Assembly: GCA_016235765.1 (NCBI GenBank)
Contig: JACRIZ010000018.1
Coordinates: 1 to 64,000 of the forward strand
Direction of reading: 5' to 3'
Length of the DNA stretch: 64,000 bases
Source of the DNA: Rhodocyclales bacterium
Lineage (GTDB): Bacteria; Pseudomonadota; Gammaproteobacteria; Burkholderiales; Rhodocyclaceae
Shown in pieces: positions 1-64,000 of this stretch. Both the position numbers and the translations under genes were made by a program. The notes under the pieces were generated by a model that saw nothing but the letters and a program-made list of their open reading frames with translations, ran no database searches and was not told where the DNA came from. The stretch's first letter is position 1. The number at the start of each line of letters is the position of its first letter.

Positions 1-1
1 A

Positions 2-814
<813 letters not shown>

Positions 815-828
815 GAGGCTGACGATCC

Positions 829-861
829 AAGCGTTGCGTTCGTCATGCGGACGCAACGCTT
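829..861 (+). other. Stem-loop between gap and pgk
   Basis: An 11-base perfect stem (AAGCGTTGCGT at 829-839 pairing with ACGCAACGCTT at 851-861) with an 11-base loop. No T-tract follows, so it is more likely an mRNA-stability or processing hairpin, or a partial attenuator, than a full intrinsic terminator. Confidence 0.6.
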
Positions 862-895
862 CAGTGGTTAACTTCAAGAATATTCAGGAGCCCCC

Positions 896-2080
896 ATGCC
901 CAAGTTCATCCGCATGACCGACCTCGACCTCAAGGGCAAGCGCGTGTTCATCCGCGCCGACCTCAACGTGCCGGTCAAGGACGGCAAGGTCACCTCGGAC
1001 GCCCGCATCACCGCCTCGATGCCGACCATCGAGCACGCCATGAAGGCCGGTGCCAAGGTCATGGTGACTTCGCACCTCGGCCGCCCTGAAGAAGGCGTGT
1101 TTGCCGAAGAGAACTCGCTCAAGCCCGTCGCCGACGTGATGTCCGTCCAGCTCGGCAAGCCCGTGCGCGTGGTGCGCGACTGGGTCAATGGCGGCTTCGA
1201 TGTGGCCGCCGGCGAAGTCGTGCTGCTGGAGAACTGCCGCATCAACAAGGGCGAGAAGAAGAACGTCGAGGAGACCGCGAAGAAGTACGCCGCCCTGTGC
1301 GACATCTTCGTCATGGATGCCTTCGGCACCGCCCACCGTGCCGAGGCCTCGACCTACGGCATCGCCCAGTTCGCGCCGGTCGCCTGCGCCGGCATCCTCC
1401 TCACCGAGGAGCTCGACGCGCTCGACAAGGCGCTGGCCAGCCCGGCCCGGCCGATGGTCGCCATCGTCGGCGGTTCCAAGGTGTCGACCAAGCTGACCGT
1501 GCTCGAATCGCTGTCCGAGAAGGTCGACCAGCTGGTGGTCGGCGGCGGCATCGCCAACACCTTCCTTGCCGCGATGGGCAAGAACGTCGGCAAGTCGCTC
1601 TGCGAGCACGACCTGATCCCGACCGCCAAGGCGCTGATCGAGAAGATGGCCAAGCGCGGCGCCTCGATCCCGATCGCCGTCGATGTCGTCTGCGGCAAGA
1701 AGTTCGACGCCAACGAGCCGGCCGTGCTGAAGACCGCCGACCAGGTCACCGACGACGACATGATCTTCGACATCGGTCCCAAGTCGGCCCAGCAACTCGC
1801 CGACATCATCGCCAAGGCCGGCACCATCGTCTGGAACGGCCCGGTCGGCGTGTTCGAGTTCGACCAGTTCGGCGCGGGCACCAAGACCGTGTCGATGGCC
1901 ATCGCCGACGCCAAGGGCTTCTCGCTGGCCGGCGGCGGCGACACCATCGCCGCCATCCAGAAGTACGACATCTACGACAGGATTTCCTATATTTCAACGG
2001 CCGGCGGGGCCTTCCTCGAGTATCTGGAAGGCAAGGTATTGCCCGCGGTCGACATCCTGGAAAAGCGCGCCAAGGGCTGA
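896..2080 (+). CDS. pgk: Phosphoglycerate kinase
   Basis: Transfers the acyl phosphate of 1,3-bisphosphoglycerate to ADP. The 394-residue length is normal. The N-terminal substrate domain shows [11 protein letters not shown] and the SHLGRP loop, and the C-terminal nucleotide domain shows the glycine-rich SLAGGGDT motif. An AGGAG ribosome-binding site precedes the ATG. It lies 82 bases after gap with a hairpin in between, and is followed after 58 bases by pyk. Confidence 0.97.
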
Positions 2081-2109
2081 TCCAGCCACCTCCAACCCCA
2101 ACAGAGGCA

Positions 2110-2126
2110 GCCCGCCACAAGCGGGC
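2110..2126 (+). other. Short stem-loop before pyk
   Basis: GCCCGC (2110-2115) and GCGGGC (2121-2126) with loop CACAA. It ends 12 bases before the pyk start codon and could modulate translation or act as a processing site. No T-tract follows. Confidence 0.5.
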
Positions 2127-2138
2127 GGTCCCTCAAGA

Positions 2139-3578
2139 ATGCAACGCACAACAAAAATCGTAGCGACCCTGGGCCCGGCGTCGTCGGACCCCGCGGTACT
2201 GAATCAACTGGTTGCGGTCGGAATCGACGTGGTCCGGCTCAACTTCTCCCACGGCACCGCCGACGATCATCGCGCACGCATGGACAACCTGCGTCTGGCC
2301 ATGGGTGCGCAGAACCGCACCGTCGGCGTCATGGCCGACCTGCAAGGCCCGAAGATCCGCGTCGGCAAGTTCGCCAGTGGCAAGATCCCGCTTCAGCCCG
2401 GGCAGCCGTTCGTCCTGGCAACGCGCTGCGAATTGGGCGATGCTGGTCGCGTCGGCCTCGACTATCCGGAACTGGTCGATGATGTGGCGGCGGGCGACGT
2501 CCTGCTGCTCGACGACGGCCGCGTCGTCATGGACGTCGCCGAGGTTACCATCGATGAAATCCGCTGCACGGTGCGCCAAGGCACCGAACTGTCCAACAAC
2601 AAGGGCATCAACAAGCAGGGCGGCGGGCTCTCCGCGCCCGCGCTGACCGCCAAGGACAAGGAAGACATCCGCACCGCCGCCACGCTGAAAGTGGACTACG
2701 TTGCCGTCTCGTTTCCCAAGTCCGGCGACGACATGCGCCGGGCGCGCAAGCTGTTGACCAATGCCGGATCGTCGGCGCTGATCGTCGCCAAGATCGAGCG
2801 CGTCGAGGCGATCCAGAATCTGGAAGACATACTCGATGCCAGCGACGGCGTGATGGTCGCCCGCGGCGACCTGGCGGTCGAGGTGGGCGATGCCGCCGTG
2901 CCTGCCCTGCAGAAGCGCATCATCCGGATGGCACGCGAACACAACAAGTTCGTCATCACGGCAACGCAGATGATGGAGTCGATGATCCACTCGCCGGTAC
3001 CGACCCGCGCCGAGGTCTCCGACGTCGCCAACGCGGTGCTCGACGGCACCGACGCCGTGATGCTGTCGGCCGAAACCGCCGCCGGCGACTACCCGGTGCA
3101 GACTGTGGAAGCCATGGCGCGCATCTGCGTCGAAGCCGAGAAGTCTTCGGAAATCTCGCTGGAAAAACATTTCCTGGACCGCGTATTCACCCGCATCGAC
3201 CAATCCATCGCCATGGCGGCCCTGTTCGCCGCCAGCCACTTGCACGTCAAGGCCATCGCCGCGCTCACCGAGTCGGGTTCCACGGCCCTGTGGATGTCGC
3301 GCCTCAACGTCGGCGTGCCGATCTACGCCTTGACGCAGGACGTGCGCACCCGCTACAAAGTGAGCATTTTCAAAGGCGTGTATCCTGTAATGATGCGGCA
3401 AACGGGCCATGACCGGGACCAATTGCTGCACGAGGCTGAAGAACAACTGATTCGTGCCGGCGCCGTCGAACCCGGCGACCTGATCGTGCTCACCATCGGT
3501 GAGCCGATCGGCACGCCCGGCGGCACCAACACGCTGAAGATCGTCAAGGTCGGCGAAACCCATACTGCAATTAACTAA
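2139..3578 (+). CDS. pyk: Pyruvate kinase
   Basis: Catalyses phosphoenolpyruvate + ADP to pyruvate + ATP. The 479-residue length is typical. It begins [13 protein letters not shown], has the RLNFSHG motif, the active-site segment [14 protein letters not shown] and the signature ATQMMESM, and ends with the C-terminal allosteric domain. No clear Shine-Dalgarno sequence precedes the ATG; the start is chosen by homology of the N terminus. It is 14 bases from fba, so probably cotranscribed. Confidence 0.96.
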
Positions 3579-3592
3579 CCAAGGAGACCCCT

Positions 3593-4657
3593 ATGGCCCT
3601 CGTTTCCATGCGCCAACTGCTGGACCACGCCGCCGAGTACGGCTACGGCCTGCCCGCGTTCAACGTCAATAATCTGGAGCAGATCCAGGCCATCATGGAG
3701 GCCGCCGAGGAAACCAACAGCCCGGTGATCATGCAAGGCTCGGCCGGCGCCCGCAAGTATGCCGGCGAAGCCTATCTGCGCCACCTGATCGAGGCCGCCA
3801 TCGAGACCCACCCCGATGTGCCCATCGTCATGCACCAGGACCACGGCGCCAGCCCGGCGATCTGCATCCAGTCGATGCGCTCCGGCTTCTCGAGCGTCAT
3901 GATGGACGGCTCGCTGATGGAAGACGCCAAGACCCCGTCCTCGTTCAAGTACAACGTCGACACCACCCGGCACGTGGTCGACATCGCCCACGCCATCGGC
4001 GTCTCCGTCGAAGGCGAGCTGGGCTGCCTGGGCTCGCTCGAATCCGGCATGGGCGAGAAGGAAGACGGCCACGGCGCCGAGGGCAAGCTCTCGCACGACC
4101 AGTTGCTGACCGACCCCAACGAAGCCGCCGAGTTCGTCAAGGCCACCGGCGTCGACGCACTGGCCATCGCCATCGGCACCAGCCACGGCGCCTACAAGTT
4201 CACCCGGCCGCCCACCGGCGCGGTGCTGCGCATCGACCGCATCAAGGAAATCCATGCGCGCATCCCGAACTGCCACCTGGTCATGCACGGTTCCTCGTCA
4301 GTGCCGCAGGACTGGCTGAAGATCATCAACGAGAACGGCGGCGAGATGGGCGCCACCTACGGCGTGCCGGTCGAGGAAATCGTCGAGGGCATCAAGAACG
4401 GCGTGCGCAAGGTCAACATCGATACCGACCTGCGCATGGCTTCCACCGGCGCCATCCGCCAGTTCCTGAACAAGGACCGCAAGAACTTCGATCCGCGCAA
4501 GTACCTGGCCGAGGCCCGCAAGGCCATGAAGGAAATCTGCAAGGCCCGCTACGAAGCCTTCGGCTGCGCCGGCCAGGCCAGCAAGATCAAGCCGATCAGC
4601 CTGGAAACCATGTCGGTCCGCTACAAGAAGGGCGAACTGAACGCGGTCGTGAAGTAA
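3593..4657 (+). CDS. fba: Fructose-bisphosphate aldolase, class II (Zn-dependent)
   Basis: Reversible aldol cleavage of fructose-1,6-bisphosphate. At 354 residues it matches the long class IIB/CbbA-type aldolase. Metal and active-site motifs are visible: [15 protein letters not shown], the HGSSS segment and [10 protein letters not shown] strong AAGGAG site precedes the ATG. Last gene of the glycolytic run; a perfect intrinsic terminator follows. Confidence 0.96.
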
Positions 4658-4678
4658 GCGCTCAACGTCAGCCGAAAG

Positions 4679-4712
4679 AGCCGCCGGCCGCAATGCCGGC
4701 GGCTTTTTCTTT
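4679..4712 (+). terminator. Intrinsic terminator of the glycolytic operon
   Basis: AGCCGCCGGC (4679-4688), loop CGCAAT, GCCGGCGGCT (4695-4704), followed by TTTTCTTT. A ten-base GC-rich perfect stem with a T-tract. Confidence 0.92.
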
Positions 4713-4717
4713 GCCGG

Positions 4718-4740
4718 AAAGTCAGCCGCAGCAGCACGCC
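4718..4740 (-). repeat. Dispersed 23-base repeat, copy A
   Basis: Minus orientation of the family that starts GGCGT and ends CGRCTGACTTT. Here the middle is degenerate (GCTGCTGC). Lies just past the fba terminator. Confidence 0.6.
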
Positions 4741-4826
4741 TCTCCGCAAGTAATCAAGACTTTGCGCACACTTTGTTCCAGTATCGCCTAAAGTAGTATG
4801 CTTGCGCACCCGTTAGGGTCTGGGCG

Positions 4827-6851
4827 ATGGCCGAACAACTCGATATCGACTTCCTGCTCGAACGCGACCGGCATGCCGAAGCACTGCTTGCCCTATCGCG
4901 TCGGATCGAGGGTGCGCAGTCCGAACGGGATGCCTTCGAGGCCGCATTCGACATCCTGCGCGCCCACACCGGCTACCGGCACTACTGGATATTCGTCTTC
5001 GACGCGGACGCCCGCCATGCCCATCACTACATGGGCAGTGTCGGCCCGGAAAGCGATCCCGCCACCGCCACGCTGACGATCCCGGGCGATCCGATGCTGG
5101 AAGAGATCGCCACCTCCCGCGACCTCGTCGTGGTGGAGGATGCCCGTACCGACCCGCGCACCAACAAGGAAATCGTCGCCCGCATCGGCAACCGGACCAT
5201 CGTCAACGTCCCCATCCTGTTCAACGCCCGAAATCTCGGCGCCGTCGGCACCGGCACCTTCGGCGACGAAGGCGTCCGGCTGCCGCGTCCGGCCGAACGC
5301 GACTTCCTGAAGGCCGTCGCCAGCCAGTTGGCGATTTCGCTCGACCGGATCCATAACCGCAGCGAATGGCAGCGGGCAGAACAGGAACTGCGGATGTGGA
5401 AGGTGGCACTCGACAATGTCGAGGATTGTGCCTTCATGATGGAGAACGAACGCGTCCTGCAGGCCAACAAGGGCGCCTGCAACAAGCTCGGCTACACGAA
5501 GGAGGAACTGGCCGGCATGAGCGTGTTCGACTTCGACCCGCTGATGACGCCGGAGCACTTCCAGGAACTCCTCAAGGCGCATCGTCCCGATGAGCCGCTC
5601 ACCTTCGAGTCGGCCCACCGGACCAAGGCTGGTCGGGTGTTCCCGGTCGAGATCGAGGTGTCGCCCTTCACCTTCGACAACCGGCATCTGGCGATGGCAC
5701 TGGTACGCGACATCACGGATCGGAAGAAGAACGAGGATGCGCTGCGGCGTCTCAACCGCACGCTGCTGACGCTGTCATCGGGCAACGAGGCGCTGGTGCG
5801 CGCCGGCAGCGAAGCGGAGCTGCTGGATCGCATGTGCCGCATTCTCGTGGAAGTGGGCGGCCACCGGATTGTCTGGATCGAGATCAGCAGCGCACCTGGC
5901 GACAAGCAACTGAGTCCCGCCGCCGTGGCCTCCGTCGACGATTCCATCCCGCTCGACCCCTTGCGGGCGCCACGCGGCAACGCGCTGGCCACCGCCCTGG
6001 CCAGCGGCGAGTCGGAGCTGATCGAGGACATCTACTTCGACGACCTCCGTGCCGAGTGCCGTGCCGACCTGCTCAAGGCCGGCTGCCGCTCCGGACTCGT
6101 CCTGCCGCTGGTCGCCAGCCACGGTCTGATCGGCACCCTGTCGATCTTCGCAGAGAGCATGGCTGCCTTCGACCAGGCTGAGCTGGACCTGCTTAAGGAA
6201 CTGGCCGACGACCTGGCCTACGGCATCCAGGCGCAACGCACCCACCGTGCGCAGCAGCAGGCCGTGGCGCGCCTGCAGCAGACCATGGAAGCCACCATCG
6301 TCGCGCTCGCCAACACCCTCGAACTGCGCGATCCCTACACCGCCGGCCACCAGCGCCGCGTCGCCCAACTGGCGAAAGCCATCGCCCTGCGCATCGGCAT
6401 CGATGCCGAGCGCGCCGAGGCCATCTACCTGGCCGGCATGATCCACGACATCGGCAAGATCTACGTGCCGTCGGAAGTACTGACCCGGCCCGGAAAACTG
6501 ACGCCGCTGGAATACTCGCTGGTGCAGACGCACGTCGAAGCCGGCTACGGCATCCTGCAGCCGATCGAGTTTCCCTGGCCGCTGGCCGATATCGTGCACC
6601 AGCATCACGAGCGGCTCGACGGCTCCGGATATCCGCGCGGCATTCGCGGCGACGAGATCATGCTCGACGCCCGCATCCTGGCCGTCGCCGACGTCGTCGA
6701 AGCGATGTCGGCGCATCGTCCCTACCGGCCGGGCCTGGGCATCGACGCGGCCATCGCGGAAATCGAATCAGGCAAGGAACGCCTCTATGACGCAACCGTG
6801 GTCGACGGCTGCATTGCCTTGTTCCGCGTTGACGACTTCCAGTTCGCCTAG
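4827..6851 (+). CDS. GAF-PAS-GAF-HD-GYP sensory c-di-GMP phosphodiesterase
   Basis: A 674-residue soluble sensor-effector. Visible order: GAF-like domain (about 20-170), PAS domain (about 190-300, with LGYTKEELAGMS and the VRDITDRK exit), second GAF domain (about 320-470), HD-GYP domain (about 485-660). The catalytic HD is in MIHDIGKIY (near 539) and the GYP signature in HHERLDGSGYPRG (near 592), so c-di-GMP hydrolysis is expected. No transmembrane segment is seen, so it should sense a cytoplasmic signal. It stands alone, convergent with the chemoreceptor gene that follows. Confidence 0.9.
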   Translation: MAEQLDIDFLLERDRHAEALLALSRRIEGAQSERDAFEAAFDILRAHTGYRHYWIFVFDADARHAHHYMGSVGPESDPATATLTIPGDPMLEEIATSRDLVVVEDARTDPRTNKEIVARIGNRTIVNVPILFNARNLGAVGTGTFGDEGVRLPRPAERDFLKAVASQLAISLDRIHNRSEWQRAEQELRMWKVALDNVEDCAFMMENERVLQANKGACNKLGYTKEELAGMSVFDFDPLMTPEHFQELLKAHRPDEPLTFESAHRTKAGRVFPVEIEVSPFTFDNRHLAMALVRDITDRKKNEDALRRLNRTLLTLSSGNEALVRAGSEAELLDRMCRILVEVGGHRIVWIEISSAPGDKQLSPAAVASVDDSIPLDPLRAPRGNALATALASGESELIEDIYFDDLRAECRADLLKAGCRSGLVLPLVASHGLIGTLSIFAESMAAFDQAELDLLKELADDLAYGIQAQRTHRAQQQAVARLQQTMEATIVALANTLELRDPYTAGHQRRVAQLAKAIALRIGIDAERAEAIYLAGMIHDIGKIYVPSEVLTRPGKLTPLEYSLVQTHVEAGYGILQPIEFPWPLADIVHQHHERLDGSGYPRGIRGDEIMLDARILAVADVVEAMSAHRPYRPGLGIDAAIAEIESGKERLYDATVVDGCIALFRVDDFQFA

Positions 6852-6866
6852 AAGGCCGCCTGCGGC

Positions 6867-8828
6867 TCAGTCCGCCGCCAGGCGCTGCAGCAAGGTCAAC
6901 TGCTCCACCGCCTCCTGCATGGCGCCGATGCCCTTGGCCAGTTCCTCGAGACGCGCCAGGCTGGCGCTGATGTCGCCGCGCTCCTTGCTCGCGTCGGAAC
7001 TCATGCGCCCGATCTGATCCGCAGAGACGGTGCTCTTGCCCGCCATCTCCTCGGTCGTGGCCACGGTCTCCGTCGCCACCGCACGAATGCGGGAAATGGT
7101 ATTGACCGCCTCGTGGATGCTTTGCGCGGTCGCCTGCGCCTGATCCTTGGCCGATTGCGCCAGCTTGCGCACCTCGTCGGCCACCACTGCGAAACCGCGC
7201 CCCGCCTCGCCCGCCCGCGCCGCCTCGATGGCCGCGTTGAGCGCCAGCAGGTTGGTCTGGTCGGCAATGGCGCCGATACCGCCGGTGATCTTGCTGATGC
7301 CGTGCGAAATCCGCTCCAGATCGTCGAGTTCGCCGCCCAACCGGGTCTGCGCCGAGCGGGTCTGCGTTGCCGCATCGCTGATCGAGCGGATGCTGCGCTG
7401 CGCGACATCGAGCGTGTCGGCCTGATGCAGCGCGGCCTTCTCGAGCTGGGGCAGCGCCGTCAGCAGGGGCGTCACCGCTTGCTGGTAGTCGACCACGCGA
7501 CCGACCACGCTTGCCTGCATGCCGTGCAAGGCCTCGAAGCGCTTCAGGGCACGCTGGTCGTAGTGGCCGGCATAGGCCGCGTACTCGACCGGGAAGCGGG
7601 CCATCGCCTCGTTGCGGCTATCGAAGAAGGCCAGCGCGGAGAGCGTCTGGTTGATCGGCACGCCGAGGATCTCGCCGAAGGTCGAGAATCCCGCCGCCGG
7701 CACATCGTCGAAGAAACGGGCCTCGCCCAGCTTTGCGGCGTTGCCGACCCGGCGCAGCACGCAGTCGTTGAGCAGCACCGCGCTCGGCCGACCGTGGCGG
7801 GAGACGAACTGCTGCCACTCGTTGCGCGTCGCCGAAAGGAAATCCGTCGCCTTGAGCAGGTGCAGGCGATCGCCGAACTCCAGGTCGCAGAAGAACGCCA
7901 CGCGATCGGCTTGGATCGCCGCCACCGAGCGGATGAAATATTCGTCCTCCACCTTGACGGCGAAGGTCTTGCCGTCCAGGTGCCTGCCGACGTCGCCACG
8001 ATCGCAGCGCAGGTGCGCCGCCAGGACATCCAGTATCGGCTGCGGCCGACCGTCGGCACCGAACAGCGACGTGACGGTACGAGCCACCGGATCGGCGTCG
8101 GCGACCAGCCAGCTCTGGCTGGTCGGTTCGAAGCTCTGGCTCTTGAACGGCGCAAAGGACTTGCCTTCCGCCATCTGGCAGAAGATCAGCACCGCCTTGC
8201 CCTGCAGGATCGAGCCGCCGGCGCCGATAAAGGTACCGCTGAAGTCGAGCTTGCCGCCGGCGGAGCCGCCGATGGCCAGGCAGGGGAAACGGCCGCACTC
8301 GTACCAGGCCTGCATCAGGAAGCCTTCCGAGGCCGACAGTCCGTCACAGAACACCAGCGCAAAGGTCCGCTCCGCGGACAGCGGCATCGCCGGCGTCAAG
8401 CGCTCGAGCTCGCGCCGGATCGCCGCCACGCGCTGGCGGGCGGTGGTCGTGTCCTTCACGTGGAGGTCGACCGCATGCACTTCGTGGCGCGCGATCAGGC
8501 CCTGCGGCAGCCATAGCCAACTGCCCTGCCGGCCCTTCATATCGCAGTAGGTCGATGCGCCCGCCTGGCCGCACAGCGCCCCCGTTGACGAGATCGCAAG
8601 GATCGTGCGCCCGGGCGACGACAGGCGCTGCCAGTCGGCACTGACGCGCGAGAAGTCAGCTTCCGGCGGCACGAAGGCGAGCAGCAGGCCCGCCTCGGGG
8701 GCGAGCCCGAGCGCCTCGATACCGGTCGGCACTGCGGAACAATCGAAGACGCCGCTTGCCGGTCCGCTTGCCTTTGGCTCGGCGCGGCGCTCGGCGGCGC
8801 TGGCGCCGAACATCGAGAACAGTCCCAT
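6867..8828 (-). CDS. Soluble FIST-domain methyl-accepting chemotaxis protein
   Basis: A 653-residue cytoplasmic chemoreceptor. The N-terminal two thirds resemble FIST_N/FIST_C sensor domains ([18 protein letters not shown] is the typical FIST_C ending). The C-terminal third carries the MCP signalling hairpin tip around residues 520-555 ([20 protein letters not shown]). The ATG at 8828 is chosen over an ATG 33 bases upstream because AGGAGG stands at the right distance before it. No transmembrane helices. FIST domains are proposed to bind small ligands such as amino acids; the ligand here is unknown. Confidence 0.88.
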
Positions 8829-8891
8829 TGTCGATCTCCTCCTGCTTGTAGTTGCCGCCATCCTACCGCGACGCTGCTGCCGCGTGACGCC

Positions 8892-9659
8892 CTAGCGATG
8901 CGGGGCGTAGCTGTATCCTTGAGCATGGCGCCGGAACTTCGCCTGCCGTTCCGCCACCATGGCCTGCAGCCAGGCCAGCCAAGGGCCCATGCCCTGGCCG
9001 GTCTTCGCCGACAATTCGGTCACCGGCAGGTCGCTGCGGATTTCGCGGACCGCGTCGCGGGCGCGTCTGACGCTGAATTCCTCGATGTAGGGCAGCAGGT
9101 CGGTCTTGGTGATCAGCATCTGGTCGGCGGCGCGGACCATCACGGGATACTTGGCCGGCTTGTCGTCGCCCTCCGTGACCGACAGCAGCAGCACGTTGCA
9201 ATGCTGGCCGATGTCGAAACTGGCCGGGCAAACCAGATTGCCGACGTTCTCGATGAACAGGATGTCCACCTTGGCCAAGTCCAGTTCGTGCAGCGCGTCG
9301 TGCACCATGTGGGCGTCCAGGTGGCATGCCATGCCGGTGGTGATCTGCACGGCCGGCACGCCATGGCGACGGATGCGCTCGGCGTCGTTCTCGGTTTCCA
9401 GGTCGCCTTCGATCACTGCCAGGCGGACGCGGTCCGGCAAAGCCTTGATGGTGGCCTCGAGCAGGCTGGTCTTGCCGCTGCCCGGACCCGACATGACGTT
9501 GATGGCGAGCAAGCCCATGGCATCGAAGTGGGCGCGATTGTGGTCGGCCTGGCGATCGTTTTCGTGCAGCAGGTCTTCCAGCACTTCGATGGTCCGGTGA
9601 TCGGCCTCGACGAGATGCCGGTTGCCGTCGGTCACGTTGCAGCCGCAGTTGTCGCACAT
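8892..9659 (-). CDS. hypB: Hydrogenase nickel incorporation GTPase HypB
   Basis: GTPase that delivers nickel to the [NiFe]-hydrogenase large subunit together with HypA. 255 residues from the ATG at 9659, which has AAGGAA upstream. It begins with CDNCGCN, the N-terminal metal-binding cysteine motif, and has the P-loop GPGSGKTSLLE, the Cys/His site MACHLDAH and the ENVGNLVCPASFD region typical of HypB. There is no long histidine-rich stretch. It lies downstream of moaA and hypA on the same strand, next to the divergent coo hydrogenase operon. Confidence 0.95.
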   Translation of the reverse strand: MCDNCGCNVTDGNRHLVEADHRTIEVLEDLLHENDRQADHNRAHFDAMGLLAINVMSGPGSGKTSLLEATIKALPDRVRLAVIEGDLETENDAERIRRHGVPAVQITTGMACHLDAHMVHDALHELDLAKVDILFIENVGNLVCPASFDIGQHCNVLLLSVTEGDDKPAKYPVMVRAADQMLITKTDLLPYIEEFSVRRARDAVREIRSDLPVTELSAKTGQGMGPWLAWLQAMVAERQAKFRRHAQGYSYAPHR

Positions 9660-9697
9660 GGCTAAATTCCTTATCGGCAGTCCAATTGGGGTTGTTG

Positions 9698-10714
9698 CTA
9701 GCCGCCCAGTTGCCACATCGGGCGGACTTCGGCGGGCCGGATGCCGGCCGCGAAACTATGTCCTGCCGGCTTGGCGACGACCGCGCTGCGGATCGCCGCT
9801 TCGAGGTCCGCATCGTCGCCCGCACGCAAGGCCGCGCGCAGGTCGACGTTGCTGCCGTGGCCCAGGCACAGCACCAGGCTCCCGGTGCAGGTCAGGCGCA
9901 GGCGGTTGCAGGTCGTGCAGAAGCCGTGGCTCATCGGCGCGATGAAGGCGACGCGCCGTCCGGTCTCCATCACCTGCCAGTAGCGTGCCGGGCCGCCGGT
10001 CTTGTAGGCGATCGGGATCAGCGTCCAGTGCTTGGACAGTTCGCCACGCACCGCGTCGAGCGGCACGTAGTGTTCCATCGAATTGCCCAAGGGCATCACT
10101 TCGATGTAGGCCATGTCGCAGCCCTGATCGCCGCACCAGCGCACCAACTCGTCGAATTCGTGGTCGTTGATGCCCGCCATCGCCACGGTGTTGATGCGCA
10201 CGGCGAGCCCCGCGGCGCGCGCCGCGCGGATGCCGGCCAGCACCAGGGGCAATTCGTCGCGCAGGGTGATGCGCTCGAAGTTCCAGCGATCCAGGCTGTC
10301 CAGGGACACGTTCACGCGGCGAACGCCGGCAGCAGCCAGGGCCGCGGCATGGCGGGCCAACTGCGTGCCGTTGGTGGTCAGAGTCAGTTCGTTCAGCGCC
10401 CCTACCGCAACATGCCGACCCAGTCGCTCGATCAGTTGTTCGATGCCCGGCCGCACCAGCGGCTCGCCCCCGGTGATGCGCAGCTTGCGCACGCCGAGCC
10501 GGACGAAGGCCGAGGCGACGCGATCCAGTTCCTCGAGACTCAGGATCTCGGCCTTGGGCAGGAAGCGCACGTCATCGCTCTTGCAGTAGAAGCAGCGGAG
10601 GTTGCAGCGATCGGTGACCGACATGCGCAGATAGGAAATGTGCCGGCCATACGCGTCGATGAGCGGCGGTTGCTGGTCGCGGTCGATTTCAATCCTGGAC
10701 AGGCGGTCGTTCAT
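9698..10714 (-). CDS. moaA: GTP 3',8-cyclase MoaA
   Basis: Radical SAM enzyme for the first step of molybdopterin synthesis (GTP to 3',8-cH2GTP). 338 residues. The N-terminal SAM cluster motif is CNLRCFYC, the C-terminal second [4Fe-4S] cluster motif is in CTTCNRLRLTCTG, and the protein ends in the required Gly-Gly. Its position between hypA and hypB is unusual; demand for molybdopterin by the two aldehyde oxidoreductases in the window is a likely reason. A palindrome shared with those operons lies 86 bases upstream. Confidence 0.95.
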   Translation of the reverse strand: MNDRLSRIEIDRDQQPPLIDAYGRHISYLRMSVTDRCNLRCFYCKSDDVRFLPKAEILSLEELDRVASAFVRLGVRKLRITGGEPLVRPGIEQLIERLGRHVAVGALNELTLTTNGTQLARHAAALAAAGVRRVNVSLDSLDRWNFERITLRDELPLVLAGIRAARAAGLAVRINTVAMAGINDHEFDELVRWCGDQGCDMAYIEVMPLGNSMEHYVPLDAVRGELSKHWTLIPIAYKTGGPARYWQVMETGRRVAFIAPMSHGFCTTCNRLRLTCTGSLVLCLGHGSNVDLRAALRAGDDADLEAAIRSAVVAKPAGHSFAAGIRPAEVRPMWQLGG

Positions 10715-10799
10715 GATGGCTTCCCAGATGCAGTTGTCCCAAGTATTTGCCGGCGCGCGGCGTCTGGAAAGGCAAAGCAGCCGGCCGCCGTTCCGGTTG

Positions 10800-10814
10800 T
10801 GTCATTTCGGGACA
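10800..10814. promoter_or_regulatory. Shared palindrome, site 1 (upstream of moaA)
   Basis: TGTCATTTCGGGACA, extended to GTGTCA...GGACAC; one mismatch from TGTCA-N5-TGACA. It overlaps the hypA stop codon and sits 86 bases before moaA. Confidence 0.55.
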
Positions 10815-11173
10815 CCCCCCGACGGCAGGCGCTCGGCAGCCTCGAAGCTCTCGATGTAGAGCTCCTGTCCCTGGACGACGTCGACGTCGCCGCCGCCGCA
10901 ACCCGGGCACTCGAAGCGGAAGCGCGGTACCTCGAATTCGGTGGCGCAAGCCTTGCAGCGCGCCCGCACGGAAACCGCCTCGATCTTGAGCTGCGCCCCT
11001 TCGGCGACCGTCCCCTCGGCAAACATCTCGAAGCAGGCCACCAGTTGCGCCGGCTCGACCGCACGCAGCCGGCCCACCTTCACGATCACGCTGCTGATGC
11101 GCGCCACACGATGGCGCGCCGCCTGGGCTTCCAGGATGCGCATCAGTCCTTCGACGATGGCGGTTTCGTGCAT
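10802..11173 (-). CDS. hypA: Hydrogenase maturation factor HypA
   Basis: Nickel and zinc metallochaperone acting with HypB. 123 residues from the ATG at 11173, with GGAG upstream. It starts MHE, giving the N-terminal nickel-binding His2, and carries the structural zinc site as CKAC and CPGC. Divergent from the coo hydrogenase operon with a 194-base intergenic region holding a shared palindrome. hypCDEF are not in this window and must be elsewhere if the hydrogenase is active. Confidence 0.94.
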   Translation of the reverse strand: MHETAIVEGLMRILEAQAARHRVARISSVIVKVGRLRAVEPAQLVACFEMFAEGTVAEGAQLKIEAVSVRARCKACATEFEVPRFRFECPGCGGGDVDVVQGQELYIESFEAAERLPSGGVPK

Positions 11174-11262
11174 TGCTTCATCTCCGTTTGCCGCTCGGGC
11201 AGTGTCTTTGTACGCCAACGACGCGTGCAAGGCGACCCGCAAACGGCCTTCGCAACAGGCCC

Positions 11263-11279
11263 TGTCACGAAACGAGACA
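11263..11279. promoter_or_regulatory. Shared palindrome, site 2 (between hypA and cooM)
   Basis: TGTCACGAAACGAGACA (one mismatch in the arms, 7-base spacer). It is equidistant from the two divergent genes: 90 bases from the hypA start and 89 from the cooM start, suggesting control of both. Confidence 0.6.
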
Positions 11280-11295
11280 CACTGCCTGGCACTCG

Positions 11296-11310
11296 CGGCA
11301 TTTGCGTTGC
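11296..11310 (+). promoter_or_regulatory. Candidate sigma-54 promoter of the coo operon
   Basis: CGGCATTTGCGTTGC has the invariant GG and GC of -24/-12 promoters with exactly ten bases between them and a perfect TTGC. It starts 17 bases after the palindrome at 11263 and lies 57 bases before the cooM ATG. The -24 half (CGGCAT) deviates from TGGCAC. Confidence 0.45.
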
Positions 11311-11367
11311 GCCAAACGTCCCCAATTCCGATACTGGCATCGACAACGGAACCCAAGAGGGAAGACC

Positions 11368-14300
11368 ATGCTTGCCACGACTCAACTTGATGCCAACCTG
11401 CTGGCCTGGGCCGGCGCCTCGATATTGCTGCTGGGCGAGATTTTCGCCCTGCTGTCGATGCGCAACCTGCCACGACTGATCCTGATTTCGACCATCGCCG
11501 AAACCGGCTATATCCTGCTCGGCCTCGGCCTGGGCGGACCGGCGGGCGACTCAGGCGCCGCCATGCACCTCGGCTACCAGGCCGTGATGCGCGGTCTGCT
11601 GGTGGTCACCGCCTGGTGGCTGATCCGCCGCACCGGCTCCGGATTGCTGGACGACCTCGCCGGCAGCGGTCGCCGCATGCCGGTGATGGCGATGCTGTTC
11701 GGCTTCGCCATGTTCTCGGTGATGGGTCTTTCGCCGTTCAAGGGCTCGTTCAGCAAGTTCATGATCCTCTATGCCGCGATGGAACAGGGCCACTGGCTGC
11801 TCGCCGCCGCCGGCACGCTGGCCAGCATCATCGCCGCCTTCTACTACCTGCGCGTCATTCAGCGGGTCTGCTTCGAAGCACCGCAAGCCAATCCGCTGCT
11901 GCTCGCCGCACCGAGCGGCGCCGTGCTGCCGATCGCCCTGCTGACCGTCGCCACGGTCGTCATGAGCATCTGGCCGGAACCTTTCCTGCACGAAGCGGCT
12001 GTGCTGATGGGCGTCACCGAACTGGCGATGCTGCCGCAGTTCGAATCGCCGTGGTCGACACTGGTGCTGCTGCCCTATCTCGGCGGCTTCGCCCTCTACG
12101 CCGTCGGCACTCGCGTGCCCAGGCTACGCGATCTCCTGACCGTGCCGCTGGCACTCGCGACCCTGCTGCTGACGCTCTCCGCCACCGGCCTCGACGCGGC
12201 CTCCTACCTGTTCGCAGTCGTCGTCGCCGGCATCGCTTTCCTGGTCGTGCTCTACTCGCACGGCTACATGGGGCACGCGGAGCACACCAACCGCTACACC
12301 TTCTTCGTGTTCCTGATGACCGGCTCGATGCTCGGCCTGGCCACCGCCCACGACTTCGGCAACTTCTACCTGTTCTGGGAACTGATGACCTGGACCTCTT
12401 ACTTCCTGGTCATCCATGAGCAGACGCCGAAGGCCCTGCGCGCCGGCTTCATCTACTTCATCATGTGCGCGTCCGGCGCCTACGTGATGCACTTCGGCAT
12501 CCTGATGGTGCATGCCCAGGTCGGCAGTTTCGAGTTCGCCGTCGTCGCCGAACAGATCGGCAGCATCGACGCCACGGCCGGTGCGATCGCCGCGTTCTGC
12601 CTGTTCATCGGCTTCGCGGTCAAGGCCGGCCTGGTGCCGCTGCAATCCTGGCTGCCGCTGGCGCACCCGGAAGCGCCGGCCTCGATCTCCGCGCCGCTGT
12701 CCGGCATCCTGACCAAGGCCGGCATCTTCGGCATGGTCAAGATCCTGATGGTCGTCTTCGGTGCCGGCGCACTGGCGCGCTTCGGCGGCCCGGGCATCGA
12801 GATCGGCCCGCTGCTGGTGCTGCTCGGCTGCGCAACGCTGGTGTACGGCGAGGTAATGGCGCTGGTCCAGAAGGAACTCAAGCGCATGCTCGCCTATTCG
12901 ACGCTGGCGCAGATCGGTGAAATCGCCGCCATCCTCGGCATCGGCACCACGCTCGCCACCACGGCCTCGCTGCTGCATGTCGGCAACCACGCGGTGATGA
13001 AGACCCTGCTGTTCTTCGCCGCCGGCGCCTTCATCCTGCAAAGCGGCCGCCGCCAGTTGAGCGAGCTCGCCGGCCTCGGCCGAGTCATGCCCTTCACCGC
13101 CGGCTGCTACGCGCTGGCCACCGTCGCCATCATGGGCCTGCCGCCCTTCTCCGGCTTCATCAGCAAGTTCCTGATGATCACCGCAGCCGCCGACGCCGGC
13201 CGCGTCGATGTCGCCGCGCTGATCCTGATCGGCAGCATCGTCGCCGCCTTCTACTACCTGCGCATCGTGCGCCTGCTGTTCTTCCACCCGTACGAAGGTC
13301 CGGCAGTCAAGGAAGCCCCCGCCTCCATGCTCGCCGCGATCGGCATCCTCGCCGCGGCCATCGTGCTCGGCGGCGTCGCGCCGAACCTGCAGATCGAGGC
13401 TGCCAGCGCCGTCGGCAACCTGGTGGGCGCCCGTGCCGGCCTGCCGCCGGTAGTCGTGCCGGACCTCGTCATGGTCTGGCCGGCCGCGGCGCTGATCGCC
13501 ACGCTCGGCGGCGTCGCCGTCTGGCTGCTCGGCAAGACAGCACCTGCATTCGCCACCAGGCTGGCCATCGCCGTGCCGGCCGCCGCCTTCGTTGCCGTGC
13601 TGCTGCAGCCGGAGCGCTATGACGGCCTCTCCTTCGCCTTCGCGCTGCTGGTCTCGGGCGTCGGCACCCTGAACATGGCCTACGCCACCGGCTACCTGGC
13701 GCACCACCCGCACGCGCAGCACCGCTTCTACGCGGCCTTCGCGCTGATGATGGCCGGTCTGATGGGCATGGCCGGCAGCCACGACTTCTTCAACTTCTTC
13801 GCCTTCTGGGAACTGATGAGCAGTTGGGCGCTCTATGTCGCCCTGGTGCATGAGGAAACCGAGGACGCGCGCCGCGAGGCCTTCAAGTACTTCATCTTCA
13901 ACACCGTCGGCGCCAGTTTCATGTTCCTCGGCGTCGCCATGCTCGGCACCGCTGCCGGCAGCTTCGACTTCGCCGCCATCGCCGCGGCAGCGCCGGCGAT
14001 GAGCACAGCCTGGGCCGGCAGCGCGCTGGTGCTGGTACTGGTCGGCATGCTGATGAAGGCTGCCATGCTGCCCATCCGCATCGACTACCAGATGCACCCG
14101 GCCACCGCGCCGACGCCGGTCTCCGGCTACATCTCGGCAGTGCTGCTGAAGAGCGGCCCCTACGGCGTGCTGAAGCTCATGGTCCTGTTCGGCGGCGCGA
14201 CGCTGCTCGACCGGCTGGGCCTCGTCGAAGGCCAATCGGTGATCGCCAACGCCATCGCCATCATCGGCGGCGTCACCGTCCTCTACGCCGGCGCCATGGC

Positions 14301-15192
14301 CGTCGTGCAGACCGGCATCAAGCGCCTCTTGATCTACAGCACCGTCTGCCAGCTCGGCTACATCACCATGGCGCTGGCGCTCGGCACCACGCTGGGCGTC
14401 GCCGGCGGCCTGATGCACTTTGTCAACCACATGATGCTGAAGGACGTGCTGTTCCTCTGCGCAGGCGCCATCATGGTCGCCAGCCACGCGCGCACGCTCG
14501 ACGAACTGGGCGGCCTCGGCCGCAAGATGCCGGTCACCTTCGGCATCTTCCTGTTCGCCGGCCTGTCGCTGGCCGGCATCCCGCCGCTCAACGGCTTCGG
14601 CTCGAAGTGGCTGATCTACGTCGCCGCCTTCGAGTCCGGCCACTACGTGCTCGGCATCTTCGCGCTGATCGCCAGCCTGTTCACGCTCGCCGCAGTGCTC
14701 AAGTTCGCGCACGCCGCATTCATGGGCGCGCCGGGCGCGGCCGCCGAACACGCCAAGGAAGCGCCGGCCGTCATGCTGGTACCGATGATCCTGCTGGCCG
14801 CCGGCTGCTTCGCGGTCGGCATGCTGCCCGGCCTGCTGCTGGTACCGATCGCCGCGATCCAGCAGGAACTGGGGATGGTGCCGGTCGCCGCCACCTGGAC
14901 CGGTCCGCTGCCGGGCACCGGCGGCTGGCATCCGGCCCTGCTGTCCATCCTGCTGCTGGTATTGGGCGGCGTCGGCTACTTGTACCTGCGTCTCGGTCGC
15001 GCCGGCGGCGCGGTGATCCGTTCTCCGATCCACCTTTGCGGCGTCAAGGACATCGCCAGCGGCCAGGCCCACATGGGCGCCGGCAGCCTGTACGAAGCGC
15101 CGGACGCGGTCATCCGCGGCCTGCTGCACGCCAAGCACGACACCGGCTATTCGGATGACGGTGACGTCCCCCATCCAGTCCATACGGCTTGA
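11368..15192 (+). CDS. cooM: Energy-converting hydrogenase giant membrane subunit CooM
   Basis: A 1274-residue, hydrophobic NuoL/M/N-type ion-translocating antiporter subunit. The length and gene order match CooM of the Rhodospirillum rubrum CO-induced hydrogenase. The conserved antiporter motif G-[LI]-[SP]-P-[FL]-x-G occurs three times, near residues 118, 589 and 1070, and the HDFxNFxxFWELM segment twice, near 328 and 805. The protein is therefore one partial (C-terminal half) module fused to two complete modules. The ATG at 11368, after AAGAGGGA, is preferred to an upstream frame extension. It should form the proton- or sodium-pumping arm in the inner membrane. Confidence 0.88.
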   Translation: MLATTQLDANLLAWAGASILLLGEIFALLSMRNLPRLILISTIAETGYILLGLGLGGPAGDSGAAMHLGYQAVMRGLLVVTAWWLIRRTGSGLLDDLAGSGRRMPVMAMLFGFAMFSVMGLSPFKGSFSKFMILYAAMEQGHWLLAAAGTLASIIAAFYYLRVIQRVCFEAPQANPLLLAAPSGAVLPIALLTVATVVMSIWPEPFLHEAAVLMGVTELAMLPQFESPWSTLVLLPYLGGFALYAVGTRVPRLRDLLTVPLALATLLLTLSATGLDAASYLFAVVVAGIAFLVVLYSHGYMGHAEHTNRYTFFVFLMTGSMLGLATAHDFGNFYLFWELMTWTSYFLVIHEQTPKALRAGFIYFIMCASGAYVMHFGILMVHAQVGSFEFAVVAEQIGSIDATAGAIAAFCLFIGFAVKAGLVPLQSWLPLAHPEAPASISAPLSGILTKAGIFGMVKILMVVFGAGALARFGGPGIEIGPLLVLLGCATLVYGEVMALVQKELKRMLAYSTLAQIGEIAAILGIGTTLATTASLLHVGNHAVMKTLLFFAAGAFILQSGRRQLSELAGLGRVMPFTAGCYALATVAIMGLPPFSGFISKFLMITAAADAGRVDVAALILIGSIVAAFYYLRIVRLLFFHPYEGPAVKEAPASMLAAIGILAAAIVLGGVAPNLQIEAASAVGNLVGARAGLPPVVVPDLVMVWPAAALIATLGGVAVWLLGKTAPAFATRLAIAVPAAAFVAVLLQPERYDGLSFAFALLVSGVGTLNMAYATGYLAHHPHAQHRFYAAFALMMAGLMGMAGSHDFFNFFAFWELMSSWALYVALVHEETEDARREAFKYFIFNTVGASFMFLGVAMLGTAAGSFDFAAIAAAAPAMSTAWAGSALVLVLVGMLMKAAMLPIRIDYQMHPATAPTPVSGYISAVLLKSGPYGVLKLMVLFGGATLLDRLGLVEGQSVIANAIAIIGGVTVLYAGAMAVVQTGIKRLLIYSTVCQLGYITMALALGTTLGVAGGLMHFVNHMMLKDVLFLCAGAIMVASHARTLDELGGLGRKMPVTFGIFLFAGLSLAGIPPLNGFGSKWLIYVAAFESGHYVLGIFALIASLFTLAAVLKFAHAAFMGAPGAAAEHAKEAPAVMLVPMILLAAGCFAVGMLPGLLLVPIAAIQQELGMVPVAATWTGPLPGTGGWHPALLSILLLVLGGVGYLYLRLGRAGGAVIRSPIHLCGVKDIASGQAHMGAGSLYEAPDAVIRGLLHAKHDTGYSDDGDVPHPVHTA

Positions 15193-15204
15193 GGAGAAAC
15201 CATC

Positions 15205-16140
15205 ATGCTCGACACCACCACCATCCCCCTCGCCGTGCTGCTGTTTCCCGGCGGCTTGTTTGCCCTGGCGTTCGGCCTCGCGCTGAAGGGCCTCGACCGG
15301 CGCGTCGCCGCCCGCTTGCAGGGGCGCGTCGGCCCGCCGCTGGCGCAACCGTTCTTCGACCTCGTCAAGCTGGCCCGCAAGCGCACCATGGTCCCCGACA
15401 TCGCCGCGGAGCCGGTCTTCCTCGGCACACCGCTGATCGGCGCCGTCTCGATGCTGCTCGCCGCCGCCCTGGTGCCGATCCCCGGCGTCTATGCGCCCAA
15501 CCCGCTGCTCGGCGACCTGCTGGTGCTGCTCTACCTGCTGGCAGTGCCGGCGGTGGTGCTGATGATCGCGGGCTCCGCCTCCGGCTCGCCCTTCGGCGCC
15601 ATCGGCTTCTCGCGCGAAATGGCGCTGATGCTGGCCTACGAAGGCCCGCTGGTGCTGGTCGTCGCGGCCGTGGCGCTGCGCGTCGGCTCTTTCTCGCTCT
15701 CCGACATCGTCGCCTACCAGCAGACGCACGGCGCCTTCCTGTTCGACCCGGTGATGTGGCCGGCGCTGCTGGCCTTCCTGGCCTTCTACCCGGCCAACCT
15801 GGGCATCGTCCCCTTCGACATCCCGGAAGCCGAAACCGAAGTGCTGGAGGGCCCGCTGCTCGAGTACTCCGGTCCGGCGCTCGGCCTGTTCAAGATGATG
15901 TCGGCGCTCAAGGCGGTCGTGGTGCTGGGTCTCGGCGTCGCCCTGTTCCTGCCGCTGGCGCCCGACGGCCCGGCCGGCCTCGCGGTGCACCTCGCGAAAC
16001 TGGTCGTGCTGATGCTGGTCGGCGTCACCCTGCTGCGCGTCTCCATGGGCCGCATGCGCATCGACCAGGCCTTCGCCTTCTTCCTCAAGTGGCCGCTGGC
16101 GTTGTCCGTGCTGTCGCTTGCCATCGTCGCCCTAGCCTGA
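15205..16140 (+). CDS. cooK: Hydrogenase membrane anchor subunit CooK (NuoH/HycD-like)
   Basis: A 311-residue polytopic protein linking the hydrogenase module to the membrane arm. Conserved NuoH-family loops are visible: RLQGRVGPPLAQPFFDLVKL and FDIPEAETEVLEGPLLEYSG. It has a GAGGAG ribosome-binding site and starts 12 bases after cooM stops. Confidence 0.9.
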   Translation: MLDTTTIPLAVLLFPGGLFALAFGLALKGLDRRVAARLQGRVGPPLAQPFFDLVKLARKRTMVPDIAAEPVFLGTPLIGAVSMLLAAALVPIPGVYAPNPLLGDLLVLLYLLAVPAVVLMIAGSASGSPFGAIGFSREMALMLAYEGPLVLVVAAVALRVGSFSLSDIVAYQQTHGAFLFDPVMWPALLAFLAFYPANLGIVPFDIPEAETEVLEGPLLEYSGPALGLFKMMSALKAVVVLGLGVALFLPLAPDGPAGLAVHLAKLVVLMLVGVTLLRVSMGRMRIDQAFAFFLKWPLALSVLSLAIVALA

Positions 16141-16150
16141 GGAGGCCGCC

Positions 16151-16600
16151 ATGACACTCATGCAAACCATCACCGAAAAAGCCAGGAACCTGGCGGTGCG
16201 CTCGCCCTGGATCTACCGCATCAACGCCGGCTCCTGCAACGGCTGCGACGTCGAATGCGCGACCACGGCGCTGATCCCGCGCTACGACGTCGAACGCCTC
16301 GGCTGCCAGTACTGCGGCAGCCCGCGCCACGCCGACATCGTGCTGATCACCGGCCCGCTCACCGCCCGCATCAAGGACGACGTGCTGCGCGTCTTCGCCG
16401 AGATCCCCGATCCCAAGGTCACCGTCGCCGTTGGCGTTTGCCCGATCTCGGGCGGCATCTTCCGCGAGAGCTACGCGGTGCATGCGCAGGTCGACCAGTA
16501 TCTGCCGGTGGACGTCAATGTGCCCGGCTGCCCACCCCGCCCGCAAGCCATCATCGAGGGCGTTGCGCAGGCCATCGCCATCTGGCGCGAAAGGATCTGA
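16151..16600 (+). CDS. cooL: Hydrogenase small subunit CooL (NuoB-like)
   Basis: 149 residues. It holds the proximal [4Fe-4S] cluster next to the NiFe site. Cysteines occur in SCNGCDVE, LGCQYCG, VGVCPISGG and the C-terminal VPGCPPRPQ, the usual NuoB/group 4 small-subunit set. Tightly packed between cooK and cooX. Confidence 0.92.
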   Translation: MTLMQTITEKARNLAVRSPWIYRINAGSCNGCDVECATTALIPRYDVERLGCQYCGSPRHADIVLITGPLTARIKDDVLRVFAEIPDPKVTVAVGVCPISGGIFRESYAVHAQVDQYLPVDVNVPGCPPRPQAIIEGVAQAIAIWRERI

Positions 16601-16609
16601 GGAGCCGCC

Positions 16610-17113
16610 ATGAACTTCCTGAAAATCTTCGTCCGCAACCTGGTGAAGGGACCTTCGACGATCCCCTTCCCTTTCGCCCCGGCCTGGACCCCGGAACGGA
16701 TGCGCGGCCGCATCCAGTTCAAGCTGCAAAGCTGCACCGGCTGCCGCGCCTGCGAGCAGGTCTGCGCGCCCGGCGCCATCCGCTTCGACAAGACGCCGGA
16801 AGGCCTGCGCTTCATGAGGTGGCACAACACCTGCGTCTTCTGCGGCATGTGCGAGTTCTACTGCCCGACCGATGCCATCAGCCAGAGCGACGACTGGCAC
16901 ATGGCCCATGCCGTCGGCGAAAAGTACGGGATGGCGATCCGCGAGGTGATTCCCTACATCGCCTGCACCGGCTGCGGCATGAAGACGCTGGCCAGTGCGC
17001 CCAACCCGGTCGGCGTGGCGCCGCCCTTCACGCCCGAGGAAATCGAACAGCAACGCAACCTGTGCCCGGCCTGCCGCAAGAAGGCGTTGGCCGAACGAGG
17101 AGTCCAATCATGA
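16610..17113 (+). CDS. cooX: Polyferredoxin-type subunit CooX
   Basis: A 167-residue NuoI-like protein that feeds electrons to CooL. Two [4Fe-4S] motifs are clear: CTGCRACEQVCAPGA and CVFCGMCEFYCPTDA. Four further cysteines near the C terminus (ACTGCGMK, CPACRKK) could bind a third metal site; such a tail is not general for NuoI. Overlaps cooU by ATGA. Confidence 0.88.
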   Translation: MNFLKIFVRNLVKGPSTIPFPFAPAWTPERMRGRIQFKLQSCTGCRACEQVCAPGAIRFDKTPEGLRFMRWHNTCVFCGMCEFYCPTDAISQSDDWHMAHAVGEKYGMAIREVIPYIACTGCGMKTLASAPNPVGVAPPFTPEEIEQQRNLCPACRKKALAERGVQS

Positions 17114-17703
17114 GCATCATGCCCAACGACATCGAAACGCGGCTTCTCGAAGCCGCCCCGGCCGGCATCCAGTTCCGCGCCGCCACCGACGACAAGAGCG
17201 TCGCCACCGCCTGGTGCACGCTGGCCAGCAGCGACAACCTGCTCTCGGTCGGCCTGCTGCTGAAGCGCATGGGCGCCCGGTTGTCCACCATCACCGTCTT
17301 CCAGCCGAAGGCGGCCGCCGTGCCAAAGCCCAAGGAGGGCGAGGAACCGCTGCCCCTGCCCACCTTCCTCGGCGGTACGCCCCAGGACGGCAAGACCTAC
17401 GAGATCGACTACCACTTCGACATCGACGGCGACACGCTGACCGTCACCGCCCACGTCGCGGCCGGCGGCTCGATCGATTCGCTGACGCCGCTCTACCGTG
17501 CCGCCGACTGGCCGGAGCGCGAGCTCATGGAGCTCTACGCCCTGGTGGTGCGCGACCATCCGAACCCGCAGCGGCTGTTCATCGACCCGAGCATCGACAA
17601 CGCGGTCTTCGAACGCCTGATCCCCTACTCGACCCTCGTCAATAGCGCCGCTTCCAAGAGCATCTGGGAAAAGATCATGGCGCAAACAGGAGCCCCATCA
17701 TGA
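17110..17703 (+). CDS. cooU: Hydrogenase subunit CooU (NuoC-like)
   Basis: A 197-residue homologue of the 30-kDa complex I subunit NuoC and the HycE N-terminal domain. Recognised by the C-terminal region (YRAADWPERELMELYALVV, corresponding to the NuoC WxEREVxDMFG motif) and by position directly before the large subunit. The start at 17110 overlaps the cooX stop; it also overlaps cooH by ATGA. Confidence 0.82.
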   Translation: MSIMPNDIETRLLEAAPAGIQFRAATDDKSVATAWCTLASSDNLLSVGLLLKRMGARLSTITVFQPKAAAVPKPKEGEEPLPLPTFLGGTPQDGKTYEIDYHFDIDGDTLTVTAHVAAGGSIDSLTPLYRAADWPERELMELYALVVRDHPNPQRLFIDPSIDNAVFERLIPYSTLVNSAASKSIWEKIMAQTGAPS

Positions 17704-18785
17704 GCAACTTCACCATTCCGGTCGGGCCGCTGCACGTCGCCCTCGAAGAGCCGATGTACTTCCGCATCGACGTGCACGGCGAGACGGTCAACAACGTGAC
17801 CATCACCGCCGGCCACGTGCACCGCGGCGTCGAGTACCTGATCACCAAGCGCAACGTGTTCCAGAACGTGGTGCTCACCGAGCGCATCTGCTCGCTCTGC
17901 TCCAACAGCCACCCGCAGGCGTACTCGATGGCCATCGAGCAGATCGCCGGCATCAGGATCCCGGCGCGCGCCGAGTACCTGCGCGCCATTGCCGACGAGA
18001 TCAAGCGCGTCGCCTCGCACCTGTTCAACGTCGGCGTGCTTGCCCACCTGGTCGGCTTCGAGTCGCTGTTCATGCACGTCATGGAAGTACGCGAGCGCAT
18101 GCAGGACGTCAAGGAAAGCATCTTCGGCAACCGCATGGACATCGGCGCCAACACCATCGGCGGCGTCCGCTACGACATCGACCCGGAACGCATCGGCTAC
18201 CTGCGCGAGCAGTTGGCCGCGCTGGTGCCCGAGGTCGACGAGATCATCGAGATCTACCGGACCGACAGTTCCATCCTCCGCCGCACCCGCGGCATCGGCG
18301 TCCTGAGCTACGACGACGCCATCGACTGCGGCGTCGTCGGCCCGGTGGCGCGCGCCGCCGGCATCGAATACGACGTGCGCGTCAAGGCGCCCTACGCGGC
18401 CTACGACCGCCTCGACGTGCCGGTGCATGTGCTGAAGGACGGCGACGTCTGGTCGCGCGCCATGATCCGCCTCATGGAGGCGCGCACCGCCATCGACCTG
18501 ATCCACCAGTGCCTCGACGGCCTGCCCGACGGCCCCACCGTCGCCATGGACGAACGGCCGGCGATCCCGCCGGGCGAGGCCATCGCCAAGTGCGAGGCGC
18601 CGCGCGGCGAGCTGATCTACTACGTGCGCATGACCGATTCGCCCAAGCCGGAGCGCGTCAAGTGGCGCGTGCCGAGCTTCCTCAACTGGGACGCGCTGGG
18701 CATCATGCTCAGGCAGGCGAAGGTCTCCGACATCGCCATCATCGTCAACAGCATCGATCCGTGCATTTCCTGCACCGAGCGCTAG
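17700..18785 (+). CDS. cooH: Group 4 [NiFe]-hydrogenase large subunit CooH
   Basis: 361 residues, NuoD-like. All four NiFe-ligand cysteines are kept: C64 and C67 in ERICSLCSNSHP, C355 and C358 in the terminal DPCISCTER. This separates a true hydrogenase from complex I NuoD. The protein stops immediately after the arginine of that motif, so it has no cleavable C-terminal tail, as in CooH and EchE, and no maturation endopeptidase should be needed. The enzyme should couple H2 formation from a low-potential donor to ion pumping. No cooF/cooS or formate dehydrogenase gene is present in the window. Confidence 0.92.
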   Translation: MSNFTIPVGPLHVALEEPMYFRIDVHGETVNNVTITAGHVHRGVEYLITKRNVFQNVVLTERICSLCSNSHPQAYSMAIEQIAGIRIPARAEYLRAIADEIKRVASHLFNVGVLAHLVGFESLFMHVMEVRERMQDVKESIFGNRMDIGANTIGGVRYDIDPERIGYLREQLAALVPEVDEIIEIYRTDSSILRRTRGIGVLSYDDAIDCGVVGPVARAAGIEYDVRVKAPYAAYDRLDVPVHVLKDGDVWSRAMIRLMEARTAIDLIHQCLDGLPDGPTVAMDERPAIPPGEAIAKCEAPRGELIYYVRMTDSPKPERVKWRVPSFLNWDALGIMLRQAKVSDIAIIVNSIDPCISCTER

Positions 18786-18821
18786 AACACGGCCTCGCGA
18801 CGCCACCAACAGTCTTTCAAG

Positions 18822-18848
18822 CTCCGGGCTGACACCATCGGCCCGGAG
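18822..18848 (+). other. Stem-loop after cooH
   Basis: CTCCGGGC (18822-18829) pairs with GCCCGGAG (18841-18848) across an 11-base loop, followed by TCCTTTC. It may partly attenuate transcription between the hydrogenase genes and the three accessory genes. Confidence 0.5.
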
Positions 18849-18883
18849 TCCTTTCGCTGCATGCAATTGCTAGGGAGAACGTA

Positions 18884-19402
18884 ATGACACAGTTGGCTGC
18901 TTTGTCTCTGAGTATCGGCATCCTGGGCGGTATCGCCACCTGGGCATTCCTCACCGTCGGCGGAGTTCTGATCTGGGCGGCATTCGTCGCCTGGGGCTGC
19001 TTCTTCCACACCGGCGGCGACGTCAATGCCCTGCGCGGCACCATCATCAACAACATCTTCGGCGCCGTCGTCGCCACCGTGGCAGCGCTGGTGATCCTGA
19101 CGATACCCGGCGCCGCCGCGCTCGGCCTGCCGCTTTGGGCCGGCATCGTGGTGGGCGTCACCGCCGGGTTGATCGTCATTGCGGCCAACATCAAGGTATT
19201 CGGGGTGATTCCGGCCGGCTTCTACGGCTATGCCTGCACCTTCGCCTTCCTGCTGCAAACGCCCGAAAAGCTGAGCGTCGATGCACTGACCTCGGTCAGC
19301 ATGAACAACGGCCTGATCGCGGTGTCGTTGTCCATGGTCATCGGCGCGGTCTTCGGCTTCCTCTCCGGGAAGCTGGGCGCAGCACTCACCAAGAAGGCCT
19401 GA
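18884..19402 (+). CDS. DUF1097-type inner membrane protein
   Basis: A 172-residue protein with about five hydrophobic segments and the small-residue-rich profile of the DUF1097 (YcdZ-like) family, whose function is unknown. It has a good ribosome-binding site (AGGGAGAACGTA). It starts 98 bases after cooH in the same direction, so probably belongs to the hydrogenase transcript. A role in transport or in the membrane environment of the complex is only a guess. Confidence 0.7.
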   Translation: MTQLAALSLSIGILGGIATWAFLTVGGVLIWAAFVAWGCFFHTGGDVNALRGTIINNIFGAVVATVAALVILTIPGAAALGLPLWAGIVVGVTAGLIVIAANIKVFGVIPAGFYGYACTFAFLLQTPEKLSVDALTSVSMNNGLIAVSLSMVIGAVFGFLSGKLGAALTKKA

Positions 19403-19484
19403 CCGGCCCACCAGAAATGGCGGATCGCGAATGGTGCGCGGTCCGCCACCGGCGACGCGGAACGACTGTTCGAGGATGTAATCC

Positions 19485-20192
19485 ATGACCAATACGAACC
19501 TTCTTGGCTACCTGTTGGAGCTGGAACAGCCATGGCAGATTCTTCAAATCCGGAATGACCTGCGCAGTCGGCAAGTCGATATATGGATCGGTACGGAAGC
19601 GCCCAAGCGGAGCTGGATGTTCGGCCGCCGGCCGTCCGTCGAGCAAGCCAGCGAATGCGTCTGGCGGCACGCGAACCTGGGCACGATGCGTTGCGTCATC
19701 CACGCATCCCTGTCCGGCAATGAAGACACGACGGACCTGCCCTGGTGCGGCAAGGTCGACATGCCCTTCACCCGGGCCATGGCATTGAAAGTCACCACCC
19801 TGATTTCCCACGGCATGTCTTTCCAGCAGGTCTGCACCCTCCTGGACATTCCCGTGGAAGACCTCTGGAAGTTCCGGCATCGCCTCGACAGCGGCCAGGC
19901 GGGACTGTCGGCCGACGAAGTGCCGACCGCCACCATGCCGGCGATGCAGGCCGGCGGCCAGGGTCGGGTCGCCGATCCGGACGACGCGGTGTGGGAGAAG
20001 CTGCTGGACGGCTCGACCGACATCGATATCCGGCTGTTGAGCCTGAAGCTCCTGCTGACCAAGCTGCGCGAGCAAATGCAGGCGATCACGGACAAGGAAG
20101 TTCGCATGCTCAAGCGCTACGAGCTGCAGCGATACTTCGTTCGCCACGAGAAGCAGCTTGGCCACGAACTGGCCCAATTGGGCCGGCATTGA
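19485..20192 (+). CDS. ISL3-transposase N-terminal-like protein in the hydrogenase operon
   Basis: 235 residues. The segment around 25-110 (IDIWIGTEAPKRSWMF, then WRHANLGTMRCVIHASL and LPWCGKVDMPFTRAM) follows the layout of the N-terminal zinc-binding/helical region of ISL3 transposases (WRHLD-like, then PW...FT). The zinc cysteines are mostly lost and no DDE catalytic domain follows. The C-terminal 70 residues are helical and charged, possibly coiled coil. No terminal inverted repeats were noticed. It looks like a domesticated DNA-binding domain, perhaps a regulator; the function is not established. Confidence 0.5.
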   Translation: MTNTNLLGYLLELEQPWQILQIRNDLRSRQVDIWIGTEAPKRSWMFGRRPSVEQASECVWRHANLGTMRCVIHASLSGNEDTTDLPWCGKVDMPFTRAMALKVTTLISHGMSFQQVCTLLDIPVEDLWKFRHRLDSGQAGLSADEVPTATMPAMQAGGQGRVADPDDAVWEKLLDGSTDIDIRLLSLKLLLTKLREQMQAITDKEVRMLKRYELQRYFVRHEKQLGHELAQLGRH

Positions 20193-20216
20193 TCGGCAGG
20201 CCGAAGGAACAGCAAC

Positions 20217-21209
20217 GTGCCCTCAAACAACGAACTGATGTCGATCGCCGATGCCGCCGCACGCATCCGGCAGGGAAAGTACCTCAGCATCGCCGGCGAC
20301 GAGTCGGCCCTGGCCCAGCTTCCGCGCGGCCACTGGCTGGGTGGCACCATCCCCTATTTCATGTCGGCCGCCGGCGGCTGCACCAGCCGCGACCAGGTCT
20401 TCGTCACCGAGATTCCGATCCATGGGGAAGCGCCGCGCCTGCGCCTGTGCGATCTCGACGCCCTGCCCATGGTCTGCCACAACGCGCCGGACAACGGCTT
20501 CACCCTCCTGATCCTGCCCGCGTTCAGCGAAGCCCACGAGCGCTTCGCCCACGACGCGCCGAACTACGAGGACATGTACCTGAAGCCGCTGGCGGGCTGG
20601 ATCGCCGGCGTGCACCTGGACGACCTCGGCAAGCGCACGCCCAAGGTGTTTCTGGGCGAAACCGGCGAGATGTCCGAGCGCCTGGCAGCCGTCATGGACG
20701 TGCCGCTGCCGCCGCAGAAGATGGCACGCATCGACATCGTCAACCTGTTCAACCCGGGCGATGGCGACGCCATCACCTTCCCGGAAGCCGGCTTCAGCGC
20801 CGAGCGCTGCCTGATCAACGGCCAGCCGGCCATCCTCTCCGACTACCTGACCTCCCGCAACATCGACACCCGGCTGCCCCTGGTGGCCGACTATTGCGGC
20901 GCCATGATCAACGTCAGCTTCAAGGCGGTGGTTGCGGCGGAACGGCGGGTCGACTTCTACGCGCCGGTATTCCCGGGCCAGGTGTACAGGATCGCCGCGC
21001 CGGTCGACGACTACGTCGCCGCCTTCCAGGCGGCCCTCCCGACCGGCATCGACGGCCTGGCCTTCTCCTGCAACTGCATCCTCAACTACCTGTACTCGAA
21101 TCTCGAAGGCCGCCGCACTGCCGGCGTGACGGGCCCCATCACCTTCGGCGAGATCGCCTACCAGTTGCTCAACCAGACGCTCGTATACCTGTCGATCGAG
21201 AATGCGTGA
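20217..21209 (+). CDS. FIST-like sensor protein, last gene of the hydrogenase cluster
   Basis: 330 residues starting at GTG with GAAGGA upstream. The C terminus (FSCNCILNYL, then ITFGEIAYQLLNQTLVYLSIE) aligns by eye with the FIST_C endings of the two other FIST proteins in the window (CDCILRNLE and FSTYGEQFSGVHVNQTL). The N-terminal half is more divergent. No membrane segments. It may bind a small ligand and report on hydrogenase metabolism; this is inference. Co-directional with the ISL3-like gene, 24 bases apart. Confidence 0.5.
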   Translation: MPSNNELMSIADAAARIRQGKYLSIAGDESALAQLPRGHWLGGTIPYFMSAAGGCTSRDQVFVTEIPIHGEAPRLRLCDLDALPMVCHNAPDNGFTLLILPAFSEAHERFAHDAPNYEDMYLKPLAGWIAGVHLDDLGKRTPKVFLGETGEMSERLAAVMDVPLPPQKMARIDIVNLFNPGDGDAITFPEAGFSAERCLINGQPAILSDYLTSRNIDTRLPLVADYCGAMINVSFKAVVAAERRVDFYAPVFPGQVYRIAAPVDDYVAAFQAALPTGIDGLAFSCNCILNYLYSNLEGRRTAGVTGPITFGEIAYQLLNQTLVYLSIENA

Positions 21210-21234
21210 TTTAGGGTCAAGCTAGAATAGCCGT

Positions 21235-21257
21235 GGCGTTCCGCCACGACTGACTTT
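21235..21257 (+). repeat. Dispersed 23-base repeat, copy B
   Basis: Plus orientation. The upstream GT extends a hairpin GTGGCG-TTC-CGCCAC. It ends five bases before the GNAT start codon and occupies the place of a Shine-Dalgarno sequence. Confidence 0.8.
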
Positions 21258-21262
21258 GCCCG

Positions 21263-21775
21263 ATGAACTTGCCTGTCACCATCCGCCCCGAAACCCCCGC
21301 CGACATCGACACGATCCGCGACGTGACGGTCGCGGCGTTTGCGACGCTGGAGATCAGCGGCCACACGGAGCAGTTCATCGTCGCGGCGCTGCGGGCGGCG
21401 AAGGCGCTGGCGGTGTCGCTGGTGGCGGAGATCGACGGCCGGGTGGTCGGGCACATCGCCTTTTCGCCGGTGACGATTTCCGACGGCACAGGGAACTGGT
21501 ACGGGCTGGGTCCGATATCAGTGTTGCCCGAATTGCAGCGGCAGGGCATCGGCAAGGCGCTGATGGCGGCCGGGCTGGCGCAGTTGAAGGCGCTCGGCGC
21601 CGCCGGCTGCTGCCTGGTCGGCCATCCGGAGTACTACCGCAAGTTCGGCTTCGACAACCTGCCCGACCTCGTGTTCGAGGGTGTGCCGCCCGAGTTCTTC
21701 TTCTCCCTCAGTTTCGACGGCCGTATGCCGCAGGGCAAGGTCTCGTTCCACGAGACCTTCGCCGCGACAGCTTGA
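21263..21775 (+). CDS. GNAT family N-acetyltransferase (YhbS-like)
   Basis: 170 residues with the acetyl-CoA-binding signature LPELQRQGIGKALM and the YYRKFGF motif typical of the YhbS subgroup. Substrate unknown. No ribosome-binding site is visible because a dispersed repeat copy lies directly upstream. Its 3' end (bases 21685-21775) is duplicated as a pseudogene fragment 600 bases downstream. Confidence 0.85.
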   Translation: MNLPVTIRPETPADIDTIRDVTVAAFATLEISGHTEQFIVAALRAAKALAVSLVAEIDGRVVGHIAFSPVTISDGTGNWYGLGPISVLPELQRQGIGKALMAAGLAQLKALGAAGCCLVGHPEYYRKFGFDNLPDLVFEGVPPEFFFSLSFDGRMPQGKVSFHETFAATA

Positions 21776-21778
21776 GGT

Positions 21779-21800
21779 GGCGCATCACTGCGGTTGACAT
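21779..21800 (+). repeat. Dispersed repeat, degenerate copy N
   Basis: GGCGCATCACTGCGGTTGAC, then AT. The same layout as the repeat consensus with several changes. It follows the GNAT stop as copy C follows the GNAT remnant, and its end overlaps the -35 of the toxin-antitoxin promoter. Confidence 0.5.
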
Positions 21801-21823
21801 ACCATTATTGGTATATCCATAAT
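21794..21823 (+). promoter_or_regulatory. Promoter and operator of the toxin-antitoxin pair
   Basis: TTGACA (21794-21799) and CATAAT (21818-21823) are spaced by 18 bases. Between them lies the perfect inverted repeat ATACCATTATTGGTAT (21799-21814), a likely antitoxin operator. The toxin ATG is at 21829, six bases after the -10, so the transcript may be leaderless. The stretch is AT-rich in contrast to its surroundings. Confidence 0.75.
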
Positions 21824-21828
21824 TAGGC

Positions 21829-22113
21829 ATGTGGCAAATCGAAGAGCACCGTCGCGTAGACAAGCAGCTTTCCGGCTCGGTGCCCGTCGAGGTTCTGAAG
21901 CGCTACGAAAAATGGAAGGACATCGCCAGGCTTTCCGGGCCGCAAGGCTTGCGGGCCATCAAGGGGTTTCACGACGAGGCCCTCTCCGGCGAGTGGAAGG
22001 GCCATCGTTCTTCCCGGCTCGGACTGCAATGGCGGGTGATCTACCAAGTCGTCGCCAACGTATTGCTGATTCAGGTTGTCCAAGTTACCGCCCACGATTA
22101 CAGGAGGCCATGA
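21829..22113 (+). CDS. RelE/HigB-type toxin
   Basis: 94-residue RelE/ParE superfamily toxin, expected to be an mRNA interferase. The fold is suggested by the basic stretch IKGFHDEALSGEWKGHRSSRLGLQWRVIYQV-type order (conserved segments LSGEWKG, RLGLQWRVIY and VTAHDY). The toxin-first order is characteristic of HigBA-like modules. The antitoxin gene starts one base after the toxin stop. Confidence 0.85.
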   Translation: MWQIEEHRRVDKQLSGSVPVEVLKRYEKWKDIARLSGPQGLRAIKGFHDEALSGEWKGHRSSRLGLQWRVIYQVVANVLLIQVVQVTAHDYRRP

Positions 22114-22114
22114 G

Positions 22115-22375
22115 ATGAAGGAATTTCGTCCTGCGAAGAAGCGAGTCGAGGTCTCGGTGGGAGAATCCGTCCGCATCCTGCGCGAGCTTCAGGAACTGAG
22201 CCAGAGCCAGCTCTCCGAACTCACGGGCATTCCGCAAGCCACCATTTCCGCCATCGAGAACGGCCGCGTCAACCTGGGGGTCGAGCGTGCCAAGGTTCTC
22301 GCCCGCGCGCTCAACTGCCATCCCGCCGTGCTGGTGTTCCCCGGCTGGGAAGTGCCGCTCGATCGCGCTGCGTGA
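22115..22375 (+). CDS. HigA-type antitoxin with XRE helix-turn-helix
   Basis: 86 residues; HTH_3 domain with LSQSQLSELTGIPQATISAIENG, the usual XRE core. The ATG at 22115 has AGGAGG seven bases upstream; an in-frame ATG at 22076 lies inside the toxin gene and is less likely. Should neutralise the toxin and bind the palindromic operator at 21799-21814. Confidence 0.87.
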   Translation: MKEFRPAKKRVEVSVGESVRILRELQELSQSQLSELTGIPQATISAIENGRVNLGVERAKVLARALNCHPAVLVFPGWEVPLDRAA

Positions 22376-22388
22376 CGCCCGCAGTAGC

Positions 22389-22481
22389 GTGCCGCCAGAA
22401 GTTTTCCTCTCCCTGCCCTTCGACGGCCGCGTGCCGGAGGGCAAGGTGACGTTCCACGAGGCCTTCGCCGCAACGGCGTAA
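22389..22481 (+). pseudogene. 3' remnant of a second GNAT gene
   Basis: Encodes VPPEVFLSLPFDGR followed by VPEGKVTFHEAFAATA and a stop, matching the last 30 residues of the intact GNAT protein (PPEFFFSLSFDGR, MPQGKVSFHETFAATA). The gene body is missing; the toxin-antitoxin cassette occupies the space between the two GNAT tails. Confidence 0.85.
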
Positions 22482-22484
22482 AGT

Positions 22485-22507
22485 GGCGTTTCGCCACGCC
22501 TGACTTT
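22485..22507 (+). repeat. Dispersed 23-base repeat, copy C
   Basis: Plus orientation, with GTGGCG-TTT-CGCCAC hairpin. It starts four bases after the GNAT remnant stop. Confidence 0.8.
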
Positions 22508-22530
22508 TCCCCAACCTCGAGACTTCTTCC

Positions 22531-23145
22531 ATGAGCGGCTGCTGCGGCAACGACTGTTCCCTTGATCGCCTGCGCGACAGGCAGCGCGGCACGCTGCGGG
22601 CCGTCCTCGCCATCAATGCCGTGATGTTCGTCGTCATCGTCGCGGCGGCGCTGCACGCCAGGTCGTCGGCCCTGCTGTCGGACAGCCTCGACAATCTCGG
22701 CGATGCGCTGACCTACGGCCTGAGTCTTTACGCTGTTTCGAGAGGAACCGCTGCCAAGGCGAAGGTGGCCCTGTTCAAGGGCGGGCTCATCCTCGCCGCG
22801 GCGCTGGCCGTCGCCGCGCAGATTGCGTATCGGCTCACCTCGCCCGTCGTGCCGGCCTTCGATGAAATGGGTGCGTTCAGCCTGATCGGGCTGGCGGCCA
22901 ATTCCGCCTGCCTCTTCCTCCTGTGGCGCCACCGGCACGAGGACGTGAACATGAGTTCCGTCTGGGAGTGCTCGCGCAACGACATTGCCTCGAATCTTTC
23001 GGTCTTCGTCGCGGCCGGCGCGGTCTGGCTCACCGGCTCCGGCTGGCCCGACATCCTGGTCGCTTCAGGCCTGGTGGTCCTGCTGTTGCGGTCCGCCGTG
23101 CGGGTAATTTCGTCCGCGCGGGCCGAACTCGCCACGGCGTCGTGA
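22531..23145 (+). CDS. Cation diffusion facilitator-like transporter
   Basis: 204 residues. The N terminus has a cysteine cluster (SGCCGNDC) that could bind metal. About five or six hydrophobic segments follow, with CDF metal-site motifs LLSDSLDNLGDA and ECSRNDIASN. It lacks the C-terminal cytoplasmic domain of full-length CDF proteins, as in short members. Likely exports a divalent metal; the ion cannot be named from sequence. Confidence 0.8.
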   Translation: MSGCCGNDCSLDRLRDRQRGTLRAVLAINAVMFVVIVAAALHARSSALLSDSLDNLGDALTYGLSLYAVSRGTAAKAKVALFKGGLILAAALAVAAQIAYRLTSPVVPAFDEMGAFSLIGLAANSACLFLLWRHRHEDVNMSSVWECSRNDIASNLSVFVAAGAVWLTGSGWPDILVASGLVVLLLRSAVRVISSARAELATAS

Positions 23146-23151
23146 AGGCAC

Positions 23152-23174
23152 GGCGTGCCGCCGCGGCTGACTTT
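23152..23174 (+). repeat. Dispersed 23-base repeat, copy D
   Basis: Plus orientation, GGCGTGCCGCCGCGGCTGAC then TTT. It lies in the gap after the CDF gene. Confidence 0.75.
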
Positions 23175-23246
23175 CGGAACTTGATCCAGGATATGGTCGG
23201 CGGGGCGGGAAACGGCTAAGCTGCGCGCCACTAGTGGAGACCCGCC

Positions 23247-25502
23247 GTGCCGACCGACATCCATTCCGAACCGCCATCGAATTCCGCTGAGCCCCGCTGG
23301 TGGGATGCCAGCCGCACGCCTGGGCTGGACGCCTTCGGCGCGCCCGTCCATTTCACCATCGACGGCCAGCCGGCCGAAGCGCCCGCTGGAGCCTCGCTGC
23401 TCAACGCGATCATTGCCAACGGCGTCTACGTACCTCACCTGTGCACGCACCCGGAGCTGCCCCCGGCCTGCCGGCGCGGCGATGGCGGCGGCTGCAACCT
23501 CTGCGCGGTGGAGACTTCGGACCGCCCGAACAAGGTCAGCCACGCCTGCAAGCTGGAGGTGACCGAGGGCGTGGCCGTGCGTACGACGCTGCCGCTGATC
23601 CGCATCGCCCGGCAGTCGGCGCTGGCGAAGATCATCGGCAACTATCCGCCGGAGGCCCGCGGCAGCGCCGGCTTCGAAGAAAGCGAACTGCACCGGGTCG
23701 CCGAGGTCGTCGGCATCCGCCCGAACATCCCGGCCTGTGAATCGCCTCGCCTGCCCGTGGTGAAGGACGAGCCGCTGTTCGACCGCGACTACAACCTCTG
23801 CATCGATTGCCGCCGCTGCCTGATCGCCTGCAACGACGTGCGCGGCGTCGGCTGCCTGGAAATCAAGAGCGTCGACACCCCGCTGGGGCCGCGTACCTGG
23901 GTCGGCACCATCGCGCCCACACTCGTCGAATCCGGCTGCAAGTTCTGCATGGCCTGCGTGGTCGTCTGCCCGAGCGGCGCGCTCGCCGAGCGCGAATCCG
24001 AACCGGCGAAGCGGGCCGACGTGTCCGTGCCCTGCAAGTCGGCCTGCCCGGCCGGCATCGACGCGGCGCGCTACGTGCAGCTCGCCGCCGAAGGCAGGTA
24101 CTCGGAAGCGGTCGCCGTGGTGCGCGAGAAGCTGCCCTTCCCCGGCATCCTCGGTCGCGCCTGCTACGCGCCCTGCGAGTCGGCCTGCCGCCGCGGCGCG
24201 GTGGACGAGTCGCTTTCCATCCGCGGCTTGAAGCGCATCGCCGACGACCACGACACCGGCCTGTGGCGCCAGTTCTCCGTGCAACTGCCGCCCTCGGGCA
24301 AGCGCGCCGCGATTGTCGGCGCCGGCCCGGCCGGGCTGACGGTGGCCTGGTACCTGGCCAAGAAGGGCCACACCGTCACTATCTTCGACGCCCTGCCCGC
24401 CGCCGGCGGCATGATCCGCTACGGCATTCCCGGCTACCGCGTGCCGGTCGACGTGCTCGACCGCGAAGTGGGCGAGGTGGCGAAGCTCGGCGTGCGCTTC
24501 AAGTTCGACACGCGCATCGAGAACCTCGACACGCTGTTCGCCGAGGGCTACGACGCGGTCTTCATCGGCATCGGCTGCCAGGGCGGCGATTCGCTGGGCA
24601 TCCCCGGCGACGACCTGCCGGGCGTCATCGACAGCCCGACCTTCCTGCGCGCGGTGAGCATGGGCCTGGTCAATTCGCGCGGCGGCGGCATCGACACCGG
24701 CGCCAAGGTGACGGTGATCGACAACAGCAAGGTGGCCGTGATCGGCGGCGGCAACGTCGCCGCCGACAACGCGCGCACCACGCGCCGATTCGGCGTCGAG
24801 GTGGACATGGTCTATCGCCGCACTGCGGAGGAAATGCCCATCCACGACCACGAACTCGAAGGCTGCCTCGACGAAGGCGTGAATGTGCGCTACCAGCTCG
24901 CGCCCAAGCGCATCGAACTCGGCGACGGCCAGACGCGCCTGAAGATCACCTACGCCCGCATGGTGGCGGGCGAGCCCGACGCCTCCGGCCGCCGCCGGCC
25001 GGTCGACTCCGGCGAGGAAGTCACCGAGGGCGTCGACCTCGTCATCGCGGCCATCGGCCAGCACGTGCAGAAGTTCGCCGGCTTCGGCGTAGCGACCGAC
25101 GCCAAGGGCCGCATCGTCGCCGACAAGGCAACGCTCGCCACCAGCCGCCCCGGCGTCTACGCCGGCGGCGACTGCGTGCTCGGCCCCTCGTCGCTGATCG
25201 AATCCGTGGCCCAGGGCCGCATCGCCGCCGCCGCCATGGACCGCCAGCTCGGCGGCGACGGCAACATCGAGGAAACGCTGCTGCCCGACGGCTGGCAGAC
25301 CTCGCCGCATCTCGGCCAGGACAAGGACTTCAACCGCCGCCCGCGCATCCTGCCGCCGCTGGTCGCGCCCGCCGAGCGCAAGGGCTGGACGGAAGTCGAG
25401 AGCCGCTTCAGCGACGCCGACGCCCGCGCCGAAGGCAGCCGCTGCCTGAAGTGCAACCTCGCGGCGGAGATGGCGCCGCCGGTGACGCCGCCCGCCGCTT
25501 GA
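23247..25502 (+). CDS. NuoG-type FeS / GltD-type flavin oxidoreductase fusion
   Basis: 751 residues. Domain order: [2Fe-2S] ferredoxin (about 30-105; CTHPELPPACRRG, GGCNLCAVE), a NuoG-like His/Cys FeS segment, a 2[4Fe-4S] domain (CIDCRRCLIACND, CKFCMACVVVCPSG), a GltD/DPYD-like FeS-helical domain (CKSACPAGIDAA, CYAPCESACRRG), then FAD (AIVGAGPAGLTVAWYLAKKG) and NAD(P) (AVIGGGNVAADNARTTRRFG) domains. Such proteins exchange electrons between NAD(P)H and low-potential ferredoxins or FeS oxidoreductases. Starts at GTG with GGAGA upstream. The neighbourhood suggests service to the aldehyde oxidoreductases or hydrogenase; the partner is inferred. Confidence 0.85.
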   Translation: MPTDIHSEPPSNSAEPRWWDASRTPGLDAFGAPVHFTIDGQPAEAPAGASLLNAIIANGVYVPHLCTHPELPPACRRGDGGGCNLCAVETSDRPNKVSHACKLEVTEGVAVRTTLPLIRIARQSALAKIIGNYPPEARGSAGFEESELHRVAEVVGIRPNIPACESPRLPVVKDEPLFDRDYNLCIDCRRCLIACNDVRGVGCLEIKSVDTPLGPRTWVGTIAPTLVESGCKFCMACVVVCPSGALAERESEPAKRADVSVPCKSACPAGIDAARYVQLAAEGRYSEAVAVVREKLPFPGILGRACYAPCESACRRGAVDESLSIRGLKRIADDHDTGLWRQFSVQLPPSGKRAAIVGAGPAGLTVAWYLAKKGHTVTIFDALPAAGGMIRYGIPGYRVPVDVLDREVGEVAKLGVRFKFDTRIENLDTLFAEGYDAVFIGIGCQGGDSLGIPGDDLPGVIDSPTFLRAVSMGLVNSRGGGIDTGAKVTVIDNSKVAVIGGGNVAADNARTTRRFGVEVDMVYRRTAEEMPIHDHELEGCLDEGVNVRYQLAPKRIELGDGQTRLKITYARMVAGEPDASGRRRPVDSGEEVTEGVDLVIAAIGQHVQKFAGFGVATDAKGRIVADKATLATSRPGVYAGGDCVLGPSSLIESVAQGRIAAAAMDRQLGGDGNIEETLLPDGWQTSPHLGQDKDFNRRPRILPPLVAPAERKGWTEVESRFSDADARAEGSRCLKCNLAAEMAPPVTPPAA

Positions 25503-25512
25503 GCGTCTGGGT

Positions 25513-25535
25513 GGCGTGTCGCCACGACTGACTTT
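25513..25535 (+). repeat. Dispersed 23-base repeat, copy E
   Basis: Plus orientation with hairpin GTGGCG-TGT-CGCCAC, ten bases after the flavin-FeS oxidoreductase stop. Confidence 0.8.
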
Positions 25536-25545
25536 TCTCGATCTG

Positions 25546-25560
25546 TGTCATCGCGTGACA
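25546..25560. promoter_or_regulatory. Shared palindrome, site 3 (upstream of the ModA-like gene)
   Basis: TGTCATCGCGTGACA, perfect arms with 5-base spacer, extended to GTGTCA...TGACAC. It lies 92 bases before the ATG at 25652. Confidence 0.7.
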
Positions 25561-25651
25561 CTTCCACGGCCACGGGGCTCGGTTTCCCTTCCCGGCATGC
25601 GGACCTTGGTCGAGACTGAGGGGCATGACAACAGTGAATCCAGGGAGCGTC

Positions 25652-26407
25652 ATGACCATCCGCGTGTTTGCCGCAGGCAGCCTTCGGGCCGCGTTCGGCG
25701 ATCTGGCGGTCGCCTTCGCGGCGCTGCGGGCGGTGCCGGTCGAGCTGGTGTTCGGCCCCTCGGGCCTGTTGCGCGAGCGGCTGCTGGCGGGCGAGGCGGC
25801 TGACGTTTTCGCCTCGGCCAACATGGAGCATCCGCAGGCGCTGGCCTCGGCAGGGATGGCCGGGCCGGTGCGGTGCTTCGCGCGCAATCGGCTGTGCGCG
25901 CTGGCAGCGCCGCGGCTGCGCGTCAGCGGCGCGACGCTGGTCGAGCGCCTGCTGGACCCGGCCGTCCGGCTGGGCACCTCGACGCCGAAGGCGGACCCTT
26001 CGGGCGACTACGCCTTCGAGTTCTTCGCCCGCGCGGAGCGGCGCCACCCGGGCGCGCAGGCCGCACTTTGCGCCAAGGCCTTGCAGATCGTGGGCGGGCC
26101 GTCGTCGCCGGCCCCGCCGCCGGGCCGCAATCTGTATGCCAAGCTGATCGGGGACGGCGCCGCCGATATCTTCCTGACCTATTACAGCAACGCGGTGCAG
26201 GCGCTGCGGGAAGCGCCGGATCTGCAGATCGTGCCGATTCCGGACGACCTGGCGGTCGGGGCGGAGTTCGGCCTGACCTTGCTGGGCGAATGCGCCGCCA
26301 CTGAATTCGCCGATTTCTTGCTTTCCCCGGCCGGACAGGCGCTCGTGGTCCGCCAGGGCTTCTCGCCCGCCCAAGCTGCCGTCAAGTCTTTCCCGGTCGC
26401 GGCATAG
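25652..26407 (+). CDS. ModA-like molybdate/tungstate-binding protein without signal peptide
   Basis: 251 residues, type II periplasmic-binding fold of the ModA kind (FAAGSLRAAFGDLA at the start, then VELVFGPSGLLRERLLAGEAADVFASA, with segments shorter than family average). The start with GGGAG upstream at 25652 gives MTIRVFAAGS directly, with no hydrophobic leader; even the earlier ATG at 25625 adds none. It therefore should stay in the cytoplasm, and no permease or ATPase gene adjoins. A molybdate/tungstate store, sensor or cofactor-insertion helper is possible. Confidence 0.7.
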   Translation: MTIRVFAAGSLRAAFGDLAVAFAALRAVPVELVFGPSGLLRERLLAGEAADVFASANMEHPQALASAGMAGPVRCFARNRLCALAAPRLRVSGATLVERLLDPAVRLGTSTPKADPSGDYAFEFFARAERRHPGAQAALCAKALQIVGGPSSPAPPPGRNLYAKLIGDGAADIFLTYYSNAVQALREAPDLQIVPIPDDLAVGAEFGLTLLGECAATEFADFLLSPAGQALVVRQGFSPAQAAVKSFPVAA

Positions 26408-26412
26408 GCCAC

Positions 26413-26429
26413 TGTCACGAAACGTGACA
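26413..26429. promoter_or_regulatory. Shared palindrome, site 4 (distal, upstream of xdhC)
   Basis: TGTCACGAAACGTGACA, a perfect palindrome with a 7-base spacer, 144 bases before the xdhC start. Confidence 0.7.
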
Positions 26430-26437
26430 GTTCACCT

Positions 26438-26454
26438 CCGCCGACCGTCGGCGG
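26438..26454. other. Stem-loop between the ModA-like gene and xdhC
   Basis: CCGCCGA (26438-26444), CCG, TCGGCGG (26448-26454). A perfect seven-base stem without a T-tract, lying between palindromes 4 and 5. Confidence 0.45.
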
Positions 26455-26468
26455 TCATCCGCCACCTG

Positions 26469-26483
26469 TGTCATCAGGTGACA
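26469..26483. promoter_or_regulatory. Shared palindrome, site 5 (proximal, upstream of xdhC)
   Basis: TGTCATCAGGTGACA, extended to GTGTCA...TGACAC. Perfect arms, 5-base spacer, 90 bases before xdhC. Confidence 0.7.
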
Positions 26484-26572
26484 CATGCCCATTCGCAATT
26501 TGCGGGCTTTTCCTTCCCCTTGAACCTTCCTTGATCGAGAGTACGTAGCGACACGAACTCGAGGAGAAGGCC

Positions 26573-27412
26573 ATGTTGGACATCTACGAAGAAATCGTCC
26601 GGATGCGGCAGGAAGGCCGGAGCTGCGCCCTGGCCACGATCGTCAACACGCAGGGCTCGATACCCTCGTTCGCCAGCGCCAAGATGCTGGTCCGCGACGA
26701 CGGTTCCATCTCTGGCACCGTCGGCGGCGGCGGCGCCGAGTACGAGGTGATCCAGGCGGCCCGCGAGGTCATCGACGAGGAAAAGCCGCGCACCGTCAAT
26801 TTCAATCTCAACAAGCGGCCCGGCGTGGATGCCGGCATGGTTTGCGGCGGCAGCCTGGAAATCTACGTCGAGCCCATCGTTGTCGCGCCGAAGCTCTACA
26901 TCTTCGGCGCCGGCCATGTCGGCCTGTCCACCTACCGGATCGCGCTGTCGGCCGGCTTCGAGGTGACCATGGTCGACGAACGCGAAGCCTTCGCCAACCG
27001 CGAACGCTACCCGAGCGCCAGGGGCATCGTCGTCGCCCCGTACGATGTAGCGTTGGCCGGACTGCATCCGCCCCCCGGCAGCTACGTCCTGATCTTCACC
27101 CCCAGCCACCAGAGCGACATGCAGGTGCTGCGCTGGGCCGTCGATACGCCGGCGCGCTACATCGGCATGATGGGCTCGAAGCGCAAGGTGGCCGGCATCT
27201 TCCACGAACTGCGGAAGGATGGCGTGAATTCGGAACGCTTCCGCGCGGTGCACGCGCCCGTCGGCCTGGACATCGGTGCCCAGCCGCCGGAAGAGATCGC
27301 CATTTCCGTGGTGGCGGAGATGATCGCCCTCCGGCGGCGCTGCGCCGCCGCCCTGCCCCATTTGCGCATGGAACCCGCGCAGCCGGACGTCCGGTTGCGC
27401 GAGGTCGGCTGA
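26573..27412 (+). CDS. xdhC: XdhC-family molybdenum cofactor maturation protein
   Basis: 279 residues. XdhC/CoxI N-terminal domain (EGRSCALATIVNTQGSIP, SGTVGGGGAEYEV) followed by the XdhC Rossmann domain (LYIFGAGHVGLSTYRIAL). XdhC proteins bind molybdenum cofactor and help its sulfuration and insertion into xanthine-oxidase family enzymes. It starts after GAGGAGAAGGCC and lies directly before the molybdenum aldehyde oxidoreductase, its probable client. Confidence 0.92.
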   Translation: MLDIYEEIVRMRQEGRSCALATIVNTQGSIPSFASAKMLVRDDGSISGTVGGGGAEYEVIQAAREVIDEEKPRTVNFNLNKRPGVDAGMVCGGSLEIYVEPIVVAPKLYIFGAGHVGLSTYRIALSAGFEVTMVDEREAFANRERYPSARGIVVAPYDVALAGLHPPPGSYVLIFTPSHQSDMQVLRWAVDTPARYIGMMGSKRKVAGIFHELRKDGVNSERFRAVHAPVGLDIGAQPPEEIAISVVAEMIALRRRCAAALPHLRMEPAQPDVRLREVG

Positions 27413-27484
27413 CCCCGTTTTCAAACCGTAGCGGCAACTTCCTCAATCCGAGCACCCAAGGTGCATTTCAAGAAGGAGCACGTC

Positions 27485-30244
27485 ATGAAGCGAATCATCA
27501 TCAACGTCAACGGCGTCGATCGGCCGATCGTCACCGATACGACCAAGACCCTCGCGGACGTCCTGCGCGACAACCTCATGCTGACCGGCTGCAAGGTCTG
27601 CTGCGACAACGGCCAGTGCGGCACCTGTACCGTGCTCATCGACCAGAAGCCCATCAAGGCGTGCATGGTGCCCGTATCCAAGTACGCCGACACCGGCGCG
27701 AAGATCGTCACCATCGAAGGCATCGGCACGCCCGAGAACCTGCACCCGCTGCAGGTCACCTGGATGCACCACGGCGGCGCCCAGTGCGGCGTGTGTACGC
27801 CCGGCTTCATCATGTCGGCCAAGTCGCTGCTGGACCAGAACAAGAACCCGTCGCGCGAGGAAGTGCGCACCTGGTTCAACCGCAACCGCAACGCCTGCCG
27901 CTGCACCGGCTACAAGCCGCTCACCGATGCGGTGATCGACGCCGCCGCCATCATGCGCGGTGAGAAGAAGCGCGAGGAATTCATGCCGAAGGTGCCGGAT
28001 AACGGCTCCATCATCGGCTCCAAGTACCATCGTCCGTCCGCCGTCGCCAAGGTCACCGGCACCTGGGACTTCGGCGCCGACGTCGTCCAGCACATGCCGC
28101 CCGACACGCTGCACCTGGCGCTGGTGCAGACCAAGGTCTCGCACGCCAACATCAAGGGCATCGATGCCGCCGAAGCCGAGAAGATGCCGGGCGTGGTCAA
28201 GGTCATCACCTGGAAGGACATCAAGGGCAAGAACGCGATCACCGGCCTGATCACCTTCCCGACCAACAAGGGCGACGGATGGGATCGTCCGATCCTCTGC
28301 AAGGACAAGGTCTTCCAGTTCGGCGATGCGATCGCCGTCGTCGCCGCCGACACGGTGGAACATGCCCGCGCCGCCGCCGAGAAAGTCGTGGTCGACCTCG
28401 AAGTGCTGCCCGCCTACATGGACGGCTGGGCCGCCCAGGAACCGGACGCGCTGGAAATCCACCCCGGCGTGCCGAACGTCTATTACGAGCAGGGCGTGAT
28501 CAAGGGCGAGGACACCGCGCCGATCATGAAGACCGCCGCCGCCGTGGTCGAAGCCAAGACCCTGTGCTCGCGCCAGCCCCACCTGCACCTCGAACCGGAC
28601 TGCGGTTGCGCCTACATCGACGACGACGGCGTGCTGACCATCCAGTCGAAGTCCATCGGCATCCATCTGCACCATGCCATGATCTGCCCGGGCCTCGGCG
28701 TCGAGCCCGAGAAGCTGCGCATCGTCCAGAACGGCGCCGGCGGCACCTTCGGCTACAAGTTCAGCCCGACCATCGAAGCCATCCTCGGCGCGGCTTGCCT
28801 CGCCGTCAAGCGCCCGGTGTCGCTGGTCTATACCCAGTACCAGAACATTACCTACACCGGCAAGCGTTCGCCCGGCTACGTGGAAACCAAGCTGGCCGCC
28901 GACAAGACCGGCAAGCTGCTCGGCATGGAAACCAACTGGTGGATCGACCACGGTCCCTACTCCGAATTCGGCGACCTGCTGACCACCCGCCAGGCGCAAT
29001 TCACGGGCGCCGGCTACGACATCCCGAACATCCGCGGCAAGGGCAAGACGGTTTGCACCAACCATGCCTGGGGTTCGGCCTTCCGCGCCTACGGTTCGCC
29101 GCAGGCCTTCCTGTCCTCGGAAACCGCGATGGACATGCTGGCCGAAAAGCTGAACATGGACCCGCTGGAGCTGCGCCTGAAGAACGCCTACCGCCCCGGC
29201 GCCACCACGCCAACCGGCCAGGTGCCGGAAGTGTTCGTGGTCGACAAGCTGCTGGAGATGATGAAGCCGAAGTGGGAAGAAGCCAAGAAACGCTGCAAGG
29301 CATTCAACGTTCCCGGCAAGCAGCGCGGCGTCGGCCTCTCGGTCGGCATCTACGGTTCCGGCCTGGACGGCCCGGACAGTGCCGGCGCGGCGGTCGAACT
29401 GACCGCGACGGGCGTCAAGGTCTTCGACGCCTGGGAAGACCACGGCCAGGGCGCCGACCTGGGCACGCTGACCTTCGCCCATGAAACGCTGAAGCCGCTG
29501 GGCATCAAGCCGGAGCAGATCGAACTGGTCATGAACACCACCGATCAGCCGAACAGCGGCCCGGCCGGCGGCAGCCGCTGCAACGTCATGGTCGGCAACG
29601 CCATCAAGGTGAGCTGCGAGATGCTGCTCAACGCCATGCGCAAGCCCAACGGCACCTACCGGACCTACAAGGAGATGGTCGAGGAGAAGATTCCGCTGCG
29701 CTACGACGGCAAGTGGACGGTGCAGAACACCAAGGAGATCGACCCGGTCACCGGCCAGGGCAGCCCCTTCGCCATCTACATGTACGAAGTGTTCATGCCG
29801 GAAGTGGAAGTCGATCTCGAAACCGGCAAGGTGACGGTGGTAAAGTTCACGACCGCTGCCGACGTCGGCACCATCATCAACCGCGCCACGGTCGACGGCC
29901 AGATCTACGGCGGCCTCGCCCAGGGCATCGGGCTGGCGCTGACCGAGGACTTCGACGACCTCAAGAAGCACGTCAACCTGCTCGACTGCGGCTTGCCCTA
30001 TCCGCGCGACATTCCGGACGACATGGAGATCATGTATCTGGAAACGCCGCGGCCCCAGGGTCCATACGGCGCGGCAGGCGTCGGCGAAGCACCGCTGACG
30101 GCGCCCCATCCGGCCATCCTCAACGCCATCTACAACGCCTGCGGCGTGCGCATCCTCAAGGTGCCCGCGCTGCCGGAACTGGTGAAGAAGGGGCTGGACC
30201 TCAAGGCGGCCGGCAAGCCGGCCATCATCCCTGCTCGTAGTTGA
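27485..30244 (+). CDS. mop: Molybdenum aldehyde oxidoreductase, MOP type
   Basis: 919 residues, single-chain xanthine-oxidase family enzyme without a FAD domain, very similar along its whole length to Desulfovibrio gigas aldehyde oxidoreductase (about 907 residues). Plant-type [2Fe-2S] cluster: C40, C45, C48, C60. Second [2Fe-2S] cluster: C101, C104, C138, C140. Molybdenum domains follow, with the catalytic glutamate near 868 in GVGEAPLT. Oxidises aldehydes to acids and passes electrons to a ferredoxin or flavodoxin-like acceptor. The ATG at 27485 has AAGGAG upstream. It lacks the CoxL active-site loop, so it is not an aerobic CO dehydrogenase. Confidence 0.95.
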   Translation: MKRIIINVNGVDRPIVTDTTKTLADVLRDNLMLTGCKVCCDNGQCGTCTVLIDQKPIKACMVPVSKYADTGAKIVTIEGIGTPENLHPLQVTWMHHGGAQCGVCTPGFIMSAKSLLDQNKNPSREEVRTWFNRNRNACRCTGYKPLTDAVIDAAAIMRGEKKREEFMPKVPDNGSIIGSKYHRPSAVAKVTGTWDFGADVVQHMPPDTLHLALVQTKVSHANIKGIDAAEAEKMPGVVKVITWKDIKGKNAITGLITFPTNKGDGWDRPILCKDKVFQFGDAIAVVAADTVEHARAAAEKVVVDLEVLPAYMDGWAAQEPDALEIHPGVPNVYYEQGVIKGEDTAPIMKTAAAVVEAKTLCSRQPHLHLEPDCGCAYIDDDGVLTIQSKSIGIHLHHAMICPGLGVEPEKLRIVQNGAGGTFGYKFSPTIEAILGAACLAVKRPVSLVYTQYQNITYTGKRSPGYVETKLAADKTGKLLGMETNWWIDHGPYSEFGDLLTTRQAQFTGAGYDIPNIRGKGKTVCTNHAWGSAFRAYGSPQAFLSSETAMDMLAEKLNMDPLELRLKNAYRPGATTPTGQVPEVFVVDKLLEMMKPKWEEAKKRCKAFNVPGKQRGVGLSVGIYGSGLDGPDSAGAAVELTATGVKVFDAWEDHGQGADLGTLTFAHETLKPLGIKPEQIELVMNTTDQPNSGPAGGSRCNVMVGNAIKVSCEMLLNAMRKPNGTYRTYKEMVEEKIPLRYDGKWTVQNTKEIDPVTGQGSPFAIYMYEVFMPEVEVDLETGKVTVVKFTTAADVGTIINRATVDGQIYGGLAQGIGLALTEDFDDLKKHVNLLDCGLPYPRDIPDDMEIMYLETPRPQGPYGAAGVGEAPLTAPHPAILNAIYNACGVRILKVPALPELVKKGLDLKAAGKPAIIPARS

Positions 30245-30306
30245 GCCAGGATCCGCGGGCGTAGTCCTAGCTGCGCCCGCAGGTTCGTAGTGGCAGGAGG
30301 GCGACC

Positions 30307-32556
30307 ATGGACGGCCAGCAAGTCAAACTCTGGGAATCCCGCTGTATCGAGGAACTCCCACCGGCCTGCACTGCTGCCTGTCCCGTGCATCTCGACGTGC
30401 GCGGGCTGGCGGATGCACTCCGGAAGGGCGATTTGCCGGCCGCTCACGCCCTGCTGTGTCGCTTCCTTCCGTTTCCCGGCATCGTCGGCCACCTCTGCGA
30501 GCATCCCTGCGAAGCACCCTGCAGGCGCGCCGAGGCCGGCGGGGCCATCCGCATCAATGCCCTGGAGCGCGCCGTCGCCACGCATGGCCCGGCGGCGCCG
30601 ACCTTCCGGCGCGGCCGCGCCCAGGAGAGGAAGCGCGTCGCCATCGTCGGCGCCGGGCTCTCCGGCCTCACCGCCGCCGCCGACCTGGTCGTCAAGGGCC
30701 ACGAAGTCGTGGTCTTCGAGGTCGGCCCGCAACTGCTCGGACGCCTGCGCGACGACCCGCGCCTGCCGGCCGCCGCACTGGAAGCCGACCTGGCGCGCTT
30801 CGAGAATACCGGCGTCGAGTTCCGCTGCAACGAAGAATCCGATGGCGCGGCACTCGCCGAACAATTCGACGCCGTCTATCTCGGTACCGGCCCCGCCACG
30901 TCGCCCATCGCTATCGATCCGCTGACGCTCGCCACCGCCCACCCGAAGGTATTTGCCGGCGGCAGCCTGCGCTACGGCGCGCCCTACTCGGTGATCGCCT
31001 CGCTGGCCGACGGCCGCCACGCGGCGCTGTCCATCGAACGGATGCTGCAGGGCGCCTCGCTGACCGCCAACCGAGACAACCAGGGCAGCCAGCCTTCGCG
31101 CCTGTACGTGAACCTCGCCCGCCACGCGTCCATGCCGCCGGTGGCGCCGGCCGATGTATCGACCGGCTACACGCAGGACGAAGCCCGGGCGGAAGCCGCC
31201 CGCTGCTTCCCCTGCCATTGCCTGGAATGCGTGCAGGTCTGCCGCTATCTCGAACACTACCAGGGCTACCCCAAGCGCTACATCCGCGAGATCTACAACA
31301 ACGAAACCATCGTCATGGGCGCCAGGAAGTCGAATCGCATGATCGACTCCTGCACGCTCTGCGGCCTGTGCGCCGAAGTCTGCCCGGAAGACCTGGGCAT
31401 GGGCGAAGTCTGCCTCTCCGCGCGCGAAGGCATGATCGCGAAGGGCAAGATGCCCGTTTCGCACCACGACTTCGCGCTGCGCGACCTCGCCTTCAGCCGC
31501 AGCGACGCCTTCACGCTGGCGCGCCACCAGCCCGGCCACGACGCCAGCGCGCTGCTGTTCTATCCCGGCTGCCAGTTGGCCGCTTCCTCGCCCGATCACG
31601 TGGCCCGCATCTACGCGCACCTGTGCGCGCGCGTGCCCGGCGGCGTCGGGCTCATGCTCGGCTGTTGCGGCGCGCCGGCGCACTGGGCCGCGCGCAACGA
31701 CCTCTTCGCCGAAACGCGCGCCGAGTTCCGCGCCGAGTGGCAGCGCCTGGGCAAGCCGCCCGTCGTCACCGCCTGTTCGAGTTGCTACCGGATGTTCGCC
31801 GACCACTCGCCGGACTTGCCGGTCGAATCGCTGTGGACGCTGCTCGAACGCATCGGACTGCCGGACTCAATAGGCGTGCCGTCACGGCTGACTATTCACG
31901 ATCCTTGTACCACCCGCCACGAGCACGACATCCACGCCAGCGTGCGCCGGATCGCCGCGCAGTGCGGCGCGACCGTCGCCGAACTCGACGGCGCCGAACG
32001 CACCACCTGCTGCGGCTTCGGCGGCCTCGCCCAATTCGCCAACCGCGAGGTCGCCGACAAGATCGTCGACCGCCGCATCGGCCAAGACGAATCCGACACC
32101 CTGACCTATTGCGCCATGTGCCGAGACAACTTCGCCCGGCGCGGCAAGCATGCCGTGCACATCCTCGACCTGCTTTATCCCGGCGGCGACGCCGCGGCCC
32201 GCCCCGACCCCGGCTTTTCCGCGCGCCAGGAGAATCGCGGCCGCCTGAAGCGGCAACTGCAGCGCGACTTGTGGAGAGAAGAAATGAACGAACCCGTCGC
32301 CGACATCGAGCTCGAGATCTCCCCCGAGGTGCATGCCGACCTGGAACGCAAGCTGATCCTGCAGGACGACTTGCGGCAGGTCATCCGCCATGCCGAAAGC
32401 ACGGGCGAAAAGCTCCTCGACAAGCGCACCGGCCGTTTCATTGCCTGCCACCGCCCCGTGCGCGTCACCTACTGGGTCGAATACACGGTCGAAAACGGCC
32501 GCCATGTCGTGCACTGCGCCTACAGCCACCGCATGGACCTGGAAACCAAGCCATGA
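30307..32556 (+). CDS. Flavin/dicluster/CCG-domain electron-transfer fusion protein
   Basis: 749 residues, resembling the 'pyridine nucleotide-disulfide oxidoreductase/dicluster-binding' protein found beside MOP in Desulfovibrio (DVU_1558-like). Order: GltD-type FeS-helical segment (CTAACPVHLDVRG, CEHPCEAPCRRAE), FAD motif VAIVGAGLSGLTAAADLVVKG, then two 4Fe-4S motifs (CFPCHCLECVQVC, CTLCGLCAEVCPE), a CCG/HdrD-like domain (CCGAPAHWAARN, HDPCTTRHEHD, TTCCGFGG) and a roughly 110-residue charged C-terminal region of unknown role. The NAD-binding half appears much reduced. Probably the electron acceptor of MOP. A dispersed repeat copy is embedded in frame at 31873. Confidence 0.82.
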   Translation: MDGQQVKLWESRCIEELPPACTAACPVHLDVRGLADALRKGDLPAAHALLCRFLPFPGIVGHLCEHPCEAPCRRAEAGGAIRINALERAVATHGPAAPTFRRGRAQERKRVAIVGAGLSGLTAAADLVVKGHEVVVFEVGPQLLGRLRDDPRLPAAALEADLARFENTGVEFRCNEESDGAALAEQFDAVYLGTGPATSPIAIDPLTLATAHPKVFAGGSLRYGAPYSVIASLADGRHAALSIERMLQGASLTANRDNQGSQPSRLYVNLARHASMPPVAPADVSTGYTQDEARAEAARCFPCHCLECVQVCRYLEHYQGYPKRYIREIYNNETIVMGARKSNRMIDSCTLCGLCAEVCPEDLGMGEVCLSAREGMIAKGKMPVSHHDFALRDLAFSRSDAFTLARHQPGHDASALLFYPGCQLAASSPDHVARIYAHLCARVPGGVGLMLGCCGAPAHWAARNDLFAETRAEFRAEWQRLGKPPVVTACSSCYRMFADHSPDLPVESLWTLLERIGLPDSIGVPSRLTIHDPCTTRHEHDIHASVRRIAAQCGATVAELDGAERTTCCGFGGLAQFANREVADKIVDRRIGQDESDTLTYCAMCRDNFARRGKHAVHILDLLYPGGDAAARPDPGFSARQENRGRLKRQLQRDLWREEMNEPVADIELEISPEVHADLERKLILQDDLRQVIRHAESTGEKLLDKRTGRFIACHRPVRVTYWVEYTVENGRHVVHCAYSHRMDLETKP
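31873..31895 (+). repeat. Dispersed 23-base repeat, copy F (inside a gene)
   Basis: Read in frame as GVPSRLT within the flavin/CCG fusion protein, just before its HDPCTTRHE motif. The last bases deviate (CTAT instead of CTTT). Confidence 0.7.
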
Positions 32557-32759
32557 CCGAAAAGAACGCCGCCGGCCCCGAACTCGCCTGCGCCAAGTGC
32601 CAACAAGCACTGGTGCTCGGCAAGGTCAAGGCCAGCTACCTCGGCAATTCCTTCGAGGTCGACCTGCTGCGCTGCCCCGGCTGCGGCTTCGTCTACGTGC
32701 CGGAAGCGCTGGCGCTGGGCAAGATGCTGCAGGTCGAGCAGGCACTGGAGGACAAGTGA
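32553..32759 (+). CDS. Small CxxC...CxxC redox/zinc-ribbon protein (DVU_1557-like)
   Basis: 68 residues, too short for many gene finders. Two CxxC pairs, CAKCQQ near residue 14 and CPGCGF near 42, suggest a rubredoxin-like or zinc-ribbon site. The start overlaps the preceding stop (ATGA), and the stop overlaps the next start. Matches in size and position the small redox protein of the Desulfovibrio MOP locus. Confidence 0.75.
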   Translation: MTEKNAAGPELACAKCQQALVLGKVKASYLGNSFEVDLLRCPGCGFVYVPEALALGKMLQVEQALEDK

Positions 32760-33433
32760 TGCTCTGTGCCCTCGAACACCCCTACCAGGCCGGCCGCCAT
32801 GACGACGACGCGCCACTGCGCCCGGGGGGCAGCGCCCTGACGCTGCGCACGCTGCGCAGCGCCGGCTTCGCCCACGGCGAACGCATCCTCGATCTCGGTT
32901 GCGGCGTCGGAGCCGGCTCGCGGCTGCTGCGCCGGCACGGCTGCACGCCGATCGGCCTCGACCTGGCGCCAGGCCGGTCCAACCGAACCGCCGTGGCAGG
33001 CAACATCGGCGACCTGCCCTTCGCCGACGGCGCGTTCGACGGCCTGCTGGCCGAATGCTCGCTCTCGCTGGCCGGCTACACCGCCAAGACCCTGACCGAG
33101 TGCCGGCGCGTCCTGCGCCCCGGCGGCAAGATTGCCATCACCGACATCTTTGCGCGGGCAGAGGGCCGCCCTGACGCGGCGCTCCCGGGCTGCCTGGCGG
33201 GCATCGCCACGCGTGCCGACATCCTTGCGGCCCTGGCCGCGGCGGGCTTTGCCGTCCAGCGCTGGGAAGACCACTCCGGCGTGCTGAAGTCGCTGCTGGC
33301 GCAACTGATCTTTTCCGGACGCGACGCCGAGGCCTTGTGGAGCGGCGACGGTGCCGCCCATACGGCGGCCCTGCGCGCCTGCCGCCCGGGTTACTTCCTG
33401 CTCATCGCCACCCAATCGGCAAGGAGTGCATGA
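32759..33433 (+). CDS. SAM-dependent methyltransferase (TrsM/DVU_1556-like)
   Basis: 224 residues, class I fold. The SAM motif is LDLGCGVGAGSRLL; motif II is DLPFADGAFDGLLAEC; a post-motif is VLRPGGKIAITDIF. The AECSLSL segment has cysteine where the Desulfovibrio group may carry selenocysteine. The ATG at 32759 overlaps the upstream stop. In the middle of the MOP operon, so its substrate may be a cofactor precursor or a protein of this set; unknown. Confidence 0.8.
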   Translation: MLCALEHPYQAGRHDDDAPLRPGGSALTLRTLRSAGFAHGERILDLGCGVGAGSRLLRRHGCTPIGLDLAPGRSNRTAVAGNIGDLPFADGAFDGLLAECSLSLAGYTAKTLTECRRVLRPGGKIAITDIFARAEGRPDAALPGCLAGIATRADILAALAAAGFAVQRWEDHSGVLKSLLAQLIFSGRDAEALWSGDGAAHTAALRACRPGYFLLIATQSARSA

Positions 33434-33434
33434 C

Positions 33435-33890
33435 ATGTCCGACGAAGACTTCCGCGTCGCCGAACTCTCGCTGATCGGCTACAAGTGCAGCCACATCCTG
33501 GTGCAGATCGGCCTCGATGCGCAGGGCAAGCGCAATCCCGAGCTGCTGAGCGCGATGTCCGGGCTGGCCAGCGGCATGGGCGACGGTCTCACCTGCGGCG
33601 CGCTGACCGGCGGCTGCTGCCTGATCGGCCTCTATGCCGGCATGGACGGCGAAGGCCGCGACGAACACCCGCGCCTGCCGCAGATGCTGGCGGAGTACAC
33701 CGAGTGGTTCCGCGACGAGTTCGGCCAGTGCTACGGCGGCATCGACTGCGCGCGGATCATGCAGGACGACCCGCGCCTGCGGCTCGAACGCTGTCCCACC
33801 CTGATCCTGGCTGCCGTCCGTAAGGCCCGCGCAGTGCTGGAGGCCAACGGCTTCGAACTCGACGGCGTCAGCGGCGCAGAACAGGAATAG
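33435..33890 (+). CDS. C_GCAxxG_C_C family redox protein (DVU_1555-like)
   Basis: 151 residues with the family motif as LTCGALTGGCC and further cysteines at YKCSH, QCYGGIDC and ERCP. Such proteins are thought to bind FeS or to act in redox reactions; no function is established. Start at 33435 with AAGGAG upstream. The gap to the next gene is four bases. Confidence 0.82.
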   Translation: MSDEDFRVAELSLIGYKCSHILVQIGLDAQGKRNPELLSAMSGLASGMGDGLTCGALTGGCCLIGLYAGMDGEGRDEHPRLPQMLAEYTEWFRDEFGQCYGGIDCARIMQDDPRLRLERCPTLILAAVRKARAVLEANGFELDGVSGAEQE

Positions 33891-33894
33891 CGCC

Positions 33895-35001
33895 ATGCCG
33901 ACGTTTGCCGCCATCATCGTCGCCGCCGGCTACTCCTCGCGCATGGGCAGCTTCAAGCCCCTGGCGCCGCTGGCCGGCAAGAGCGCGCTGGAGTGGACGG
34001 TCGCTGCCTGCCGCGACGGCGGCGTCGCCGACATCGGCGTCGTCACCGGCCACCGCGCCGCCGACTTGGCGCCGGAACTGAAGCGCCTGAAAGTGGCCGC
34101 GCTGCACAACCCCGCCTTCGACACCGGGATGTATTCGAGCATCCGCGCCGGACTGGCCTCGCTCGCGCCAGAGGTGGACGCCTGCTTCCTGTTGCCGGTC
34201 GACATCCCCCTGGTGCGCGCCTCGACTGTCCGGGCGCTCGCCGAGCGCTACGCGGCCATCCGGACGCCACTGGTCTATCCGGCGTTTCGCGGCCAGCGCG
34301 GCCATCCGCCGCTGATCGGCCGCGAACTGTTCGCCGAAATTCTCGCCGGCGACGGCACCGGCGGATTGCGCGCGGTCTTGCAGCGCCATCAGGCGGACGT
34401 GGTGGCGGTGGCCGACCAGTCCATCCTGCTCGACATGGATACGCCGGAAGATCATGCCCGGCTGGCGGCGCGCGCCGCGCACCACCTCCTGCCGAGCGTG
34501 GCCGAGTGCGAAGCCATGCTGGAGATGCAGGGCGTCGGCGAGCCGCTGCGCCGCCATTGCCGCGCGGTCGCCGCCGTGGCCACCGCGCTGGCCGGACGCC
34601 TGCCGGGCGTCGATCCGCAACTGGTCATGGCCGGCGGTCTGCTGCACGACATCGCCAAGGGCCAGCCCGCGCATGCCGAAGCCGGCGCGGCTCGGGTGGC
34701 GCAGTTGGGCTACCCGGCGGTCGCCGAGATCGTCGGCAAGCACATGGACTTCGACTTCACGGGCGGCCTGCCCGACGCCGCGGCGGTGGTGTTCATCGCC
34801 GACAAGCTGGTGCGCGAGGATCGCCGCGTGCAGTTGGCAAGCCGCTTCCAGCCGGCCATCGACCGCTATGCCGGGCAGCCCGACGCCCTGGCCGCGGCCC
34901 GGCGGCGGTACCGCAATGCCCGCAACGTGCTGGCGGCCATCGAGGCGCACGCCGGTATGGGCCACGAGCAGATCCTGGCCGGCACGGGAGTGGCGGCATG
35001 A
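33895..35001 (+). CDS. MocA/MobA-like nucleotidyltransferase fused to an HD domain (DVU_1551-like)
   Basis: 368 residues. Residues about 1-195 form a MobA/MocA nucleotidyltransferase: AAGYSSRMGSFKPL nucleotide loop, LPVDIPLVR metal-binding loop, GQRGHPPL. Such enzymes attach CMP or GMP to molybdopterin; MOP uses molybdopterin cytosine dinucleotide, so MocA-like CTP transfer is the natural expectation. Residues about 200-350 form an HD phosphohydrolase-like domain (LLHDIAKGQ near 250), an uncommon partner. Overlaps the radical SAM gene by ATGA. Confidence 0.85.
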   Translation: MPTFAAIIVAAGYSSRMGSFKPLAPLAGKSALEWTVAACRDGGVADIGVVTGHRAADLAPELKRLKVAALHNPAFDTGMYSSIRAGLASLAPEVDACFLLPVDIPLVRASTVRALAERYAAIRTPLVYPAFRGQRGHPPLIGRELFAEILAGDGTGGLRAVLQRHQADVVAVADQSILLDMDTPEDHARLAARAAHHLLPSVAECEAMLEMQGVGEPLRRHCRAVAAVATALAGRLPGVDPQLVMAGGLLHDIAKGQPAHAEAGAARVAQLGYPAVAEIVGKHMDFDFTGGLPDAAAVVFIADKLVREDRRVQLASRFQPAIDRYAGQPDALAAARRRYRNARNVLAAIEAHAGMGHEQILAGTGVAA

Positions 35002-36389
35002 GCGACCGGCTCCTCGCCGTCACCGAAAGCGTCTGCCCGGTGTGCCTGCGCACGGTAGCGGCCCAGCGCGTCGCGACGGGCGACGACGTCTACCTGCACA
35101 AGCGCTGTCCCGAGCACGGCGCCTTCAAAACCATCGTCTGGCGCGGCCTGGAAACCTACTTCCAGTGGGGCGAGCGCGGCAGCCGCGCCGCGGCGCCGCC
35201 GGTGACGGAGACCCCGGTCGAGCGCGGCTGTCCGCACGACTGCGGCATCTGCCCCGAGCATCGCCAGCACAGTTGCTGCGTGCTGCTGGAGGTGACGCAG
35301 CGCTGCAACCTGCGCTGTCCGGTCTGCTTCGCGTCCGCCGAGCGCGAGGACAGCGACCCCGATATCGCGGAGATCGAAGCCTGGCTGCGCCTGCTGCAGC
35401 GCCACGGCAGCCCGGTGAACATCCAGCTCTCCGGCGGCGAACCGACCGTGCGCGACGACCTGCCAGAAATCGTCGCCCGTTGCCGCATGCTCGGCTTCGA
35501 CTTCGTCCAGCTCAACACCAATGGCCTGCGTCTGGCGAAGGAAGCCGGCTACGCGAAGCAACTGGCCGACGCCGGGCTCGATTGCGTGTTCCTGCAGTTC
35601 GACGGCGTCAGCGACGGCGTCTACCGGCGGATCCGCGGCGCCAACCTGCTGGCCGTCAAGAAGACGGCGATCATGCGCTGCGCCGATGCCGGCCTGGGCG
35701 TGGTGCTGGTGCCGACGCTGGTGCCCGGGGTCAATGTCGGCGAGATCGGCAACATCCTCGCCTTCGCGCTGGCGCGCGTGCCGGCCGTGCGCGCCGTGCA
35801 CTTCCAGCCGGTCAGCTACTTCGGGCGCTATCCGGCCGCGCCCGCCGACCGCGACCGCATCACGCTGCCCGAGGTGATGCGCGAACTGGAACGCCAGACC
35901 GACGGCATGGTCCAGGCAAGCGACTTCGCCCCTGGTTCGGCCGAGAATGCCTACTGTTCCTTCAGCGGCAAGTTCTTCGTCGGCGGCAACGGCCGGCTGC
36001 ACGCCGCGGCCGCGCCGGGCGGCGGCTGCGGCGACTCCTCGTCCGGCTGCGGCTGCGGGCTGCCGGCCGCCGACGACGCCGCCCAGCGGGCGCGCCGCGT
36101 GGTCGCCGGCCAGTGGGCCGCCGAAGCCGCCGAGGCCGCCAGTCCCGATACGCCCGGCATCGGCATCGCCAGCTTCGAAGCCTTCCTCGCCAACCACCGC
36201 CACAGCTTCAGCATTTCCGGCATGGCCTTCCAGGATGCCTGGAACCTCGACCTGGAGCGCCTGCGCGAGTGCTTCATCCACGTCGTCTCGCCTGACCGGC
36301 GGGTCATTCCCTTCTGCGCCTACAACCTGACGTCGGCCAGCGGCGAGCCGCTGTACCGACGGCCCCATCATGAATGCGCCCTCGCCTGA
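34998..36389 (+). CDS. Radical SAM protein, TrsS-like
   Basis: 463 residues. The N-terminal cysteine-rich region (VCPVC, CPEHGAF, CPHDCGICPEH) precedes the radical SAM motif CNLRCPVC near residue 103, then QLSGGEPTVRDDL. A glycine/cysteine cluster (GGGCGDSSSGCGCG) lies near 340. The layout is that of MJ0619-like and TrsS radical SAM proteins. No in-frame UGA was seen, so this member does not appear to use selenocysteine. Substrate unknown; genes on both sides point to maturation of MOP or its cofactor. Confidence 0.83.
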   Translation: MSDRLLAVTESVCPVCLRTVAAQRVATGDDVYLHKRCPEHGAFKTIVWRGLETYFQWGERGSRAAAPPVTETPVERGCPHDCGICPEHRQHSCCVLLEVTQRCNLRCPVCFASAEREDSDPDIAEIEAWLRLLQRHGSPVNIQLSGGEPTVRDDLPEIVARCRMLGFDFVQLNTNGLRLAKEAGYAKQLADAGLDCVFLQFDGVSDGVYRRIRGANLLAVKKTAIMRCADAGLGVVLVPTLVPGVNVGEIGNILAFALARVPAVRAVHFQPVSYFGRYPAAPADRDRITLPEVMRELERQTDGMVQASDFAPGSAENAYCSFSGKFFVGGNGRLHAAAAPGGGCGDSSSGCGCGLPAADDAAQRARRVVAGQWAAEAAEAASPDTPGIGIASFEAFLANHRHSFSISGMAFQDAWNLDLERLRECFIHVVSPDRRVIPFCAYNLTSASGEPLYRRPHHECALA

Positions 36390-37707
36390 ACATCTCGCCG
36401 CCAACCCGCTCGACGCCGCTGCCGCCGCGCTGATCGGGGCGCCGGCCGGGCCATTGCGGCTCGCCGACCTGCGCCGCCACCAGTTCGAACGGCTGCGCGA
36501 AACCGTCGCCTGGGCGCAGCAGAAGAGTCCCTTCTACCGCCGCCTGCTGGCGGGCATCGACGCGCAATCGCTGCGTACGGCCGACGACCTGTGCCGGCTG
36601 CCCTTCACGACAGCGGACGACCTGCGGCGCAACGACCCGCCGCTGGTCTGCGTCTCCCAGGACGAAGTCAGCCATGTGGTGACGCTGGAGACGTCAGGCA
36701 CCCAGGGGCCGGCCAAGCGCCTCTACTTCCTGCCCGGGGACCAGGTCGCGACGCGCGACTTCTTCGTGCACGGCATGTCCGTGTTCACGCGGCCGGGCGA
36801 TCGCGTCGCCATCCTGTTTCCCGGCGGCCGCGCCGGCAGCGTCGGCGACCTGCTGGCGCACGCGCTGCGCGGCTTCGGCGCCGAGCCGCTGGTGGCCGAC
36901 TGGCCGCAGGATCCCGCCGCCACGGCCCGGGCGATGCGCGAGTTCCGGCCCGACGTGGTCGCCGGCGCGCCGGTCGCCGTGCTGGCCGTGGCCCGCCACG
37001 ACGCCGCCGGCAAGCACGAGCCGCTACGGGTGCGCAGCGCGCTGCTCTCGTCCGACCGCGCCGGCGCCAGCCTGCGTGCGGCCCTGACCGGCCTCTGGGG
37101 CTGCGAGGTCTACGACCACTACGGCATGACCGAGATGGGCCTGGGCGGCGGCGTCGACTGCCCGGTGCACGCCGGCTACCACATGCGCGAGGCCGAACTG
37201 CTGTTCGAGGTGGTCGATCCCGCGACCGGCGCGCCCGTGCCCGAAGGCGCCGTGGGCGAAGTCGTGGTCACGACGCTCACCCGGCGCGGCCTGCCGCTGA
37301 TCCGCTACCGCACCGGCGATCTCTCCCGCATCGTGCCGGGCGCCTGCGCCTGCAACTCGCCGCTGCTGCGCCTCGATCGTATTGCCGGCCGCCTCGGCGC
37401 CGGCGTCGATCTCGGCACGGGCGAACTGAGCATGGCGATGCTCGACGAGGCCTTGTTCGCCCTGCCGAAGGTGATCGACTTTGCCGCCACCTGCCGCCTG
37501 GGCAAGGCGCCCCGGCTGCATGTCGATATCGCCACGCTGCCGGGCGGCGGCAGACTGGACGCCCTGCGTACCGCATTGACCGGCATCCCGGTGCTGGCGC
37601 AGGCCATCGCGCGACGACGCCTGCACCTCTCCATCGCCGTGGCCGCCGACGGCCGCCTGCGCACGCGCGTCGGCAAACGCCGAATCGCGGTGGATAATGC
37701 GGCATGA
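36370..37707 (+). CDS. AMP-dependent ligase, PaaK-like (DVU_1553-like)
   Basis: 445 residues of the phenylacetate-CoA ligase-like adenylating family: P-loop TSGTQGPAKRL, YDHYGMTEMGLGGG, and YRTGDLSRI. Starts 20 bases inside the radical SAM gene, implying translational coupling. In a cofactor/enzyme maturation operon, it may activate a carboxylate (on a cofactor or the MoaD-like protein) rather than a growth substrate; not proven. Confidence 0.83.
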   Translation: MNAPSPEHLAANPLDAAAAALIGAPAGPLRLADLRRHQFERLRETVAWAQQKSPFYRRLLAGIDAQSLRTADDLCRLPFTTADDLRRNDPPLVCVSQDEVSHVVTLETSGTQGPAKRLYFLPGDQVATRDFFVHGMSVFTRPGDRVAILFPGGRAGSVGDLLAHALRGFGAEPLVADWPQDPAATARAMREFRPDVVAGAPVAVLAVARHDAAGKHEPLRVRSALLSSDRAGASLRAALTGLWGCEVYDHYGMTEMGLGGGVDCPVHAGYHMREAELLFEVVDPATGAPVPEGAVGEVVVTTLTRRGLPLIRYRTGDLSRIVPGACACNSPLLRLDRIAGRLGAGVDLGTGELSMAMLDEALFALPKVIDFAATCRLGKAPRLHVDIATLPGGGRLDALRTALTGIPVLAQAIARRRLHLSIAVAADGRLRTRVGKRRIAVDNAA

Positions 37708-38312
37708 CCACGATCTACCTGCTGCGCCACGGCACCCTGGCCGGCGACAGCCGCGACCGTTTCATCGGCCAGACCGACCTGCCGCTCGCGCCTGATGGCA
37801 TCGCGCAGGCCAAAGCGATGGCCGGGGCTTTGCGCGGCAAGGGCATAGCCGCGATCCACTGCAGCGACCTCACGCGCAGCCGCGACACGGCCGCCGTCAT
37901 CGGCGATGCGCTGGGCCTGCCCGTCACCGCCCACGCCGGCCTGCGCGAGGTGTCGCTGGGCGAATGGGAAGGCCTGCTCCGGCAAGAGGTGGCGACGCGA
38001 CGCGCCGACGAATTCACCGCCCGCGGCCGCGAGATGGACAGCTACCGCCCGCCCGGCGGCGAGAGCTTCGCCGACTGCCTGGCCCGCGCCTGGCCGGTCT
38101 GGAAGGCCATCACCGGCACCGATACCGAAGCCGTCGCCGTCGTCGCCCACGCCGGCGTCAACCGCCTCCTGCTCTGCCGCATGCTCGGCATGCCCGTGCA
38201 GAACATGTTCCGCCTCGGCCAGGACTACGGCTGCGTAAACATCCTCGAACTCGATCGCAAAGGCATCCGCGTCCGGCTGATCAACGGCCGCAGCGCCAAC
38301 TTGAACGACTGA
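37704..38312 (+). CDS. Histidine phosphatase family protein
   Basis: 202 residues. Catalytic RHG motif at YLLRHGTL, second phosphohistidine-site segment VVAHAGVNRL, and a CobC/PGM-like fold. Overlaps the ligase by ATGA, so it closes the MOP operon. Could dephosphorylate a nucleotide or cofactor intermediate. Called generically because CobC, PhoE and PGM members cannot be separated by eye. Confidence 0.82.
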   Translation: MTTIYLLRHGTLAGDSRDRFIGQTDLPLAPDGIAQAKAMAGALRGKGIAAIHCSDLTRSRDTAAVIGDALGLPVTAHAGLREVSLGEWEGLLRQEVATRRADEFTARGREMDSYRPPGGESFADCLARAWPVWKAITGTDTEAVAVVAHAGVNRLLLCRMLGMPVQNMFRLGQDYGCVNILELDRKGIRVRLINGRSANLND

Positions 38313-38314
38313 TA

Positions 38315-38336
38315 GAGTCAGTCGTGGTGCAACGCC
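38315..38336 (-). repeat. Dispersed repeat, copy G
   Basis: Minus orientation in the 33-base gap between the convergent phosphatase and kinase genes; reads GGCGTTGCACCACGACTGAC then TC. Confidence 0.75.
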
Positions 38337-38345
38337 ACCCGGTCA

Positions 38346-39416
38346 CTATCCGCCGCGCTTGACCGGCAGCCGGATGGTGAACGTAGTGCCCTTGCCCGGC
38401 GCGGTGTCGACGTCGATGCGGCCGCCATGCTTTTCGATGATGCCGTAGGCGACCGACAGGCCGAGTCCGGTGCCCTTGCCCACCGGCTTGGTGGTAAAGA
38501 AGGGATCGAAGATGCGGTCGCGCACTTCGGGCGGCATGCCGGTGCCGGTGTCGGCGACGGAAATGCTGACGTGGTCGCCGTCGCAGGCGGTGAGCAGGGT
38601 GATGGTGCCGCGCTCGGGGATCGCCTGGGCGGCGTTGACCAGCAGGTTCAGGAACACCTGGTTGAGCTGGAAGGGCAGGCACTCGACCGGCGGCAACTGG
38701 CCGAATTCGCGCACCACTTCGGCCTTGAACTTGATCTCGTTCCAGACCACGTTGAGCGTGCTGTCGATGCAGGTATGCAGGTCGACGCTCTTCCATTCCG
38801 AATCGCCGGGCCGCGAGAAGTCGCGCAGGTCCTGGACGATGCGCCGGACGCGGGCGGTGCCGTCCATCGACTCGGCGATCAGCGACGTCATGTCCTCGCG
38901 CACGAAGTCCAGGTCGGCAGTCTGCTTGGCCGTCGCCAAGCGCTGCACGGTTTCCGCGGGCAGCTTGCTCTCGGCCTGGACGTACTCGTCCAGCAGTTCG
39001 AAGAGTTGGGCCGTGTAGTTCTTCAGCGTGCCGAGGTTGGAATTGACGAAGCCGATCGGGTTGTTGATCTCGTGGGCGACGCCGGCGGCCAATTGGCCGA
39101 TCGAGGCCAGCTTTTCCGATTGCAGCAACTGGTTGTGCGCCTCTTCCAGTTTCTTGATCAGGATGCGCTGCTCCTCGCGTTCGCGCGTCAGGTCGCGGTT
39201 GATCCGCTCGTTGTCGCGCAACGCGGATTCCAGTTCCTCGGTTCGGCGCCGGACCTGGCTCTCCAGCATCACGGCATCCTGGAACAAGCCGAAATTGCTG
39301 ACCTTGGTGCTTACCTCGCGCTCGGCCCGGTTCATGAGGGCGGCAACGACCTTGTTCAGGCGTGCAACTTCCTTCCTCAGCGTGGACTCGTCGCCGGACT
39401 GGGTCTGCTCAGGCAT
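38346..39416 (-). CDS. Cytoplasmic sensor histidine kinase partnered with a FIST protein
   Basis: 356 residues. Long coiled coil (about 15-100), H-box [12 protein letters not shown] near 115, N-box LLVNAAQA, G-boxes DTGTGMP and [13 protein letters not shown]. No transmembrane segment or receiver domain. The ATG at 39416 follows GGAGAG and overlaps the end of the FIST gene, so the FIST protein probably supplies the sensing function. The cognate regulator is not adjacent. Confidence 0.88.
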
Positions 39417-40557
39417 CGGCAAGCTCTCCGCTGCCGAAGGCGATGCCGGTCAGCGTCTGATTGACGTGCACGCCGGAAAACTGTTCGCCGTAGGTGCTGA
39501 AGCCGACGGCCTTGTAGCGGCGGAACAGGTCGCCGATCGCCTGCTTGCTGCCGTCCCGGGTCGCCTCGAGGTTGCGCAGGATGCAGTCGCAGACCAGCAT
39601 GCCCTGCACGCCGCCCAGATCGCTGTTCAACTCGGCAAGGTTCGCTTCCAGCTTGCCCAGCAGGTCGGCGCCATGCGCCACGCGCAACACCACGCCGTCG
39701 TCGATGGCGCAATAGAAAGTGAGGCTGCCGTCGGGATTGGCATGCTGGATCGAACGCACGAAATCCGTGCCGTCGATCATGACGACCACCGGACAGGCCG
39801 CGAAGTGGTCCGGCGTCAGGCAGTCGGAGCCCACGCCGACCACCCGGGCGTATTCCTCGACCGCCGGCAGGCCGTTGATCTCCTTGACGACGCGCCGCGC
39901 GGCATCGACCTCGGTCACCACCATCCGTTCGCCGTCGGATACGAAGTGCTGCGTCTTGATGACGCGGAATGGGTAGCGGGTGCTGAGCAGCAGCAGCACC
40001 GCACTGTCGGTGCGGAAAGCGCCGTCCTGGAACACCCAGGTACGCTCGAACTTCAGGTCGTCGCCGGCGGAGCCGCCGATCATGCGGATGCCGCCGAGCC
40101 CGTCCTGCAAGGCGTGGGTCACCGGCTCCTCGCGCAGCGACAAGCCGTCGATCAGGAGCAGGCCGAAGGTGTTGCGGGCGCTCGCGCCGGGCGCCGACGC
40201 CTCCAGACCGCGCAGCAGGTCCTGGGCAAACGCCCGCCCCCCGGCAATCTCGAACGACTGGAGGTTTTCGATCCGCCCCGCGACCGCACTGCAGGCGCCG
40301 GCCGGGAAACTCATGCCGGAGAGGCTCTGCCCGCGGTAGCCGGCCGGACCGATTTCGCCCGCGGTGGTGCAGCCGACCACCGTGACGCCGGCAAAGCGCC
40401 GGTTCATTTCCGCCGCCAGCACCGACAGGTCATAGCCGCTGGAGCAAAAGAACAGCACCAGCGCCATCTCCGGCTGGCGGACCTGGCTTTCGAACTCGGC
40501 GACTGCGGCTATCGCATCGGCCGCGCACGAGTGGCCGGCAAGAATCTTCCCGTTCAT
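39409..40557 (-). CDS. FIST sensor protein
   Basis: 382 residues, FIST_N then FIST_C. VVGCTTAGEIG and IGGSAGDDLKF are the classic FIST_N segments; CDCILRNLEA and FSTYGEQFSGVHVNQTL end FIST_C. GAGGAGAG precedes the ATG. Overlaps the kinase gene. FIST domains bind small ligands of unknown identity; next to AOR genes an aldehyde- or acid-related signal is possible. Confidence 0.9.
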   Translation of the reverse strand: MNGKILAGHSCAADAIAAVAEFESQVRQPEMALVLFFCSSGYDLSVLAAEMNRRFAGVTVVGCTTAGEIGPAGYRGQSLSGMSFPAGACSAVAGRIENLQSFEIAGGRAFAQDLLRGLEASAPGASARNTFGLLLIDGLSLREEPVTHALQDGLGGIRMIGGSAGDDLKFERTWVFQDGAFRTDSAVLLLLSTRYPFRVIKTQHFVSDGERMVVTEVDAARRVVKEINGLPAVEEYARVVGVGSDCLTPDHFAACPVVVMIDGTDFVRSIQHANPDGSLTFYCAIDDGVVLRVAHGADLLGKLEANLAELNSDLGGVQGMLVCDCILRNLEATRDGSKQAIGDLFRRYKAVGFSTYGEQFSGVHVNQTLTGIAFGSGELADA

Positions 40558-40653
40558 GGCGCTCTCCTCACCTTGTGCGCGCTATCGTACAGGTACAAGC
40601 CCAGGCTTGCACTTGAGGCCGATCAATTTCGGCACAGGTTGACCGGTCGGACG

Positions 40654-40935
40654 TCAGCGGTTCTTGAAGCCGAGCAGGAAGCGGTGCGGTCCGGGCACCC
40701 CGGGCGGCACCAGGGCGACGCGGTCGCCGGGATGGACGACGGCGATATCCGCCGCGTAGGCCTTGCGATTGACGAACATGACCTCGACCTTGTCCTGTGC
40801 GACGCCGAGTTGGTCGAGCAGTTGCGGACCGGTGAGTTCGCCGGGGATTTCCAGCGCACGCGGGTTCGGCCACTGCCGTTCGCGGAAGAAATCGGCCATG
40901 CCCATGTAGGCGTGCAGTTCGATCGGATTCGTCAT
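40654..40935 (-). CDS. MoaD/ThiS-like beta-grasp protein lacking the terminal Gly-Gly
   Basis: 93 residues with a ubiquitin-like profile and the HPGDRVALVPPGVPG segment of MoaD proteins. Instead of ending in Gly-Gly it continues to LLGFKNR, so it cannot form the usual C-terminal thiocarboxylate unless processed. ATG at 40935, one base after the stop of the CCG gene, with AAGGAG upstream. A canonical MoaD is encoded at 44688 in the same neighbourhood. Confidence 0.72.
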   Translation of the reverse strand: MTNPIELHAYMGMADFFRERQWPNPRALEIPGELTGPQLLDQLGVAQDKVEVMFVNRKAYAADIAVVHPGDRVALVPPGVPGPHRFLLGFKNR

Positions 40936-40936
40936 C

Positions 40937-42376
40937 TCATTTCTCCTTCGCGGCCTGATAGGCGGCATTCAGGATTTCGACCGGATGCGCCACGGGCTGC
41001 GGCAGCATCTGGTTGAACTGTAACCGACAACTCAGGCAGTCGGTGAGCAGCTTTTCGGGCGCGGCCTTCTCCACCTTGCGCATCAGGCGGCGGCCGATGG
41101 CCACCGAGGTCGGATGGAACTTCTTCTTGAAGCCCATGATGCCGCCCAGACCGCAGCAATCGAGCGGTTCACCGACGCGGCCGGTGGTCGCACCGGGCAG
41201 CAGCGCCATCAGTTTCTGCCAGGGCTGGCCGATGTCCTGCTCGCGCTGGTGGCAGGGCGCAAAGTAGGCCATGCGTTCCGGCACGGCGCCGAAGCGGCGG
41301 TCGAGTTTTCCCTCGGCATCCAGCCGCAGCAGGTATTCGCCGAGGTCGTAGGTGCGGCTGGCGATGCGCAGGCGCTGCATGCCGTCGAAGGCGCCGAAGT
41401 AGCCGCGGTCGCGCATCAGGCCGTTCCGGACGAAGCGCAGCATGGAAGGCTGGGTGGCGCGCTCGAACATCGGATCGCTGCGACCGTTGAAGGCGAACTC
41501 CTCGCGGCGCAGGCGCTCGCCCATGCGCACCAGATCGCCGCCTTCCGCGTGTGCCGCGCTTTCGACGCTGGCGCGGTACCCAGGTGAAGTCAGCGCATCG
41601 GCCGGCAGCACCGACTTGTAGAAGTAGCCGCAGGTCGGGCAGGAGCAGACGATGTCGTAGCCCGCGTCGATCACGCGCGTGAGTTCGTCGATGTTGAAGC
41701 CCGCGGTGCGGTGGGTGAAGTCGCGATCGCCTTCCAGCATGGTCGGCATGCCACAGCACTTCTGCGGCGGCACGTAGACGGCGATACCGTTCCTTTCCAG
41801 CACCTCGACCGTTGCTTGCGCCACCTGCGGGAAGAGATAGCGCGCCGTGCAACCGGTGAAGTAGGCGACCTTGGGGCCGTCGCCGACCGGTTCTTCGTGC
41901 AGGCCGCGCTTCCTGGCCCAGATATCGAAGGACTGGCGCGGGAAGACCGGCAGCTTGCGCTCGGGGTGGATGCCGATGACGCGCTTGATGCCGCGGCCGA
42001 TGGGGCCGTCGGCGAGCAGTGCATTGGTGAGGCGCGGCGCCAGGCCGGCTAGTTTCGATTGCAGGCGCACGTCCTCGAGGACGCGGATCACCTTCGGCAG
42101 ACCGTCGCGCGCGACAAAACCGTCCTTGGCCTGGCGCACCCAAGTACGGATCTCGACGCAGGGACAGATGCCGCAGAGGTTGCATAAATCGGTCAACTTC
42201 TCCATCTCGACGTTCGTGATGGCGCGGCCGCCGCGCTTCTCGCGATCGGACATGCGGAACAGGCGCCGGAAGAACAGGCAGGACGATTCCTTCAGGTAGT
42301 CGCGGCACCAATCGCAGTTGGCGCAGCGATCGACCGCCTGGCGGACGAAGCTTTCGGGCTTTGCTTGGGGGGACAT
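40937..42376 (-). CDS. CCG-domain iron-sulfur oxidoreductase next to AOR (GlpC/HdrD-like)
   Basis: 479 residues. N-terminal cysteines RCANCDWCRDYL and the CNLCGICPC region look like [4Fe-4S] sites; two CCG (cysteine-rich) domains follow: FTGCTARYL...KCCGMPT...SCPTCGYFY, and FAPCHQREQ...DCCGLGG...DCLSCRLQ. Heterodisulfide-reductase-like proteins of this kind pass electrons to quinones or other FeS proteins. Divergent from the ferredoxin/AOR operon, it may carry AOR electrons in place of the FAD subunit (AorC) of Aromatoleum. No membrane helix seen. Confidence 0.85.
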   Translation of the reverse strand: MSPQAKPESFVRQAVDRCANCDWCRDYLKESSCLFFRRLFRMSDREKRGGRAITNVEMEKLTDLCNLCGICPCVEIRTWVRQAKDGFVARDGLPKVIRVLEDVRLQSKLAGLAPRLTNALLADGPIGRGIKRVIGIHPERKLPVFPRQSFDIWARKRGLHEEPVGDGPKVAYFTGCTARYLFPQVAQATVEVLERNGIAVYVPPQKCCGMPTMLEGDRDFTHRTAGFNIDELTRVIDAGYDIVCSCPTCGYFYKSVLPADALTSPGYRASVESAAHAEGGDLVRMGERLRREEFAFNGRSDPMFERATQPSMLRFVRNGLMRDRGYFGAFDGMQRLRIASRTYDLGEYLLRLDAEGKLDRRFGAVPERMAYFAPCHQREQDIGQPWQKLMALLPGATTGRVGEPLDCCGLGGIMGFKKKFHPTSVAIGRRLMRKVEKAAPEKLLTDCLSCRLQFNQMLPQPVAHPVEILNAAYQAAKEK

Positions 42377-42480
42377 TGTTGGACTCTCTGTGGTTGTTTT
42401 GGCTGCATCGGGTGGGCGATTTCAGTATCGGCGCCACGCCATGGCCGAGCAAGAAAGCCGGGGCGATTGCCCGAAAGTTG

Positions 42481-42495
42481 TGTCAATCCGTGACA
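42481..42495. promoter_or_regulatory. Shared palindrome, site 6 (between the CCG gene and the AOR operon)
   Basis: TGTCAATCCGTGACA, perfect arms with 5-base spacer. Exactly central: 105 bases from the CCG start and 104 from the ferredoxin start. Confidence 0.7.
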
Positions 42496-42598
42496 GGTCG
42501 ATCACCCGGAGCCGGGTTTTCGTTGTTACCGCGACCCGCCATTTCCATACTGCGCTCACGTAGTCCCGAACATCTTTCAATTCATCCAGGAGTACATC

Positions 42599-42790
42599 AT
42601 GGCCTACAAGATTGTCCCCGAACTCTGCAACGGCTGCGCGGCGTGCGAATCGGAATGCCCGACCCGCGCCATCAGCCACGTCGAGAAGCTCTACACCATC
42701 GACCCGGAAAAGTGTGTGCAGTGCGAAGGCACTTACGACAGCCCGATGTGCGCGCAACTCTGCAACACCGACGCCTGCGTGCCGGCCTGA
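42599..42790 (+). CDS. Small ferredoxin, AorA-like
   Basis: 63 residues, 2[4Fe-4S] type: CNGCAACESECP and CVQCEGTYDSPMCAQLC with a longer second loop, ending CVPA. Probably receives electrons from the tungsten AOR encoded next. CCAGGAG precedes the ATG. Confidence 0.88.
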   Translation: MAYKIVPELCNGCAACESECPTRAISHVEKLYTIDPEKCVQCEGTYDSPMCAQLCNTDACVPA

Positions 42791-42851
42791 GTCGTTTCAT
42801 CCCGGTCGGCGGTCGAGCGCCGGCCATCCAGTCATTCACTAGGAGAATGCA

Positions 42852-44582
42852 ATGGACCGTATCGTTAGAGTCAACATGTCGGATCTGACCACCCGCGTCG
42901 AGCCCGTACCCGCAGCCTGGGTCGGATTGGGCGGTCGAGCCCTGACCTCCACCGTCGTTGCCGCCGAAGTGCCGCCCACCTGCCACGCGCTCGGCCCCAA
43001 CAACAAACTGGTATTCGCTCCCGGCCTGCTTTCCGGCACGGCCGCCGCCAACTCGGGCCGCATTTCCTGCGGCGCCAAGAGCCCGCTCACCGGCGGCATC
43101 AAGGAATCCAACGCCGGCGGCACGGCCGCCAAGATGCTGGCCAAGCTCGGCATCGCCGCGCTGGTCGTCGAAGGCCAGCCCGCCGCAGACAAGTGGTACA
43201 GCGTACACGTCGCCAAGGATGCCATCACCATCCAGGAAGAAAAGGACACGGTCGGCACCGGCAACTACTGCCTGGTCAATCAGGTCCAGGCCCGCTTCGG
43301 CAAGCCCGTCGGCGTCATGTCGGTCGGCCCTGCCGGCGAAATGAAGATGCTCTCGGCCAACATCTCGGTGGCCGACCCCGAATCGCACATCCGCAGCATC
43401 GGCCGCGGCGGCCTCGGCGCGGTGATGGGCTCCAAGAAGCTCAAGTTCATTTCCATCGACGATACCGGCACGCCGCCGGTAATGCCGAAGGAACCGGCCA
43501 AGTTCAAGGAAGCCGCCAAGATTTTCGCCCAGACCCTGCTCGACCACCCGGTCAGCGGCCAAGGCCTGCCGACCTACGGCACCAACGTGCTGGTCAACAT
43601 CCTGCACGAAGCCGGCGGCTTGCCGACCCGCAACTTCACCAGCGGCCAGTACGCGGCGCACGACAAGATCTCGGGCGAAACCATGCACGCCACCATCGTC
43701 GCGCGCGGCGGCATGCCGACCCACGGCTGCCATCCGGGTTGCCAGATCCAGTGCTCGCAGATCTACAACGACAAGGACGGCAAGTACCTGACCTCGGGCT
43801 TCGAATACGAGACCATCTGGGGCATGGGCGCCGATTGCTGCATCGAGGACCTCGACGACATCGCCACCGCCGACCATGTGATGGACGACATCGGCGTCGA
43901 TAGCATCGAAACCGCGGTGATGTTCGGCGTCGCCATGGAAGCCGGCGTGCTGCCTTTCGGCGACGGCAAGGGCGTCGTGCGCATGTTGACCGAAGAGATC
44001 GGCAAGGGCACCCCGCTCGGCCGTATTCTCGGCGGCGGTGCGGCCAACGTCGGTCGCGTCTATGGCATCACCCGCGTACCGGTGGTCAAGAACCAGGGCA
44101 TCCCGGCCTACGACCCGCGCGCGGTCAAGGGCATCGGCGTCACCTACGCGATGTCGACCATGGGCGCCGACCATACCTCCGGCTACGCGGTGGCGACCAA
44201 CATCCTGTCCGTCGGCGGCCACGTCGATCCGCTCAAGAAGGAAGGCCAGATCGAGCTGGCGCGCAACCTCAACATCGCCACGGCGGCCATCGACTCGACC
44301 GGCATGTGCCTGTTCATCGCCTTCCCGGCACTGGACATCCCGGCCTGCCTGACGTCCTTGATCGACATGATCAACGCCCGCTTCGGCATCGCCCTCTCCG
44401 GCGACGACGTGACGGCGCTGGGCAAGTCGGTGCTGAAGACGGAGCACGCCTTCAACATCGCCGCGGGCCTGACCCGGGAACACGACCGGCTGCCTGAGTT
44501 CTTCAGCCTCGAGGCCCTGCCGCCGCACAACGTGGTCTGGGACATCACGCCGGAAGAACTGGATTCCTACTGGAATTTCTGA
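42852..44582 (+). CDS. aor: Tungsten-dependent aldehyde:ferredoxin oxidoreductase, large subunit
   Basis: 576 residues, slightly shorter than typical AOR (about 605). N-terminal cofactor domain with LSGTAAANSGR and GAKSPLTGG; the [4Fe-4S] cysteines are in THGCHPGCQIQCSQIY (about 300) with a fourth in DSTGMCLF (about 485). AOR enzymes hold a bis-pyranopterin tungsten (rarely Mo) and oxidise aldehydes to acids or, at low potential, reduce acids. Upstream ferredoxin and downstream terminator define a short operon. Confidence 0.92.
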   Translation: MDRIVRVNMSDLTTRVEPVPAAWVGLGGRALTSTVVAAEVPPTCHALGPNNKLVFAPGLLSGTAAANSGRISCGAKSPLTGGIKESNAGGTAAKMLAKLGIAALVVEGQPAADKWYSVHVAKDAITIQEEKDTVGTGNYCLVNQVQARFGKPVGVMSVGPAGEMKMLSANISVADPESHIRSIGRGGLGAVMGSKKLKFISIDDTGTPPVMPKEPAKFKEAAKIFAQTLLDHPVSGQGLPTYGTNVLVNILHEAGGLPTRNFTSGQYAAHDKISGETMHATIVARGGMPTHGCHPGCQIQCSQIYNDKDGKYLTSGFEYETIWGMGADCCIEDLDDIATADHVMDDIGVDSIETAVMFGVAMEAGVLPFGDGKGVVRMLTEEIGKGTPLGRILGGGAANVGRVYGITRVPVVKNQGIPAYDPRAVKGIGVTYAMSTMGADHTSGYAVATNILSVGGHVDPLKKEGQIELARNLNIATAAIDSTGMCLFIAFPALDIPACLTSLIDMINARFGIALSGDDVTALGKSVLKTEHAFNIAAGLTREHDRLPEFFSLEALPPHNVVWDITPEELDSYWNF

Positions 44583-44596
44583 TGCTCTCCTCCTCT

Positions 44597-44615
44597 GGGC
44601 GCCGCAAAGGCGCCC
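44597..44615 (+). other. First hairpin after aor
   Basis: GGGCGCC, loop GCAAA, GGCGCCC. Immediately precedes the stronger terminator hairpin, probably protecting the 3' end. Confidence 0.6.
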
Positions 44616-44623
44616 TTCCTCCT

Positions 44624-44663
44624 CCGGTGCGGTTCCTCGCGAACCGCACCGGTTCTTTTTTTC
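44624..44663 (+). terminator. Strong intrinsic terminator after aor
   Basis: Twelve-base perfect stem CCGGTGCGGTTC (44624-44635), loop CTCGC, GAACCGCACCGG (44641-44652), then TTCTTTTTTTC. Confidence 0.95.
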
Positions 44664-44687
44664 AAATTCCGCGCTGGGGGCCATGAA

Positions 44688-44936
44688 ATGAAGATCGCCC
44701 TCCGCCTCTACGCCACCCTGCGGGACTATCTGCCCGACGGCCACGACACCGGCGTCACGCTCGACCTCCCGGACGGCGCAACGATCCCCGACGCGCTGGC
44801 GGTACTCGGCGTGCCGCTCGCGCTTGCCCACATCATCATGATCCAGGGCCGCCGCGTGTTGCCGCCCGACGTCGCGACCCGGCAGCTTGTGGATGGCGAG
44901 GAGCTCGCAGTCTTCCCCGCCATCGGCGGTGGCTGA
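44688..44936 (+). CDS. moaD: MoaD-type molybdopterin synthase small subunit
   Basis: 82 residues of beta-grasp fold ending FPAIGGG, so it keeps the C-terminal Gly-Gly needed for adenylation and thiocarboxylation. Supplies sulfur for the dithiolene of molybdopterin; next to aor it may be dedicated to the tungsten cofactor, as AorD-like proteins are in Aromatoleum. Starts 25 bases after the terminator, so may need its own promoter or read-through. Confidence 0.85.
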   Translation: MKIALRLYATLRDYLPDGHDTGVTLDLPDGATIPDALAVLGVPLALAHIIMIQGRRVLPPDVATRQLVDGEELAVFPAIGGG

Positions 44937-44970
44937 AGACCAATAATCCAAGGAAAGGCAGGGGGGCATC

Positions 44971-46146
44971 GTGATCGTCAGGGAACTCAAGCCGGGTATC
45001 CACGCGCTGGTCGCCATCGACTGGGACCGCAAGCTTTTCGATGAGCTGGTGCCGCTGCCCGAGGGCACCAGTTACAACGCCTACGTGGTCGTCGGCAGCG
45101 AGAAGACCGCCCTGATCGACTCGGTGCATCCGTCGATGACCGGCGACTTCCTGGCGGCCCTCAAGGGACTCGGCCTCGAGCGCGTCGACTACATCGTGTC
45201 CAATCACGCCGAACCGGACCATTCCGGCTCGATCCCGGCGGTGCTGGCCGAGTACCCCGAGGCCAAGGTGCTGGCCAACGTCAAGTGCCGCAGCCTGCTG
45301 ATCGCCAGCCACGGCCTGAAACCGGACGCATTCACGCTCATCAAGGACCAGCAGACGGTCTCGCTGGGCGACAGGACGCTGCGTTTCATGTGGGTGCCCT
45401 GGGTGCATTGGCCCGACACGACCTTCACCTACGTCGAGGAGGACCGCGTCCTGTTCTCCTGCGACTTCCTCGGCGCCCATCTCGCGACCTCGGATCTTTA
45501 CGCCGACGACGAGGCGCGCGTCGAACGCGCCGCGCGCATGTACTACGCCGAGATCATGATGCCCTACCGGCCGCACGTGAAGAAATACGTCGACCTGTTG
45601 GCGGCCATGGCCATCGACATGATCGGTCCCAGCCACGGCCCGGTCTACCGGCGCCCCGAATTCATCCTGTCGCACTATCGCGCCTGGGCCGGCGACGCGA
45701 CGCGCCCGGCCGTGGTGATTCCCTATCTCTCGATGTACGAGAGCACGGCGAAGATGGTGGCCTACCTGATCGATCGCCTGATGGCGAAAGGCCTGTCGGT
45801 CCAGCCCTTCAACGTCGTCGATCTCGACAGCGGACGCTTCGCAGCCGCGCTGGTCGAGGCCTCGACGGTCGTCTTCGGCTCGCCGACGGTACTCGACGGG
45901 CCGCATCCGGCCATGGCGGCAGCCGCCTACCTCGTCAATGCCCTGAAGCCCAAGACCCGCTACGGCGGCATCATCGGCTCCTACGGCTGGGGCAACGACG
46001 CCATGCAGAACAGCCTGGCCAAGATGCTGCCCAATCTGGCCGTCGAATGGTTTGCGCCCGTCGTCGCCGGCGGCGTCCCCAAACACGAGGCACTTGCCGA
46101 ACTCGACCGCCTGGCCGAAGATATCGTCCGCGCGAATGCCGCGTAG
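44971..46146 (+). CDS. Flavodiiron protein (A-type flavoprotein)
   Basis: 391 residues, beta-lactamase-fold diiron domain plus flavodoxin domain. Diiron ligands are visible: NHAEPDHSGS (HxExDH), VHWPD, CDFLGAHL and PSHGPVY. The flavodoxin part has IPYLSMYESTAKMV and GSYGWGNDAM. Reduces O2 to water and/or NO to N2O using rubredoxin-like donors, a plausible guard for the oxygen-sensitive AOR. Starts at GTG with AAGGAAAGGCAGGGGG upstream. Confidence 0.92.
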   Translation: MIVRELKPGIHALVAIDWDRKLFDELVPLPEGTSYNAYVVVGSEKTALIDSVHPSMTGDFLAALKGLGLERVDYIVSNHAEPDHSGSIPAVLAEYPEAKVLANVKCRSLLIASHGLKPDAFTLIKDQQTVSLGDRTLRFMWVPWVHWPDTTFTYVEEDRVLFSCDFLGAHLATSDLYADDEARVERAARMYYAEIMMPYRPHVKKYVDLLAAMAIDMIGPSHGPVYRRPEFILSHYRAWAGDATRPAVVIPYLSMYESTAKMVAYLIDRLMAKGLSVQPFNVVDLDSGRFAAALVEASTVVFGSPTVLDGPHPAMAAAAYLVNALKPKTRYGGIIGSYGWGNDAMQNSLAKMLPNLAVEWFAPVVAGGVPKHEALAELDRLAEDIVRANAA

Positions 46147-46232
46147 GCAACATCCGGGATTCGACGGGTGCTGGCCTATAGTAGCGTCCAGTTCCTATAC
46201 TTGAGTACTACTTTCGGTCAAATCCGATCGCG

Positions 46233-48134
46233 ATGCCCACACCCAAGCCCGACCGTGCCTCGCTGCGCCGCGCCCGCGACCTGATGCTGGAACGCGGCGA
46301 GTTGCCGCTCGGCTATCTGGTCAGCACGCTGCTGGCGCGTTCCTGGCGACGCAGCGTGGACGCCGGGCTGGCCCCCGACGGCCGCCTGACCGACGCCTGT
46401 CGCCTGGACGAGTCGGAACTGGCGCGCACCCGGGAACAACGCTACGAGCTGATCGCCCATGCGCGCCCGGTGATGGAATACCTGCACACGCAGACCCGCG
46501 ACTCGGGCAGCATGGTGACCCTGGCGGACGAGAAGGGCGTGTTGCTGCAGGCCCTCGGCGATCCCGATTTCCTGACCCGCGCGGAGCGCGTCGCGCTCTC
46601 GCCCGGCGCTTCGTGGCACGAGCGGCACCGCGGCACCAATGCGATCGGCACGGCGCTGGCCGAGGCACGGCCGCTGGTCGTCCATGGCGGCGAGCATTTC
46701 CTGGAACGCAACGGCTTCCTGTCCTGCGCCGCCGCGCCGCTGGTCGCGCCCGACGGCAAACTGCTCGGCGTGCTCGACATCTCCGGCGACGAACGGCAGC
46801 ACCACCCGCACACCTTCGGCCTGGTCCGGGCCGCGGCCCAGATGGTCGAGAACCGGCTGTTCGATGCCTACCATGCGCGCAACCTGCGCATCCGCTTCCA
46901 TACCATGGCCGAGGGCATCGGCACCTTCTCGGAAGGCATCGCCGCGCTCTCGGAAGACGGCTGGCTGATCGGCGCCAACCAGGCCGGCCTGGTCTTCCTG
47001 GGCCTGCGCGCCGGCGATCTCAACGCCACGCCGCTGTCGCGCATCCTGCCGCTGCGCTTCGCGGACCTGCTCGACTGGAACCGGCGCCGTCCCGGCGAAC
47101 CCATGCTGGTCACGCTGGCCGACGGCGAGCGGCTGTTCATGCGCATCGAGCCGCCCATGCGGGCAGCGCCCGCCGCCCCGACCAGCGAACGGCGCGTTCG
47201 CGCCCGGGATGCGCTCGATGCGCTGGATACCGGCGACGAACGCCTGGCCACGGCAATCGAAAAGGCCCACAAGCTGGTCGGCAAGCCCATCCCGCTGCTG
47301 CTGCAGGGCGAGCCCGGCGTCGGCAAGGAGCGCTTCGCCGGCGCCGTGCACGCGTCCGGCCCGCGCCACGACGGGCCGTTCGTCACCGTACATTGCGCCG
47401 GCCTGCTGCCGAACCTGGTCGAGGCGGAACTGTTCGGCTACGCGCCGACGCTTTGCCGCGACGGCGAACCGGGCCACGTCCGCGAGGCCCATGGCGGTAC
47501 CCTGTTCATGGACGAAATCGAGCTTCTGCCCCTGCCCGCCCAGAAGCAGTTGCTCAAGGTCATGCTGGACCATCGCGTCACGCCCATCGGCGCGACCGAA
47601 ACGGTGCCGATCGATATCGTCCTGATCTGCGCCACCCACAGCAACCTGAAAGCGGCCATCGAAGCCGGCGAGTTCGACGCGGACTTCTACTACCGCATCA
47701 ACGGCGTCACGCTGCAACTGGCACCGCTGCGCGAACGCCAGGACTTCCCGGCACTGGTGGCGCGGCTGCTGGAAGAACTGGCGCCGGGGCGCGCCATCAG
47801 CCTCGACCCCGCCGTCGCCACCGCCTTCGCCGAATATTCCTGGCCCGGCAACCTGCGCCAGCTCAACAATGCCTTGCGCGCCGCCATCGCGCTGCTCGAC
47901 GAAGCCGAAACCCGCATCGGCTGGAGCCACCTGCCCGACGATATCGCCGAAGAGCTGCGCTGGCGCGTCCCCCCCGCCGCCACCAGCGCCGGCGAGGAGA
48001 CCGAGAACCTGCGCGAGCTGTCGCAGGCCACGATCGAACGGGCCATCGCGCTGAGCCGCGGCAACATGTCCGAGGCGGCGCGGCGGCTCGGCATCAGCCG
48101 CAACACCCTCTATCGCCGGCTGCGCGAAAAATAG
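46233..48134 (+). CDS. AcoR-like AAA+ transcription activator lacking the GAFTGA motif
   Basis: 633 residues. N-terminal AcoR-type GAF region (about 50-210, with [18 protein letters not shown]), a PAS-like stretch (about 220-310), AAA+ domain (about 325-550) and C-terminal Fis-type HTH ([20 protein letters not shown] then [12 protein letters not shown]). Walker A GEPGVGKE and Walker B LFMDEIE are present. The sigma-54-contacting GAFTGA loop is deleted: LFGYAP runs on as [11 protein letters not shown]. Such activators (DhaR, TyrR, Rhodobacter NtrC) act on sigma-70. Candidate regulator of the palindrome regulon. Confidence 0.88.
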
Positions 48135-48221
48135 CGCCGCCCCCGGGCGCGTTCCCGCGGCGACAAATCCCTGAGATAATCCGCGCTTCGGCCGCCAGGC
48201 GGCCGGTCAGACGAATCATCC

Positions 48222-48662
48222 ATGGACATCCAATCCCACGCATTCGACCGCATCCGGCGCTTTTTCGGCGGCGGCCTCGACCTCATCGAGTATGTCGGCC
48301 TGCTGGTGATCGCGTTTGCGACCACGGTGGCGATGTACCACGAGATCGTCACCATGTTCGAGGCCAAGCGCGTCCAGTTGGCCGACCTGCTGCTGATGTT
48401 CCTCTACCTCGAGGTGCTGGCCATGATCGGCCAGTACTTCAAGTCCGGCCACCTGCCGGTGCGCTATCCGCTCTACATCGCCATGGTCGCCCTGGCCCGC
48501 TACATGATCCTCGACCTCAAGGAGATGACCGAGTGGCGCATGCTGGCGGTCGCCGCGGCCGTCTTCCTGCTGACCCTGGCCGTGCTGGCGATCCGCTACG
48601 GCCACACGCGCTTCCCGTATGGGGAAGACCTGAAGAACCAGAAACCCTACGTCCGCGAATGA
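48222..48662 (+). CDS. PsiE-family membrane protein
   Basis: 146 residues with four hydrophobic segments and the [16 protein letters not shown] segment of the phosphate-starvation-inducible PsiE family, whose function is unknown. Overlaps the purC start by ATGA. Confidence 0.82.
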
Positions 48663-49546
48663 CCATGACCCAGCCCCTCTACGAAGCCTCCATCAAGAGC
48701 CTGCCGCTGCTCGGCCGCGGCAAGGTGCGCGACAACTACGCCGTCGGCGACGACAAGATGCTGATCGTCACCAGCGACCGCCTCTCGGCCTTCGACGTGA
48801 TCCTGCCGGACCCGATCCCGGGCAAGGGCGAGGTGCTCACCGCCGTCGCCAACTTCTGGTTCGGCAAGCTGGCCGGCATCATCCCCAACCAGCTCACCGG
48901 CATCGATCCGGAATCGGTGGTTGCTGCGGACGAGCGCGAGCAGGTGCGCGGCCGTGCCATCGTCGTCAAGCGCCTGAAGCCGCTGCCGATCGAGGCCGTG
49001 GTGCGCGGCTACCTGATCGGTTCCGGCTGGAAGGACTATCAGGCGACCGGCAAGGTCTGCGGCATCCCGCTGCCGGTCGGCCTGAAGATGGCCCAGCAAC
49101 TGCCCGAACCGCTGTTCACGCCCTCGACCAAGGCCGAGCTCGGCACGCACGACGAGAACATCGACTTCGCCACGGTCGAGAAGACCATCGGCCCGGCGCT
49201 GGCCGCGCAGGTGCGCGACGCCGCCATCCGCCTCTACAAGCAGGCCGCCGACTACGCGCGCACGCGCGGCATCATCATCGCCGACACCAAATTCGAGTTC
49301 GGCCTCGACGATGCCGGCAAGCTGTACCTGATCGACGAGGTGCTGACGCCCGATTCCTCGCGCTTCTGGCCGGCCGACACTTACCAGGTCGGCGCCAGCC
49401 CGGCCAGCTTCGACAAGCAGTTCGTGCGCGACTACCTGGAGACGCTGGACTGGAACAAGCAGGCGCCCGGCCCGAAACTGCCGCCCGATATCCTCGAGAA
49501 GACCAGCGCCAAGTACCGCGAAGCGCTGACTCGCCTGACGGCCTGA
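48659..49546 (+). CDS. purC: Phosphoribosylaminoimidazole-succinocarboxamide synthase
   Basis: SAICAR synthase of purine biosynthesis (CAIR + aspartate + ATP). 295 residues. [12 protein letters not shown]-binding start, [23 protein letters not shown] and [12 protein letters not shown] are diagnostic. The ATG at 48659 overlaps the psiE-like stop; a second ATG two codons later (48665) is equally possible. Confidence 0.95.
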
Positions 49547-49554
49547 AAACACGA

Positions 49555-49574
49555 GCGGGGGCTTGTACCCCCGC
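49555..49574 (+). other. Hairpin between purC and prlC
   Basis: GCGGGGG (49555-49561), loop CTTGTA, CCCCCGC (49568-49574). Very stable but without a T-tract; may reduce read-through or protect the purC message. Confidence 0.55.
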
Positions 49575-49597
49575 CATTCGCCCCCAACATGGAAGCC

Positions 49598-51640
49598 ATG
49601 AACCCTCTGCTCGATTTCGCGGGACTGCCCCGTTTCGACGCGATTACCCCCGAGCACGTCGGCCCGGCGATCCGCGACCTGATCGCCGAAAACCGCAAGC
49701 TCGTCGCGGATTTGTCGACCACCGAAAGTCAGCCGTCGTGGGACGCCTTCATGCAGCCGCTCACCGATGCCGGCGAACGGCTGGGCCGCGCCTGGGGCAT
49801 CGTCGGCCACATGCACTCGGTGATGGACGTGCCCGAATGGCGCGAGGCCTACAACGCGCTGCTGCCCGAGATCACCGGCTATTACGCCGAGCTGGGCCAG
49901 AACGAGGCGATCTTCGCCAGGGTGAAGGCGTTGCGCGAGAGCGCCGAATACGCGACGCTGTCGCCGACGCGCCAGCGCATCATCGACAACGACCTGCGCG
50001 ACTTCCGCCTGTCCGGCGCGGAACTGCCCGAGGACAGGAAGCCGCGCTTCAAGGAAATCCAGGAGGAAATGTCGGCACTGGCCGCCAAGTTCTCCGAAAA
50101 CCTGCTCGACGCCACCAATGCGCACGCCGAGTGGGTCACCGATGAAGCCGGCCTGGCGGGCCTGCCGGAGGATGTCAAGACCGCCGCCCGCGCCGCTGCC
50201 GAACGCGACGGCAAACCCGGCTGGAAGTTCATCCTGCAGGCGCCGGCCTACATCCCGGTCATGCAGTACGCCGAGGATCGCGAACTGCGCGCGCGCATGT
50301 ATCGCGCCTACGCGACGCGCGCCTCCGAGTTCGGCAAGCCCGAATGGGACAACGGCCCGCTGATCACGCGCCTGCTGCAACTGCGCGCCGAGGAAGCGGC
50401 CATGCTGGGCTACGACAACTACGCCCAGGTCTCGCTGGTGCCGAAGATGGCCGAGTCGACCGCGCAGGTCGCCGCCTTCCTGCATGAACTGGCCACCAAG
50501 GCCAAGCCCTTCGCCGAGCGCGACGTGGCCGAACTGCGCGAGTTCGCGCGGACCGAACTGGGCATGGACAAGCTGGAAAGCTGGGACATCGCCTGGGCCT
50601 CGGAAAAGCTCAAGCACGCGCGCTACGCCTTCTCCGACGAGGAAGTGAAGCAGTACTTCCCCGAGCACAACGTGATGGCCGGCCTGTTCCGCGTCGTCGA
50701 ATCGCTGTTCTCCGTGAATGTCCAGCCCGACCACGCCGCCGCCTGGCATCCGGCGGTGCGCTTCTTCCGCATCGAACGCGGCGGCGCGGCCATTGGCCAT
50801 TTCTACGTCGACCTCTATGCGCGCGAAACCAAGCGCGGCGGCGCCTGGATGCAGGACGCCATCGGCCGCCGGCGCACCGCCGCCGGCGTCCAGACCCCGG
50901 TCGCCTATCTGTGCTGCAACTTCCCGGCGCCCGTCGGCGGCAAGCCCGCCACCTTCAGCCACGACGACGTGCTGACGCTATTCCACGAAACCGGCCACGG
51001 CCTGCACCACCTGCTGACGCAAGTGGAAGACCTGCCTGTCTCGGGCATCGACGGCGTCGAGTGGGATGCGGTGGAGCTGCCCAGCCAGTTCATGGAGAAT
51101 TTCTGCTGGGAATGGGACGTGCTCTCCGGCATGACAGCCCACGCCGAGACCGGCGAGCCGCTGCCGCGCGCGTTGTTCGACAAGATGATCGCGGCGAAGA
51201 ACTTCCAGAGCGGCATGCAGACCTTGCGCCAGATCGAGTTCGCGCTGTTCGACCTGCTGCTGCACAGCGAATTCGACCCGCAGGGCGAGCGTACCGTGCA
51301 GCAGTTGCTGGCCGAGGTGCGCGCCGAAGTGGCGGTGATCTTCCCGCCCGACTGGAACCGCTTCCCGCAGAGCTTCTCGCACATCTTCGGCGGCGGCTAC
51401 GCGGCCGGCTATTACAGCTACAAGTGGGCGGAAGTCCTGTCGGCGGACGCCTACGCCGCCTTCGAGGAAGCCGGCAGGCAGCGCGGCAGCACGCTCGATG
51501 CCGCGACCGGCGAGCGCTTCTGGCGCGAGATCCTGGCGGTGGGCGGCTCGCGCCCGGCAATGGAATCCTTCAAGGCCTTCCGCGGCCGCGAGCCGAGCGT
51601 CGACGCCCTGCTGCGCCACAACGGCATGATCGACGCCTGA
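49598..51640 (+). CDS. prlC: Oligopeptidase A (M3 family zinc peptidase)
   Basis: Cytoplasmic metallopeptidase degrading short peptides, including signal peptides. 680 residues from the ATG at 49598, preferred because GGAAG precedes it; an ATG at 49589 is alternative. Zinc motif HETGHGLHH (HExxH), glutamate ligand downstream in VELPSQFMENF, and the HIFGGGYAAGYYSYKWAEV region typical of M3. A dispersed repeat copy sits in frame near residue 43. Confidence 0.94.
   Translation: MNPLLDFAGLPRFDAITPEHVGPAIRDLIAENRKLVADLSTTESQPSWDAFMQPLTDAGERLGRAWGIVGHMHSVMDVPEWREAYNALLPEITGYYAELGQNEAIFARVKALRESAEYATLSPTRQRIIDNDLRDFRLSGAELPEDRKPRFKEIQEEMSALAAKFSENLLDATNAHAEWVTDEAGLAGLPEDVKTAARAAAERDGKPGWKFILQAPAYIPVMQYAEDRELRARMYRAYATRASEFGKPEWDNGPLITRLLQLRAEEAAMLGYDNYAQVSLVPKMAESTAQVAAFLHELATKAKPFAERDVAELREFARTELGMDKLESWDIAWASEKLKHARYAFSDEEVKQYFPEHNVMAGLFRVVESLFSVNVQPDHAAAWHPAVRFFRIERGGAAIGHFYVDLYARETKRGGAWMQDAIGRRRTAAGVQTPVAYLCCNFPAPVGGKPATFSHDDVLTLFHETGHGLHHLLTQVEDLPVSGIDGVEWDAVELPSQFMENFCWEWDVLSGMTAHAETGEPLPRALFDKMIAAKNFQSGMQTLRQIEFALFDLLLHSEFDPQGERTVQQLLAEVRAEVAVIFPPDWNRFPQSFSHIFGGGYAAGYYSYKWAEVLSADAYAAFEEAGRQRGSTLDAATGERFWREILAVGGSRPAMESFKAFRGREPSVDALLRHNGMIDA
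49725..49747 (-). repeat. Dispersed repeat, copy H (inside prlC)
   Basis: Minus orientation; read on the gene strand as ESQPSWDA in the variable N-terminal region of prlC. Confidence 0.65.
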
Positions 51641-51646
51641 CGGCGC

Positions 51647-52009
51647 TCAGCTTCGAAGCGCTGCCAGTTCGCGGTCGAGCAGGTCCGCATCGCCCGCATT
51701 CAGCAAGACCAGGCGGCGCAGGTGGGTGATGCTGTCGAGGTCGATGTTCTCGCAGTGCAGGCCGACCTGCTCGGCCTCGATATGCGTCACCACGGCGTCC
51801 ATGGCGATCACCGCATCGTCGGCGAGCGTCAGCTCGAGCCGGCAGGGGTCGTCGATCCGCCCTACCCAGTGCAGCGGCACCTTGATCAGGGCGCCCCTGA
51901 GCGAAATGTCGATCAGTTCGGCCGGAATGTCGCCCGACTCGTGCAGCAGCCAGACATCCGCCTGGAAAGCGGCGCGCCAGAATCGGCGGCGGTCGTCAGG
52001 GTCATTCAT
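51647..52009 (-). CDS. PilZ-domain c-di-GMP receptor protein
   Basis: 120 residues, a single PilZ domain. The RxxxR motif is in DRRRFWRA at the start, and the DxSxxG motif in LIDISLRGALI. Expected to bind c-di-GMP and act by protein contacts. Convergent with prlC, six bases apart. Confidence 0.9.
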   Translation of the reverse strand: MNDPDDRRRFWRAAFQADVWLLHESGDIPAELIDISLRGALIKVPLHWVGRIDDPCRLELTLADDAVIAMDAVVTHIEAEQVGLHCENIDLDSITHLRRLVLLNAGDADLLDRELAALRS

Positions 52010-52012
52010 GTC

Positions 52013-52035
52013 GGCGTGTCACCATGGCTGACTTT
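52013..52035 (+). repeat. Dispersed 23-base repeat, copy I
   Basis: Plus orientation (GGCGTGTCACCATGGCTGAC then TTT), filling most of the 36-base gap between the PilZ gene and the aminotransferase gene, both on minus. Confidence 0.75.
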
Positions 52036-52045
52036 CACCAAGGCA

Positions 52046-53182
52046 TTATAGGTCGCCCAGCGCCTGGGCCATGCGTTCCAGCGCCCGGTCGAGTATCGTG
52101 CGCGGACAGCCGAAGTTGAGGCGCACGAAGCGGGCATAGGCGTCGCCGGGGCCGAAATCGCTGCCGTCCGGCAGGCCGACGCCGGCCTGCTCGAAGAAGC
52201 GCGCCGGATGGGCGATGCCCGTCGTTTCGATCCACGCGAGGTAGGTCGCCTCGACCGGCGCCATGCCCAACCCGGGCATTTCGGCCACGGCTCGCATCAC
52301 CCGCTCGCGATTGCCGCGCAGGTAGTCGATCATGGCCGCGCGCCACTCGCCGCCGTGGCGCAGCGCCGCTTCGCAGGCGACGAGGCCGAGGATGTTTATG
52401 TGCGGCACGATGCCGTCCATCGCCCGCCGGAAGCTTCGGCGCAGGCCGGCATCGGGAATGACGGCGAAGGCGCAGCCGAGGCCGGGCACGTTGAAGGTCT
52501 TCGAGGGCGCCATGAGGGTGATGCTGCGCGCGGCCGCCTGCGGCGAAATCGTTGCGAAGGGCCGGTGCCGGCCTTCGAGCATCAGGTCGCAATGGATCTC
52601 GTCGGAACAGACGACCAGGTCGTGTGCCTCGGCCAGCGCGGCGATGCGCGCCAGTTCCTCGTCGCTCCACGCCCGCCCGACCGGATTGTGCGGATGGCAG
52701 AGCAGCCACAGCTTCGCCCGGCTTTCCGCCAACGCCGCTTCGGTGGCCGCGAAATCCCAGCCCCAGTGCGCGCCCGCCTGCGCCAGCGGCACCGTGGCCA
52801 GTTCGCGGCCGCTCAGCCGCGGCGACGAGAGAAACGGCGGATAGATGGGCGTGGCGGTGAACACCGGCCCGTCGACGGCGCGGCAGGCGACGTTGAGGCC
52901 GGTCACCAGGCCCGGCAGCCAGACGATCCAGGCGGGCTCGATGGCCCAGCCGTATTCGCGCTCCAGATGTTCCAGCACGGCATCGACCAGCGACGGCCAC
53001 GGCCCGCCATAGCCGAACACGCCATGGTCGACGCGCCGGTGCAGCGCCTCGATCACCGCCGGCGGCGCGGCAAAGTCCATGTCCGCCACCCAGAGCGGCA
53101 GGATGTCGCGGCCGGCGTACTTGTTCCACTTGTAGGAGTCGCCGCCGCTGCGGTCGATCACGGTATCGAAGTCGAAACCCAT
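52046..53182 (-). CDS. patB: MalY/PatB-type PLP-dependent C-S lyase/aminotransferase
   Basis: 378 residues, fold type I. VADMDFAAPPAV at the start, CHPHNPVGR, SDEIHCDL and the PLP lysine in MAPSKTFNVPGL are the MalY/PatB signature. Probably cystathionine beta-lyase-like activity. The ATG at 53182 gives the family-typical N terminus FDFDTVIDRSG; upstream in-frame sequence runs antisense through xthA and is not coding. Divergent from xthA with 24 bases between start codons. Confidence 0.9.
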   Translation of the reverse strand: MGFDFDTVIDRSGGDSYKWNKYAGRDILPLWVADMDFAAPPAVIEALHRRVDHGVFGYGGPWPSLVDAVLEHLEREYGWAIEPAWIVWLPGLVTGLNVACRAVDGPVFTATPIYPPFLSSPRLSGRELATVPLAQAGAHWGWDFAATEAALAESRAKLWLLCHPHNPVGRAWSDEELARIAALAEAHDLVVCSDEIHCDLMLEGRHRPFATISPQAAARSITLMAPSKTFNVPGLGCAFAVIPDAGLRRSFRRAMDGIVPHINILGLVACEAALRHGGEWRAAMIDYLRGNRERVMRAVAEMPGLGMAPVEATYLAWIETTGIAHPARFFEQAGVGLPDGSDFGPGDAYARFVRLNFGCPRTILDRALERMAQALGDL

Positions 53183-53206
53183 GGGCCGCAGGTTATCATT
53201 CTCTTC

Positions 53207-53980
53207 GTGAGCTACAAGATCGCCACCTGGAACGTCAACTCCCTGAAGGTCCGGCTGCCGCATGTGCTGGACTGGCTCGCTGCGCAGCAGCCCGCCGTGC
53301 TCTGCCTGCAGGAGACCAAACTGGAGGACAAGGCCTTCCCGTTCGCAGAGATCGAGGCCGCCGGCTACCGCGCCGTGCATCACGGCCAGAAGACCTACAA
53401 CGGCGTCGCGATCCTGGCGCGCGCCGAGGCGCAGGACGTGGTGCGCAACATCCCGGATTTCGACGACCCGCAGGCGCGCGTGATCGCCGCCACTCTGGAC
53501 GGCGTGCGCATCGTCTGCGCCTACATCCCCAACGGCCAGGCGGTCGGCTCCGACAAGTACGAGTACAAGCTGAAATGGCTGCGCGCGCTCAACGCCTGGC
53601 TCAAGGACGAGCTGGCGCGCCATCCGCGCCTGGCGCTGCTCGGCGACTACAACATCGCCCCCGAGGACCGCGACGTGCACGACCCGGTCGCCTGGCGCGG
53701 CCAGATCCTCTGTTCCGACGCGGAGCGCGACGCATTCCGGGCCATGACGGCATTGGGACTCGCCGACGCCTTCCGCCTCTTCGACCAGCCGGAGAAGACC
53801 TTCAGTTGGTGGGACTACCGCATGCTCGGCTTCCAGAAGAACCTCGGCCTGCGCATCGACCACATCCTGCTCTCGCCCGCGCTGGCCGCCGATTGCACGG
53901 CCTGCGCCATCGACCGCGCGCCGCGCAAGCTGGAACGGCCGTCCGACCACGCACCGGTCTTCGCCGAGCTGCGCGCATGA
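53207..53980 (+). CDS. xthA: Exodeoxyribonuclease III
   Basis: AP endonuclease/3'-5' exonuclease for base-excision repair. 257 residues from a GTG start (SYKIATWNVNSLKVRLP). Catalytic motifs LQETKLED, GDYNIAPED, and the final SDHAPV. Overlaps the next gene by ATGA. Confidence 0.94.
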   Translation: MSYKIATWNVNSLKVRLPHVLDWLAAQQPAVLCLQETKLEDKAFPFAEIEAAGYRAVHHGQKTYNGVAILARAEAQDVVRNIPDFDDPQARVIAATLDGVRIVCAYIPNGQAVGSDKYEYKLKWLRALNAWLKDELARHPRLALLGDYNIAPEDRDVHDPVAWRGQILCSDAERDAFRAMTALGLADAFRLFDQPEKTFSWWDYRMLGFQKNLGLRIDHILLSPALAADCTACAIDRAPRKLERPSDHAPVFAELRA

Positions 53981-54627
53981 ACGCCGAAGCCCTGAGCGAA
54001 CTCTATCCGGTGCTGGCGCAACTGCCGCCCGCGCTGGCGGCCCGCGTTGCGGCCGAGGCGCAGACCATGACCGTGCCGGCCGGGACGGTGGTCTTCGACG
54101 AGCACCAGGCCTGCCAGGGCTTTCCGTTCGTGATCAAGGGCGACATCCGGGTGCTGAAGCCGGCCGCCAACGGCCGCGAACTGCCGCTCTACCGCGTGCT
54201 GCCCGGCGAATCCTGCATCATCACGTCGAGTTGCCTGCTCGGCCACACCGACTACCCCGCGCGCGGCATCGCCGACGGCGAGACGACGCTGGCGCTGATG
54301 CCGCGGCCGCTGTTCGACGAACTGCTCGCCGAACCGGCATTCCGCGACTTCGTCTTCCACCTGTTCTCGGAGCGCATCGCCGAACTGATGCAGGTAATCG
54401 AGGAGGTGGCCTTCCGCAAGCTCGACCAGCGGCTGGCCGGCCTGCTGCTCGGCAAGGGGAAAGTCCTGCATGCCACGCACCAGCAATTGGCCGACGAACT
54501 GGGCAGCGTGCGCGAGATGGTCAGCCGCCTCCTGAAAGGCTTTGCCGAGCAGGGCCTGGTGCGCCTGGCGCGCGAGCAGGTCGAGATTCTCGATCCGGCC
54601 GGGCTGCGTCGGATCGCCGAGGTCTGA
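53977..54627 (+). CDS. Crp/Fnr-family transcription regulator
   Basis: 216 residues: cyclic-nucleotide-binding-like domain (about 20-130) and winged HTH (THQQLADELGSVREMVSRLLKGF). No N-terminal cysteine cluster of the Fnr type; one CIITSSCLLGH segment has two cysteines that might sense redox. A Crp-like palindrome follows directly upstream of the DUF2892 gene, a probable target. Confidence 0.9.
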   Translation: MNAEALSELYPVLAQLPPALAARVAAEAQTMTVPAGTVVFDEHQACQGFPFVIKGDIRVLKPAANGRELPLYRVLPGESCIITSSCLLGHTDYPARGIADGETTLALMPRPLFDELLAEPAFRDFVFHLFSERIAELMQVIEEVAFRKLDQRLAGLLLGKGKVLHATHQQLADELGSVREMVSRLLKGFAEQGLVRLAREQVEILDPAGLRRIAEV

Positions 54628-54632
54628 GCTGC

Positions 54633-54646
54633 GTGACTTAGGTCAC
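54633..54646. promoter_or_regulatory. Crp/Fnr-type operator upstream of the DUF2892 gene
   Basis: GTGACTTAGGTCAC, perfect arms of five with a four-base spacer, fitting the TGA-N6-TCA pattern of this family. 63 bases before the DUF2892 start and 5 after the regulator stop codon. Confidence 0.6.
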
Positions 54647-54709
54647 AGACGCCGCGAGGGCGACGTGGTCAAATCCGCCCGTCGTCCCAATCACTCACAG
54701 GAGAATCGC

Positions 54710-54904
54710 ATGAAACTGAACGTCGGTGGTATCGATAAAGCGTTGCGCATCGTGGCCGGTCTGGTGCTGATCGGCTTGGCCATTGCCGGCATCGGCGCGC
54801 CCTGGACCTGGATCGGCATCGTGCCGCTCGCCACCGGCGTGATCGGCTTCTGCCCGTTCTACCCGCTCCTGGGCATGAATACCTGCCCCGCCAAGCGCAC
54901 GTAA
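54710..54904 (+). CDS. DUF2892 small membrane protein
   Basis: 64 residues, two hydrophobic segments and the [14 protein letters not shown] motif typical of DUF2892 proteins (YgaP-like C terminus). Often under Crp/Fnr-type control and linked to sulfur or redox stress. CAGGAG precedes the ATG. Its last 46 bases overlap the 3' end of convergent rsmA. Confidence 0.88.
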
Positions 54905-55641
54905 TCCTCGACCGTGAGCTCCTCGGCGCGCGCCGTCGGCGCGATGCCGAGGTCGCGCAACTGCGCCTCCGAGAACAGCTCGCGCAGGTTGTTGCGCAGC
55001 ATCTTGCGCCGTTGGCCGAAGGCCGCGGACACCACTTTCGCCAGCGCCCCCTCATCGCGGACGGTCAATTCTGCGGCCGGCTTCGGAATCAGCCGCACGA
55101 TGGCCGAGTCGACCTTGGGCGCCGGATTGAAGGCGCCGGGCGGCACCACGAACAGCCGGTCCATGTGGAAGCGGTATTGCAGCATCACCGATAACCGTCC
55201 GTAATCGGCCGTGCCGGGATCGGCGACCATGCGGTCCACCACTTCCTTCTGCAGCATGAAATGCATGTCGCGCACCGAGGCCGCGTAGGTGGCGAGATGG
55301 AACAGCAGCGGCGTCGAGATGTTGTAGGGCAGGTTGCCGACGATGCGCAAGTCGCTGCCTATTTCCCCGAAATCGAACTCGAGCGCGTCGCCTTCGTGGA
55401 CGGTCAGGCGCTCGGGCGGATGGCTGTCCTTCAGCCGGGCGATCAGGTCGCGGTCGATTTCGACCACATCCAGGTGATCCAGACGCTCCAGCAGCGGTTC
55501 GGTGAGCGCGCCGAGGCCGGGGCCGATCTCGACCACGCGATCCTCGCGGCGCGGCGCGATCGCCTCGACGATCCTGGCGATGGTGCCGCGGCAGACCAGG
55601 AAGTTCTGGCCAAAGCGCTTTCGCGCCTGGTGCTCTTTCAT
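54859..55641 (-). CDS. rsmA: 16S rRNA dimethyladenosine transferase
   Basis: KsgA; dimethylates two adjacent adenosines in the 3' hairpin of 16S rRNA. 260 residues: RKRFGQNFL start, SAM motif [13 protein letters not shown], catalytic NLPYNIS. Starts overlapping the pdxA end, part of the conserved lptD-surA-pdxA-rsmA block. Confidence 0.95.
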
Positions 55642-56597
55642 CGCCGCGCGACGATGTCCGCCGCGACCTTGACCGCCGCGAACAGGCTGCGCGGATCGGC
55701 ACGGCCGCTGCCGGCGAGGTCGAGTGCGGTGCCGTGGTCGACCGAGGTGCGCAGGATGGGCAGGCCGAGCGTGATGTTGATGCCTTCCTCGAAGGCGGCG
55801 TACTTGAGCACCGCCAGGCCTTGGTCGTGATACATGGCAAGCTGGGCATCGGAGCCGGCCAGCAGCTTGCGCGTGAATAGCGTGTCGGCGGGCAGCGGCC
55901 CGACCAGGTCCATGCCCTCGGCGCGCAGCGCGTCGAGCACCGGCGCGATCACCTCGATCTCCTCCATGCCGAGGTGGCCGCCCTCGCCCGCATGCGGATT
56001 CAAGCCCGCGACGAGGATGCGCGGCCGGGCAAAACCGAACTTCGTCACCAGGTCGTGGTGCAGGATGCGGATGGTGGTGGTGAGTTCATCCTTCGTGATC
56101 GCCGCCGGCACGTCCTTGAGCGGCAGGTGCGTCGTCGCGAGTGCAACACGCAGGCCGGCCAGTTCGCCGGTACCGGCCAGCATCATCACCACGCGCGGCG
56201 TATGCGTGCGCTCGGCGAGGTATTCGGTGTGGCCCGTAAACGGTATGCCGGCATCGTTGATCACGCCCTTGTGTACCGGCGCCGTGACCATGGCGGCAAA
56301 CTCGCCGCTCGTGCAGCCGTCGCAGGCGATGTCGAGCAGGTCGAGCACGTAGCGGGCATTGCCGGTGTCTAGCTGCCCGGCAACACTGGGTACGCGCAGG
56401 GGCACATGGCGGATCTCCAGCGCGCCGAGGTCGATGCCGAGCCGGCGGGCGCGATCCTCAAGCAGGTTGCGGTCGCCGAGCACGACGAGGCGTGCCCCCA
56501 CGGCTGACTCGTTCAGCCACTGCGCCAGCGCAAGACAGATATCCGGTCCGATGCCGGCCGGTTCGCCGCTGGTGACCGCGATGACCGGAACGGTCAT
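55638..56597 (-). CDS. pdxA: 4-hydroxythreonine-4-phosphate dehydrogenase
   Basis: Pyridoxal phosphate biosynthesis. 319 residues; starts [17 protein letters not shown], metal histidines in [17 protein letters not shown] and MYHDQGLA. Overlaps surA and rsmA by a few bases on each side. A dispersed repeat copy lies in frame near residue 33. Confidence 0.95.
56489..56511 (+). repeat. Dispersed repeat, copy M (inside pdxA)
   Basis: Plus orientation, antisense to pdxA; read on the gene strand as ESAVGARL close to the N terminus. The last bases deviate (CTCG). Confidence 0.6.
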
Positions 56598-57898
56598 TTC
56601 TCTTCCAGGCGGTACTCGACGTAGATGCGGTCGCGCAACTGGCGCAGCCAGTCCTGGTAGGCCTCGTCGGACTTGCGCTCGCGCAGCGCCTGACGCGCCA
56701 TCAGCCGCCGGCGCTCCTTCGACGCGTCCTCGGTGCGCCGCTCCTGGACCTGGATCAGGTGCCAGCCGAAGGGCGAGCGCACCGGCTCGCTGGTGACGCC
56801 TATCTTCAGCGCATCCATCGCCTTCTCGAACTCGGGCACCGTATCGCCCTGGTAGAGCCAGCCCAGGTCGCCGCCCTTGGCGGCCGACAAGTCCGTCGAG
56901 TGCAGGCGGGCGAGTTCCGCGAAGTCGGCGCCGTTGTCCAGCCGCTCCTTCAGCACCAGGGCGCGCTGGCGAGCTTCGGTGTCGGAGAGCAGTTCATTGA
57001 CCTTGATTAGGATGTGGCGGGCACGGGTCTGCTTGAGCGACTGCATCTGGGCAGCGCCGCCCTGGCGGGAAACCAGCCGGACGATGTGGAAGCCGGCCGG
57101 GCTGCGCAGGATGGCGCTGGTTTCGCCCGGCGCCAGGCGGCGCACGGCATCGGCATACAGGGCAGGCAGCCGGTCGAGCGGCCGCGCCTCCATGACGCCG
57201 CCGGCCAGGCCGTCGGTCGCATCCGAGAAGGCCGCGGCAACCCGCCCAAACTCCTCGCCCGCCTTGAGCTGCTCGGCGGCCTGCATGGCGCGATTGCGGC
57301 TGCGCTCGAGTTGCAGGGCGTTGGCCTGCTCGGGCACGCGGACGATGATGTGGGCGACCTGTACCACGTCGCCATTGCCGCCTGCCTTGGCCAGGTTCTC
57401 CAGATAACCGTCGATCTCGTCCTCGGAAATCGTCAGGCGGTTGTCGACTTCGCGGTCGCGCAGGCGCGCCAGGGTGATTTCCTGGCGAATGTCCTCGCGG
57501 AACTTGGCCCAGATGATGCCGTCGCCTTCCAGCGCCTTGCGGAAATCGACCAGGTTCAGACGGTTGCTGTCGGCAATGCGGCGCAGGGCGACATCGACTT
57601 CGCCGTCGGAGACCTGCACGCCGTTCTCCCTGGCGAACTGCATCTGCGCGCGGTCGATGATCATGCGCTCCAGCAACTGCTTCTCGAGCACCTCGCGCGC
57701 CGGCAGTTGCACCCCCTGGGCGCGCAACTGCCGCTCGACGATGGCCAGGCGCGAGCGCAGTTCGTGCAGCGTGATGGCCTCGCTGTTGACGACCGCGACG
57801 ATCCGGTCGGCATCGATGGTGCGCCCCCGCCCGGACTGTGCCGCAACGGACAAGGGCAAGAGGAGGACCAGCAGGGCGATGATGGCGTGGCGTTTCAT
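56594..57898 (-). CDS. surA: Periplasmic chaperone and peptidyl-prolyl isomerase SurA
   Basis: 434 residues from the ATG at 57898 with signal peptide ([18 protein letters not shown]). SurA N domain, two parvulin domains (ARHILIKV and HIIVRVP regions, [10 protein letters not shown]). Escorts outer-membrane proteins such as LptD, encoded directly upstream. Confidence 0.94.
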
Positions 57899-57905
57899 GG
57901 CGGGG

Positions 57906-60134
57906 TCAGTAGTCTCCGAAGAACGGGTCGGCGGTCGGCTGGTTGATGACGCCATAGCCGGCGATGTTGCGCTTGAGCAGGTCGATGGGGTTCGACCCGA
58001 TGCGGGCCAAGCCATTCAGTTCGAGCTGGACGAACACGCCGGTCGACGTGGTCGCCACCGTGGTGGCCAGGCGGTGCAGGACGACACGCGCCACCCAGCA
58101 GCCGGCATCATACTCGATGCCTGCCACGCCCTCGACCAGGCGGTTGTCCTTGAGCGAGTAGTTGTAGCGGCCGACGCCATACCAGCCACCGCCCAGCGGC
58201 CACTGGCCGGAGATGTCGACCTGGCCGATCTGGTCCCGGGTATAGCGGTAGGCGGCGTTCACCACGCGGCCGAAGTCGGGCTGGTAGCGGACGCCGACGT
58301 TGAAGCGCTCGGTGCGTTCGTAGAAAGGACTGTACTGCCAGCCGGCATCCAGATGCACCTTGGGCATGATGCGGCCGGAGAAGGCCGCCAGTATGTCGGT
58401 CTTGCGATTGGTGCGGGCAGTCTCGGTCGGCAGCGTCACCTGCTGGTCCTGGAAGTAGTAGCGCTGGCCGAGCGCGGCGCGCATCAATTCATTGCCCGTC
58501 CCCGGATCGATCAGGCGCGAGACGATGGCAGCCGTCAATTGGTTGGCATCGCCGATGCGGTCACTGCCGCCGTAGCGGTTCTCGGCGAAGATTTGCGCGA
58601 AGTTGAAGTCGGTCAGCCCCGAATCGAAGACCGGAATCTTGCTCTGATCGCGCTCGGGAATGTTGACGTAGTAGAGACGCGGCTCGGCCGTCTGCAACAG
58701 CGGGCGGCCAAACCAGTCCACGTCGCGTTCGAAGACCATGCCGGAATCGATGCTGGCGATCGGCACCTCGCGGCTCAGCTTGTCGGGGACGCCGGTGTCC
58801 TGGCGATCCAGGTCGTAACGCGTCTGGTGCACCCCGACCTTGGGCGTGACATAGAACGCCGCCAGTTGGATCGGCAGCGACAGTTGCGGATAGACGACGG
58901 TGCGCTGGGCGACCACCTGGGTCGGGTGATGGAAATCGACGAATTCGCCCGTGAAGTGGAAGTTCACTCCGCCCGGCAAGTCCGGACGCAGTGCCGTGAG
59001 CAGGAACTGCGGCAGCCTGTAGTAGGGGATCGCCACCGGGGCTTCCGGATCCTGCAGCGTCTGGTAGCGCTGGGCCATCAGGGCGGCGCTCCACCAGCCG
59101 GCGCCATAGACCAGGCGGCCCTGGCGCAACAGGTTGGCCTGCGACACCATGGACACCCGCGAGGACAGGTCGGCAAAATATCGGTCGTCGGAAACGCCGT
59201 TCAGGTTGATCTCGCCGGTCAGGCCGGGGGCGAGGATGTGATTGTGCGCAATCGCGTAGGCGCTTCGATCCGACGACGTCACCTGGTCGTTGGGCAGGAA
59301 CTCCAGGCGCGTCTTGCCGTTGTAGGCGTAGTCGATGTAGCGGAATTCCGAGTTCAGTTGCAGGCCGCGCCGGGCGAGGATGCGCGGCGCGATGGTGGCG
59401 TCCATGTTCGGCGCGATGTTCCAGTACCAGGGGATGGTCAGTTCCAGGCCGCTGGTGGTGCTCTGGCTGTAGGTGGGCGCCAGGAAGCCGGACTTGCGCT
59501 CGTGGTTGAGCGCGAAACTGAACGACGGCCAGTAGAAGATCGGCGTGTTCATGAACACGACCTTGGCGCTGTCCGCTTCGCCGATCTGCCGGTTGTAGTC
59601 GAGGACGATCTCGTCGGCGGCGACGTACCAGTCGCGGTTGGGCGAACAGGTGCTGAAGTTGCCGCGCGTGAGCCGGTACAGCCCCTCGCCCTCGAAGTCC
59701 ATCCGCTCTGCATCGCCGCTGCCGACATCCGCTTCGCGCTGGTAGTCGAACCCTGGCACCGCCTTGGGCGGGCGCTTGAACGCGAATGAGGGCTGGTCGA
59801 ACTCACCGAGGTTGTCCTGCACCTTGAGGCGCAGATGCGGGCCGCTGATGCGGTCCTCGTCGCGGATCATCAGCACGTCGCCTTCGGCCTCCGCCTCGTC
59901 TTCCAGATGGCGGTAGGTCAGGTGATCGGCGGTGATGGTGGTGGTATCGCGCCGGAATTCGGCATGGCCGTCGGCAACCGTCTCGACGTCGTTGCGGCCG
60001 CTGATGCGGTCTGCCGTGACCACCGTCGCGCCCGGCTCTGGCTCGATCGGCGTCGTTACGGTCTGGGCGGCCGCGGTGGCCGCCAGGGCCCCGGGTAGCA
60101 GAAGAACCAACTGTCCGAGCAGGCGCAAGCGCAT
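57906..60134 (-). CDS. lptD: LPS-assembly outer-membrane protein LptD
   Basis: 742 residues from the ATG at 60134, which gives a clear signal peptide (RLLGQLVLLLPGALAATAAAQ after the first basic residues). N-terminal OstA/LptA-like domain (about 40-150: VVTADRISGRNDVETVADGH), then a beta-barrel (RYNYSLKDNRLVEGVAGIEYD near the end is typical). Inserts LPS into the outer leaflet. Confidence 0.94.
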   Translation of the reverse strand: MRLRLLGQLVLLLPGALAATAAAQTVTTPIEPEPGATVVTADRISGRNDVETVADGHAEFRRDTTTITADHLTYRHLEDEAEAEGDVLMIRDEDRISGPHLRLKVQDNLGEFDQPSFAFKRPPKAVPGFDYQREADVGSGDAERMDFEGEGLYRLTRGNFSTCSPNRDWYVAADEIVLDYNRQIGEADSAKVVFMNTPIFYWPSFSFALNHERKSGFLAPTYSQSTTSGLELTIPWYWNIAPNMDATIAPRILARRGLQLNSEFRYIDYAYNGKTRLEFLPNDQVTSSDRSAYAIAHNHILAPGLTGEINLNGVSDDRYFADLSSRVSMVSQANLLRQGRLVYGAGWWSAALMAQRYQTLQDPEAPVAIPYYRLPQFLLTALRPDLPGGVNFHFTGEFVDFHHPTQVVAQRTVVYPQLSLPIQLAAFYVTPKVGVHQTRYDLDRQDTGVPDKLSREVPIASIDSGMVFERDVDWFGRPLLQTAEPRLYYVNIPERDQSKIPVFDSGLTDFNFAQIFAENRYGGSDRIGDANQLTAAIVSRLIDPGTGNELMRAALGQRYYFQDQQVTLPTETARTNRKTDILAAFSGRIMPKVHLDAGWQYSPFYERTERFNVGVRYQPDFGRVVNAAYRYTRDQIGQVDISGQWPLGGGWYGVGRYNYSLKDNRLVEGVAGIEYDAGCWVARVVLHRLATTVATTSTGVFVQLELNGLARIGSNPIDLLKRNIAGYGVINQPTADPFFGDY

Positions 60135-60216
60135 CGTCCGATATCGTCGCGCGCCCGGGCGCGCTGCAAGCCAATGATAGAATTTCGATTCTAGCATTCC
60201 GACCGCCCCAATCAGC

Positions 60217-61224
60217 GTGGACGCCCATCAACAAAGGCAGCAAGAGATCGAGGACTGGCTCCGCGCCCTGCTGCCCGGCCGCCCGTTCACCCTCGCACCG
60301 GCCTCCGCCGACGCCAGCTTCCGCCGCTACCTGCGCGCGACTTTCGACGATGGCGGGACGCGCGTGGTCATGGACGCGCCGCCCAGCCACGAGGACGTCA
60401 AGCCCTGGCTGCACGTCCAGCGGCTCTTCCACGATGCCGGCACCCATGTTCCCGAGGTGATCGCCGCCGACATCGAGCGCGGCTACCTGCTGCTCTCCGA
60501 CCTCGGCTCGACGACTTACCTTGCGGACCTCACGAACGACAACGCCGACGAACACTACCGGGCGGCCAGCGAAGCGCTGATCAGGATCCAGCTTGCCAGC
60601 AAGGCCAACGAATTGCCGCCCTACGACCGCGTGCTGCTCAAGCGCGAACTCGACCTGTTCCCCGACTGGTACCTGGCGCAGCACGTCAAGCTGAGCCTGA
60701 CGGAAAGTCAGTCGTCGCAGCTCGCCGCGGCGTTCGAGCAGATCATGGCCGTCAACCTCGCCGAGCCCCGGGTGTACGTCCATCGCGACTACCATTCGCG
60801 CAATCTCATGGTGGCGCGGCCCAACCCCGGCATCATCGACTTCCAGGACGCCGTCTACGGCCCGATCAGCTACGACCTGGTCTCGCTGTTCAAGGACGCC
60901 TACGTCCACTGGCCGGAAGAGCGCGTGCTCGACTGGCTGGTGCGCTACTGGCAGGCGGCGCGGAAGGCCGGCTTGCCGGTACGCGCCGACTTCGGCGATT
61001 TCTTCCGCGACTACGAATGGATGGGCGTGCAGCGCCACGTCAAGGTGCTCGGCATTTTCGCCCGGCTCTACCACCGCGACGGCAAGGACGGCTACCTCAA
61101 GGACATGCCGCTGGTGGCGCGCTACCTGCGCGGCGCCTGCGAACGCTACCGCGAACTCGCGCCGCTGCTGCGCATCCTCGATCTGGCCGAGAACCGCGAA
61201 GAACAGGTGGGGTACACGTTTTGA
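60217..61224 (+). CDS. amgK: Amino-sugar kinase AmgK (MurNAc/GlcNAc kinase)
   Basis: 335 residues, aminoglycoside-phosphotransferase fold: HRDYHSRNLM catalytic loop and IDFQDAVYG metal site. Directly before murU and divergent from lptD, the genomic setting of the AmgK-MurU peptidoglycan recycling pathway. GTG start; a repeat copy lies in frame near residue 165. Confidence 0.9.
   Translation: MDAHQQRQQEIEDWLRALLPGRPFTLAPASADASFRRYLRATFDDGGTRVVMDAPPSHEDVKPWLHVQRLFHDAGTHVPEVIAADIERGYLLLSDLGSTTYLADLTNDNADEHYRAASEALIRIQLASKANELPPYDRVLLKRELDLFPDWYLAQHVKLSLTESQSSQLAAAFEQIMAVNLAEPRVYVHRDYHSRNLMVARPNPGIIDFQDAVYGPISYDLVSLFKDAYVHWPEERVLDWLVRYWQAARKAGLPVRADFGDFFRDYEWMGVQRHVKVLGIFARLYHRDGKDGYLKDMPLVARYLRGACERYRELAPLLRILDLAENREEQVGYTF
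60704..60726 (-). repeat. Dispersed repeat, copy J (inside amgK)
   Basis: Minus orientation, degenerate middle; read on the gene strand as ESQSSQLA, the same frame as copy H in prlC. Confidence 0.55.
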
Positions 61225-61889
61225 GGGCGATGATCCTCGCCGCCGGCCGCGGCGAGCGCATGCGGCCGCTCACCGACCGCACTCCGAAACCCCTCCTTCC
61301 GGTCGCCGGCAAGCCGCTGATCGTCTGGCACCTGGAGCGGCTGGCCAGGGCCGGCTATCGCGACATCGTCATCAACCACGCCCACCTGCCCGACCAGATC
61401 GAGGGCCTGCTCGACGACGGGGCCGCCTGGGGCGTATCCATCCGCTATTCGGCCGAGCCGCCCGGCGCGCTGGAAACCGCGGGCGGCATCGCCAACGCGC
61501 TGCCGCTGTTGGGTAGCGAGCCCTTCCTGGTCGTCAACGGTGACATCTGGTGCGACCTCGATCTCGCCACCCTGCCCCCACTGGCCGACCACGACCTCGC
61601 CCACCTGGTGCTGGTGCCGAATCCGCCGCAGCACCCGAACGGCGACTTCGACTTGCAGGATGGGCGGGTAGGCGTATCACCAAGACTGACTTTTAGCGGC
61701 ATCGGCCGCTACCGTCCCGAATTGTTCGCGTCGCTCGAACGCGGCCAACCGGCCAGGCTAGCGCCGCTGCTGCGCGAAGCCATGGCGAAGGACCGGGTTT
61801 CCGGCCAAATCCACACCGGCCGCTGGGTCGATGTCGGTACACCCGAGCGGCTCGTCGCTCTCGATGAGGAAGTCCGCTCCCACCTATAA
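61221..61889 (+). CDS. murU: N-acetylmuramate-1-phosphate uridylyltransferase MurU
   Basis: 222 residues from a TTG start overlapping the amgK stop; this gives (M)RAMILAAGRGERMRPLT as in known MurU proteins, so it is preferred to the ATG three codons later. NGDIWCDLD metal site, sugar-nucleotide transferase fold. Second step of UDP-MurNAc salvage. A repeat copy is embedded at 61671. Confidence 0.9.
   Translation: MRAMILAAGRGERMRPLTDRTPKPLLPVAGKPLIVWHLERLARAGYRDIVINHAHLPDQIEGLLDDGAAWGVSIRYSAEPPGALETAGGIANALPLLGSEPFLVVNGDIWCDLDLATLPPLADHDLAHLVLVPNPPQHPNGDFDLQDGRVGVSPRLTFSGIGRYRPELFASLERGQPARLAPLLREAMAKDRVSGQIHTGRWVDVGTPERLVALDEEVRSHL
61671..61693 (+). repeat. Dispersed repeat, copy K (inside murU)
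   Basis: Plus orientation; read as GVSPRLT, the same frame as copy F (GVPSRLT). Confidence 0.65.
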
Positions 61890-61897
61890 TCGGGAGC

Positions 61898-63223
61898 ATG
61901 GACATCCAGCCTTTCCTCGACCGCCGCGCCCGACTGATCGCCAGCATGGATAGTGCAGGCGGCGGTGTCGCCATCCTGCCGACGGCGACCGAGAAGACAC
62001 GCAACCGCGACGCAACCTACCCTTACCGCGCCGACAGCTACTTCCACTACCTGACCGGCTTCGACGAGCCCGAGGCGGTGCTGGTGCTGATCGCGGGCCA
62101 AGTTGACGCGGGCCCCAAGACCATCCTCTTCTGCCGCGACCGCGATCCGGACAAGGAAATCTGGGACGGCTACCGCTACGGCCCGGAAGGCGCACAGCAG
62201 ACCTTCGGCTTCGACGAAGCGCATTCCATCGCCGCGCTCGACGAGATGCTGCCCGGCCTGATCGCCAACCAGCCCGCGCTCTGGCATTCGCTGGGCTTCG
62301 AGCCCGAGTGGGATGCACGCATCGGCCGCGCGCTCACCGCCGTGCGCGCGCAAAGCCGCGCCGGCAAGCGCCCACCGACCTCGGTGCACGACCTGCGCGC
62401 CGCGCTCGATGAAATGCGCCTGATCAAGGACGGCCACGAGATTGCGCTGATGCGCCGCGCCGCCGACATCGCGGCCGCCGCTCACCGCCGTGCCATGCGC
62501 GAAGCCAGACCGGGCCGCCACGAATACGAGATCGAGGCGGAGTTCCTGCACGAGTTCCGCCGCCAGGGCAGCCAGTTCCCGGCCTACACCACCATTGTCG
62601 CCTCCGGCCCCGGCGCCTGCGTGCTGCACTACGTCAACAACGACCGCCAGATGCAGGACGGCGAACTGCTGCTGATCGACGCGGGCTGCGAACTCGACGG
62701 CTACGCCTCCGACATCACGCGCACCTTCCCGGTCAATGGCCGTTTTTCCGGCCCCCAGGAAGATGTATACGAACTGGTCGAGGCCGCGCAGGCCGCCGCG
62801 ATCGCCGCGATCAAGCCCGGTGCCCACTTCATGGCGCCGCACGAGGCTGCCGTCAAGGTGCTGGCGCAGGGCATGATCGACTTGAAGCTGCTGCACGGCA
62901 GCGTCGACGCGGTGATCGAATCGGAAGCCTACAAGCGCTTCTACATGCACCGCACCAGCCACTGGCTGGGCATGGACGTGCACGACGTGGGCGAATACAA
63001 GACCGGTGACGAGTGGCGCGTACTCGCCCCCGGCATGGTACTGACCGTCGAGCCCGGCTGCTACATCCGCCCGGCCGACGACGTGCCCGCCGCCTTCCAC
63101 AACATCGGCATCCGCATCGAGGACGATGCCTTGGTGACGCCGGACGGCTGCGAAATCCTGACCACCGCCGCGCCCAAGTCCATCGCCGACATCGAGGCGC
63201 TGATGGCCGAGGCGAAGTCGTGA
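61898..63223 (+). CDS. pepP: Xaa-Pro aminopeptidase P
   Basis: 441 residues, M24B family. Dimetal site: DAGCELDGYASDITRTFPV, HRTSHWLGMDVHDVG, EPGCYIRP and a final glutamate in GIRIEDD. Removes N-terminal residues before proline. Overlaps the next gene by four bases. Confidence 0.95.
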   Translation: MDIQPFLDRRARLIASMDSAGGGVAILPTATEKTRNRDATYPYRADSYFHYLTGFDEPEAVLVLIAGQVDAGPKTILFCRDRDPDKEIWDGYRYGPEGAQQTFGFDEAHSIAALDEMLPGLIANQPALWHSLGFEPEWDARIGRALTAVRAQSRAGKRPPTSVHDLRAALDEMRLIKDGHEIALMRRAADIAAAAHRRAMREARPGRHEYEIEAEFLHEFRRQGSQFPAYTTIVASGPGACVLHYVNNDRQMQDGELLLIDAGCELDGYASDITRTFPVNGRFSGPQEDVYELVEAAQAAAIAAIKPGAHFMAPHEAAVKVLAQGMIDLKLLHGSVDAVIESEAYKRFYMHRTSHWLGMDVHDVGEYKTGDEWRVLAPGMVLTVEPGCYIRPADDVPAAFHNIGIRIEDDALVTPDGCEILTTAAPKSIADIEALMAEAKS

Positions 63224-64000
63224 GCGCGCCCGTCACTGTCGTCGGCGGCGGCCCGGCCGGCATGGCCGTCGCGCTCGCGCTGCATCGCAACGGCGTCGAG
63301 GCCGAGATTGTCGATGCGCGCCAACGCGGCGCCGCGATCGCCGACCAGCGCATCCTCGCCCTCTCGCACGGCGCGCGGCAGATTCTCGAGTGGCTGGGTG
63401 TCTGGGCCGCGATTCCGCATACCGCCATCACCACCATCCACATTTCGCACCAGGGCGGCCTCGGCCGCACGAAACTCACTGCCGAGGACGAGGGCGTGCC
63501 GGCGCTGGGCTACGTGCTGGCCGCCGGCGACCTCGCCGCCAGCCTCGATGCCGCGCTGGCCAGGTCCGACATTCCGTTCCGCGAGAACACGCGCGTCGAC
63601 GCGCAGCCCCACATGCACGATTGGCCGCTGACCGTCTGGGCCGAAGGCGCCGTCGATGACGAGGCTGCCATCGTCCGCGACTACGGCCAGCACGCGGTCA
63701 TCTGCACCGCCACAGCCGACGAGCCGCACGCCGGCCGCGCCTGGGAGCGTTTCACGCCCGCAGGCCCGGTCGCCGCCTTGCCGTGGGGCAAGGACTACGC
63801 GGTGGTGCTCACCTGCGCCGCCGACCAGTCGACACGGATCGGCGCGCTGGGCGACGCGGATTTCCTCGTCACGCTGCAAGCCCGCTTCGGCGGCCGCGTG
63901 CGCTATACCTCGGTCAGCGAACGCTTCGTCTTCCCGCTCGGCCTGCGCTACCGGAAGTCAGCCGTGGCGGCACGCCAGGTCTGGATCGGCAATGCCGCCC
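63220..64000 (+). CDS. UbiH/VisC-type FAD monooxygenase, 3' truncated by the window edge
   Basis: 260 codons visible from a GTG start. FAD dinucleotide motif VVGGGPAGMAVALALHRNGV, then ADQRILALSHGARQIL of the UbiH/UbiF family. Likely a ubiquinone-biosynthesis hydroxylase, usually found after pepP. The DG and second FAD motifs are outside or near the edge, so the exact member is open. A repeat copy lies near the window end. Confidence 0.85.
   Translation, partial: MSAPVTVVGGGPAGMAVALALHRNGVEAEIVDARQRGAAIADQRILALSHGARQILEWLGVWAAIPHTAITTIHISHQGGLGRTKLTAEDEGVPALGYVLAAGDLAASLDAALARSDIPFRENTRVDAQPHMHDWPLTVWAEGAVDDEAAIVRDYGQHAVICTATADEPHAGRAWERFTPAGPVAALPWGKDYAVVLTCAADQSTRIGALGDADFLVTLQARFGGRVRYTSVSERFVFPLGLRYRKSAVAARQVWIGNAA
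63954..63976 (-). repeat. Dispersed repeat, copy L (inside the UbiH-like gene)
   Basis: Minus orientation, nearly perfect match; read on the gene strand as KSAVAARQ. Confidence 0.7.

Follow-up and report, generated by a model that had tools for sequence, protein, structure and literature searches.

How does a regulator that is built like a sigma-54 enhancer-binding protein, but that has lost the loop for contacting sigma-54, control its genes, and which genes are these? The question is raised by the last gene of an aldehyde oxidoreductase (aor) cluster in the window, by which we mean the whole stretch of 64,000 nucleotides analyzed here. Its product is laid out as follows:

46233-48134, + strand: AcoR-like regulator without GAFTGA, 633 aa, ATG start (ORF and Pfam)
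46461-46859, + strand: GAF (sensor) domain, residues 77-209 (Pfam)
46884-47150, + strand: PAS-like domain, residues about 218-306 (secondary structure predicted by AlphaFold2)
47307-47330, + strand: Walker A, GEPGVGKE; its Lys is invariant in both clades discussed below
47391-47393, + strand: residue 387, the switch-asparagine position; His in this protein
47436-47474, + strand: L1 region without GAFTGA, residues 402-414, after ELFGYAP
47502-47519, + strand: Walker B, LFMDEI, residues 424-429; retained here and lost in four other loop-less lineages
47676-47678, + strand: residue 482, Arg to Asp (alignment)
48009-48128, + strand: Fis-type HTH, residues 593-632 (Pfam)

All Pfam matches exceeded their cut-offs (GAF, 77-209; Sigma54_activat, 335-494; AAA lid, 501-574; HTH_8, 593-632), and the protein passed the bEBP family test with 149.2 bits against a threshold of 20.2 for PF00158 and 48 against 22 for the Fis-type HTH. 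The AlphaFold2 model has a mean pLDDT of 88.7, and the closest solved folds are bEBP AAA+ domains. The PAS-like unit at about 218-306 has no Pfam match and is defined by predicted secondary structure only. The protein did not reach the curated cut-offs for DhaR (NF008485; 256.1 bits, cut-off 551), TyrR (NF008085; 162.8 bits, cut-off 576), or NtrC (TIGR01818; 182.5 bits, cut-off 558.6), and its N terminus is a GAF domain.

The sequence-only reading had found no GAFTGA after LFGYAP, and alignment to relatives bears this out. In the GAFTGA paralog encoded in the same genome (G000:C44; 62% identical, with a similar HTH), L1 reads ELFGYVPGAFTGARREG; the window regulator is a net four residues shorter there, and the motif is gone. 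Ten more loop-less proteins, including those of the cultured Propionivibrio dicarboxylicus DSM 5885 and P. soli SG131, come from independent assemblies, which rules out a sequencing or assembly error as the cause of the missing loop. In a maximum-likelihood tree, all 11 loop-less proteins form one clade (99/98 support) nested inside GAFTGA regulators, and this clade persists when the motif columns are dropped (96) and when the AAA region is removed (94). A separate origin for the most divergent member, L096, was considered and rejected, since the tree shows one origin. The loop-less proteins are thus a single clade that lost the loop from GAFTGA-bearing ancestors. Their GAFTGA relatives are regulators flanking exaC, an acetaldehyde dehydrogenase gene, in Rhodocyclaceae; several of the genomes in this comparison are metagenome assemblies. 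The nearest named relatives of the host put it in this family too. These relatives, G000:C44 included, share with the window regulator the domain order and about 50-64% overall identity, and their GAF domains are 74-83% identical to its own in most cases (63% in one).

The loss of the loop is accompanied by erosion of the ATPase across the whole clade, as a comparison of 11 loop-less with 31 GAFTGA proteins shows. Position 482, which we take to be the second conserved arginine of the ATPase signature, is Arg in 31/31 GAFTGA proteins but Asp in 10 and Ser in 1 of the 11 loop-less proteins; it lies six residues upstream of the arginine finger R488, in a segment where FRxDLYYR of the GAFTGA relatives has become FDADFYYR in the window regulator. 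Likewise, DEIGDMP has become DEIELLP. At residue 387 the window regulator and its nearest relative carry His, while the other nine loop-less proteins and all 31 GAFTGA proteins carry Asn. Parsimony mapping on the tree places losses of the Walker B acid pair in four loop-less lineages, compared with none among the 31 GAFTGA relatives. Both clades retain the arginine finger, the sensor residues, and the Walker A Lys. Alignment to published motifs (PMC7175178) matches R488 with R299 of NtrC1 and R168 of PspF, and residue 387 with the switch asparagine.

An earlier description of the ATPase and HTH as intact therefore holds only in part: Walker A, the Walker B string LFMDEIE, and the Fis-type HTH are present, but the full signature (Walker A, Walker B, both arginines, and switch Asn) is incomplete in the window regulator, with Asp at 482 and His at 387, DEIGDMP has decayed, and Walker B is broken in four related lineages. 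The AAA domain diverges faster than the GAF domain in the loop-less clade (AAA/GAF divergence ratio, 1.95, versus 1.05 for the GAFTGA relatives), whereas HTH identity is higher (86% versus 63%). Because Walker A is invariant, the hydrolysis motifs are eroded, and the AAA domain diverges faster than GAF, these data suggest that the clade has retained ATP binding but not hydrolysis, which is probably no longer under selection.

The regulator's likely targets are marked by a palindrome, TGTCA-N5-TGACA, which occurs in three exact copies in the window against 0.01 expected. These copies precede the ferredoxin-AOR operon, modA, and xdhC with the molybdopterin-dependent AOR (Mo-AOR), and related sites lie upstream of moaA and between hypA and a hydrogenase operon. 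The relevant features of the window are as follows (sites are given without strand):

9698-10714, - strand: moaA (TIGR02666, above cut-off)
10800-10814: moaA operator, differing from the palindrome at one position; -10 AATACT at 10747-10742 (- strand), 60 bp away
11263-11279: 17-bp operator TGTCACGAAACGAGACA, flanked by hypA (-) and the hydrogenase operon (+)
25546-25560: operator TGTCATCGCGTGACA upstream of modA; weak -10 GAGACT at 25612-25617
25625-26407, + strand: modA-like molybdate-binding protein (NCBIfam, above cut-off)
26413-26429: a further operator-like palindrome before xdhC, TGTCACGAAACGTGACA, 17 bp
26469-26483: operator TGTCATCAGGTGACA preceding xdhC and Mo-AOR, with a weak promoter at +61
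26573-27412, + strand: XdhC-family maturation factor
27461-30244, + strand: molybdopterin-dependent aldehyde oxidoreductase (NF045668, 1542.6 bits against a cut-off of 1100)
42481-42495: operator TGTCAATCCGTGACA of the ferredoxin-AOR operon (palindrome search)
42523-42528, + strand: -35 TTGTTA of the aor promoter (promoter scan)
42546-42551, + strand: -10 hexamer CATACT of the aor promoter; distance to the operator center, 58 bp
42599-42790, + strand: ferredoxin-like protein, encoded first in the aor operon
42852-44582, + strand: tungsten-type aldehyde oxidoreductase catalytic subunit (AFOR_N and AFOR_C)
44688-44936, + strand: MoaD-like protein
44971-46146, + strand: flavodiiron-type protein, between the MoaD-like gene and the regulator

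Several further observations concern these neighborhoods. The palindrome TGTCACGAAACGTGACA lies 55 bp upstream (center to center) of the 15-bp xdhC operator and has a copy in a related genome (fen_999, L075). A 751-aa FAD/2Fe-2S/4Fe-4S pyridine-nucleotide oxidoreductase is encoded at 23247-25502 of the window, apart from aor, whereas in L045 and L039 the regulator and the MoaD or flavodiiron protein have a similar gene between them; it looks as if AOR exchanges its electron-acceptor module (compare 23247-25502 and 44971-46146 of the window). A protein of about 95-105 aa with the motif IELHAFMGLADLFRERQW.NP recurs beside AOR and Moco genes in loop-less genomes (window 40654-40968, - strand; L045 1734-2033; L047 13730-14044; L048 13001-13345; L049 8895-9176; L113 6727-7008), and the two members that were searched had no Pfam match. 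Elsewhere in the genome of the window, a fourth exact palindrome (L071 7627; G000:C123:12126) lies upstream of cstA, with a sigma-70-like promoter at +58; this site would tie peptide/pyruvate uptake to aldehyde metabolism.

In other loop-less genomes, the palindrome precedes ferredoxin-AOR, moaA, xdhC, hypA/hydrogenase, and moeB-moaC-moeA-mogA (gene names from NCBIfam and Pfam; moeA scores below its full-length cut-offs). The aor operator is conserved in L038, L039, L045, and L114, and the moeB-moaC-moeA-mogA operon with its palindrome directly adjoins the regulator in L046-L048. One loop-less genome, G124, has no site matching the core pattern. The operator is also common to the two sister clades, as it occupies the gap separating the regulator gene from exaC at four GAFTGA loci (G177, G218, G113 with one mismatch, and G103). 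The exact 15-bp site is absent near the other GAFTGA exaC regulators compared, including paralogs of the same genus, and two of them (G002 and G037) have nearby a 17-bp form, TGTCCC-N5-GGGACA (L004 about 3174-3190; L033 about 7967-7983), which suggests that the operators of paralogs have diverged.

Across 200 genomes of the family, the operator core occurs in 9 of the 23 that encode the regulator family and in 5 of the 177 that do not (Fisher, 1e-6). This count used the core TGTCANYYCGTGACA, since exact counts were too noisy, with most genomes holding 0-3 by chance. Sites in G082, G217, and G138 were set aside as targets, not being near the regulator or Mo genes and apparently due to chance. 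From the shared operators, the linkage, and the sister clade, we infer that the loop-less regulator binds the palindrome. That this protein is the likely controller of the palindrome regulon, as had been proposed from the window, is thereby strengthened, in particular by the palindrome beside exaC of the GAFTGA sisters and by its co-occurrence with the family.

The promoters at these sites differ in class between the two clades. When scored for GG-N10-GC spacing, the exaC promoters of GAFTGA regulators have -24/-12 scores of 10.4-17.5 in 12 of 12 cases, whereas no -24/-12 element was found at any of 21 loop-less targets, all of which score 7.3 or below (Mann-Whitney P, 1e-6). The initial impression that most palindromes in the window lack such an element was thus too cautious. 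At the four GAFTGA loci with the 15-bp operator (G177, G218, G113, and G103), the -24 element lies 102-105 bp from the operator center. At loop-less targets, a -10 hexamer (CATACT, GATACT, AATACT, or TACAAA) starts 57-61 bp from it instead. In the case of TGTCACGAAACGAGACA, the start lies 59 bp from the center both for TACAAA (11212-11207, -) and for GATACT (11330-11335, +), a divergent layout that recurs in three orthologous hypA/hydrogenase loci.

For sigma-70-like promoters at +57-61, the observed sum was reached by 0 of 1,000 shuffles, both for 17 targets and for a subset of 11 operons picked to lower relatedness, although these figures, like the binomial ones, overstate independence because the targets are partly related by descent. 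In an extended set, the best promoter was at +57-61 in 20 of 24 targets; among the genomes in this set are P. dicarboxylicus and G130, in which Walker B of the regulator is broken. The scoring consensus for -10 is that of E. coli, the modA and xdhC promoters are weak, and -35 elements are mostly poor across loop-less targets. Loop-less targets thus lack -24/-12 elements and have -35/-10 promoters at a fixed spacing. Together with the -24/-12 elements of the exaC sister promoters, this argues, at the sequence level, for the sigma-70 mechanism that the missing GAFTGA had led the sequence-only reading to expect. At L041, an AOR homolog that is 55% identical has a GAFTGA regulator nearby and a strong -24/-12 element, and this single case suggests that sigma dependence goes with the regulator and not with the enzyme. 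The genome of the window itself encodes rpoN. It also holds two matches to the sigma-54 DNA-binding domain (G000:C72:12561-13022 and G000:C26:12668-13048), one of them in a short frame of 129 aa.

We consider it probable (roughly 0.78) that the loop-less protein arose when a sigma-54 enhancer-binding protein lost GAFTGA, and that it activates a Mo/W aldehyde-oxidation regulon independently of sigma-54, in a class-I-like manner. It would be an aldehyde-responsive regulator of the AcoR/ExaC type that would bind TGTCA-N5-TGACA and activate sigma-70 promoters from a site centered about 69-73 bp upstream of the start, a position obtained by placing the start of the -10 element at -12. An oligomer bound to ligand and ATP may recruit sigma-70 polymerase from the operator in a class I manner, most likely by direct contact, with the AAA+ domain kept for nucleotide-dependent assembly and ATP hydrolysis and the power stroke no longer needed. 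The predicted regulon comprises W-AOR, Mo-AOR, ModA, MoaA, MoeB/MoaC/MoeA/MogA, and hydrogenase/HypA. The signal is probably an aldehyde or alcohol, given that GAF is the best-conserved domain between the clades and that both clades control aldehyde oxidation. As with binding, we infer the ligand, activation rather than repression, and the contact with polymerase from sequence. A fuller scenario, to which we lean with some reserve, is a sigma-factor switch after one duplication: sensor and operator would have been kept and the loop lost, and in about seven operons sigma-70 promoters at one helical distance (operator center, -69 to -73) would have replaced sigma-54 promoters at a distance of 102-105 bp. 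The AAA+ ring would have become an ATP-binding scaffold whose hydrolysis machinery decays in parallel lineages.

The palindrome might belong to an unrelated transcription factor, with the loop-less protein doing something else. A global regulator could read palindromes near Mo genes, and the 17-bp form present near some GAFTGA paralogs is not the same as the 15-bp one. Yet four GAFTGA sisters have the same site between exaC and the regulator gene, the site also occurs beside the moeB operon neighboring the regulator, and operator and regulator family co-occur, all of which makes this explanation unlikely. The protein could also act at sigma-70 promoters as a repressor or dual regulator. TyrR both activates and represses. 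Caulobacter NtrC also does both (PMC10274813). An operator centered at about -70, outside the polymerase core site, and the mostly poor -35 elements fit activation, however, and we regard predominant or partial repression as quite improbable.

The coexistence of the loop-less protein with the similar paralog G000:C44 might point to an antagonist that forms mixed inactive hexamers with it or competes for its operator. We rejected this model and hold it to be very improbable: the promoters at loop-less operators have no -24/-12 element and hence no sigma-54 event to block, the 15-bp site is absent at the exaC promoter of the same genome, and the operons linked to the protein carry AOR and Moco genes. 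That the protein is simply a decaying, non-functional enhancer-binding protein would account for the eroded AAA+ motifs but is scarcely credible, as the frame is open and conserved across several genera, the HTH is more constrained than in the GAFTGA relatives, and the target architecture is maintained.

As an activator of sigma-70 promoters, the loop-less protein would join a mechanistic group rather than a single family. Sigma-70 regulators without GAFTGA, such as TyrR, DhaR, and Rhodobacter NtrC, are already known. The motif is lost in TyrR, DhaR, HupR, VpsR, and YplP, and sigma-70 dependence has been reported for the first three and proposed for VpsR and YplP (PMC3162934); the window regulator likewise lacks the sigma-54 contact loop but has different targets. 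By the tree it descends from GAFTGA proteins with loss of the loop, and its targets carry predicted -35/-10 promoters, as in this group. In contrast, the GAFTGA exaC regulators have the loop, the FRxD arginine, and Walker B and act at targets with -24/-12 elements. The NtrC proteins of Rhodobacter capsulatus and Caulobacter have GAFTGA deleted and regulate sigma-70 promoters (PMC10274813) but, unlike the window regulator, are response regulators of nitrogen genes. R. capsulatus NtrC requires ATP binding and not hydrolysis, whereas Caulobacter NtrC needs the hydrolysis residues (PMC10274813), and the loop-less clade has lost Walker B repeatedly. Clostridiales AorR, an enhancer-binding-type regulator of aor-moaD, is predicted to be sigma-54 dependent, with TGT/ACA half-sites 10-12 bp apart (PMC6615313); the window operators are TGT-N9-ACA, and neither GAFTGA nor -24/-12 elements were found, so that the window system does not match AorR.

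The literature that we searched, with most subscription papers outside its scope, holds no earlier description of the loop-less clade, which appears to be new, as does its promoter architecture. Nor did it describe a regulator of W/Mo aldehyde oxidation in Betaproteobacteria, for which a likely regulator, DNA motif, and regulon can now be named. What is known of how sigma-54 activators turn into sigma-70 activators comes mostly from isolated end points. In the present case, the two states occur side by side in sister clades, at times within a single genome; they share the DNA site and have closely related sensors, so that the minimal change that separates them would be directly testable.
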